Of a DNA stretch of 35,058 nt, positions 1-35,058 are shown piece by piece. The DNA lies in the NCBI GenBank assembly GCA_903844665.1, contig CAIMUS010000306.1, positions 1-35,058 on the forward strand, given 5' to 3'. A model generated the notes under the pieces. The model had not been told where the DNA came from. It ran no database searches and saw only the letters and a list, made by a program, of their open reading frames with translations. A program made the translations under genes and the position numbers. This DNA is from an uncultured Pseudomonadota bacterium. GTDB taxonomy: Bacteria > Pseudomonadota > Gammaproteobacteria > Competibacterales > Competibacteraceae. Every line of letters begins with the position of its first letter. The first letter of the stretch is position 1.

Positions 1-1
1 A

Positions 2-103
2 GAAAAGATTCTAACATTATTAAAGGTTCCCCAGGAACTCTATAACTTATCATTTAGCGAACCGATGGTGAACTTGGATATAGAATTCAGTGCAGCGGCA
101 TAA
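2..103 (+). CDS. C-terminal end of an upstream gene (partial)
   Basis: A reading frame is open from the window edge for 33 codons and closes with TAA. The visible tail contains LKVPQELYNLSFSEP and ends in EFSAAA. No family is recognisable. It may be the end of a real gene entering from the left, because it has no internal stop and ordinary composition, but 33 codons can also be open by chance. It lies about 80 bases before the toxin-antitoxin pair on the same strand. Confidence 0.3.
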   Translation, partial: EKILTLLKVPQELYNLSFSEPMVNLDIEFSAAA

Positions 104-185
104 AAAATCCAGGTGGGTTGAAAAAATGAGCGAAAGCTAAGACTACGTCCGGCCCAATACTAATGAGCCACCGAATAGGCAGAAT

Positions 186-503
186 ATGGCAACCATGACC
201 AGTATATTAAACCTGCGTTTCGATCACATCGAAGCCACCGACCTCCGGCTGATCCAGGGCTTCTCCCTCGACCAGCTCGGCCAAATCTTGGGCGAGCAGC
301 TATTGATCGCCCGCTACAAAGCCGGAGATTTCTCGCTGGGCGAGGTCTCGGAGATGCTGGGGTTCTACCCGGACATCGTGCGAACCCAGCAGTGGTTAAA
401 TGAGCGGGGCGTGACTCAGGACTACTCCGCGACGGAACGGGCGCATCTCGACCAGAGCGCACGCGATCTGTTTTCCGGGCTGGGCCTTCCAGAGCGCGGC
501 TAA
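186..503 (+). CDS. UPF0175-type antitoxin, partner of a PIN-domain toxin
   Basis: This 105-aa protein resembles UPF0175 antitoxins. A segment of the type ARYKAGDFSLGEVSEMLGF is followed by a short helix and NERGV, which matches the helix-turn-helix core of that family. The protein is expected to bind its own promoter and neutralise the toxin encoded next. The start is either the first ATG or the one three codons later; the first follows a weak AGG-containing ribosome-binding site. Only three bases separate its stop from the toxin start, so the two are translationally linked. The family call rests on motif resemblance, and the autoregulatory role is inferred from such pairs in general. Confidence 0.7.
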   Translation: MATMTSILNLRFDHIEATDLRLIQGFSLDQLGQILGEQLLIARYKAGDFSLGEVSEMLGFYPDIVRTQQWLNERGVTQDYSATERAHLDQSARDLFSGLGLPERG

Positions 504-506
504 ACC

Positions 507-905
507 ATGGCCATCGTGATTTGCGACACCTCATCGCTCATCAAGCTCTCGATTACCGAAACCCTGAGCCTCTTACCCGAATTGTTCCGCACGGTGGTTA
601 TTCCAGGAGCCGTCTATCAGGAATGCCCGCCGACCTTGCGCGCCCAGATCGACAGCTTGGGCTTTTCACTGGAAACACCTAAAGCCCACATATTCGTGCA
701 GTTCGGCGCTGGCGAACGCGAGGCGTTGAATTTAGCCCTCGACGAGCCTTGGGCGAGTGTATTTGTTTTGACGGACGACCGGAAGGCGATTAATGCGGCG
801 GCACGGACAGGCATCAAGACGATTACGGTGTTTGATTTCTTCGCGGCCCTAAAACTTACCAAGCGTATTTCCGATACACGGCAGTTGGTACAAAAACTGA
901 GATAG
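507..905 (+). CDS. PIN-domain toxin, DUF3368-like (VapC-type ribonuclease)
   Basis: This 132-aa protein has the layout of a PIN nuclease. It starts with ICDTSSLIKL (Asp7), has an acidic residue near Glu39, a GAGEREAL segment (Glu70/Glu72) and a TDDRKA segment (Asp90/Asp91). These are the acidic positions that bind the metal ion in PIN ribonucleases. DUF3368 proteins are regularly encoded directly after UPF0175 proteins, as here, and act as toxins that cleave RNA. The length is normal and the gene looks intact. The RNA target cannot be read from sequence. Confidence 0.75.
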   Translation: MAIVICDTSSLIKLSITETLSLLPELFRTVVIPGAVYQECPPTLRAQIDSLGFSLETPKAHIFVQFGAGEREALNLALDEPWASVFVLTDDRKAINAAARTGIKTITVFDFFAALKLTKRISDTRQLVQKLR

Positions 906-960
906 GCTCCAACCCCATGCCTGCCCACCACCTACCCCCCATTGAATTTTCTAAATAAAG

Positions 961-987
961 AGTAGATGATTTCGCTATCGATCTACT
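961..987. terminator. Hairpin downstream of the toxin gene, possible weak terminator
   Basis: Seven-base arms AGTAGAT and ATCTACT enclose a further three-base stem (GAT/ATC) with a one-base bulge and a TTCGCT loop. It lies about 55 bases after the toxin stop. There is no T-run after it, so it is at best an imperfect intrinsic terminator. The gap from 906 to 1050 holds nothing else I can support. Confidence 0.3.
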
Positions 988-1050
988 TATCATACTGGCT
1001 ATGGGGTGCGTTGAATAATATTGGGGTATGATGAATCCAAAGGATATTGA

Positions 1051-1140
1051 AGCCCGCGTAGGATGGGTAGAGCGCAGCGAAACCCATCATGGGGCGGCGC
1101 TGCGATGGGTTTCGGCCGACGCCTCCACCCATCCTACGAC
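1051..1140. repeat. Dispersed inverted-repeat element, copy 1
   Basis: The element begins AGCCCGCGTAGGATGGGTAG and ends CACCCATCCTACGAC, so its ends are inverted repeats (CGTAGGATGGGT against ACCCATCCTACG). An inner pair, GAAACCCATC against GATGGGTTTC, extends the fold. A second copy of the same design lies about 430 bases to the right. Elements of this type are common in intergenic gaps of several environmental gammaproteobacteria. It may be a small non-autonomous mobile element. Confidence 0.75.
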
Positions 1141-1147
1141 TGAGGAT

Positions 1148-1396
1148 TTATTCGGAATCATCCGGGAAGTATTGCAACACCTCATCACGAGCAGCTTCAA
1201 GTTCCTCCCAACGTGGTATCTTACGCATGCGGATGTTCGCCTCATCAATGTCCTGCTGATCAAAGAACAGGTAAATGGGTCGCAATGCCTGGCGAAACAG
1301 ATAGTTTCGATAATAATGCATTTCTGATTCACCCTTGAGGCGACGGTAAATTTCACAAACGAGCGCCGCATCGGGGACTTCTGATAAATTGATCAT
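1148..1396 (-). CDS. Small hypothetical protein (82 aa)
   Basis: The predicted protein is short, charged and soluble, with a run of the type MHYYRNYLFRQALRPIYLFF followed by acidic, helical sequence ending in FPDD. No family is recognised. The ATG follows AAGGGA at a usable distance, and composition looks coding rather than like the repeats on either side. It sits alone on the minus strand between two copies of the same inverted-repeat element. It could be an orphan cargo gene or a remnant of a larger locus. Confidence 0.5.
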   Translation of the reverse strand: MINLSEVPDAALVCEIYRRLKGESEMHYYRNYLFRQALRPIYLFFDQQDIDEANIRMRKIPRWEELEAARDEVLQYFPDDSE

Positions 1397-1486
1397 CGTT
1401 AAATTCCCTTATGGTGTGGATGACTGGCATTGCGATGGAGCCGCTGATCTTTCCTTAGCTTAACCCGACTTAACCGAGATCGGCAA

Positions 1487-1576
1487 AGCCCGCGCAGGAT
1501 GGGTAGAGCAAAGCGAAACCCATCATCAAGCGATGGACGATGAGTTTCGGCTGGCGCCTCTACCCATCCTACGACC
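1487..1576. repeat. Dispersed inverted-repeat element, copy 2
   Basis: It begins AGCCCGCGCAGGATGGGTAG and ends CTACCCATCCTACGAC, with inner arms related to GAAACCCATC. It is in the same orientation as copy 1, with a diverged centre. It ends only 16 bases before the kdpD start codon, so the hairpin may affect transcription or translation of kdpD. Confidence 0.75.
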
Positions 1577-1592
1577 ACTACGGTAACTCCGA

Positions 1593-4316
1593 ATGAGCAT
1601 CGACACCGACCAGCGACCAAACCCGGATGAATTACTGAAGCGCTACCACGAGGAAGAAACCAAGGCCCAACGCGGTAAATTGCAGATTTTCTTCGGCGCC
1701 TCGGCGGGTGTCGGCAAGACCTACGCCATGTTGCTGGCGGCCCGGCAGCTTCGCGCCCAGGGACTGGATGTAGTGGTCGGCCTCGTCGAGACGCACGGTC
1801 GGGCGGAGACCGAAGCCTTGCTGGCGGGGCTGGAAGTCCTGCCCCGCCGGGAGGCGCCGTATCGCGACCGGGTGCTGAAAGAATTCGATCTCGACGCTGC
1901 GCTAAAGCGCAAGCCAGTACTGATCCTGGTCGACGAACTCGCCCATAGCAACGTACCGGGTTCGCGCCATCCGAAACGCTGGCAGGATATCGAAGAGTTG
2001 CTGGCCGCCGGAATCGACGTTTACACCACGGTCAACGTGCAGCATCTGGAAAGCCTCAACGACGTGGTGAGCGGCATCACCGAGATTCGAGTGTGGGAAA
2101 CTGTACCCGATCGCATCTTCGAGGAAGCGGATGAGGTGGTGCTGGTCGATCTCCCTCCCGACGAGTTGCTGCAGCGGCTCAAAGAGGGCAAAGTCTACCT
2201 GCCGGAGCAGGCCAAGCGGGCGATCCAGAACTTTTTCCGCAAAGGCAATCTGATCGCGCTGCGGGAGATGGCGCTGCGGCGCACGGCGGACCGGGTCGAT
2301 GATCAGATGCTGGCCTATCGCCGCGACATTATCGCCGCGCCGATCTGGCAGACCCGCGACGCGATCCTGGTTTGCATCGGACCCCATCCAGGCGCGGAGA
2401 AAGTCGTGCGCGGCGCCAGCCGGCTGGCGGCCCAGCTCGACGTGCCCTGGCATGCCGTCTATGTCGAGACCCCCAGGCTGCAGCGGCTGCCCGAAGAACA
2501 GCGCCGGGGTATCCTGAAAACGCTGAAGCTCGCTCAGGATTTGGGCGCGTTGACCGCCACTCTGCCCGCCCAGGATATCGCCACAGCTATTGTCGCCTAC
2601 GCCCGCAAGCATAACCTGGCCAAGCTGGTCGTCGGGCGGACTTCCCGGCGACGCTGGTCACCGTTTCGACGTTCTTTGGCCTGGCGTGTCGGCGAACTCG
2701 CCCATGATATCGATATTGTCGCGGTGGCGCACGACAGCAACGAAGCCAGAACGACCAAGACGCCCGCTGTCGCCGATGAAGAACCGGCGGGCGTCAGGCC
2801 GGTCCGTTGGACCCGCTACCTGTGGTCGCTGCTCGTCTGCACCGCAACCACGCTGGTAACGCTACCGTTCCAGCCGTACCTCGACCTGGCGAATATCGTA
2901 ATGCTCTTCCTGCTTGCCGTCGTGATCGCGGCGGTCCGTTTCGGCCGGGGACCGGCCACCTTGGCCGCCGTGGTGAACGTGGCGGCGTTCGATTTCTTCT
3001 TCGTACCCCCACAGTTTTCGTTTGGCATCCACGATGCCCAGTATCTGCTGACCTTCGCCGTCATGCTGAGTGTGGGCCTGATTACCGGCCAACTGACGGC
3101 AGGATTGCGTTACCAGGCCCGGGTGGCGGGACATCGCGAGGAACGCTCGCGCGATCTGTATCAAATGGCGCGGGAACTGTCAGGAGCGCTCACCAACGAG
3201 CAGATCGTCGAGATCAGCGACCGCTATATCGAAGCCAGCTTTCATGCCCAGGCGGAAATGCTGCTGCCGGACGAGGCGGAGAAACAACTGCTGCCCTACG
3301 CCAGTTCCGCGGATAAGCCGACGCTGGATCCCGGCATTGCCCAATGGGTGTACGACCGCAGCGAGCCGGCAGGGATCGGCACCGATACCTTGCCCGGCAG
3401 TCCGGCGCTGTATCTGCCCTTGAAGGCGCCGCTGCGCACGCGCGGTGTGCTGGCGATCGAACCGACCAATCCCCGTGTGTTGATGATCCCGGAGCAGCGC
3501 CGGCAACTGGAAATATTCACCGCCCTGATCGCCATTGCCCTGGAGCGGGTCCATTTCGTGACGATCGCCCGCGAGGCGCTGATACGGATGGAATCGGAGC
3601 GCCTGCGCAATTCTCTGCTGTCCGCCCTATCACATGATCTGCGCACGCCGCTCACGGCTTTAGTCGGTCTGGCCGATTCGCTGGAGCTAAGCCGGCCGGC
3701 GCTCTCCTCCGAGCAAGCCGAATTGGCGCAAGCCATTCGGGAACAGGCGTTGCGCACGAGTGAACTGGTGAACAAGGTGCTCGATATGGCGCGCTTGCAG
3801 GCGGGCGGGATGCGTCTGAACCGGCAGTGGCAGTCGCTGGAAGAAGTCGTCGGCAGCGCTCTCAAAGCGCGCGAATCCCTGCTGGCGGGACATCATGTCG
3901 AGGTGCAACTTCCGACCGATTTGCGGTTAATCGAGTTCGACGCCGTGCTGATCGAGCGCGTCCTGGTGAACCTGCTCGAAAACGCCGCCAAGTATACGCC
4001 GGCAGGCAGTGAAATCACCGTGGAAGCCGTGGTCAGGGGCAAGGAGATCGAGATCGCCGTGCGCGATAACGGACCTGGCCTGCCGCCAGGACTGGAGCCG
4101 GTGATCTTCGAGAAATTTATCCGGGGCGCCCAGGAATCGGCAAAACCAGGGATAGGTCTGGGGCTGGCGATTTGCAAAGCCATCGTCGAGGCGCATGAGG
4201 GCCGCATCTGGGCCGAGAACCGGCAAAACGGCGGCGCACGGTTTGCGTTCACCCTGCCGTTGGGGAATCCGCCAGCGGTGGAACCGGAAATGGTCCTGGA
4301 GCAGGCAGCGGAGTAA
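1593..4316 (+). CDS. kdpD: Sensor histidine kinase KdpD
   Basis: This 907-aa membrane kinase senses potassium limitation and phosphorylates KdpE. The N-terminal KdpD domain has a Walker A motif GASAGVGKT (about residues 35-43) and a LVDELAHSN segment. A universal-stress-protein-like domain, a short DUF4118 block of membrane helices (about residues 410-500), a GAF-like region and the kinase core follow. The phosphorylated histidine is in SHDLRTPL (His681). ATPase boxes ENAAKYTP, DNGPGLP and GIGLGLAI are intact. Length is close to the ~894 aa of the E. coli protein. It is followed four bases later by kdpE. The kdpFABC pump genes usually beside it are not in the window. Confidence 0.96.
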   Translation: MSIDTDQRPNPDELLKRYHEEETKAQRGKLQIFFGASAGVGKTYAMLLAARQLRAQGLDVVVGLVETHGRAETEALLAGLEVLPRREAPYRDRVLKEFDLDAALKRKPVLILVDELAHSNVPGSRHPKRWQDIEELLAAGIDVYTTVNVQHLESLNDVVSGITEIRVWETVPDRIFEEADEVVLVDLPPDELLQRLKEGKVYLPEQAKRAIQNFFRKGNLIALREMALRRTADRVDDQMLAYRRDIIAAPIWQTRDAILVCIGPHPGAEKVVRGASRLAAQLDVPWHAVYVETPRLQRLPEEQRRGILKTLKLAQDLGALTATLPAQDIATAIVAYARKHNLAKLVVGRTSRRRWSPFRRSLAWRVGELAHDIDIVAVAHDSNEARTTKTPAVADEEPAGVRPVRWTRYLWSLLVCTATTLVTLPFQPYLDLANIVMLFLLAVVIAAVRFGRGPATLAAVVNVAAFDFFFVPPQFSFGIHDAQYLLTFAVMLSVGLITGQLTAGLRYQARVAGHREERSRDLYQMARELSGALTNEQIVEISDRYIEASFHAQAEMLLPDEAEKQLLPYASSADKPTLDPGIAQWVYDRSEPAGIGTDTLPGSPALYLPLKAPLRTRGVLAIEPTNPRVLMIPEQRRQLEIFTALIAIALERVHFVTIAREALIRMESERLRNSLLSALSHDLRTPLTALVGLADSLELSRPALSSEQAELAQAIREQALRTSELVNKVLDMARLQAGGMRLNRQWQSLEEVVGSALKARESLLAGHHVEVQLPTDLRLIEFDAVLIERVLVNLLENAAKYTPAGSEITVEAVVRGKEIEIAVRDNGPGLPPGLEPVIFEKFIRGAQESAKPGIGLGLAICKAIVEAHEGRIWAENRQNGGARFAFTLPLGNPPAVEPEMVLEQAAE

Positions 4317-4320
4317 GGGT

Positions 4321-5013
4321 ATGAGCCAAACTGTTCCCGTCATCCTACTGGTCGAAGATGAAAAGGAAATCCGCCGTTTCGTGCGGATGGCGCTGGAGAC
4401 GGAAGGCTGCCACGTGGTCGAGGCGGAGGGCTGCAAGCGAGGGCTGATCGAAGCGGGTACCCGCAAGCCGGATCTGCTGATTCTGGATCTGGGCCTGCCG
4501 GATGGAGATGGGGTCGAGTTGATCCGCGATCTGCGTGGCTGGAGTTCGATGCCGGTCATCGTGCTGTCGGCACGCTCGCAGGAGGCGGATAAGATCCAGG
4601 CGCTCGATGCCGGCGCCGATGACTATCTGACCAAACCGTTCGGCGTCGGCGAGTTGCTCGCCCGGGTGCGGGCTGTATTGCGGCGCCTGAGCCGTGCCGG
4701 CGATACCGGTCAGACCCTCGTCAAATTCGGCGAGGTCAGCGTGGATCTGGTCAGACGGGTGGTCGAAAAGGCCGGACAGCCGGTTCATTTGACCCCCATC
4801 GAGTACCGACTGTTAGCCCTGCTGATCAATAATGCCGGCAAGGTGTTGACCCATCGCCAGATGCTACGGGAGGTCTGGGGTCCGACCTATGTGGAGAGTT
4901 CTCATTATCTACGGGTCTATATGGGGCATTTACGCCAGAAACTGGAGGACGACTCCACCCGTCCGCGGTATATTATTACCGAGACGGGTGTGGGTTACCG
5001 GTTCGTGGGGTAG
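4321..5013 (+). CDS. kdpE: Response regulator KdpE
   Basis: This 230-aa OmpR-family regulator is the partner of KdpD. The receiver domain shows the acidic pocket VEDE, the phosphoacceptor in LLILDLGLPDGDG (Asp56) and the conserved Lys in DYLTKPFG. The C-terminal winged helix has LTPIEYRLLALL and ends SHYLRVYMGHLRQKLE. The chosen ATG lies four bases after the kdpD stop; the longer frame upstream overlaps kdpD and is rejected. KdpE activates kdpFABC under potassium limitation, but no such target is visible here, so the regulated genes must lie elsewhere. It ends 22 bases from the convergent GH57 gene. Confidence 0.96.
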   Translation: MSQTVPVILLVEDEKEIRRFVRMALETEGCHVVEAEGCKRGLIEAGTRKPDLLILDLGLPDGDGVELIRDLRGWSSMPVIVLSARSQEADKIQALDAGADDYLTKPFGVGELLARVRAVLRRLSRAGDTGQTLVKFGEVSVDLVRRVVEKAGQPVHLTPIEYRLLALLINNAGKVLTHRQMLREVWGPTYVESSHYLRVYMGHLRQKLEDDSTRPRYIITETGVGYRFVG

Positions 5014-5035
5014 TTCCTACCGGATCAGGTTTTCG

Positions 5036-6226
5036 TCAGGCGCTGCCCAGCAGTGCCTTGGCCTCCCCCAAATGCCAGGCGACATCGTCCATATCCTTAT
5101 GGGTCTTGTAGACCCAGGCCTCGCCCCAATAGAGATTGCAACTGGTCTCGGCGCGCAGCAGATGCCAATGGGCTTCCCTGAGAACCCGTTCCAGTTCCGG
5201 GCTGGGGTCCGGCGCCTTGGCCACCGCTGCGGCGACCTCGTGGAACTCCTTACTCAACTCGTATATCCTCTTCAGGGCGTCACGTTGCGCCTCCGAGCCC
5301 TGCCATTGATGGAAATTCCAACCATGATGCTCGTCGGTGTTCCAGGCGCCACGGCGCACCGACACCCGCCCATAGGCGCCGAAGCGGTCGAGATACTCGG
5401 TAATGAAAGTCGGCCGCATGTCCGAGTTACCGGCGCGGATTTCATCCAGCGCCTGACGATAGAAGTAGGTCCAGAAATTGGCCTTGGGATTGACATTGCG
5501 GAACCAGCCGCCGTTATCGCCGTCGGTCGCGGTGGTCACCAGCGGCGGAAAGTCGCACCACCTGGTCCGTTCATGCAATTCATGATAGAACCAGCCGTAA
5601 TCCATGCCGGCGAGTTGAGCGTTCGACAGATCCCGGTCGCGGACGATAATGACGATTTCTTCACCTTCGTATTCCGCGATATGCGGCCGGTAACGCAGTT
5701 CCTGCCAGTTCATCGGGTCGATGGGATCGATATATTCGCTGTCCACCAGCACATAGCGATAGCCGGCCTTCTTCAGGTGTGGAATCAGCTTCATGTCGAA
5801 GCCCATCTCCGGCGGCCAGAAGCCGTTGAACCGGCTGCGCCAGAAAACATGCCCGGCGGTCTGCTGCCAGCGGCCGATCTGCTCGTCCCAATCGGCCTCG
5901 GGAATCAACGCCAGGACCGGATGGTAATAGCCGGTGCCGAGGATTTCGAACAATTGCCGATTCTGCAAATGCCACAGCAGGGTCCCGCAATCGACGACGC
6001 CATAAACGCGGTTCTGAAAATCGGGATTGGAGAGCGTCTCCAGCAGCGTGCCGGACAGCGACAGATGCACCCGCGCGATATCTTCATATCCCCATAAGGT
6101 GCGCGGCATACGGTCGTAAGCGAACAGGATCTCTTTGACTTCCCACTCGTTGCTAACGAGCAGTTCATCGAGATTGCTTGGCGGCTGATGCATGTTAAGC
6201 ACCAGCGCATGGTAGATTTCCTTCAT
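5036..6226 (-). CDS. Glycoside hydrolase family 57 protein
   Basis: This 396-aa protein has the GH57 fold signatures: an N-terminal LNMHQPP segment in the first strand and GFWPPEMGF, where Glu140 is the expected catalytic nucleophile. TTATDGDNGG follows, with Asp235 or Asp237 as candidate acid/base. GH57 enzymes act on alpha-glucans (amylase, branching enzyme or transferase activity). The protein has no signal peptide, so it should act on intracellular polymer such as glycogen. A GT4 glycosyltransferase with glycogen-synthase-like motifs lies 5 kb away. The exact reaction cannot be assigned. The ATG follows a GGGGG stretch that can serve as ribosome-binding site. Confidence 0.85.
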   Translation of the reverse strand: MKEIYHALVLNMHQPPSNLDELLVSNEWEVKEILFAYDRMPRTLWGYEDIARVHLSLSGTLLETLSNPDFQNRVYGVVDCGTLLWHLQNRQLFEILGTGYYHPVLALIPEADWDEQIGRWQQTAGHVFWRSRFNGFWPPEMGFDMKLIPHLKKAGYRYVLVDSEYIDPIDPMNWQELRYRPHIAEYEGEEIVIIVRDRDLSNAQLAGMDYGWFYHELHERTRWCDFPPLVTTATDGDNGGWFRNVNPKANFWTYFYRQALDEIRAGNSDMRPTFITEYLDRFGAYGRVSVRRGAWNTDEHHGWNFHQWQGSEAQRDALKRIYELSKEFHEVAAAVAKAPDPSPELERVLREAHWHLLRAETSCNLYWGEAWVYKTHKDMDDVAWHLGEAKALLGSA

Positions 6227-6360
6227 TGCGCCCCCAGAGCTTCTCGTTAATTTTCTGCAATCGAACAGTAATCAGTAATGACCAGGAGGTTTTTGCACTC
6301 CGGTGGATAGTTTCCCATATATGCACACGGGTCTCAATCGACCCGGCGGCGCCGTCTTGC

Positions 6361-7254
6361 TCACTCGACCGAGAGCCGTTGCGCCTGTCTGAAGTCCTCC
6401 CTGGCCTGTTGCGGTTGACCCAAGGCATCGTAGGCTTTGCCCCGGTTGAGATAGGCATCGGCGAAGCCCGAGTTGAGCTTTAGCGCCTGATCATAATCCT
6501 GAATCGCCCGCTGATACTGCCCCAGGGCGTGATAGGCGACGCCCCGATTGAAATAAGCCTCGGCCAGGTTGGGATTCAGGCGTAAGGCCTGGTCATGATC
6601 GAGGATCGCCCGCTGATACTGCCCCAGGGCGTGATAGGCAACGCCCCGGTTGGTATAGGCTTCGGCGGAATTCGGATTCAGCCGCAGGGCATTGCTATGA
6701 TCGACGATCGCCCGCCAGGACTGCCCCAGGGTGTTATAGGCGATGCCCCGGTTGGTATAGGCCTCGGGGTAGTTGGGATTGAGCCGCAGCGCCTGATTAT
6801 GATCCTGCAGTGCCCGCCAGTATTGGCGCATGCCCTCGTGGGTGACACCGCGATTGCTGTAAGCACGGGCGTCGTTAGGGTTCAGGCGCAGGGCCTGATT
6901 GAAATCCGCGAGCGCCGGCTGATACTCACCCAGGGCATTATAGGCGACACCCCGGTTGGTATAGGCCCTGGCATAGTTGGGGTCCAGGCGCAGCGCTCGA
7001 TCGTAGTCCGCGACCGCCTGCCGATACTGACCGAGGGCGCTGTAGGCGTTGCCCCGCTTAAAGTAAACCTTGGCCAGGCTGGCCGTGGACAGTTCACCTG
7101 ACTCGATAGCAGCGCTCCATTGCGTTATCGCCTGCCGATAGTCATTGACATCGGCGGCTTTTTCCGCCTGCCACAGGAACTTATCGGTGCCTGTTACGCA
7201 GGCGGACAGAGCCAGCGTCAGTACGACAGTCGGCATGAGCAGAAAACGAGACAT
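6361..7254 (-). CDS. TPR-repeat lipoprotein
   Basis: The 297-aa product begins with a lipoprotein signal peptide with lipobox LSAC (Cys19), so it should be a lipid-anchored envelope protein. About seven 34-residue tetratricopeptide repeats of the type AYTNRGVAYNALGQY...ALRLNPN follow. TPRs are scaffolds for protein-protein contacts; the partner is unknown. At DNA level the repeats are so alike that a 35-bp stretch at 6503-6537 recurs exactly at 6605-6639, one repeat unit (102 bp) apart, which suggests recent unit duplication. It lies 27 bases after cobD on the same strand and may be co-transcribed with it, though no cobalamin role is evident. Confidence 0.9.
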   Translation of the reverse strand: MSRFLLMPTVVLTLALSACVTGTDKFLWQAEKAADVNDYRQAITQWSAAIESGELSTASLAKVYFKRGNAYSALGQYRQAVADYDRALRLDPNYARAYTNRGVAYNALGEYQPALADFNQALRLNPNDARAYSNRGVTHEGMRQYWRALQDHNQALRLNPNYPEAYTNRGIAYNTLGQSWRAIVDHSNALRLNPNSAEAYTNRGVAYHALGQYQRAILDHDQALRLNPNLAEAYFNRGVAYHALGQYQRAIQDYDQALKLNSGFADAYLNRGKAYDALGQPQQAREDFRQAQRLSVE

Positions 7255-7281
7255 AATTACCCCTGCGGTCCTGTCATGAAA

Positions 7282-8283
7282 TCAGCGTCGCGTCTGCCGT
7301 TGTACCCGAATCCCGGCCAGCGCCTGATGCAGCCGTCGCCAAGCGGTATCACTATCGGGCAAGCCCAGGCGGAGGCTGGGGGGATCGTCGAACCGCCTTA
7401 CCCAGATACCCCGCCGGGCCAATGCCTCCTGGAAAAATTCGGCATCCGGTTGCTGCAGCCATTGGAACAGGAAGGCGCCACCGTCGATCGTCAGATCATA
7501 GCGATTCAGCAGCTCGGCCAGTCGCAGGCTGGAACGCTGCAAAGCCCGTCGGGTTTCCCGCTGCCAGCCGCGATCCGCCAACGCCCTGGCGGCTATCCAG
7601 CGGCCCGGACCATTCACCGCCCAGGGTCCCAGATGGTCGTGCAGACGGTTGCGCAAGACATCCTCACAGAGGACGAAACCCACCCGGATTCCGGCCAGAC
7701 CGAAGAACTTGCCCAGCGAACGCAGCACGATCAGGCCCGGCAAACCGGCCTGAGGCGCGAGACTCTGCTCCGGCGTGGCGTCCATGAACGCCTCGTCCAC
7801 CACCAGCCAGCCACCCCGCTGCGCCAGTCGTATCCGCCACCCCAACAGCACCTCGGGCGCAAAGCGTGCACCGGTGGGATTATTGGGATTACCCAACACC
7901 AGTACATCGATATCGTCGAGGGCGCTATCGATGGCGTCCGCCACCAGTGGTACGACCAGATGGCCATGATACCGCCAGGCGCGGGCATATTCGTTATAGC
8001 CGGGGGTCAGAATCCCTACCCGGCTGATCCCGCGCAAGGCCGGCAGCGCCTGAATGGCCGCCTGCGAGCCCGGCACCGGCAACAACTGGGCCGTGCCATA
8101 ATAGGCTTCCGCCGCCCGCTCCAGGCCATCGTCTTCCTCGGGCAGACGTCGCCACACCAGTGTCGGCACCGGCGGTGCCGGCCAGCCGCGTGGGTTGATG
8201 CCGGTGGATAAATCCAACCATTGATTGAGAGCGATCCCGTAACGGGCCGCCACTGCCCTGAGGGCGCCGCCGTGTTCAAGCAA
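7282..8283 (-). CDS. cobD: Threonine-phosphate decarboxylase CobD (PLP enzyme)
   Basis: This 333-aa PLP-dependent aminotransferase-fold enzyme should convert L-threonine-phosphate to (R)-1-amino-2-propanol phosphate, the linker for the cobalamin nucleotide loop. Visible signatures are LDLSTGINP near the start, [16 protein letters not shown], and the PLP-binding lysine in [15 protein letters not shown] (Lys192). The start is an unusual TTG. It sits seven bases after a strong GGAGGA ribosome-binding site and overlaps the end of cbiB, which implies translational coupling. The CbiB product uses this aminopropanol phosphate, which supports the assignment over a histidinol-phosphate aminotransferase. 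Confidence 0.92.
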
Positions 8284-9217
8284 ACAGTGTTCCTCCCCAC
8301 CAGATGCGGCCGGCCCAGAACCACAGCAGCCCGAGCCAAAGCCATAACGTATGTTGTACCAGTGTAAGCGCCCGGCCGATAGCCGCCACGTCCGGCGGCG
8401 GCCCGGCGCCTAAGGGCGGCCGCTGTTGCCATTGGCCGTGGTAAGGCGCGGCGCCGCCCAGGGTCACCTCCAGGGCGCCCGCTCCGGCCGCCATCACAGC
8501 GCCCGCATTGGGACTTTTCCAGGCGGCCGCCTGGGTGCGCCAACAGTTCCAGGCGGTACGGCTGCGCCCCAGCAGGGTATAGCTCAGCGCCGTCAGCCGG
8601 GCCGGGAGCCAGTTCAGACCATCGTCCAGCCGCGCCGCCGCCCAGCCGAAATCCCGATAACGCTCGGTCCGGTAGCCCCACATCGCATCCAGGGTGTTGA
8701 CCAGACGATAGGCCACCACCCCCGGCGCCCCCGCCACGATGAACCAGAACAGGGCGCCGGACACCGCATCACAGCCATTTTCCAGCACCGATTCCACGGT
8801 GGCGGCGCCGATCTGACCGGCATCCAGTTCGGCCGTATCCCGGCTGACGATAGTGCCCACCCGCTGCCGCGCCAGCGTCAGATCCCCCTGGCGCAACGCC
8901 ATCGCCACCGCCTCGGCATGTTCCCTGAGACTGGTGACGCCCAGCGCCAGGTAGAGCAGCCCGCAGTCCGCCACCACTCCCAGGTAGGGCAGACCGGCCA
9001 GCAGCCAGGCGCCTGCCATCGCTGGCGCTACCAGAACGAGTACCGCCGCCACGCCACGCCGCCGCCGGGTACCGGAATCCAATGTGGGCGGACCGTACAG
9101 CCGCTGTTCCAGGTAGCCGGCCAGCCGGCCGAAACCCACCAGCGGGTGCCAGCGGGGCGGTTCTCCCAGGCAGCGGTCCAGCAGAACGGCGGACAGGCAT
9201 AGCAGGGCCAGTTGCAT
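8276..9217 (-). CDS. cbiB: Adenosylcobinamide-phosphate synthase CbiB
   Basis: This ~313-aa integral membrane protein attaches aminopropanol phosphate to adenosylcobyric acid in late cobalamin synthesis. Family signatures are [20 protein letters not shown] at the N-terminus, several hydrophobic helices, [13 protein letters not shown] and [11 protein letters not shown] prefer the ATG that gives [14 protein letters not shown], because family members start just before this first membrane segment. An upstream GTG would add 12 residues. It overlaps cobD and is divergent from cobQ, whose product supplies the cobyric acid substrate. The naming is confusing: the aerobic-pathway name for this enzyme is also CobD. 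Confidence 0.93.
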
Positions 9218-9291
9218 CGGCGGGTCAACGGGTAAGCTGGCAGCAAGGTACACAGTGTAGCGAAAACCCAGTCTCCAGGTACAATATTGTG

Positions 9292-10743
9292 ATGACTGCC
9301 AAGACTCTGATGATTCAAGGCACTACCTCGGATGCCGGCAAGAGCGCCGTGGTCACCGGTTTATGCCGCGTGCTGGCCCGGCGCGGCGTCCGGGTAGTAC
9401 CTTTCAAGCCCCAGAACATGGCTCTGAACAGCGCGGTGACCGTGGACGGCGGCGAAATCGGCCGCTCTCAGGCGGTACAGGCTCAGGCCGCCGGCCTGGA
9501 ACCGCACAGCGATATGAATCCGGTGCTGCTCAAGCCGAATACCGACACTGGCGCCCAGATCATCATCCAGGGCCACGCCCTGGGCAATATGGATGCCCGC
9601 GCCTATCATGACTACAAGGCGACAGCCCGGCAGGCGGTATTGGACTCCTATGCCCGGCTGAGCCGGGATTACGAGCTGATTCTGGTGGAGGGGGCCGGCA
9701 GCCCGGCGGAGATCAATCTGCGCGAGAACGACATCGCCAATATGGGCTTTGCCGAGGCGGTGGATTGTCCTATCTGGCTGGTGGGCGATATCGACCGGGG
9801 TGGGGTTTTCGCCCAACTGGTCGGCACCCTGGCGGTGCTCCCGGCCGGTGAACAGGCGCGTATTCGCGGTTTTATCATCAATCGTTTTCGCGGCGATCCC
9901 GCCCTGCTGGAGCCGGGTCTGCGCTGGCTGGAACAGCATACCGGCAGACCGGTGCTCGGGGTTTTACCGTATCTGCACGGCCTGTATCTGGAAGCCGAAG
10001 ATTCCCTGTCACGGGCGCCGGCGGCGCTCAAACCGGAAGCAGAACTGCAAGTCGCGGTCCCGGTCCTGGCCCGGATCAGCAATCACACCGATCTGGACCC
10101 ATTGCGGCTCCATCCTCAGGTCACGGTCCGGTGGGTCCATCCCGGCGATCCCTGGCCGCCTTCGGATTTGATTATTCTGCCGGGCAGCAAGAGCACCCGC
10201 GGCGACTTGCAGCGCTTACGGCAACAGGGCTGGGACAAGGCCATTTACCGGCACTTGCGCTATGGCGGCAAGGTGATCGGCATCTGCGGCGGCTTTCAAA
10301 TGCTGGGCAGCGTGGTGCGCGATCCCGCCGGTTTCGAGGGACCGCCGGGCGACAGTCCCGGTCTGAATCTGCTGGACGTGGAGACGGTGCTGGAACTGGA
10401 GAAACAACTGCGGCGGGTGGAAGGCCGCCTGACTCTGGAGCAGGCGGCGGTCACCGGCTATGAAATCCATCTGGGCATCACTCGGGGTCCGGGGCTGGCC
10501 CGGCCGGCGGTCCGGCTGGCCGACCGGGACGATGGAGCGATCGCGGCGGACGATCAGGTTCTGGGGACCTATCTGCACGGCCTGTTCGATGCCGCTCCGG
10601 CCCGCGATGCGCTGCTGCGCTGGGCCGGTCTGAGCGTACAGGCGGCGCCGGACTACCGCCTGCTGCGCGAGGCCGGCATCGACCGGCTGGCGGATGCCGT
10701 GGAAACGTACCTCGATCCAAGCGCCCTGGAGCACTGGGTGTAA
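9292..10743 (+). CDS. cobQ: Cobyric acid synthase CobQ/CbiP
   Basis: This 483-aa glutamine-dependent amidotransferase amidates adenosylcobyrinic acid a,c-diamide to cobyric acid. The N-terminal synthetase half has a P-loop-like [10 protein letters not shown] and the family stretch [10 protein letters not shown]. The C-terminal class I glutamine amidotransferase half has the nucleophile in [10 protein letters not shown] (Cys332) and the histidine in GTYLHGLFD (His429). Length equals that of typical CobQ proteins. The ATG giving MTAKTLMIQ was chosen because upstream residues run into the divergent cbiB gene. Only 74 bases separate the two starts, so both promoters must lie in or beside that gap, which is too short for a classic cobalamin riboswitch. 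Confidence 0.95.
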
Positions 10744-10836
10744 CCCATCTGCTACCACTGCCAACGCCCAAGTTTACTCAATTACTCTGCTTAGGCATAA
10801 TAGTCACAGGGAAATCGACGGTGAGGGAGCGATTAC

Positions 10837-10845
10837 TGCTATACT
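10837..10845 (+). promoter_or_regulatory. Candidate extended -10 promoter for the GT4 gene
   Basis: TGCTATACT is an extended -10 element (TG-N-TATACT). A poor -35 (TCGACG, 4 of 6 matches) lies upstream at a long 19-base spacing. Transcription from here would give a leader of about 175 bases before the glycosyltransferase start. The 283-base gap between cobQ and that gene holds nothing else I can support. Confidence 0.3.
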
Positions 10846-11026
10846 AATTACTTGTGCCCGCCATCCACACGACTGGAAACACTGCCGTCGTTCACGTCCT
10901 TTAGAGAATTTACACCCAAAAACTCTGCCGGCGCCGGTCGACCCATGGTGGTTTGCCGGCCGTAACCATCCGATATGCAGAGACTTTTAATAACTATCGA
11001 TTTATTTATTAGCGGGAGCTTGATTT

Positions 11027-12193
11027 ATGCGCATTGCCATGTTGTCTGCAGAATCGTTGCACTCCATTGCCAGCGGGGGGCTTGGAGTGCATGTGACGGA
11101 GCTTGCCGCCGGTTTGCAACGGCGGGGCCACGAACTGCACGTGGTCACCCGGCGTAGAGAAGACCAGAATCACTATGATTGCATCGATGGGGTGCATTAC
11201 CACCGCGTCGATCACGGTATGAGCGAAAACGATGTCGAGTGCATGGACTATATGTGCAAGGCCATGGCGCATCGTTTCTATGAAATCACCTCTATGATCG
11301 GTAGTTTCGACCTCGTACATGCCCATGACTGGCTGACCGCCAACGCCATGAAATATGTCATGGACGGGTTCGGCATCCGTGGGGTGCTGACCATGCACTC
11401 CACCGAATACGGTCGGGACGGCAATGTGTTCTTCGAAGGTTTCGCCCGCTGGGTGCGGGACGCCGAGGCTGCCGGTTGCCATAACGCCACCCTGGTGATC
11501 GCCGTCAGTCACTTTCTCGCCGACGAACTGCGGCGTATTTACCAGGTACCGAACGAAAAAATCCATATCGTCTATAACGGCGTCAACTATCACGCCTTCG
11601 ACGGTTTCGTCAATCCGGCCGAGGTCAAGGGCCGCTACGGTATCGCCCCGCTGGCGCCGACCATCTTCTCTCCCGGCCGGATGACCCTGCAAAAGGGCAT
11701 GGATATGCTGGTGGAAGCGGTGCCGCTGGTGCTGGCCTCCTATCCCGAGGCGAAATTCATCATTTCCGGCAGCGGCCCGGAAAAGGATGCCGTGGTGCGC
11801 CGGGCCTATGAGGTGGGCGCGGCAGGCGCCATCGTTTTCCTTGAAACCCTGCCGCGCTGGCAATATATCGATCTGATGCGGGCGACCGATATCGTGGCCG
11901 TGCCCAGCCGTAACGAGCCCTTCGGCATCGTCGTGTTGGAAGCCTGGGCGGCCGGCAAGCCGGTGGTCGCCACCCTGGCGGGGGGGCCGCGGGAATTCAT
12001 CTGGCACGACGTCAACGGCTTCCTGGTCAGTACCGATCCCGGCGGTCTGGCCCATGGCATCGGCTCGCTGCTCGCCGATCACGACCACTGCCGGGCGTTG
12101 GGGGCCAACGGTCGCCGGGCGGTGGAGGACAAGTTCAACTGGGATACGATAGCGGCCTATACCGAGGGCGTTTATCAGGTGGCGCTGCGTTAG
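11027..12193 (+). CDS. Family 4 glycosyltransferase, glycogen-synthase-like
   Basis: This 388-aa GT-B enzyme has an N-terminal Rossmann half with SGGLGVHVTELAAGL, resembling the GGLG loop of glycogen and starch synthases, and HAHDWLTAN. The C-terminal half has FSPGRMTLQKG and the retaining-transferase motif EPFGIVVLEAWAAGKPVV. It probably transfers glucose from a nucleotide sugar to an alpha-glucan, but related GT4 enzymes use many acceptors. No signal peptide or membrane helix is seen. A GGGAGC ribosome-binding site lies seven bases before the ATG. The GH57 gene nearby would fit a shared role in glucan turnover, an inference from proximity only. Confidence 0.85.
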   Translation: MRIAMLSAESLHSIASGGLGVHVTELAAGLQRRGHELHVVTRRREDQNHYDCIDGVHYHRVDHGMSENDVECMDYMCKAMAHRFYEITSMIGSFDLVHAHDWLTANAMKYVMDGFGIRGVLTMHSTEYGRDGNVFFEGFARWVRDAEAAGCHNATLVIAVSHFLADELRRIYQVPNEKIHIVYNGVNYHAFDGFVNPAEVKGRYGIAPLAPTIFSPGRMTLQKGMDMLVEAVPLVLASYPEAKFIISGSGPEKDAVVRRAYEVGAAGAIVFLETLPRWQYIDLMRATDIVAVPSRNEPFGIVVLEAWAAGKPVVATLAGGPREFIWHDVNGFLVSTDPGGLAHGIGSLLADHDHCRALGANGRRAVEDKFNWDTIAAYTEGVYQVALR

Positions 12194-12224
12194 GCAGGGG
12201 TGTAACCAGTCGCCCGCTCTCCGC

Positions 12225-12298
12225 GTAGGAGCGAGCTGGCTCGCGAACAGCACTGGTTTGCTGCCGCCTGCTTTCTTCGCGAGCAAGCTTGCTCCTAC
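12225..12298. repeat. REP-like hairpin between convergent genes
   Basis: Two 22-bp arms, GTAGGAGCGAGCTGGCTCGCGA and its imperfect inverse TCGCGAGCAAGCTTGCTCCTAC, are separated by 30 bases. Each arm is itself nearly palindromic. This is the form of repetitive extragenic palindromes common in gammaproteobacteria. It lies between the convergent GT4 and msrB genes, where it may act as a terminator or mRNA stabiliser. One arm plus its left flank recurs inverted at 30283-30330. Confidence 0.8.
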
Positions 12299-12324
12299 AG
12301 GCGCCAGCCGATGGCGCTTTACAC

Positions 12325-12723
12325 TCACTTCTCAGGTTCCAGTTGTAACGCCGCCGAATTGATGCAATAGCGTAACCCGGTCGGCTCGGGGCCATCCTCG
12401 AACACGTGACCCAGATGGGCGCCGCATTGGCTGCAATGGACTTCGGTACGCCGCATAAACCAGCCACGGTCGGTCTCGGTAGCCACGTTTTCCTCGTTGG
12501 CCGGGGACCAGAAACTGGGCCAGCCGGTGCCGGAATCGAACTTGGTCCCGGCATCGAACAATTCGGCGTTGCAACACACACAGCGGTAGACGCCGGGCGT
12601 CTTGCAATCGTGATATATTCCGGTGAAAGCCCGCTCCGTACTCTTATCTCGGGTGACGTCATACTGCTCCGGCGTCAACTGCGCCCGCCACTCTGCATCG
12701 GTCTTGTCGATCTTGTACTTCAT
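12325..12723 (-). CDS. msrB: Peptide-methionine (R)-S-oxide reductase MsrB
   Basis: This 132-aa cytosolic repair enzyme reduces methionine-R-sulfoxide in proteins. The zinc site is complete, with CVCC (Cys48, Cys51) and CSQC (Cys97, Cys100). The catalytic cysteine is in [10 protein letters not shown] (Cys120). GTGWPSFW and GHVFEDGP are family hallmarks. The ATG giving [12 protein letters not shown] was chosen because it follows GAGGAGA at ideal distance and gives the usual family length. Longer in-frame starts would run into the promoter region of the divergent SDR gene. No MsrA is present nearby. Confidence 0.96.
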
Positions 12724-12882
12724 GTCAGTCTCCTCGAAGTGATTTACTATTGCCTGTAGACAGCAACAAGCAGGATTTGGCTTTACCCTGCCGCCTCGTA
12801 TTTCAAGCTGTAGCGCCAACCGGTCGTCCAATATTGCCGGCTTATTCTTTTTCCTTACCGCCACTGTCAGCGTGAGTACACC

Positions 12883-14298
12883 ATGGTACGCCTGCAAGAA
12901 ACGATTGAAGTTCCCCGTCCGATCGAGGATGCTTTTTTCTACACCAGCAATTTCGCCAATATAGCTCAGTGGGACCCGGGCGTTGCCGAATCCTCCAGGA
13001 TCAGCCAGGGTCCGATCGATATCGATACCGAGTTCCGGGTACTGGTCAAATTCGGGCCGCGCTCCATCCCGATGACTTATATCATCCGGGTCTACGAGCC
13101 GCCGCACCGGGTGGTGCTGGAAGGCAAAAGCGACTCCATCTATGCGCTCGACGATATCCGGTTCACTGCCGCAGTCAATGGCGGCGCCCGTATCACTTAT
13201 ACGGCGGATATTTCCTTTCTGGGCCTGATCGGCTATGCCGAACCGTTCATGAGACGCATGCTCGCCGGCGTGGGAAAAAACGCTATTCGCGGCTTGCAGG
13301 CGGCGCTTTCAGCCGATCCACCGCCACCTTCACAGAGCTTGTGGACTTACTTGCAGGATCGTTTGATTCTGCCGGGGATGCTGGGGTTCACTAATTTAGG
13401 GTATTACTGGCATCACCGTTCCTGGAAACCACAAGCGCTGTCTTTACGGGGCAAGACAGCCATCGTCACGGGCGCGACCTCCGGTCTTGGGCAAGCCGCC
13501 GCCCGGCAACTGGCCGAACTCGGCGGCCGGGTGGTATTGATCGGACGCAATCCGGCCAAGGCCGCCGCCGTCCAGCAGGAAATCGTCAGCGCCACCGGCA
13601 ACCCGGATGTGGCCGTGGAAATTGCCGATCTCAGCCTGCTGGCGGAGGTCAGACAACTGGCGCAACGTCTGCTCGCACGGGAACCCCGGATCGATATTCT
13701 GATCAACAACGCCGGGGTATTACTGAACGAGCGCTCCGTCACGGCGGAAGGGATCGAAACGACGCTGGCCACCAATCTGCTGGCGCCGTTTTTATTGACC
13801 AATCTGCTGCTGCCACGCCTGAAGCAATCGGCGCCTTCCCGGATCATCGATGTCTCTTCCGGTGGCATGTACACCAGCGGGATCGTGGTAGATGACCTAC
13901 AGTACCAGCAGAGTGATTTCAACGGCGGCATGGCCTATGCCCGCACCAAGCGTGGCTTGGTGATTCTGACCGAACTGTGGGCGGAGCGACTCAAAGACAG
14001 CGGCGTGGTGGCGCACGCCATGCATCCCGGCTGGGCCGATACGCCGGGAGTGGAAAGTTCACTGCCGCTGTTTCACAAGCTGACCAAACGCCTGCTGCGC
14101 ACCCCGGAAGAAGGGGCGGATACCATTACCTGGCTGGCCGCCTCACGCGAGGCCGGCAAAGTGAGCGGTTATTTCTGGCTGGACCGGGAGCCGCATATCA
14201 CCCATGTGTTGCCCGGCACGCAGGAATCCGCCGAAGACCGGCAGCGCTTATGGGCGGCGCTGTCGCAACTGGCGGATTGGCGGGAAGCCGGCGGGTGA
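12883..14298 (+). CDS. SRPBCC (polyketide-cyclase-like) domain fused to short-chain dehydrogenase
   Basis: This 471-aa protein has two parts. Residues 1-145 look like a START/SRPBCC ligand-binding domain ([26 protein letters not shown]). From about 188 a classical SDR domain follows, with cofactor loop TGATSGLG (196-203), NNAG (275-278), catalytic Ser near 325-326 and Tyr352-x3-Lys356. The layout resembles DHRS12-like dehydrogenases. The fusion suggests that the cyclase-like domain holds a hydrophobic substrate for the oxidoreductase; the substrate is unknown. The gene converges with the defence-like operon, and an 82-bp piece of it (coding residues 277-303) is duplicated 16 kb away. Confidence 0.88.
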
Positions 14299-14324
14299 GT
14301 CGCCGGGTGGGGGAGGAGTCAGGC

Positions 14325-14336
14325 TTATATGGAAAT
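14325..14336 (+). repeat. 12-bp direct repeat at left edge of the island
   Basis: TTATATGGAAAT occurs here, between the SDR stop and the last gene of the six-gene operon, and again exactly at 28858-28869, just upstream of the operon's first gene. The two copies are perfect and in the same orientation. They may mark the ends of an inserted segment. Confidence 0.45.
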
Positions 14337-14358
14337 TGAAGTAGGAACACCATCATTC

Positions 14359-17300
14359 TCAAATTGGCCTAATCTGGATCTCAACCTTACCTTCCAGATA
14401 GGCCTTCCGAAGTGCCTCAAAATTTAGCGGTGCTTCCTTATTTCGATATATTTGTGGAAAGGCAAAACTATTACCAAATCCATCAGCCAAGCGAGATATA
14501 AGCCTGACTGTCTTTCGGATATCTTCATCACTACGCGTTTCGAGAGCATTCCGTAGGACTTTTTCCGCTTGGCTCAGGGTTTCACGTAATGTGAGTTTAG
14601 TTTTCATTGGGTCACCCCAATAAATATTGGGGAATCCTATTCCCTTAAAAGAATCAAGTGCACTTTCGCAGCTAGCCAAAGCCCAGTCCATCAGGTTTGA
14701 AAATGGATCAAGCTCGTTGAATGAGTAGTCAGGTGGTGCTGTAGAAGAAGCCCATCCAACTAGCATATTAAACTCAGTTCGCATTCGCTGAAAAGCAAAC
14801 AAGTGATCGAATGTTCGCTTTTGAAACGCCTCCTCAACCGAATCTAGACACTTTAACGCAGCATCACTTTCTTCCAGGGGTTTCCAGCCACGTGTCGCAA
14901 ACTGCTCTCGCAAAGCTGTAACATGTGCATCAAGTAGTTCCGAGATATCTCTGGATTCCAAACCATAGCATTGAATTCTCGAAATTTTTGTCTCAAGCAT
15001 AGCAAGTTGATCATTAACTATTTTCCACTCAACCAATCGTCTGGCACGGTTCTGAAATTGAGTAATACGATCGGAGATAGAGGCAATTTTAGAAGATGCG
15101 CCTGACCGAATCTTTTTCCAAGTAGCTATTTCATTAACTTGGGTTAACTCATTAGCTAGCTTGCGTAAAACCAAGAGGAGATTTCCATGAATTTTGATTA
15201 ACTCTTTGGAAATTCCTGTTAAATGGACTGATAGGCCAGAAGTTGTCCAATTGGTCGGTATGTTGATTGCTCTCAGTATACCAATTTGTTGGAATAATAA
15301 TTCTCGCTTACCTTCCAACTCTTCTATAAAGTGATTTTCGACTCCTGATGACTCAAACTTCGCCTCCTCACCCTTGGCGATAATGGGACTAAAAGAATTC
15401 TCACCTTGCTTGATTGCCAGCATTCCTTGCTCAATCTCCCAAACACTTCCGCGCGCAATTGCTATCTGAACAAGCTCATGTGCTTCTTCTGAGGTCCATC
15501 CACTGCATAATAGGTTGTCGATAATGCTAATCCGAGGTAGCTTATCGTGGCGGCTTTCCTGAAGAATTCGCTTAAGCTCAATCTCACCTGGATGCTGGTG
15601 AAATCGCAGTCTAATATTACGTCCATTCTCCTCGAATATTATTAGCTGACCCAAACCTCGAATAAAACTATCCCCAGCTGCCGTACTATCCTGTTGAAAT
15701 AGCTGTAAGTATATCTCCCCCTTTTTACCGGCAATCGGCTCATCCCCTAAGCGATATGACTGGTTGTCGGCAAGTTGCTCCAGGGCTGCACGGTATTGAG
15801 CTAACCTCTCTCGCCACCCAATTCCATGCGGCAAGGGTATGTATTTTGGGTAGCGCCTGCGCATTGCTTGAACAAACTGTGCTCGAAGGTATTCGACTCC
15901 ACTAAGCTGTACGGATTTCTTTAGCCCTGCTTCTACCTGCCCCCTTATCGCGACACGGGAGACAATCTCCAATGCTGAGTGAACAAAGCTTTTCGCTTTG
16001 AATCTTACATTATCAGACACTTCCTTATCATTAATTCTTCTTTGAATTTCGGCCACGGCAGCCATCAAGGTTGCTGGCCGGAAAGGCTCTGGTGCAAGAA
16101 ATTTTTTGAATCGATCTATCTCAGCCGGCAGGGTTTGTGAGATTGGCAGTAGCACTGGAAAAACCAACCTGAGTTGGGCAAACTCCGAACTGACAGAAAG
16201 AGCGCCCATATTGTTGATATATTCGGCACGTACTTCCTTGTTTAGGTGGAAATACACCGCGAGGTCAACTTGATCAGGCCAGTGAGTTGGTTCCTGTGTC
16301 CCTACCCAAATAGCTATAACACGGTCAGGAAAATCATCATTAAATGTCCCCTGATAGTAATCCCATCCATCAAGCTCTCTATCCCTCAAGCTATCATGCT
16401 TAATCCATTTGCCGGCAGCTATTAATACCTTGTCGAGTATCGATGGTAGCAGAATCTTCTTAATCATCCCTGGCATATGTTCCACCAGCGCATCCAGTGC
16501 AGGTAATGACCCCCACACATTTGCAAGAGCATCATCGAGATCAAATAAGGGGCGACGGACTCTCTGTAGAGGCTCCAAGGCCAAGCCGCATTCAGCACGA
16601 ATTAGCAAAGGTCCAAAAAGTTCATTAATGGCTACCTTTCGCAGGGCATCACTAGGTAACCATTTTTCCAATACAGCATCAGGACAACCATTTGGGAAAG
16701 CACCTAATAATTGCACCAGAGTTTTTCTAGCTTGATCACCAGCAATCCAATTATCAGCGAGTACGGCATTCAGTACTGCTTCAAAACCAGAGCCTTCCGC
16801 AAAATATTTGAAAATCCCCCTACGAATGTCTTCAACGAACTCAAGCGGGCCGTATGCATCAACACCAGCCTCAATCGCTCTAGCGAACACATCGACAATG
16901 GTTCGCGGCCCGTTAGCAAGATCCCACCGCTCCACATACTGGCCAAGAGACATGAGTAGATCTGGATGAGGAACTGTTGTGCTTTCTCCGATAGTAACCG
17001 ACCAGCGAGGCCACAACCATTCAGGAAAAGTACGATCGTATGCAGTCTCCAGCTTGATGTGATAGCCACTCTCGCGGATTCGATGCAGAATGTCTGCGGC
17101 CCATCGTTCCATTCGGGTTTCTAGCTGATTGTCCATGCAAAGGATCACGCCGCAGCGTACTCTGTCGGTTCTCAGGCCCCACACAAGTTCCCTGAAACTG
17201 CTTAAGGAGGCTGAGTCGAGGGTCCCCAGTAACTGTTGAACTTCATCGAGAACGATCACTAAGGGGCTTTCTGCAAACTCAGCCGATTGAGCTATTTGAG

Positions 17301-17796
17301 CTAAGAAATCAATAAAACGATGTGCTTGTTCAGTAGTTCGTCGTTGCCCCTTTAGCGACTTCGAAATTTGCTCATCAATCGACTTTCGTATACCTCGAAC
17401 CGTCTGTAATCGATTTGGATATTTGGTACAAAGCAGTGCACATACAGCATCCAGATACTCGTCCAGATCAATTGCTGCTAAGGGTGGAAGTGCCGATAAC
17501 CCTTTCAATTGGCAACGACTAGCAAGCGCTAAAGCTGTAGCCGTTTTACCGAATCCGAAAGGGCCACTAACTGTAAACCACACAGCTCGATCAGATGAGA
17601 ATATCTTATTTATGAAGGAATCAGCATCACTGCTTATGGTATCCGAGAGCCACACGAGAGAAGACAATTGACTGAACCTATCGAGAACATGTTTCGGTTC
17701 ACGGATAGCCAAGGCTGCTGGAAAGGTGTCAGTAATTGGCCCAGCAGATAGGTTTTTGGTGTTTGTTATCAATTGGATTTCATCTGTTAGTCGCAT
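14359..17796 (-). CDS. Large P-loop ATPase (~1145 aa), last gene of the defence-like operon
   Basis: The N-terminal ~350 residues form an AAA/STAND-like NTPase with Walker A GPFGFGKT (about 78-85), Walker B LVIVLDEV (about 179-186) and GVILCMDN as a likely sensor strand. The long remainder has no domain I recognise; residues ~830-1000 look helical and coiled-coil-prone. An ATG start (MRLTDEIQ) after GCGAGGA is preferred over the TTG eight codons upstream; it overlaps the previous gene by 17 bases, implying coupling. A large ATPase after a small protein and a transglycosylase recalls DpdH after DpdG in 7-deazaguanine DNA systems, but I cannot confirm homology. BREX BrxC is a less likely alternative. 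Confidence 0.8.
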   Translation of the reverse strand: MRLTDEIQLITNTKNLSAGPITDTFPAALAIREPKHVLDRFSQLSSLVWLSDTISSDADSFINKIFSSDRAVWFTVSGPFGFGKTATALALASRCQLKGLSALPPLAAIDLDEYLDAVCALLCTKYPNRLQTVRGIRKSIDEQISKSLKGQRRTTEQAHRFIDFLAQIAQSAEFAESPLVIVLDEVQQLLGTLDSASLSSFRELVWGLRTDRVRCGVILCMDNQLETRMERWAADILHRIRESGYHIKLETAYDRTFPEWLWPRWSVTIGESTTVPHPDLLMSLGQYVERWDLANGPRTIVDVFARAIEAGVDAYGPLEFVEDIRRGIFKYFAEGSGFEAVLNAVLADNWIAGDQARKTLVQLLGAFPNGCPDAVLEKWLPSDALRKVAINELFGPLLIRAECGLALEPLQRVRRPLFDLDDALANVWGSLPALDALVEHMPGMIKKILLPSILDKVLIAAGKWIKHDSLRDRELDGWDYYQGTFNDDFPDRVIAIWVGTQEPTHWPDQVDLAVYFHLNKEVRAEYINNMGALSVSSEFAQLRLVFPVLLPISQTLPAEIDRFKKFLAPEPFRPATLMAAVAEIQRRINDKEVSDNVRFKAKSFVHSALEIVSRVAIRGQVEAGLKKSVQLSGVEYLRAQFVQAMRRRYPKYIPLPHGIGWRERLAQYRAALEQLADNQSYRLGDEPIAGKKGEIYLQLFQQDSTAAGDSFIRGLGQLIIFEENGRNIRLRFHQHPGEIELKRILQESRHDKLPRISIIDNLLCSGWTSEEAHELVQIAIARGSVWEIEQGMLAIKQGENSFSPIIAKGEEAKFESSGVENHFIEELEGKRELLFQQIGILRAINIPTNWTTSGLSVHLTGISKELIKIHGNLLLVLRKLANELTQVNEIATWKKIRSGASSKIASISDRITQFQNRARRLVEWKIVNDQLAMLETKISRIQCYGLESRDISELLDAHVTALREQFATRGWKPLEESDAALKCLDSVEEAFQKRTFDHLFAFQRMRTEFNMLVGWASSTAPPDYSFNELDPFSNLMDWALASCESALDSFKGIGFPNIYWGDPMKTKLTLRETLSQAEKVLRNALETRSDEDIRKTVRLISRLADGFGNSFAFPQIYRNKEAPLNFEALRKAYLEGKVEIQIRPI

Positions 17797-18622
17797 GGTT
17801 CCTCGCAATAGCTTGAGCAATTTCTAAGGCTCGTGATCTAATAAGTATCGCTGGTGGATCACCTCCTAACCAAGTTACACTCGCTTTATTAGCCTGGTTT
17901 GCACCAAACATTTCAAGCACTTGATCACCGCTCATCAACAACGATACCCCGATAAGGTCGAGCACGAGAGGATGGAGAACTATAGGATTTCCAAAATAGC
18001 TACTTGCTCCGGCTAAGGCATAGTCAACGGTATCAGCGGATGGACTGACTAATGGATTTATTCTTAACCTTCCGTTTTGCGAAATGACTAAGGGTGGGTC
18101 TAACGCCATAAGCCAACCAGTAACTCCAGCAACGCTGGAACGGCTAAAAGAAACGGACCTACAATTAAATCTTTTCTTTGCAGAAAGTGTAACATAAATA
18201 ACGATCTCATCCGCTGTGACGCCATGAATACCTTTTTCACGAATGAAACGGCAGACCTCTTTGTAAGACCAAGAAGGATTCGCTACTATATATTTGTCAT
18301 CCCATAACCAATAATAGAGACTGTGTACTGCTGCTTTAAATACACTAGACCACCCAGTATCTAAAGATGAAAATTTTTCTCCCAATGATGTGAGGCAGTA
18401 TCTATCTTCCTGTTTCTGGACCAGCAGCACATCACTTAATGAGGCAAGAATTTTCTCCACCCCTTTCCGGTGACGTAGGGGGGAGCCTAGCTGATCAGCC
18501 AATGCTTTAAGACCGGCTGTTGAAGTTGGTTCATCGAATAATGATAACAGCCTAAAAGTTTCCCAACCCAATTCCGGGGTAAAATCATGCCTTGTGTGGA
18601 AGCGATGTGTCAGTGCTCTCAT
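17780..18622 (-). CDS. Hypothetical protein, possibly winged-helix (~280 aa), DpdG-like by position
   Basis: The N-terminal ~100 residues contain a pattern of short helices (FRLLSLFDEPTSTAGLKALA...GVEKILASLSDVLLVQK...YCLTSLGEKF) that resembles a winged-helix domain with a conserved wing. The rest is of no known family. I chose the ATG at MRALTHRF, ten bases after the preceding stop. A TTG seven codons upstream is also possible; neither has a strong ribosome-binding site. It lies between the transglycosylase-family gene and the ATPase gene, and its end overlaps the ATPase start. It may connect DNA recognition to the ATPase, an inference from position only. Confidence 0.7.
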   Translation of the reverse strand: MRALTHRFHTRHDFTPELGWETFRLLSLFDEPTSTAGLKALADQLGSPLRHRKGVEKILASLSDVLLVQKQEDRYCLTSLGEKFSSLDTGWSSVFKAAVHSLYYWLWDDKYIVANPSWSYKEVCRFIREKGIHGVTADEIVIYVTLSAKKRFNCRSVSFSRSSVAGVTGWLMALDPPLVISQNGRLRINPLVSPSADTVDYALAGASSYFGNPIVLHPLVLDLIGVSLLMSGDQVLEMFGANQANKASVTWLGGDPPAILIRSRALEIAQAIARNHATNR

Positions 18623-18632
18623 GGCCGAAGCA

Positions 18633-20060
18633 TCAGCTCGCAACCGAATGTTCCAACTTAGAATCAGAATTTAGATGCTCTGTCATCTCGCTGAACACCA
18701 ATGCGTTATGCCACATCCGCACAAAACGGTCTTTCTGCAAACGCTGGAAATCAGAACAGAATGGGCATTTATGTCCAGTCTTTTCCGCCTGAGCATAGAA
18801 CTCTTGCGCAGTCTGGCCAGCGCCTAGGGAGATGCCTGAACCTCCATGGCTCACGTTTTTTCTACTCATAAAAGGCAGATAGACGTTTCCGTATCCGGCC
18901 GTCCGGAGCCAACCGGAACTATCGTAACTCGTGGCAAATATAGATGGAAACTCCGGTAATATACGAGGGCTGCTAACACCAAACAGGTGAAGAGATGGCC
19001 TACTCCGAACCGGTTCGATTAGATTCCTGACAAACTGCAATCTTGCACGCGCCTGAGCGGTGATCAGATTGATCTCGGAGTTTTTTCCGGAGGTATCAAA
19101 GCTTCCAAAGCCAAGATGTTTTATTCCTTGTTCTTCAAATGCCTTAAAACAGTTTTTTAACTGTTCGGACTGATGGCCTTGTATAACTCCCATCGTACGG
19201 CCTCGGATATGAACCGGTAAGCGATAGAAAAACCTTAGCCCTTCACTAATGGTTACATAAACTCTTTCTTCGATTTCATGTGTACTCAACCCAGATATAG
19301 GAGGAAAATCTGGAAGAACAAAGAAATCCCCCCAATCATTGTGTTCATAAAAATCAAGCAACTTTGAAAATAGCTCATCATATCTTATTTTTTGTTGCTG
19401 TACAAAAAATCCACCAGAATCAAACGTTACCTTTACTCCCCACTCATCGTTCATGTGTTTCACCCAGCCAAGAGCTCCAGGATCAATGAATAAGGGAGTA
19501 ATAATGCATCTTTCGAATGGCCGCCTCATAGGGCCTTCTTTTTCCCACATGCTAACCATATGAGCAAGATCGTTCGTGGAGGCAGTAAGGGAAGCAACAA
19601 AGGTGATCTTTCGGCTTCTCTCTAGTAGCAGTCTCCAAACAAACAGGCGCCTGCTTCTCCCAGCAACACTCCGCATGGCGTCTCGAACGAATCCCAAGCG
19701 TTCGTAGAATAAGTTAGCCTGCAAATCGACAGGACATTTGAGCGAGACCTCTCGACTGCCGATTTTTCGTGCACTGGTTTTTAGTGCTTCAATAAGTGCT
19801 GCTCCTATCTTCTGCCCAGTGTAGGCTGGATCCACACCGATCTCGTAAAGCGTAGTCCGATTATCCCGCCGATGGTGATACCTGGCGAAGCCTAGAACCT
19901 TTCCATTAGCTTCTTTTGCAACCAATAACCCGCCTTTTGTTGCGCTTTCCTCAAACACGGAACGGGGTTGGAAACCCAACTCATGTCGCAATAGATCTGC
20001 GACACGCTTGGCTCCTGAAATGAGAATTACATCAGTGGCTTCGGTTACTTGAAATTGCAT
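18633..20060 (-). CDS. GNAT acetyltransferase fused to tRNA-guanine-transglycosylase-family domain (DpdA-like)
   Basis: This 475-aa protein has two domains. Residues 1-145 are a GNAT N-acetyltransferase, with the acetyl-CoA loop in VDPAYTGQKIGAALI (76-90) and NLFYERLGF. Residues ~150-460 have the signature of tRNA-guanine transglycosylases: FDSGGF (Asp214, general acid/base), GVIQGH, HLFGVSSP, SYDSSGW (Asp380, likely nucleophile), then a zinc site H430-x-C432-x2-C435 with His451. Standard enzymes use C-x-C-x2-C and His, so one cysteine appears replaced by histidine. No PUA-type RNA-binding domain is seen. In this context the target is more likely DNA than tRNA, as for DpdA, which inserts preQ0 into DNA. 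The GNAT part might acylate the inserted base; that is speculation. Confidence 0.85.
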   Translation of the reverse strand: MQFQVTEATDVILISGAKRVADLLRHELGFQPRSVFEESATKGGLLVAKEANGKVLGFARYHHRRDNRTTLYEIGVDPAYTGQKIGAALIEALKTSARKIGSREVSLKCPVDLQANLFYERLGFVRDAMRSVAGRSRRLFVWRLLLERSRKITFVASLTASTNDLAHMVSMWEKEGPMRRPFERCIITPLFIDPGALGWVKHMNDEWGVKVTFDSGGFFVQQQKIRYDELFSKLLDFYEHNDWGDFFVLPDFPPISGLSTHEIEERVYVTISEGLRFFYRLPVHIRGRTMGVIQGHQSEQLKNCFKAFEEQGIKHLGFGSFDTSGKNSEINLITAQARARLQFVRNLIEPVRSRPSLHLFGVSSPRILPEFPSIFATSYDSSGWLRTAGYGNVYLPFMSRKNVSHGGSGISLGAGQTAQEFYAQAEKTGHKCPFCSDFQRLQKDRFVRMWHNALVFSEMTEHLNSDSKLEHSVAS

Positions 20061-20087
20061 ACTTTGTATCGGATCGCAACTACCAAC

Positions 20088-23000
20088 TTAGAAGATACAA
20101 TCGGCGGGACGGCGCACGACTATAAAGGGGTTAATACTCATGATTTTATGACTAGGGTACTGGGCAGATGCGGCATTATAAGCAGCAAGGTATTCAGGGT
20201 GGTCGTCTTGCCATAGGGGATGCCGTTCGAGTGCAACTACTTGCCGGTGCTGATGGACATAACCATTTAAGCTACCCAAGCGGACCGGAGTTCCGTATCC
20301 AAGTCGGGCCAGGGTCACAGCAACTCGTGCGCCCGATCCTTGGACGAGTATGCTCCATGGATTGGGCGCACTGTTGCACGGCGAATCCAGATCGATAGTC
20401 GCGGTAGATGAATTAGCGAGCCGCGCCATATCCAGCGCAAGCCTCCAGTCCAGCAGGCCATGGTAGGGCAGATTGTAGAAGTCACGCAAGCACCAATTAC
20501 ATGAACTGTCACATTCGCTGGCATGCGCCGGTTCCAGTGGTCCCAGAGCAACAGTTCTGCACCAGCGCTCAGCAATAGTCCCTTGAATGGTAGGATCGGA
20601 TTCGGCTAATAGAGTGTTCAAATTTGCGGCAAGCTTTGTACAGTAGCCAGCACCGTTTTCCAGTTGATCACACAGGAACGCCTCTCCGCTCGGACGGTTG
20701 TTCCGCGATACTGTTCGAAAGCCTGCCTGAAGTTCAAGTGCATCCACGTCAAGAAAAACTCCTGCAGCGATACGCAACCAGAAAGCGAAGGAGTACCAGG
20801 CGGCGCGCCCCTCGACCGTTGTGGGATCGGCGTATATGCCCGTAGGCCAAGTCGCCACATCGACGAGCAGAATATCAGTTTGTCTCCTCGATAGCAGTGC
20901 AATCTTCTGCTTTCGGCCGGTCGCGGACACTCTTGGGACAGGAGTACCATCACTTTCGAAGAGTGCTCCCTCCACCACGTATGCTCCTGGCGCCAGGTTA
21001 CCATCCACGATAGCTTCGCTGAACTCGAAGCCTTCGCTTCCACCGTTATCATTGATCGATACAATTTCGCTGCTGAGCGCGGTCACGACTGCGTTTTGTA
21101 CGGTCTGCGGTACAACCTGCCCTTGTGTCACACTCATCGTGGGCCGCGTCGACCGGGGTACCCACTCAAATTGCCCTTCGAAATCCTCCGGTTTCAAATT
21201 GGTGAAGAATCCCTTGGGCTCCCGCGCATCAACAACGGTGAGCGCCATACCACAGCCTAAGATGGGACATGCCTGCCCTGATCCTGCCTGAGGCGTATCG
21301 ACGACAGCCTGGCAATTTCCACAGCGGCCTACATAACTCTGGTTGGGGGTTGAAAGGGATGGGTAGAACCCCGGCCCGGTCCTGACTATGTTCCCTGCTG
21401 GCATGAAGGTTACAACACCAGCAGCCTTATATACCGCCTTGTCTTTTACGGTCTGAGAACCAGGGGCGAATTGGCTGATAGCAATATCGAGGTTTCGATC
21501 GACCAAACCTGTTTCAGGCGGCCAGGGGACCGCTGAGCGAGGCCATCCTGTGTAAAGCAGTCGTACTCGGGTCGGGAAACCGAACATCGGCAGGCGTCCC
21601 GCATTGGCGAGACGTTCGCTTAGGGCTTCCTGGGTGTAGCGTGGATCGGCAGCGATCCTTCGTATTTCGGGAATGAGATCAACACGCAGATAGTGCTTCA
21701 ACTGAACGCGGAGAACCTGACCGCCACCACCTTCCCAAGAAGTGCCTACAGCCAGCGCGTCGAATACTTCCTCCAGCTGCCTGTCATTCTGTGAATCCTG
21801 CAACCATGCATCAATGGCTGGTTCATTCGCAGCCCAGTCAGTGACATTGCCAAACTCTCCGTGTACATTCTCGCTACCAGAAAGTCCAACTCCGCCGGAG
21901 GCGTGCGCGAATGCTCTTCTCAAAACTTCCTTGATCAGAACCCGCCGGAAAATCGGCTCGCTTCGTACATCCACATAAGGAGCCGGCGGTCGATCCCCCG
22001 CGATTTTTTCAGGTCGCTCGAAATAAAAATCATCATGGCTACGGCCCCTACAGAACGTCACGGCAAGAGATACTCCTCCAGCCCGGCGACCAGCGCGGCC
22101 GACCCGCTGCTGATAGTTGAAGCGACTCGGCGGCATGTTCGCCATCATGACCGCATTCAGAGACCCGATGTCCACCCCTGCCTCCATAGTCGTGGTAACG
22201 CTCAACACATCAATCCCATGGACTTTCTTGATCTCAGTTTCGACAAAAATCTCCTGAAATCTACGTTGTCGCACTGGACGGTCGTCGCGATTTGTCTGAC
22301 CGGTGAGTTCTTCGCAGTTCATCCTGAATGCAATATTACTGTGCCCTTCGGTCAACTGCACGTAGTAATCAAACTCTCCAAACTCTCCAAACTCTCTCGG
22401 AATACCCGATCGAACCAATTTAACCACTCTGCTGCCCTTCGATCTGCTGTCTTTCGAGCATTCAGGACAGCAGATTACATCGTGGAGGTAGAACGCATTG
22501 CACTCAGGGCAGCGGTAGCCTTGAGAGTCAGCCGGCCGAGGCACCAGCGATAGATTAAATGGGTCCAGTACAAGCCCTGAGCCTGAAGGAATTCCCGCCT
22601 CCGACTGCCGCAACTGCTGTTCCACATCTGTGGGTGAAAGGTTGAGATTGTCTACATAGGCTCGCGAGAAGCGACGAAGACTTCCGTTCTGACCTGGGAA
22701 AAAGCCGTCGGCGCGGTTATGCTGCCGCCTCACCCCAAGCTGCCGAATCACAGCCTCGGTTGCGGCGATGAGTTGTGGCTGCGGATTTCCGTATGGTCGG
22801 TAGCTTACCCATCCTTGCCCAAGTCCTTCGAGTGTTCTCGCCATATGAGGAAACAAGGCGTACATAATCTCGGCAACCAGAAACTCAGCCATCCGTTGGC
22901 GATGTCGTTGCTGCCCCTGGGGTTGCGGTGTTTTGGAGGTAGGCAACTCCTGCGCACCACTCTGAACCTGGGTCCAATCGAAACACTCGAACCAGAGCTG

Positions 23001-25841
23001 CTGGCCACGACCCCGGCCTTCCCAATAGTTAAGAGCCTCGTAAGACGATCCTCCAGGACACATTCCGATTTTGAGAAGCTCGGATTCCACCTTCTCAGTC
23101 AAATTCCGCAAAGGGACTCGATCTGGGTAGTTTTGAATAAGAGTTAACCATTCCTGCCGAGCGGGCTGATTGACGACAGGTACATTGTAAAGCCAGCCGA
23201 TCGCTTCTGCACGGATATTCGGATCCAAGGCCAACTGAAATTCGGTCGCTCTTGCGCCGTCTTCCGGCTCTGGCAGACCAAAGACGACAGCATGCAGAGA
23301 CGGATTCAAGGTCTGCAAGTGCGCGATGCTTGGAGCCAGTTTATGTTGTCTCAGGAACGAAACGAGGCCATCCCAATATCCACGAAATGCCTGGATGAGT
23401 GCCAAGCGTAACATGTCACGGAAGTGATCGCGTTCAATTCCACCGGCAAGTTTTGCCGCGTCCTGGCGGCTATCGGAGAAGATGACCAGCTTTTTAGTCT
23501 TTTGAGATTCCTGCCCCAACTCACGAAAGATGCCATCCGCTAATACTTGAGTGGCCTTCTGGAATCCGGTTCGATGTACGCGAAGGGGTGACTTGAACGT
23601 CTTTCTTCTTGCGTAATTGGCATCACATCGCGGGCACTTTTCGGGCATGGCCCTGGCATCTGGTGGAGATCCTTTAATCTGATACCACCATCCAGGGATG
23701 TCATCCGGTCCGAGTGTTGTAGTAGCAACCCTTTGAGCGGAAAGCTGCCCCGAAGCGCAGTTGAGAGTGGCTTTAACCCATTTTCGGCCAACTTTATCAA
23801 CGTCCCATTCCATGTCGGTGGGGGTAGTTGCCTGCCAAGGCTCGCTAACACGCGGCACCGGCCAGAACACGGCATAATTTCCATGTCGCTGTATTAATTT
23901 CACCCGATCAGGCATGTGCTCAAGATCAGCCTGATCAGGGGTCAAGAACGTTGCAGTATTACCGCCAAGTTGCCTCTTAGCTTTGTATCCACCCAAGAAG
24001 ACTTCGCCACAAACCTCACAAACAATCAGATCGAGAACACGGCCACCACACGAACACATGAGGAGGTGGCTCGAATGAATCGCTCCAACCGTCGGCCTAT
24101 CCTCTGACCGTATGACAGGACGATCCTGGGAAACAGCCGGATCGCTGCAATCAGGATTGCAACACGCCCACAGATTCATCAAATTATGGAAGAACAGATG
24201 CCCGCGGACCGGTTGAAAAGAGCGTTGCTGATATCTTGACATGCCAACTGCCAACAGTAGACCGCGAAGCGTGTCAGAGACCACGTCATCCGAAGACTTG
24301 TTAGCGGACGCTGTAGGAAACATGACTTTGTCGATCTTGTCAATCGACGCAGGTCGAAGCGTGCCATCCGAGGACACGGCGAGGCAGGCATCCCGTAAAG
24401 AATCCGAGGCGCCTTTAGCGTGCAAAGCGCGTCCCAGCAATTCCTCGTCCGTCTCTCCTGGCTTACGTCCGACTCCCAAGGTTCCCGCAAGCATACCCAT
24501 CTCAGTTCTTACCGCCGCACTGCCCATATCGGGTGGCCCACCCTTCCACCAATTTGGCTGAATACTCTGCGCAAACTGTGCAAACGCACCCTCATAAGCG
24601 GTGAGAGACAATCGTGCCCCCTGAGACGGCGGTAGCTGAGTGCTGGTGATAGGAACAAATCGATCACGGCCGAAAAATTCCTTCAAGAACTTGCTACCGC
24701 CTTGACCAGGGTCCAAGCTGGCGGTGGTGGCGATAATGCGCAGCTTTGGAGAGTCTGGTTCAAGACCGAGCCGGTGCAATAGCAGCCGGATAATATAGGC
24801 AACCTCCGTTCCGGGCGTACCGCGGTAGGCGTGTAGCTCGTCAATAATCAAGAAGAATTGCCGCTCTTGCTCGTCTCCTTCACTCAGCCATTGCCTGGTG
24901 GTATCGAAGATTTGGTCCTCAATGCTGCGCATCAGCATGATGTTGAGCATCGAGTAGTTGGTGATGAGAATATCCGGGGGTGATTCTTGCATGTCCCACC
25001 GGGACCACATTTCCCCACCATCCAGGCGAGGAAAGAAATATTGGATATCACGATCGAGCGTAGGATCCTGATGCAGGGCGCGAAGAATTTCCTCACGTTG
25101 TTGCGAAAGATCCATGAGTGCTTTTTTAAGACGCCGTTCTCTGGTTGCATCGGGACGACCGGCAAGTGGTGTAAGCCCGGTATAACGGCCGAACATAATG
25201 CGGTTACCACCGCGGTTGCGATCAAACCAGACGTGGATGGAATCGTCGTCCAGGGCTGACCTTAACCTCCTGAGTTGGTCTTCAACGAGCGCGTTGAGCG
25301 GATACAGAATGACGGCACGCAGAGCCGGCTGCCGCTTAACGTGAGACCATTGAGAGACACGACCTCCATCCGGGTTCACATTGTCATCCCACCAGATTCG
25401 GTTCGCAGGCGCTTGGCCAGCCGGCGCCCACGTTTTAGATTCTCTCGCTAGCTGTGCAAAGAGCGGAAGGAGAAAGCATTCAGTCTTTCCCGAGCCTGTA
25501 CCAGTGGTCACGACTATATCGCGACCGTTAAGGATTACCTCTCTGATGCTCTCCCATTGATGAGTATAAAGCTGATTGGGTTTTGGAATAAGCCTTTCGG
25601 CCAGGAATCTGAAATCTCTAAACCCGGCAGGCAACTGATTCGCGGCCGCATCCACATCCAATCTTGATGAGGGATATAGAGGAATCGTTTCCAGTACAGG
25701 CAGTTGACTAAGCACACCAAGTTTGCTGAGGACCGCGTCCCGTTCTTTAGTCAAGATTTGCGACCGGAGGGGGAAAGCACTCTTGATATAAAGGCGATAG
25801 AGCAGTTCAAGCCGCCTGTAAGAACCAATAAGGTCATGCAT
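20088..25841 (-). CDS. Giant DExH helicase with DUF1998-type C-terminus, DruE-like
   Basis: This 1917-aa superfamily 2 helicase shows a Q-motif-like YTHQ (~95), Walker A TGTGSGKT (113-120), ITNYSML, Walker B IIDELHAY (DELH 334-337), ATTASL, then TTTMEAGVDIG and QRVGRAGR (~1241-1248). Cysteine clusters near 560-610, 755 and 1110 look like zinc ribbons. The C-terminus has CDSSCNWCLRDFYN (~1772-1785), the DUF1998/MZB signature. Size and layout match DruE, the hallmark of Druantia phage-defence systems, better than DISARM DrmA/DrmB, where helicase and DUF1998 are separate proteins. DpdJ of the dpd system is another relative. The ATG has a strong GGGAGG site and lies six bases after the preceding gene. 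Confidence 0.88.
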   Translation of the reverse strand: MHDLIGSYRRLELLYRLYIKSAFPLRSQILTKERDAVLSKLGVLSQLPVLETIPLYPSSRLDVDAAANQLPAGFRDFRFLAERLIPKPNQLYTHQWESIREVILNGRDIVVTTGTGSGKTECFLLPLFAQLARESKTWAPAGQAPANRIWWDDNVNPDGGRVSQWSHVKRQPALRAVILYPLNALVEDQLRRLRSALDDDSIHVWFDRNRGGNRIMFGRYTGLTPLAGRPDATRERRLKKALMDLSQQREEILRALHQDPTLDRDIQYFFPRLDGGEMWSRWDMQESPPDILITNYSMLNIMLMRSIEDQIFDTTRQWLSEGDEQERQFFLIIDELHAYRGTPGTEVAYIIRLLLHRLGLEPDSPKLRIIATTASLDPGQGGSKFLKEFFGRDRFVPITSTQLPPSQGARLSLTAYEGAFAQFAQSIQPNWWKGGPPDMGSAAVRTEMGMLAGTLGVGRKPGETDEELLGRALHAKGASDSLRDACLAVSSDGTLRPASIDKIDKVMFPTASANKSSDDVVSDTLRGLLLAVGMSRYQQRSFQPVRGHLFFHNLMNLWACCNPDCSDPAVSQDRPVIRSEDRPTVGAIHSSHLLMCSCGGRVLDLIVCEVCGEVFLGGYKAKRQLGGNTATFLTPDQADLEHMPDRVKLIQRHGNYAVFWPVPRVSEPWQATTPTDMEWDVDKVGRKWVKATLNCASGQLSAQRVATTTLGPDDIPGWWYQIKGSPPDARAMPEKCPRCDANYARRKTFKSPLRVHRTGFQKATQVLADGIFRELGQESQKTKKLVIFSDSRQDAAKLAGGIERDHFRDMLRLALIQAFRGYWDGLVSFLRQHKLAPSIAHLQTLNPSLHAVVFGLPEPEDGARATEFQLALDPNIRAEAIGWLYNVPVVNQPARQEWLTLIQNYPDRVPLRNLTEKVESELLKIGMCPGGSSYEALNYWEGRGRGQQLWFECFDWTQVQSGAQELPTSKTPQPQGQQRHRQRMAEFLVAEIMYALFPHMARTLEGLGQGWVSYRPYGNPQPQLIAATEAVIRQLGVRRQHNRADGFFPGQNGSLRRFSRAYVDNLNLSPTDVEQQLRQSEAGIPSGSGLVLDPFNLSLVPRPADSQGYRCPECNAFYLHDVICCPECSKDSRSKGSRVVKLVRSGIPREFGEFGEFDYYVQLTEGHSNIAFRMNCEELTGQTNRDDRPVRQRRFQEIFVETEIKKVHGIDVLSVTTTMEAGVDIGSLNAVMMANMPPSRFNYQQRVGRAGRRAGGVSLAVTFCRGRSHDDFYFERPEKIAGDRPPAPYVDVRSEPIFRRVLIKEVLRRAFAHASGGVGLSGSENVHGEFGNVTDWAANEPAIDAWLQDSQNDRQLEEVFDALAVGTSWEGGGGQVLRVQLKHYLRVDLIPEIRRIAADPRYTQEALSERLANAGRLPMFGFPTRVRLLYTGWPRSAVPWPPETGLVDRNLDIAISQFAPGSQTVKDKAVYKAAGVVTFMPAGNIVRTGPGFYPSLSTPNQSYVGRCGNCQAVVDTPQAGSGQACPILGCGMALTVVDAREPKGFFTNLKPEDFEGQFEWVPRSTRPTMSVTQGQVVPQTVQNAVVTALSSEIVSINDNGGSEGFEFSEAIVDGNLAPGAYVVEGALFESDGTPVPRVSATGRKQKIALLSRRQTDILLVDVATWPTGIYADPTTVEGRAAWYSFAFWLRIAAGVFLDVDALELQAGFRTVSRNNRPSGEAFLCDQLENGAGYCTKLAANLNTLLAESDPTIQGTIAERWCRTVALGPLEPAHASECDSSCNWCLRDFYNLPYHGLLDWRLALDMARLANSSTATIDLDSPCNSAPNPWSILVQGSGARVAVTLARLGYGTPVRLGSLNGYVHQHRQVVALERHPLWQDDHPEYLAAYNAASAQYPSHKIMSINPFIVVRRPADCIF

Positions 25842-25847
25842 AACGTA

Positions 25848-27158
25848 CTACCTCCCCTCTAGCGGTATGCCCAGTTTTTCTGTAAGGGACTTGGCAATAT
25901 CTTTAGGAACATTGGAGTAGACCAACCAGCCCGCGTTTATCGTAGGTAACCGTCCGGAACAAAGGACCAGGACACGCTCGTACAACTCTGGCCAGCGCTC
26001 AGTCTGTCGAACTGCAAGTGATCCACTACTGGGGTCGAAGCGCACCTCCTGTAGCGCTCCGCGTCCGTGAAGCGCCAGGAATCTGAGTCCATACCAGTCA
26101 CCTCTGATCCATTTATCACGGTGTGCATCATAGTATAAATAGTAATCCCCTCGCACGGAATCGGCTCGGCGAAACTCGTAAAAGCCGCCGGTTCCTGTAA
26201 ATATACAGTCTGCAAATCCAGAGTCATCGAACATGCGAAGGTTAAACAAGGCGGGTACTATTCCCTCAACCGGCAGGAGGCCGGCGCACCATGCCATCAG
26301 ATCGGGAACCCTTTGAGCAAACAACTCTGCGGCGGGAACAGCTTTAAGCCCGTATCGTGGCGCCAGTTCGGAAACTGCTGTTTCAACAGCCGCTTCATTC
26401 TGAAAGCAAACTTTTATTAACGCTGGCCCGGCGCCGTTTGGTTGCCCCTCCTCCTTGACTACGCAAGCCTCCTTCAATGCCTGGATGAGCTTTGCATCGC
26501 GCCCACCACAAAAAGCAAATTCAATGTCTCCATCATACCGAGCGATTTGAGCAAGCACGGATGGAGCAACCGACCAGTGGTGACCATCATTTGATGATTC
26601 GACGTGCCCCAACAGCCGAAGGCGACGGAAGATGCGCGATGCTGGGGTAGTACTGTCGGATAGGCTTAATGATTGGCATCCTGCGCGGAAGATAGGGAAG
26701 GTACCCATCCCGACAGCGGATAGCCATAGCATCAGATGGGAAAATGGCTCTGAGCGATCTTGAACGCTTGGCTGATTAGTTGCCGGGATTAAGCCGAATG
26801 GATCTTCTGCATCCTCGTGCCGTGCTACCCAACGAATGGTGCGTGCATAGTCATGGACATCAATTTCTGCTGAGACCATTGGCTTGATTTCTTCGCGTGA
26901 AAAAGGTTGAAGTCTACCATGAATACAAAAAGGTGATTTTAGAGCGGGTAGTCTTAACAAACCTTGCAACGCCTCTGGAGGCTCGCCGGGTGCCGCACTG
27001 TCAATTGCCATGAAGAGGAAAAATTGTTTCTTAGGGCCCTTCTCAAAACATACGCGGGGGACATATCGCCCAAGATCCTCAGAATGAATCTTCTGAGAGA
27101 TCTGTTTCAGTATTAATTCTGCTTTTCCAAAGCATCTAAAGGCTGCATACCATCTCAT
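25848..27158 (-). CDS. Unrecognised ~436-aa protein upstream of the helicase
   Basis: No family is recognised. The protein is soluble; residues ~185-220 (ASRIFRRLRLLGHVE...HHWSVAPSVLAQIA) could form a winged helix, and the C-terminal part is beta-rich (GGFYEFRRA, YYLYYDAHRDKWIRGDWYGLRFL). The chosen ATG lies seven bases after TAGGAG; a TTG two codons upstream would be too close to that site. It lies between the 555-aa gene and the helicase gene with 13- and 6-base gaps, so the three are probably one functional unit. In Druantia type II two accessory genes (druF, druG) precede druE; this gene would hold the second place, but homology is not shown. Confidence 0.7.
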   Translation of the reverse strand: MRWYAAFRCFGKAELILKQISQKIHSEDLGRYVPRVCFEKGPKKQFFLFMAIDSAAPGEPPEALQGLLRLPALKSPFCIHGRLQPFSREEIKPMVSAEIDVHDYARTIRWVARHEDAEDPFGLIPATNQPSVQDRSEPFSHLMLWLSAVGMGTFPIFRAGCQSLSLSDSTTPASRIFRRLRLLGHVESSNDGHHWSVAPSVLAQIARYDGDIEFAFCGGRDAKLIQALKEACVVKEEGQPNGAGPALIKVCFQNEAAVETAVSELAPRYGLKAVPAAELFAQRVPDLMAWCAGLLPVEGIVPALFNLRMFDDSGFADCIFTGTGGFYEFRRADSVRGDYYLYYDAHRDKWIRGDWYGLRFLALHGRGALQEVRFDPSSGSLAVRQTERWPELYERVLVLCSGRLPTINAGWLVYSNVPKDIAKSLTEKLGIPLEGR

Positions 27159-27171
27159 AGCCAAGCTCCTA

Positions 27172-28839
27172 TCAGCCGAGAGCCTCTAACGAAGCTCCAC
27201 AAAGCCTTGCACCATCGAGTTCTATCATATCCCTACAGGCGAGACGTGCGGATTCCAGTTCATTCCATCCTATGATTTTAATCAGTCGCTGCACAGAACG
27301 TCCGATAACTTTTGCTTCAACCCGATAGTCTCCAGGGTTTCCCCAAGAGACAGGAAATGAGGTTCCTGTGTGTCGAGCGCCATCAAGCATCACAGCTTCA
27401 TCATGAATCCGAGTGATCCTAATTTGTGCTTCAGGATAGAAGGAGAATATCGTTAGCTCCGGACCATAGCCGTGGAGCCATCCTGAGCGGGTCGGAACCC
27501 TTAAGCCACCACTAGCGCCAACGCTGAGTGGTGCCGATGGTTTGAGTGCCTCAAATAGTTCTTGATCCTGTATAAAAACTCCAGACCATGCCTCAGAAAC
27601 AGCCATGCAGTTCCTGATTTCGAGCCATTCATCATCCAATACTTTAATAGACTCTCCCTCCCACTCAATTAACCCTTCCTCTTTCAGCATGATTAACTCA
27701 CTGAGAAGCTCTGGAACAAGGAGCAACAAGAAAGGCTCGGCAAGCTGAGGTCCAGTCCAACCGGCTAAATCCCCAGAATCAGGGTCTTCAGGATCCTGAA
27801 CCATAATCCAAAACTTGCGTTTGGGAAGCACCACGTGATCGATGTCAAAGTTTCCATTGACTGGAATTCGAACGCCTTCTCGCAGTTCGCGCCCCGTCAA
27901 TCGACCGAAGGGATACAACCAACCTGGTCGCTCCTGAGTGAGCACGAAATTCTTCCCATCGATTTCGATGGTAAGCTGACCAATTGCCTGGCCTCTGGGA
28001 GCCTTGGGATGAAAGTGATAAGTGATCAACCCAGTGATGAAGTCCACTGTACGATAGATACCTGAACGGAGGGTTCGCACCCTAACGCCAGTGGCAAGCC
28101 TGTCATCTTGTGGATTCTCGCACCAGAGTTCATATAGTTGGTGAATAGCCTCTTGAACGGCTGATCTTCGCTCTCTGTCTGCACCAAGCAGCTCGCGAAG
28201 GTGCTGAGGCAGGTTGATCTCTTCTGCGCGAACACGAGCCGCAAGCGTAGCGGGATCCATATCCTCTGAGAAGTGCCACTCTACGAAGAGGCGTCTCAGC
28301 CGGTCCTTATCAGCTTTACGCAGTAGCGCCTGCGATAAGGAATAATTGATGAACTTCCATGATCCTTCACCTGAAACCGCTGATGGTAAAAACCCGCGCT
28401 CCTGCAACCATTTATTCCACTCTATCCAGAGTGGTTCTTCCGCCTCGCTTCCGTGTCGCATGCCTTCCGGCCTACCCTCCCCCAAGGGTAAACTCAGCAC
28501 TCTGCGGAGTCTATGGAAGTAATTGATTTCTGATATATCTTCCTCATCCGCCATGTACGTAGCTGCGAGGACACAAGCACACAAAAAAGTTACTCCATTC
28601 GGTTCTCTAGCAGCATTCCGGCCACGTAGGCTTCTAAGTGTTACCCTACCGCCAGCATCAATGACTCGTGTGGAGAGCGCATGCTGAAAATCAACTACTG
28701 CGTTGTTGGTTAATCCGATCACTCGTCCCAGTCGGGTTAATTCGTCGTCGTCGACCGCTAAGAATATGCTGCTCCCCCTTGGAGCCCCCTCTGTGAAATG
28801 ATGAACTAACGCTGAGTTCCATTGATCGTAAGAGGTCAT
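27172..28839 (-). CDS. Unrecognised 555-aa protein, first gene of the defence-like operon
   Basis: No domain is recognised with confidence. The N-terminal third contains a helical segment with SNNAVVDFQHALSTRV-like spacing (LTNNAVVDFQHALST) and a possible loop GRNAAREPNG. The middle is helical and charged; the C-terminal half is beta-rich with several Trp-rich turns. The ATG has AGGA about ten bases before it. This is the first gene of the six-gene run, so the promoter should lie between it and the repeat-rich stretch at 28870-28910. It would hold the druF place if the cluster is a Druantia type II relative. That is inferred from order only. Confidence 0.7.
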   Translation of the reverse strand: MTSYDQWNSALVHHFTEGAPRGSSIFLAVDDDELTRLGRVIGLTNNAVVDFQHALSTRVIDAGGRVTLRSLRGRNAAREPNGVTFLCACVLAATYMADEEDISEINYFHRLRRVLSLPLGEGRPEGMRHGSEAEEPLWIEWNKWLQERGFLPSAVSGEGSWKFINYSLSQALLRKADKDRLRRLFVEWHFSEDMDPATLAARVRAEEINLPQHLRELLGADRERRSAVQEAIHQLYELWCENPQDDRLATGVRVRTLRSGIYRTVDFITGLITYHFHPKAPRGQAIGQLTIEIDGKNFVLTQERPGWLYPFGRLTGRELREGVRIPVNGNFDIDHVVLPKRKFWIMVQDPEDPDSGDLAGWTGPQLAEPFLLLLVPELLSELIMLKEEGLIEWEGESIKVLDDEWLEIRNCMAVSEAWSGVFIQDQELFEALKPSAPLSVGASGGLRVPTRSGWLHGYGPELTIFSFYPEAQIRITRIHDEAVMLDGARHTGTSFPVSWGNPGDYRVEAKVIGRSVQRLIKIIGWNELESARLACRDMIELDGARLCGASLEALG

Positions 28840-28857
28840 TGCTAATTATCCTATTGG

Positions 28858-28869
28858 TTATATGGAAAT
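28858..28869 (+). repeat. 12-bp direct repeat at right edge of the island
   Basis: This is a perfect second copy of TTATATGGAAAT, about 20 bases upstream of the first gene of the operon. It directly abuts the tandem motif that starts the scar region. Confidence 0.45.
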
Positions 28870-28871
28870 CA

Positions 28872-28909
28872 AAATCGGGGACAGACCCGAAATCGAAATC
28901 GGGGACAGA
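28872..28909 (+). repeat. Two tandem copies of a 14-bp motif
   Basis: AAATCGGGGACAGA occurs at 28872-28885 and 28896-28909, with a 24-bp period. Motifs of this kind often lie at the edges of transposase genes in gammaproteobacteria, so this may be a remnant of a lost mobile element. From here to 29058 I see no gene, only GC-rich sequence without a supported frame. Confidence 0.5.
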
Positions 28910-29058
28910 TGCCAATTTTCTGCACTGCCACGCCTACTACCAAGTGACGGATTTCTCCTGCGTCCGCACGCGCTCGCACGTAGCGGACTGCTTTACCTGG
29001 GTGGTCTGGCTTGAGCCGCCGGCTCGGTCACACCCCGTGGTCGCTGCTTTGCCTGTCG

Positions 29059-30023
29059 TTACAGGCCCAATTCCGCCAGCGATTGCATCAGTACGGCACG
29101 GCTGATCAGTTCCTCCAGCTTGTTGGCAGGCCAGTGTTCCACCCGTTCGCGAACGGCCTGATTCAACTCGCCAAACCGCGCTTCGAGAATCTTCACCACC
29201 GCCTCACGCTGCCCTTCAGCTTTCCCCCGCTGCAACCCTCGTTGCAAACCTTGTTCCAAACCTTGTTCCAAACCTTGTTCCAGCCCCTGTTCAAACCAGG
29301 TCGTACCCATCGTCTTCACCTCTTTGAAAGCATCGTCGGCCAGTAACCGCTCGAATTCCTCCTGCTCGGCGCCGGCGGCCAGTTCCAGATAGGCCTGCAC
29401 ACATTCAGCCAGCAGAAACCGCTGCTGCTCCGTCGATGGCTTTTTCGCCAACCGCCGCAAGGCTTCCGCCTTCAGCCAGGCCCGCCGGTCTGGGGGCACA
29501 TGCATCAATGCCGCCAGCGCGATACCCAGCACGTTATTCCGTTCCAGGTAGGTCAACGCTTCCAACTTGGGCAGCCCCACGTACAGATAGTTGAAGCTGA
29601 GCACCTCCAGCGGACCATACCGTTCCCGGTAGCAGTCCGTCCCCAGCCCTTCCAGTCCGACCCGCAGGTAGACCGCCACCGGCAGCACCGGCAGGTCATA
29701 GCTCTGCCGCAGATTGGCATAGTACCAGTGCATGCGGCGGCGCTGAACCGTCAACGAATCCGCCGACTCCACCTCGAATGGAGCAGCGACAGCCAGGCTT
29801 CGGCTTTGCCGGACTGCGCTGCCACCGGCCGGCGGGTCGGCAGTTTAGCCACCAGATCCAGCACCCGCCGCTCCCCCTGCGGCGGATCGGGAAAAACCTC
29901 CTTGTCCAGCCATTCCACCCGCGAAAAGTCGAAAGTCTCCGCCCAGTCGGCAAAGAACAGCGCAAAGAACTCCGGCAGGAAGGTCTTGAGCAGGGTCTTG
30001 AAACGTTGGTCGTGGTCGTGCAT
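29059..30023 (-). pseudogene. Rpn/YhgA-type PD-(D/E)XK nuclease gene, frameshifted
   Basis: The N-terminal piece (MHDHDQRFKTLLKTFLPEFF...LDLVAKLP...KAEAWLSLLH) and the C-terminal piece (VESADSLTVQRRRMHWYYANLRQSYDLP onward) belong to one Rpn-family protein but lie in different frames. The break is at 29772-29780, where CATTCGAGG replaces what should be CAT-NTC-GAG. One missing base would restore LLH-(I/V)-EVES, the nuclease core strand. The tail has the family's EQGLEQGL repeats and a RFGELNQAVRERVEHW domain. Rpn proteins are recombination-promoting nucleases found in many copies. It was probably intact until recently, because both halves remain clean. Confidence 0.8.
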
Positions 30024-30109
30024 GGGTTGCGCATCGAACGGGCTGCCGTCCAGTCGGCATTTAGTCCATTTTATCCACATTGCGCCCAAGACGTTAGGGG
30101 AGTTTCAAC

Positions 30110-30175
30110 ATGCGTCCGATCCATCCCGGCGAGATTCTGCGGGAGGAGTTCCTTGCCCCGCTCGACCTGGGCCTG
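30110..30175 (+). pseudogene. Beheaded HigA-type antitoxin gene (first ~20 codons only)
   Basis: The frame starts MRPIHPGEILREEFLAPL, the classic beginning of HigA/VapI XRE-family antitoxins, with a GGGGAG ribosome-binding site seven bases upstream. Similarity stops after about 20 codons, where unrelated repeat sequence (GTAGGGTGGGGCACAGC) begins. No helix-turn-helix follows and no HigB toxin is upstream. It is a truncated remnant at a junction. Confidence 0.7.
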
Positions 30176-30200
30176 GTAGGGTGGGGCACAGCACACACAC

Positions 30201-30282
30201 GCCGGGGTATTACTGAACGAGCGCTCTGGCACGGCGGAAGGGATCGAAACGACCCTGGCCACTAATCTGCTGGCGCCGTTTT
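30201..30282 (+). repeat. 82-bp duplicate of part of the SDR gene
   Basis: This stretch matches 13711-13792 of the SRPBCC-SDR gene with four mismatches in 82 bases, same orientation. It encodes the residues after the NNAG motif but has no gene around it here. The match begins and ends sharply at junctions with other repeats. Confidence 0.9.
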
Positions 30283-30330
30283 GCGAGCAAGCTCGCTCCT
30301 ACGGGGAGAGCGGGCGACTGGTTACGCCCG
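30283..30330. repeat. REP-like arm with flank, inverted copy of the 12.2-kb element
   Basis: It contains GCGAGCAAGCTCGCTCCTAC followed by GAGAGCGGGCGACTGGTTAC. This matches the reverse complement of the region around 12197-12246, including about 25 bases outside the palindrome. It follows directly after the SDR fragment and ends just before the stop of the next minus-strand gene. Confidence 0.75.
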
Positions 30331-30347
30331 TGCCATTCAGAGCCAGA

Positions 30348-32927
30348 TCACGCTGTACCGCGAAAAAGGATCGATACAGGGGTTTCTGGGTCGTCCAGCA
30401 GCCGCTTAAAAAGAGGTCCTCTTAACTCATCCAGAGATGAAAACTGCATCTGACTTAGGTGACGCTTGGCTTCCATGAGATCACGCTTTCGCGGCTTGCC
30501 TCCCCAAGTACGTGAATTAAATATTTCAATCAGTACCCGTACCAACATGCTGCCCGGCGCTGCGTTGCTCAAAGCCTCGGCATTGACCCATTCAGTAATC
30601 CATTTCTCGTGATCCTTAATATGGCCATCCGGATCATCTGCGAGAACGCAGAGCCACGCCTGAATAGCTGCTGCAACCAATTGCGCACCAATAAACGTGA
30701 CGTCGGCACGGTACTGCGGCTGCAAATCCAGTTTGTTTAGCGCGCTCCACTGCCTTGCAAGATCTTTTACAACAACTAAGCACTCGACCGGAGGCTTGAC
30801 CAATAGCTTTGAATCAGTGATCTCAAGTCGATCAATCAAGTGCCCGAAAACATCGGCTGCCAATACTTCGGCCTCATACCGAACTCGCACCAACTGTGCC
30901 AACGTCGTATCGTTGGCCTGACGCTTGGTAGGTATCGCTACACGCCGCCGCCCTATGTCTGTTAGTCCCCATTCTTCAAGAATGGCAAGCGCGCGACTCA
31001 ACAGGGTTCTATGGCGTTGCAACCAGTCATGGGCGTGACTTCGCATCGCCGCTGAGCCATCAACCTGCATACGGGAAACAAACGCAGCAAAGTAGAGCGC
31101 CTCATTACCCTGCGGATAAGAATCATCTTCGCCGTCTTTGCCAATGTCAGTCGTGGCAAAGGCAACCGCCGTGTTTCCAACAGCCTCGGCAAGCCGAAGC
31201 GAACTCCATCCTTGCGCCAAGTAGCCGAGTCCAATACAAAGCAAGGCGCTATACCCGGTTGGATCGGCCTTTATCAGCTTTGCGACCGGCGGTATTAATC
31301 GAGGGTTTGATGAAGTGCGTCGAACTCTACCCACCGATGGGTCTGTTTCATTCGAATCCCAGTGCAGCTGAATTACGAACTGCTGCGCTTGGCTTGGGTC
31401 TTGCGCATCCAAAGGCAACGCTAGTGCAGGCAAACTTACGGTGGGTAGTTGTCCTTTTTTGTTAAACGAACCGATGTTGAGTTCTGCGAAAGTCGACGCA
31501 AAGTCGCGCGAAATCGCGTCCCGCATACTTCTCAGATACGCACCTCTAGAATGCTGATCCAATCCACCCAACTTCATCCGCAAATTGCGCATCCAGCGCT
31601 CTCTGTTCGGGGCGCAACTGACCGCCGTGGAGGAGAGAAGATCTTTGAAGTCATTCAAAAATTTTTCAACATCGATGTCTCCGGAACCCTTTTGTTTGAG
31701 AGCGCGAAGCGCGTATGCACCAGGCGCCTCGTGATGCTCGTTGGTGTCCTGATCACTGTACCCTTCGTCTGGTTGTGCAAAGCCATCAATTCCCATCGCA
31801 CTGAGTGGGTGGACCAAACGAACCGAGCCAACTGCCGCGTTCCGCTGCCGCCATTGCTCCATCAACGCACGCTGCTTATTGGAACCCGTCAGCAGGTTTA
31901 CTCGCCAATAACGGCCACTTTGTGGATGATTTTCATTGAGGAACTCCGCCAGTGCGACCAAACGGGCAAACGCATAGACGTCAGAAACCTCTCTTGCAGC
32001 TATCTTGGCCTGATAGGTTAGCATGCTCTCATCAAATTCGTCTGGCCGCTGCTGTGATTTACCGTCGTCAACGGCCAAGTGCTCGTGGGCTTGAAACAAT
32101 ATGTGGTCGACATATTCCCGCAACCTTCGGTTGGGATCATGAAAGGCAAAGACAGCCGTTTTGATAAAAGCATACCTTTCGACCGCTGGATGAAGCTTTA
32201 TCAACGAACCCAAAAAAATTCCGAATGCTTCCCGAGCAAGTTCCTTTACACGAACCTCAAAAATATTTGCTTTAGGTCGGAAGGCGAACGCTGCTCCCGG
32301 CTCGGCCGAGGGAAAGAAAGCGGTGTCCTGCATCGTGTCGAGTCGGCGCCGCCGCAATTCCAAAGTCCGAGACACCTTACCCGACGGCGAGTTCTCACGC
32401 AGCAATGAAAAAATGGCGCTAATGTGTTTAGACGTATCGGCCACACTCTCAGCTTTGGCGAGGCCTTGGTAATGGGCCGTTAGCGAGGACATCAAGTTTG
32501 GTACGTTGCGTTGCGCCTCAAACGACACGGCAATCGCCATTGCGTCGAGCTCACGGTCATGTTCGGGCGTGAGCAAGAATCGCCGGCTTTGAACACCAAG
32601 GGTTTCGCGAAACCGTCCAAACAAGAAGTAGGAAACGGCAATCGCAATACTGTCTATCACCTCGCGTGCGCGCTCATCGATTTGAGTTCCTTGTGACGGA
32701 GCATCCTCTGGCTTGCCCAAGGCATAAAGACTCGGCCACTGATTAACATAATCGCCTGGGGCTAATTGAATGTATGTATGCAACACGTCCGTATCGACAA
32801 ACCAGAGATCGATGAAATCCCCGTTCCCTTCACTCGAATCAGAAGGGTTTCCCCACTCGCTCAACTTCTCGCGAAGGCGTGCGATGTGTACAGACGAAAA
32901 TCCTGTCGATGTAACAGTCTTAGGCAT
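30348..32927 (-). CDS. Unrecognised ~859-aa protein, third gene of the right accessory operon
   Basis: No family is recognised. The protein is soluble, mostly alpha-helical, and has a near-N-terminal segment DLWFVDTDVLHTYIQL that could be a hydrophobic strand with acidic residues. No complete nuclease or ATPase motif is visible. The ATG giving MPKTVTSTGF is preferred over one eight codons upstream. It overlaps the preceding stop as TAATG and has GAGGCGG at correct distance. This is strong evidence for translational coupling with the 276-aa protein, so the two probably work in one complex. Confidence 0.75.
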   Translation of the reverse strand: MPKTVTSTGFSSVHIARLREKLSEWGNPSDSSEGNGDFIDLWFVDTDVLHTYIQLAPGDYVNQWPSLYALGKPEDAPSQGTQIDERAREVIDSIAIAVSYFLFGRFRETLGVQSRRFLLTPEHDRELDAMAIAVSFEAQRNVPNLMSSLTAHYQGLAKAESVADTSKHISAIFSLLRENSPSGKVSRTLELRRRRLDTMQDTAFFPSAEPGAAFAFRPKANIFEVRVKELAREAFGIFLGSLIKLHPAVERYAFIKTAVFAFHDPNRRLREYVDHILFQAHEHLAVDDGKSQQRPDEFDESMLTYQAKIAAREVSDVYAFARLVALAEFLNENHPQSGRYWRVNLLTGSNKQRALMEQWRQRNAAVGSVRLVHPLSAMGIDGFAQPDEGYSDQDTNEHHEAPGAYALRALKQKGSGDIDVEKFLNDFKDLLSSTAVSCAPNRERWMRNLRMKLGGLDQHSRGAYLRSMRDAISRDFASTFAELNIGSFNKKGQLPTVSLPALALPLDAQDPSQAQQFVIQLHWDSNETDPSVGRVRRTSSNPRLIPPVAKLIKADPTGYSALLCIGLGYLAQGWSSLRLAEAVGNTAVAFATTDIGKDGEDDSYPQGNEALYFAAFVSRMQVDGSAAMRSHAHDWLQRHRTLLSRALAILEEWGLTDIGRRRVAIPTKRQANDTTLAQLVRVRYEAEVLAADVFGHLIDRLEITDSKLLVKPPVECLVVVKDLARQWSALNKLDLQPQYRADVTFIGAQLVAAAIQAWLCVLADDPDGHIKDHEKWITEWVNAEALSNAAPGSMLVRVLIEIFNSRTWGGKPRKRDLMEAKRHLSQMQFSSLDELRGPLFKRLLDDPETPVSILFRGTA

Positions 32928-33757
32928 TAGGCCGCCTCGCGAGCAAGCCATCCCGTCTCTTCTTCGAGGCCTGTCGACGCATGCCCGAGCTCCGGACGCA
33001 AGGTGCGCAGCAGCATGTCTCGCTCCCTAGACCAGTCGGGACTTAGCGGCGCATCGTGATGTTCAGCATCGCGCTGTTCCGGCGGAAGTAGCAGGCTCGC
33101 TATGCGCTCTTTGAGGATGTCCGGATCGTGACCGACATCAAGAAGTGCGGCCTCTTCTTTTTCGATGCGCTCCAGTGCAATGCGGCGTAACTGTACCCAG
33201 CACTCGGGGCAATCACTAGCGTTCTGAGCGTGAAAATAAAGTAGCAGGCTCAGAATACCCTTGGGGGCAATCGCTCTGATGGCTTTTTCCCAGTGCTGAG
33301 GCGTGCTCACCACCTTGATATTCCATTTGTGCCACCGACGAACCAATTGCCACAACCACTCAGCGAGTTCACCCGCATCTGTGGGGCGAAGCATCAAATC
33401 AGAATAGAGCGCCTGGCTCCAAAGCGCCGGATCAATTTCATGGGCCAAGTCCACGCACACCAAGCTGCGCCGTAGACCCAGGGGAGAACGTGCGCAAAGC
33501 GCCTGAGCCTTTTGCACAATCAATCGAGCATGAGGCTTTCGCGGTTCTTCTAATGCGCCGTAAGCGCGCGCCAGTCTTTCAAAGAGTGGCAACTCGCCTA
33601 CAGCAATAGCGTGAAACTGTGGGGAAAAATATGGAAATAGCTGGCGACCCGGCTGTTCGTAGCCATGACCCAAGGCAATATCCACATCATTCAAGAATTC
33701 GGCGACCGCAGCATCTTGCGCTTCGATCTTCACCGAGTAAGAACCAAGGTTGTTCAT
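32927..33757 (-). CDS. Unrecognised 276-aa protein, second gene of the right accessory operon
   Basis: The protein is soluble with conserved-looking stretches LVCVDLAHEIDP and KWNIKVVSTPQHWEKAIRAI, which could be strands of an alpha/beta domain. A CPEC pair near residue 190 is too small for a zinc site on its own. No family is recognised. It starts 12 bases after the preceding gene and overlaps the next as TAATG. The function is unknown; an accessory or defence role is suggested only by its place next to another defence-like operon. Confidence 0.7.
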   Translation of the reverse strand: MNNLGSYSVKIEAQDAAVAEFLNDVDIALGHGYEQPGRQLFPYFSPQFHAIAVGELPLFERLARAYGALEEPRKPHARLIVQKAQALCARSPLGLRRSLVCVDLAHEIDPALWSQALYSDLMLRPTDAGELAEWLWQLVRRWHKWNIKVVSTPQHWEKAIRAIAPKGILSLLLYFHAQNASDCPECWVQLRRIALERIEKEEAALLDVGHDPDILKERIASLLLPPEQRDAEHHDAPLSPDWSRERDMLLRTLRPELGHASTGLEEETGWLAREAA

Positions 33758-33769
33758 ATATTTATCCAG

Positions 33770-34846
33770 CTAGACCCAAGTGCGTTGATGAGCGATGGAC
33801 TCCACAAAAGCATGGTCGTCATCATCTCTTCCAGGGTTCATATCGGCAAAACCCTCGAACAAGTCAATGCCAACCAAGCGAGCGTTGGCGATTTCCCCTG
33901 CCAAGAGCAACAATTCTCTTTCACCTTCGAAGTAATCGCTTGAAGACAAGTCTCTCGTGCTCCCCCGGCGAGCGGCTCGCCCCGCCCTATCCGCCGCAAC
34001 CCCCTGAACGAAACGCCTGTTCCCGCCGTGCAAGACGCTTGGGCGAAATATCCACAGCGAATTAGGATTACGGCCTCTGTGTTCGAGGTGCGCGGCGCGC
34101 GGCAGTTCTTCGTTGGCCATCATAGCGACAAACTTCAGCCGAACAAGAAGATCTCGGCACCATCGTTTACCCGCCGACACATGAATAAGCCCCAAGCGAT
34201 CGCGCCAGTACTGCGCGGACGAATGCGGCTTTTGTACGCGCCCACCCACCCAAAACGGCCGGGTAGCCGGATCCAATAGCTGTCCGATGCTAACGGTGAC
34301 GCCCCGACGGCTGCGATAGCCGCCGGCATTTTTGATCCATCGATCTAATCGCAAGAAGGACTCCTGTAACTGAGTCAGCGCCGATGCGGATGCGGGGATA
34401 GTTTCATTGGCAAGTTTTGTGATCTGATCTTTGGCATGACCGGCATCCGGATCCCCCAACGCTGGCTCCAGCGTATCGAGCCAGTACCTTGAAAATGTAC
34501 CCATTCCCATTACGTTGCAAAATGGAATCGTTCGCCCTCGAAAGGCCTGTATCGGTCTGAATTGCCGGTCAAACTCGCGTTTGGTGTTGCCCATCCACTG
34601 CCGAAACTCTTCTGCCTGATCCAACGTATTGATCCAATCCGCATCGATCGACGCGAGGTAGTCCGCAATGGCTTTGTCATCACAATCGATCATTCCGAGC
34701 TCGTGAGCCTCACGCAGATTACCCGCAAGCAGTCGTATTAGTGGACTCTTCAATTCCCCCTCCCAATGCAGATTTTGGTTACGTTCAGCGCCTCTTGAAT
34801 ACAGTTCTCTTTCGAACCAACATTTATCAGAGAGAAGCCAAAGCAA
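33770..34846 (-). CDS. Unrecognised 358-aa protein, first gene of the right accessory operon; start doubtful
   Basis: The frame opens at a TTG with no visible ribosome-binding site, and an in-frame stop lies about eight codons upstream. The N-terminal sequence (LSDKCWFERELYSRG) does not look like a natural protein start, so the gene may have lost its beginning when this junction formed; a downstream start is also possible. Motifs such as IPFCNVMGMGTFSRYW and HVSAGKRWCRDLLVRLKFVAMMAN are distinctive but not assignable. It is followed 12 bases later by the 276-aa gene on the same strand. Confidence 0.6.
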   Translation of the reverse strand: MLWLLSDKCWFERELYSRGAERNQNLHWEGELKSPLIRLLAGNLREAHELGMIDCDDKAIADYLASIDADWINTLDQAEEFRQWMGNTKREFDRQFRPIQAFRGRTIPFCNVMGMGTFSRYWLDTLEPALGDPDAGHAKDQITKLANETIPASASALTQLQESFLRLDRWIKNAGGYRSRRGVTVSIGQLLDPATRPFWVGGRVQKPHSSAQYWRDRLGLIHVSAGKRWCRDLLVRLKFVAMMANEELPRAAHLEHRGRNPNSLWIFRPSVLHGGNRRFVQGVAADRAGRAARRGSTRDLSSSDYFEGERELLLLAGEIANARLVGIDLFEGFADMNPGRDDDDHAFVESIAHQRTWV

Positions 34847-34949
34847 TATGCAAGAGTTTGACTATGCATAACAAATGATTAGATAGTTTCCGTATATCTA
34901 CCACAATTTGCCATCCTTGGCCACCAACTTAAGGCGGGACAATCCGACC

Positions 34950-35025
34950 CTGGGAGCGCCGGCATCTTCGCCGGCCTCAGGGCATCGACGCCAGTCAACA
35001 GCCGGCAAAATGCCGGCGCTCCCAG
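34950..35025. repeat. Hairpin element with perfect 16-bp arms
   Basis: CTGGGAGCGCCGGCAT at 34950-34965 and its exact reverse complement at 35010-35025 enclose 44 bases containing further GCCGGC motifs. This is a typical dispersed gammaproteobacterial repeat. It starts about 100 bases upstream of the right accessory operon; the AT-rich gap 34847-34949 holds no gene I can support and may contain the operon's promoter. Confidence 0.8.
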
Positions 35026-35038
35026 GGAATCCCCGTAG

Positions 35039-35058
35039 GGGCGGTTCGCGAACCGCCC
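35039..35058. repeat. 20-bp perfect palindrome at the window edge
   Basis: GGGCGGTTCGCGAACCGCCC is a perfect palindrome preceded by CCCCGTAG. It is the type of short repeat unit often found in tandem next to the preceding hairpin element. It is cut by the window end. Confidence 0.75.

What the first reader, a model, noticed from the sequence alone, without database searches (positions are those of the whole stretch)
14359..28839. Six-gene operon that looks like a hybrid of Druantia and Dpd-type systems
The order is two unknown proteins, a DruE-like helicase, a transglycosylase, a small possible winged-helix protein and a large ATPase, all on one strand with tiny gaps or overlaps. Druantia type II has a cytosine methylase (DruM) with DruF, DruG and DruE; here no methylase is seen and a base-exchange enzyme could stand in for it. 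The combination does not match a system I know.
Basis: partly seen in the sequence, partly recalled or inferred. Interest (0 to 1): 0.88.

Follow-up and report, generated by a model that had tools for sequence, protein, structure and literature searches.

The report
Druantia IV joined to base-exchange module
A six-gene bacterial operon joins a known phage-defence helicase set (Druantia type IV) to a predicted enzyme set that swaps a guanine in nucleic acid for a modified base, and the same pairing recurs in cyanobacteria and Chloroflexota, which suggests an undescribed "mark self, attack unmarked" immune system.

Summary
The six genes are real and tightly packed (gaps of 7, 6, 27, -11 and -41 bp). 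The two "unknown" proteins are DruF and DruL, so genes 1-3 form a divergent Druantia type IV unit (DruF-DruL-DruE), not type II. Genes 4-6 form a second unit: a GNAT-TGT fusion (DpdA-like, catalytic residues intact), an SspB/DUF4007-like DNA-binding protein (predicted fold) and an SspC/BrxC-like ATPase. Close relatives of that trio were published in January 2026 as part of "BREX-Related Capture" (BRC) systems, where HerA is universal. Here HerA-like and PglZ-like genes were not found, and that paper never mentions Druantia. I found 11 loci with the trio. DruFLE lies beside it in eight, and a DruE remnant in a ninth, across Cyanobacteriota, Chloroflexota, the (probably proteobacterial) host and an IMG/VR contig, in four gene arrangements. 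The two others look BRC-like. DruFLE also occurs alone, or with a cytosine methylase. Best reading: an RM-like system in which the trio marks host DNA with a 7-deazaguanine and Druantia IV restricts unmarked DNA. The hybrid idea is upheld; "Dpd-type" is too specific. Neither defence nor the modified base has been shown. New variant of a known kind; interest 0.7.

The parts
27172..28839 (-). DruF (555 aa)
   Evidence: PADLOC DruF2/DruF4 2.5e-23 over residues 2-195; profile-profile against canonical DruF: probability 100%, 506 columns, full length
25848..27164 (-). DruL (438 aa; likely ATG start at 27158), with an extra N-terminal ~140 aa absent from canonical DruL
   Evidence: PADLOC DruL4 6e-21, residues 143-433; hhalign 99.9% over model columns 148-442; start inspected
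20088..25841 (-). DruE, YprA-family SF2 helicase (1917 aa)
   Evidence: PADLOC DruE4 E=0, 1527 bits, full length; Walker A GTGSGKT, DELH box and QRVGRAGRR motif
19626..20060 (-). GNAT domain of the GNAT-TGT fusion (residues 1-145)
   Evidence: Pfam Acetyltransf_1 1e-14, residues 40-124
18633..19619 (-). TGT/DpdA-like domain (residues 148-475): D214, D251 and D380 conserved, Zn ligands H430/C432/C435/H451
   Evidence: PADLOC DpdA 7e-6; AlphaFold model pLDDT 81.5; VIA Z 24 to tRNA-guanine transglycosylases over ~290 residues; Foldseek 1.3e-9 to DpdA 7ui4; alignment with the host's own TGT
17780..18643 (-). SspB/DUF4007(BrxA)-like winged-helix DNA-binding protein (287 aa)
   Evidence: model pLDDT 77; VIA Z 14.3 over 248 residues to SspB 6juf, next unrelated 9.7; Foldseek prob 1.00, E 2e-3
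14359..17820 (-). SspC/BrxC-like AAA ATPase (1153 aa; likely ATG start at 17796)
   Evidence: AAA_22 8e-7, PADLOC SspC 1.2e-6; Walker A GPFGFGKT and Walker B VIVLDE; homologous to a Haloplanus protein annotated BREX ATP-binding, E 2e-36, which passes the Pfam BrxC_BrxD cut-off

Best explanation
This is one restriction-modification-like phage-defence system built from two exchangeable modules. Module B (GNAT-TGT, SspB-like, SspC/BrxC-like) marks host DNA: the SspB-like protein picks (and perhaps nicks) the site, the ATPase loads or scans, and the TGT swaps a guanine for a preQ0-type 7-deazaguanine made by the host's own pathway; the GNAT may acylate the base or a partner. Module A (DruF-DruL-DruE) is the effector: DruF and DruL sense or read the mark, and the DruE helicase unwinds and destroys unmarked invading DNA. 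Shown here: gene content, homology, predicted folds, conserved TGT catalytic residues, recurrent linkage of the modules in several phyla, and a separate housekeeping TGT plus a preQ0 synthase (QueC) in the host. Inferred: that DNA is the substrate, that the mark protects self, the roles of DruF and DruL, the role of GNAT, and anti-phage activity.
For: Both modules recur together: DruFLE beside the trio in 8 of 11 trio loci, plus a DruE remnant in a ninth. Four arrangements occur: same strand DruFLE-trio (window), same strand trio-671aa-DruFLE (L061), convergent (cyanobacteria), divergent (Chloroflexota). In 339 sampled cyanobacterial genomes the trio TGT is in 2 and long-DruL (300 bits or more) in 11, and both trio genomes have it (p about 0.001), in one island. 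TGT fold and catalytic residues are intact in all 11 loci. The profile of the family finds DpdA, a DNA-guanine transglycosylase, as the only PDB sequence hit. The host has its own tRNA TGT (534 bits) and QueC (229 bits). The Haloplanus trio sits beside queC/queD/queE-type genes. SspB-like and SspC-like proteins serve DNA modification in Ssp and type-4 BREX (PMC12839542). A DNA cytosine methylase lies upstream of DruF in a Nostoc Druantia IV locus and near DruE in two IMG/VR contigs.
Against: DruFLE occurs without the trio more often than with it (9 of the 11 cyanobacterial genomes; also Calothrix and Deinococcus plasmids), so it does not need this mark. In cyanobacteria and Chloroflexota the modules are on opposite strands. 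Two cyanobacterial ATPases have broken frames and one DruE is a remnant. In other Druantia types DruE works without a self-mark (Druantia III recognises replication intermediates, PMC13192584). No modified base has been measured. The DpdA sequence match is weak (0.002).
Confidence: 0.55

Rival explanations
1. Two independent defence systems that share a defence island: a Druantia IV and a reduced BRC-like modification system, linked only because islands collect such genes.
For: DruFLE is usually alone; the trio occurs without it in Haloplanus and G558; G759 has a full BRC-like set with PglZ and HerA next to DruFLE; in the DruE tree the trio label needs 3 changes.
Against: Nine of 11 trio loci have DruFLE or a DruE remnant alongside, in unrelated hosts and four arrangements; in the window and L061 the two modules form one tight co-directional run; without DruFLE the trio in most of these loci has no effector, since no PglZ was found in G000, G559, G560 or G561.
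Confidence: 0.2
2. Modification-dependent attack: the trio puts the base into invading, replicating DNA, and Druantia attacks the marked DNA (or the base exchange itself damages phage DNA).
For: DruFLE without the trio seems tolerated in many genomes, so no protective mark is needed; DruE of type III acts on DNA intermediates.
Against: Known TGT-based DNA systems (Dpd) and SspBCD-type scaffolds modify host DNA as a self mark (PMC12839542); nothing here suggests selective action on phage DNA.
Confidence: 0.13
3. The TGT acts on tRNA or another RNA (RNA-level defence or a queuosine paralogue), not on DNA.
For: The closest solved folds include tRNA TGTs (Z 24).
Against: The host already has a complete tRNA TGT; partners are predicted DNA-binding and DNA-modification scaffold proteins; the profile matches DpdA and no tRNA TGT in the PDB sequences; the Zn site is H-C-C-H instead of C-C-C-H.
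Confidence: 0.06

Closest known systems
Druantia type IV (PADLOC 2021, PMC8565338)
   Same: DruE, DruF and DruL all present in operon order DruF-DruL-DruE
   Different: Divergent: DruF is shorter (555 aa against about 690), DruL has an extra N-terminal ~140 aa; adds three genes that the definition does not include
BREX-Related Capture (BRC) systems (Rakesh and Krishnan, NAR 2026, PMC12839542)
   Same: GNAT/TGT, DUF4007 (BrxA/SspB-like) protein and BrxC-like large ATPase
   Different: HerA (universal in BRC) and the PglZ and STAND-NTPase were not found here; the effector is Druantia IV instead. The paper does not mention Druantia
Dpd (7-deazapurine in DNA)
   Same: A DpdA-like TGT paired with a YprA-family helicase (DruE here, DpdJ there)
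   Different: No other Dpd component found among the six; DruE belongs to the Druantia branch, not DpdJ
BRIGADE (PMC12458937)
   Same: Combines Dpd-like base modification with a YprA helicase of the ARMADA/Druantia clade
   Different: BRIGADE is reported only from haloarchaea, usually has two YprA helicases, a PLD nuclease and its own 7-deazaguanine biosynthesis cluster
Ssp / type-4 BREX phosphorothioate systems
   Same: SspB-like (DUF4007) and SspC/BrxC-like pair as modification scaffold
   Different: The sulfur chemistry enzymes (SspA, SspD) are absent and a TGT takes their place

Membership tests
Druantia type IV | DruE present | tested here: met
   DruE4 E=0, full length
Druantia type IV | DruF present | tested here: met
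   PADLOC DruF over the N-terminal third; full-length profile-profile match, 100%
Druantia type IV | DruL present, DruM and DruG absent | tested here: met
   DruL4 6e-21; no methylase or DruG hit among the six genes
Druantia type II | DruM methylase and DruG | tested here: not met
   no hits in the six genes or in P0007-P0009
BRC | HerA/FtsK translocase (universal in BRC) | tested here: not met
   tblastn of the Haloplanus and G759 HerA against the window finds none; no HerA hit among the nine proteins scanned; contig ends at 35,058
BRC | PglZ effector | tested here: not met
   none in the window or in the whole host genome with the G759 PglZ
BRC | BrxC-like DUF6079 ATPase, DUF4007 protein, GNAT and TGT | tested here: met
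   homology to the Haloplanus genes and SspB fold; the DUF6079 and DUF4007 Pfam models themselves were not hit
Dpd | DpdA TGT | tested here: inconclusive
   DpdA 7e-6 in PADLOC, but far below the NCBIfam equivalog cut-off (26.6 of 200 bits); same fold as DpdA 7ui4, shared with tRNA TGTs
Dpd | DpdB and DpdC and the restriction genes DpdD-K | tested here: not met
   only DruE shows weak DpdJ/DpdF matches, far below its DruE score
BRIGADE | two YprA helicases, PLD nuclease, preQ0 biosynthesis genes in the locus | tested here: not met
   one YprA helicase and none of the others among the nine proteins scanned
Any DNA 7-deazaguanine modification system | modified base present in DNA | not testable with these tools
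   needs LC-MS or nanopore data
Anti-phage defence system | lowers phage plating when expressed | not testable with these tools
   needs phage challenge

The most novel reading that the evidence does not exclude
A new RM class in which a base-exchange modification complex (TGT on an SspB/SspC-like scaffold, possibly making an acylated 7-deazaguanine) supplies the self mark for a Druantia helicase effector. The methylase-bearing Druantia loci would then be read as the same architecture with another mark, and modification modules would be interchangeable between BREX-, Ssp-, Dpd- and Druantia-type effectors.
Probability: 0.4. Interest if true: 0.85.

Novelty: new variant of a known kind. Interest (0 to 1): 0.7.

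Why it matters
If true, Druantia IV, whose self/non-self logic is unknown, would have a testable one: base exchange in place of methylation. It would extend the TGT module from BRC to a second effector class, suggest that SspB/SspC-like pairs are a general scaffold onto which different DNA chemistries are plugged, and point to an untested GNAT-linked 7-deazaguanine that may be a new DNA base.

Tried and rejected
Full-length GNAT-TGT as a genome query found mostly unrelated acetyltransferases, so the TGT domain alone was used. The first viral scan with the single protein found nothing. The TGT-only profile found no second copy in 299 genomes of the host phylum. I considered that the DruF/DruL boundary had moved (short DruF, long DruL); rejected, because DruF aligns full length with canonical DruF and the DruL N-terminus has no match in canonical DruF. 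'P0004 is the housekeeping TGT' rejected. 'BRC member' rejected for lack of HerA and PglZ. SspB was not found by sequence profile in the PDB, only by fold. ATPase PDB hits were coiled-coil noise. DruF and DruL profiles have no solved relative. The DruE tree leaves open whether the pairing arose once or several times (weak forks). Promoter and terminator scans were at chance level. Papers on DpdA (PMC10164549) and on 7-deazaguanines (PMC10966956) were not held.

Full report
WHAT IS THERE. Six frames on the minus strand fill 14359-28839: 555, 438, 1917, 475, 287 and 1153 aa, separated by 7, 6, 27, -11 and -41 bp. This stretch has about 45-56% GC, against about 52-69% for most of the left part of the window, which carries ordinary chromosomal genes (KdpD, CobD, a CobQ-like amidotransferase, SelR). 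An acquired island is the likely reading.

GENES 1-3 ARE DRUANTIA TYPE IV. Gene 3 matches PADLOC DruE4 over its whole length (1527 bits). Gene 1 matches DruF (2.5e-23, N-terminal third) and gene 2 matches DruL4 (6e-21). Profile-profile comparison aligns DruF full length with canonical DruF (probability 100%) and DruL from about residue 141 with canonical DruL (99.9%); the first ~140 residues of DruL are extra. PADLOC defines Druantia IV as DruE+DruF+DruL without DruM/DruG (PMC8565338). So the two 'unknown' proteins have names, and the set is type IV, not type II.

GENES 4-6 ARE A BASE-EXCHANGE MODULE. Gene 4 is a GNAT domain (1e-14) fused to a TGT domain. The AlphaFold model (pLDDT 81.5) matches tRNA-guanine transglycosylases at Z 24 over about 290 residues, and Foldseek lists the DNA preQ0 insertase DpdA (7ui4) at 1.3e-9. 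The family profile finds DpdA as its only PDB sequence hit, weakly (0.002). Alignment with the host's own tRNA TGT shows the DSGGF aspartate (D214), the nucleophile aspartate (D380) and a zinc site (H430, C432, C435, H451, in place of C-C-C-H) conserved in all 11 relatives. Gene 5 folds like SspB (Z 14.3 over 248 residues; next unrelated match 9.7). SspB is called DUF4007 and is homologous to BrxA (PMC12839542; PMC9240713). Gene 6 is an AAA ATPase with weak SspC similarity, homologous (2e-36) to a Haloplanus protein that passes the Pfam BrxC_BrxD cut-off. The pairing of SspB-like and SspC/BrxC-like proteins is the modification scaffold of Ssp and type-4 BREX; here a TGT stands where sulfur chemistry stands there.

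WHERE ELSE IT OCCURS. Eleven loci carry TGT + SspB-like + ATPase. (1) Window. (2) IMG/VR contig 3300045922_000840: TGT-SspB-like-ATPase-671aa-DruF-DruL-DruE, one strand, contiguous; its viral label was not verified. (3) Oscillatoria nigro-viridis PCC 7112 plasmid: trio convergent with DruFLE. (4, 5) Cyanobacterial genomes G559 and G561: same. (6) G759: DruFLE plus a BRC-like set (HerA, PglZ, second ATPase) plus the trio in one island. (7) G560: trio with a 75-aa DruE remnant about 6 kb away. (8, 9) G1114 and G1106, from a draw around a Chloroflexota genome: trio divergent from DruFLE, TGT without fused GNAT (a separate GNAT in G1114). (10) Chloroflexota G558: short contig, PglZ-like neighbour, no DruE found in the genome. 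(11) Haloplanus plasmid: queC/queE/queD-type genes, TGT, SspB-like, ATPase, PglZ-like, HerA, separate GNAT, i.e. a BRC system. So DruFLE is beside the trio in eight, a remnant in one, BRC-like neighbours in two. In 339 sampled cyanobacterial genomes the TGT (E below 1e-100) is in 2 and long-DruL (300 bits or more) in 11; both trio genomes have it (hypergeometric p about 0.001), and in both the genes share one island. The locus sample is small and partly MAG-based; frames in the G559 and G561 ATPases are broken, which may be real decay or assembly error.

THE UNIT WITHOUT THE TRIO. DruFLE of the same sub-lineage stands without the trio in Calothrix PCC 6303 and Deinococcus plasmids, in an IMG/VR contig and in nine of the eleven cyanobacterial genomes; six of these were read on both sides or up to a contig end. 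A DNA cytosine methylase lies upstream of DruF in Nostoc C052 and near DruE in two IMG/VR contigs. So the Druantia unit pairs with different modification modules, or none visible. The DruE tree needs three label changes for the trio, but support is too weak to settle one origin or several.

MECHANISM. The host has its own tRNA TGT and QueC, so preQ0 should be at hand and gene 4 is surplus to tRNA needs. I think it most likely that the trio inserts a 7-deazaguanine into host DNA, with GNAT perhaps decorating it, and that Druantia IV attacks DNA lacking the mark. Steps shown: gene content, homology, folds, catalytic residues, linkage. Steps inferred: DNA as substrate, protective mark, roles of DruF, DruL and GNAT, defence. 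That the modules form one functional unit I hold at about 0.75; the specific self-mark mechanism at 0.55.

KNOWN OR NEW. The trio is kin to BRC (PMC12839542, January 2026), but HerA, universal there, and PglZ were not found here. Dpd partners are missing. BRIGADE has two YprA helicases, a PLD nuclease and a biosynthesis cluster, in haloarchaea only. In the papers held, none joins Druantia with 7-deazaguanine and transglycosylase or DruE with preQ0, and the BRC paper does not mention Druantia. I call it a new variant of a known kind: a composite RM-like system.

Noticed in passing
G000:C35:23518-28920 (locus L060 7482-17868): The host carries a second, distant DruE locus (36% identity): DruF, a 688-aa unknown protein, a DruL-like protein and DruE.
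   Followed up: partly
window 30348-34846, minus strand: Three adjacent large genes (867, 276, 358 aa) with no credible Pfam, NCBIfam or PADLOC match; the first has no plasmid relative. An unknown cluster near the contig end.
   Followed up: partly
window 29059-29772, minus strand: DUF4351 protein between the six genes and the unknown cluster.
   Followed up: no
L069/L068/L079-L081 (G759): One cyanobacterial island holds DruFLE, an 1811-aa AAA/STAND-like protein, HerA, PglZ-like, two BrxC-like ATPases, a PRTase-CE protein and GNAT-TGT: BRC and Druantia IV side by side.
   Followed up: partly
L071 1664-5881; L073 9957-14161: Another recurrent three-gene set in cyanobacteria: a DpdA-like TGT of 344 aa, a 540-550-aa unknown protein and a HerA-like ATPase.
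   Followed up: partly
L061 7336-9351; L075 15813-17816: A 667-671-aa NTPase/helicase-like protein rides with DruFLE in two IMG/VR contigs, upstream in one and downstream in the other.
   Followed up: partly
L122 3-3650, minus strand (G1106): A second SspB-like plus SspC-like pair near the hybrid locus, with no TGT seen beside it.
   Followed up: partly
L030 450-4411 (Nostoc CENA543 plasmid): A GNAT fused to a long unknown protein next to an EVE-domain gene and an AAA ATPase: possible modified-base system.
   Followed up: no
window 10509-10605, plus strand: The predicted tRNA-Arg lies inside a CobQ-like open frame and is probably spurious.
   Followed up: no
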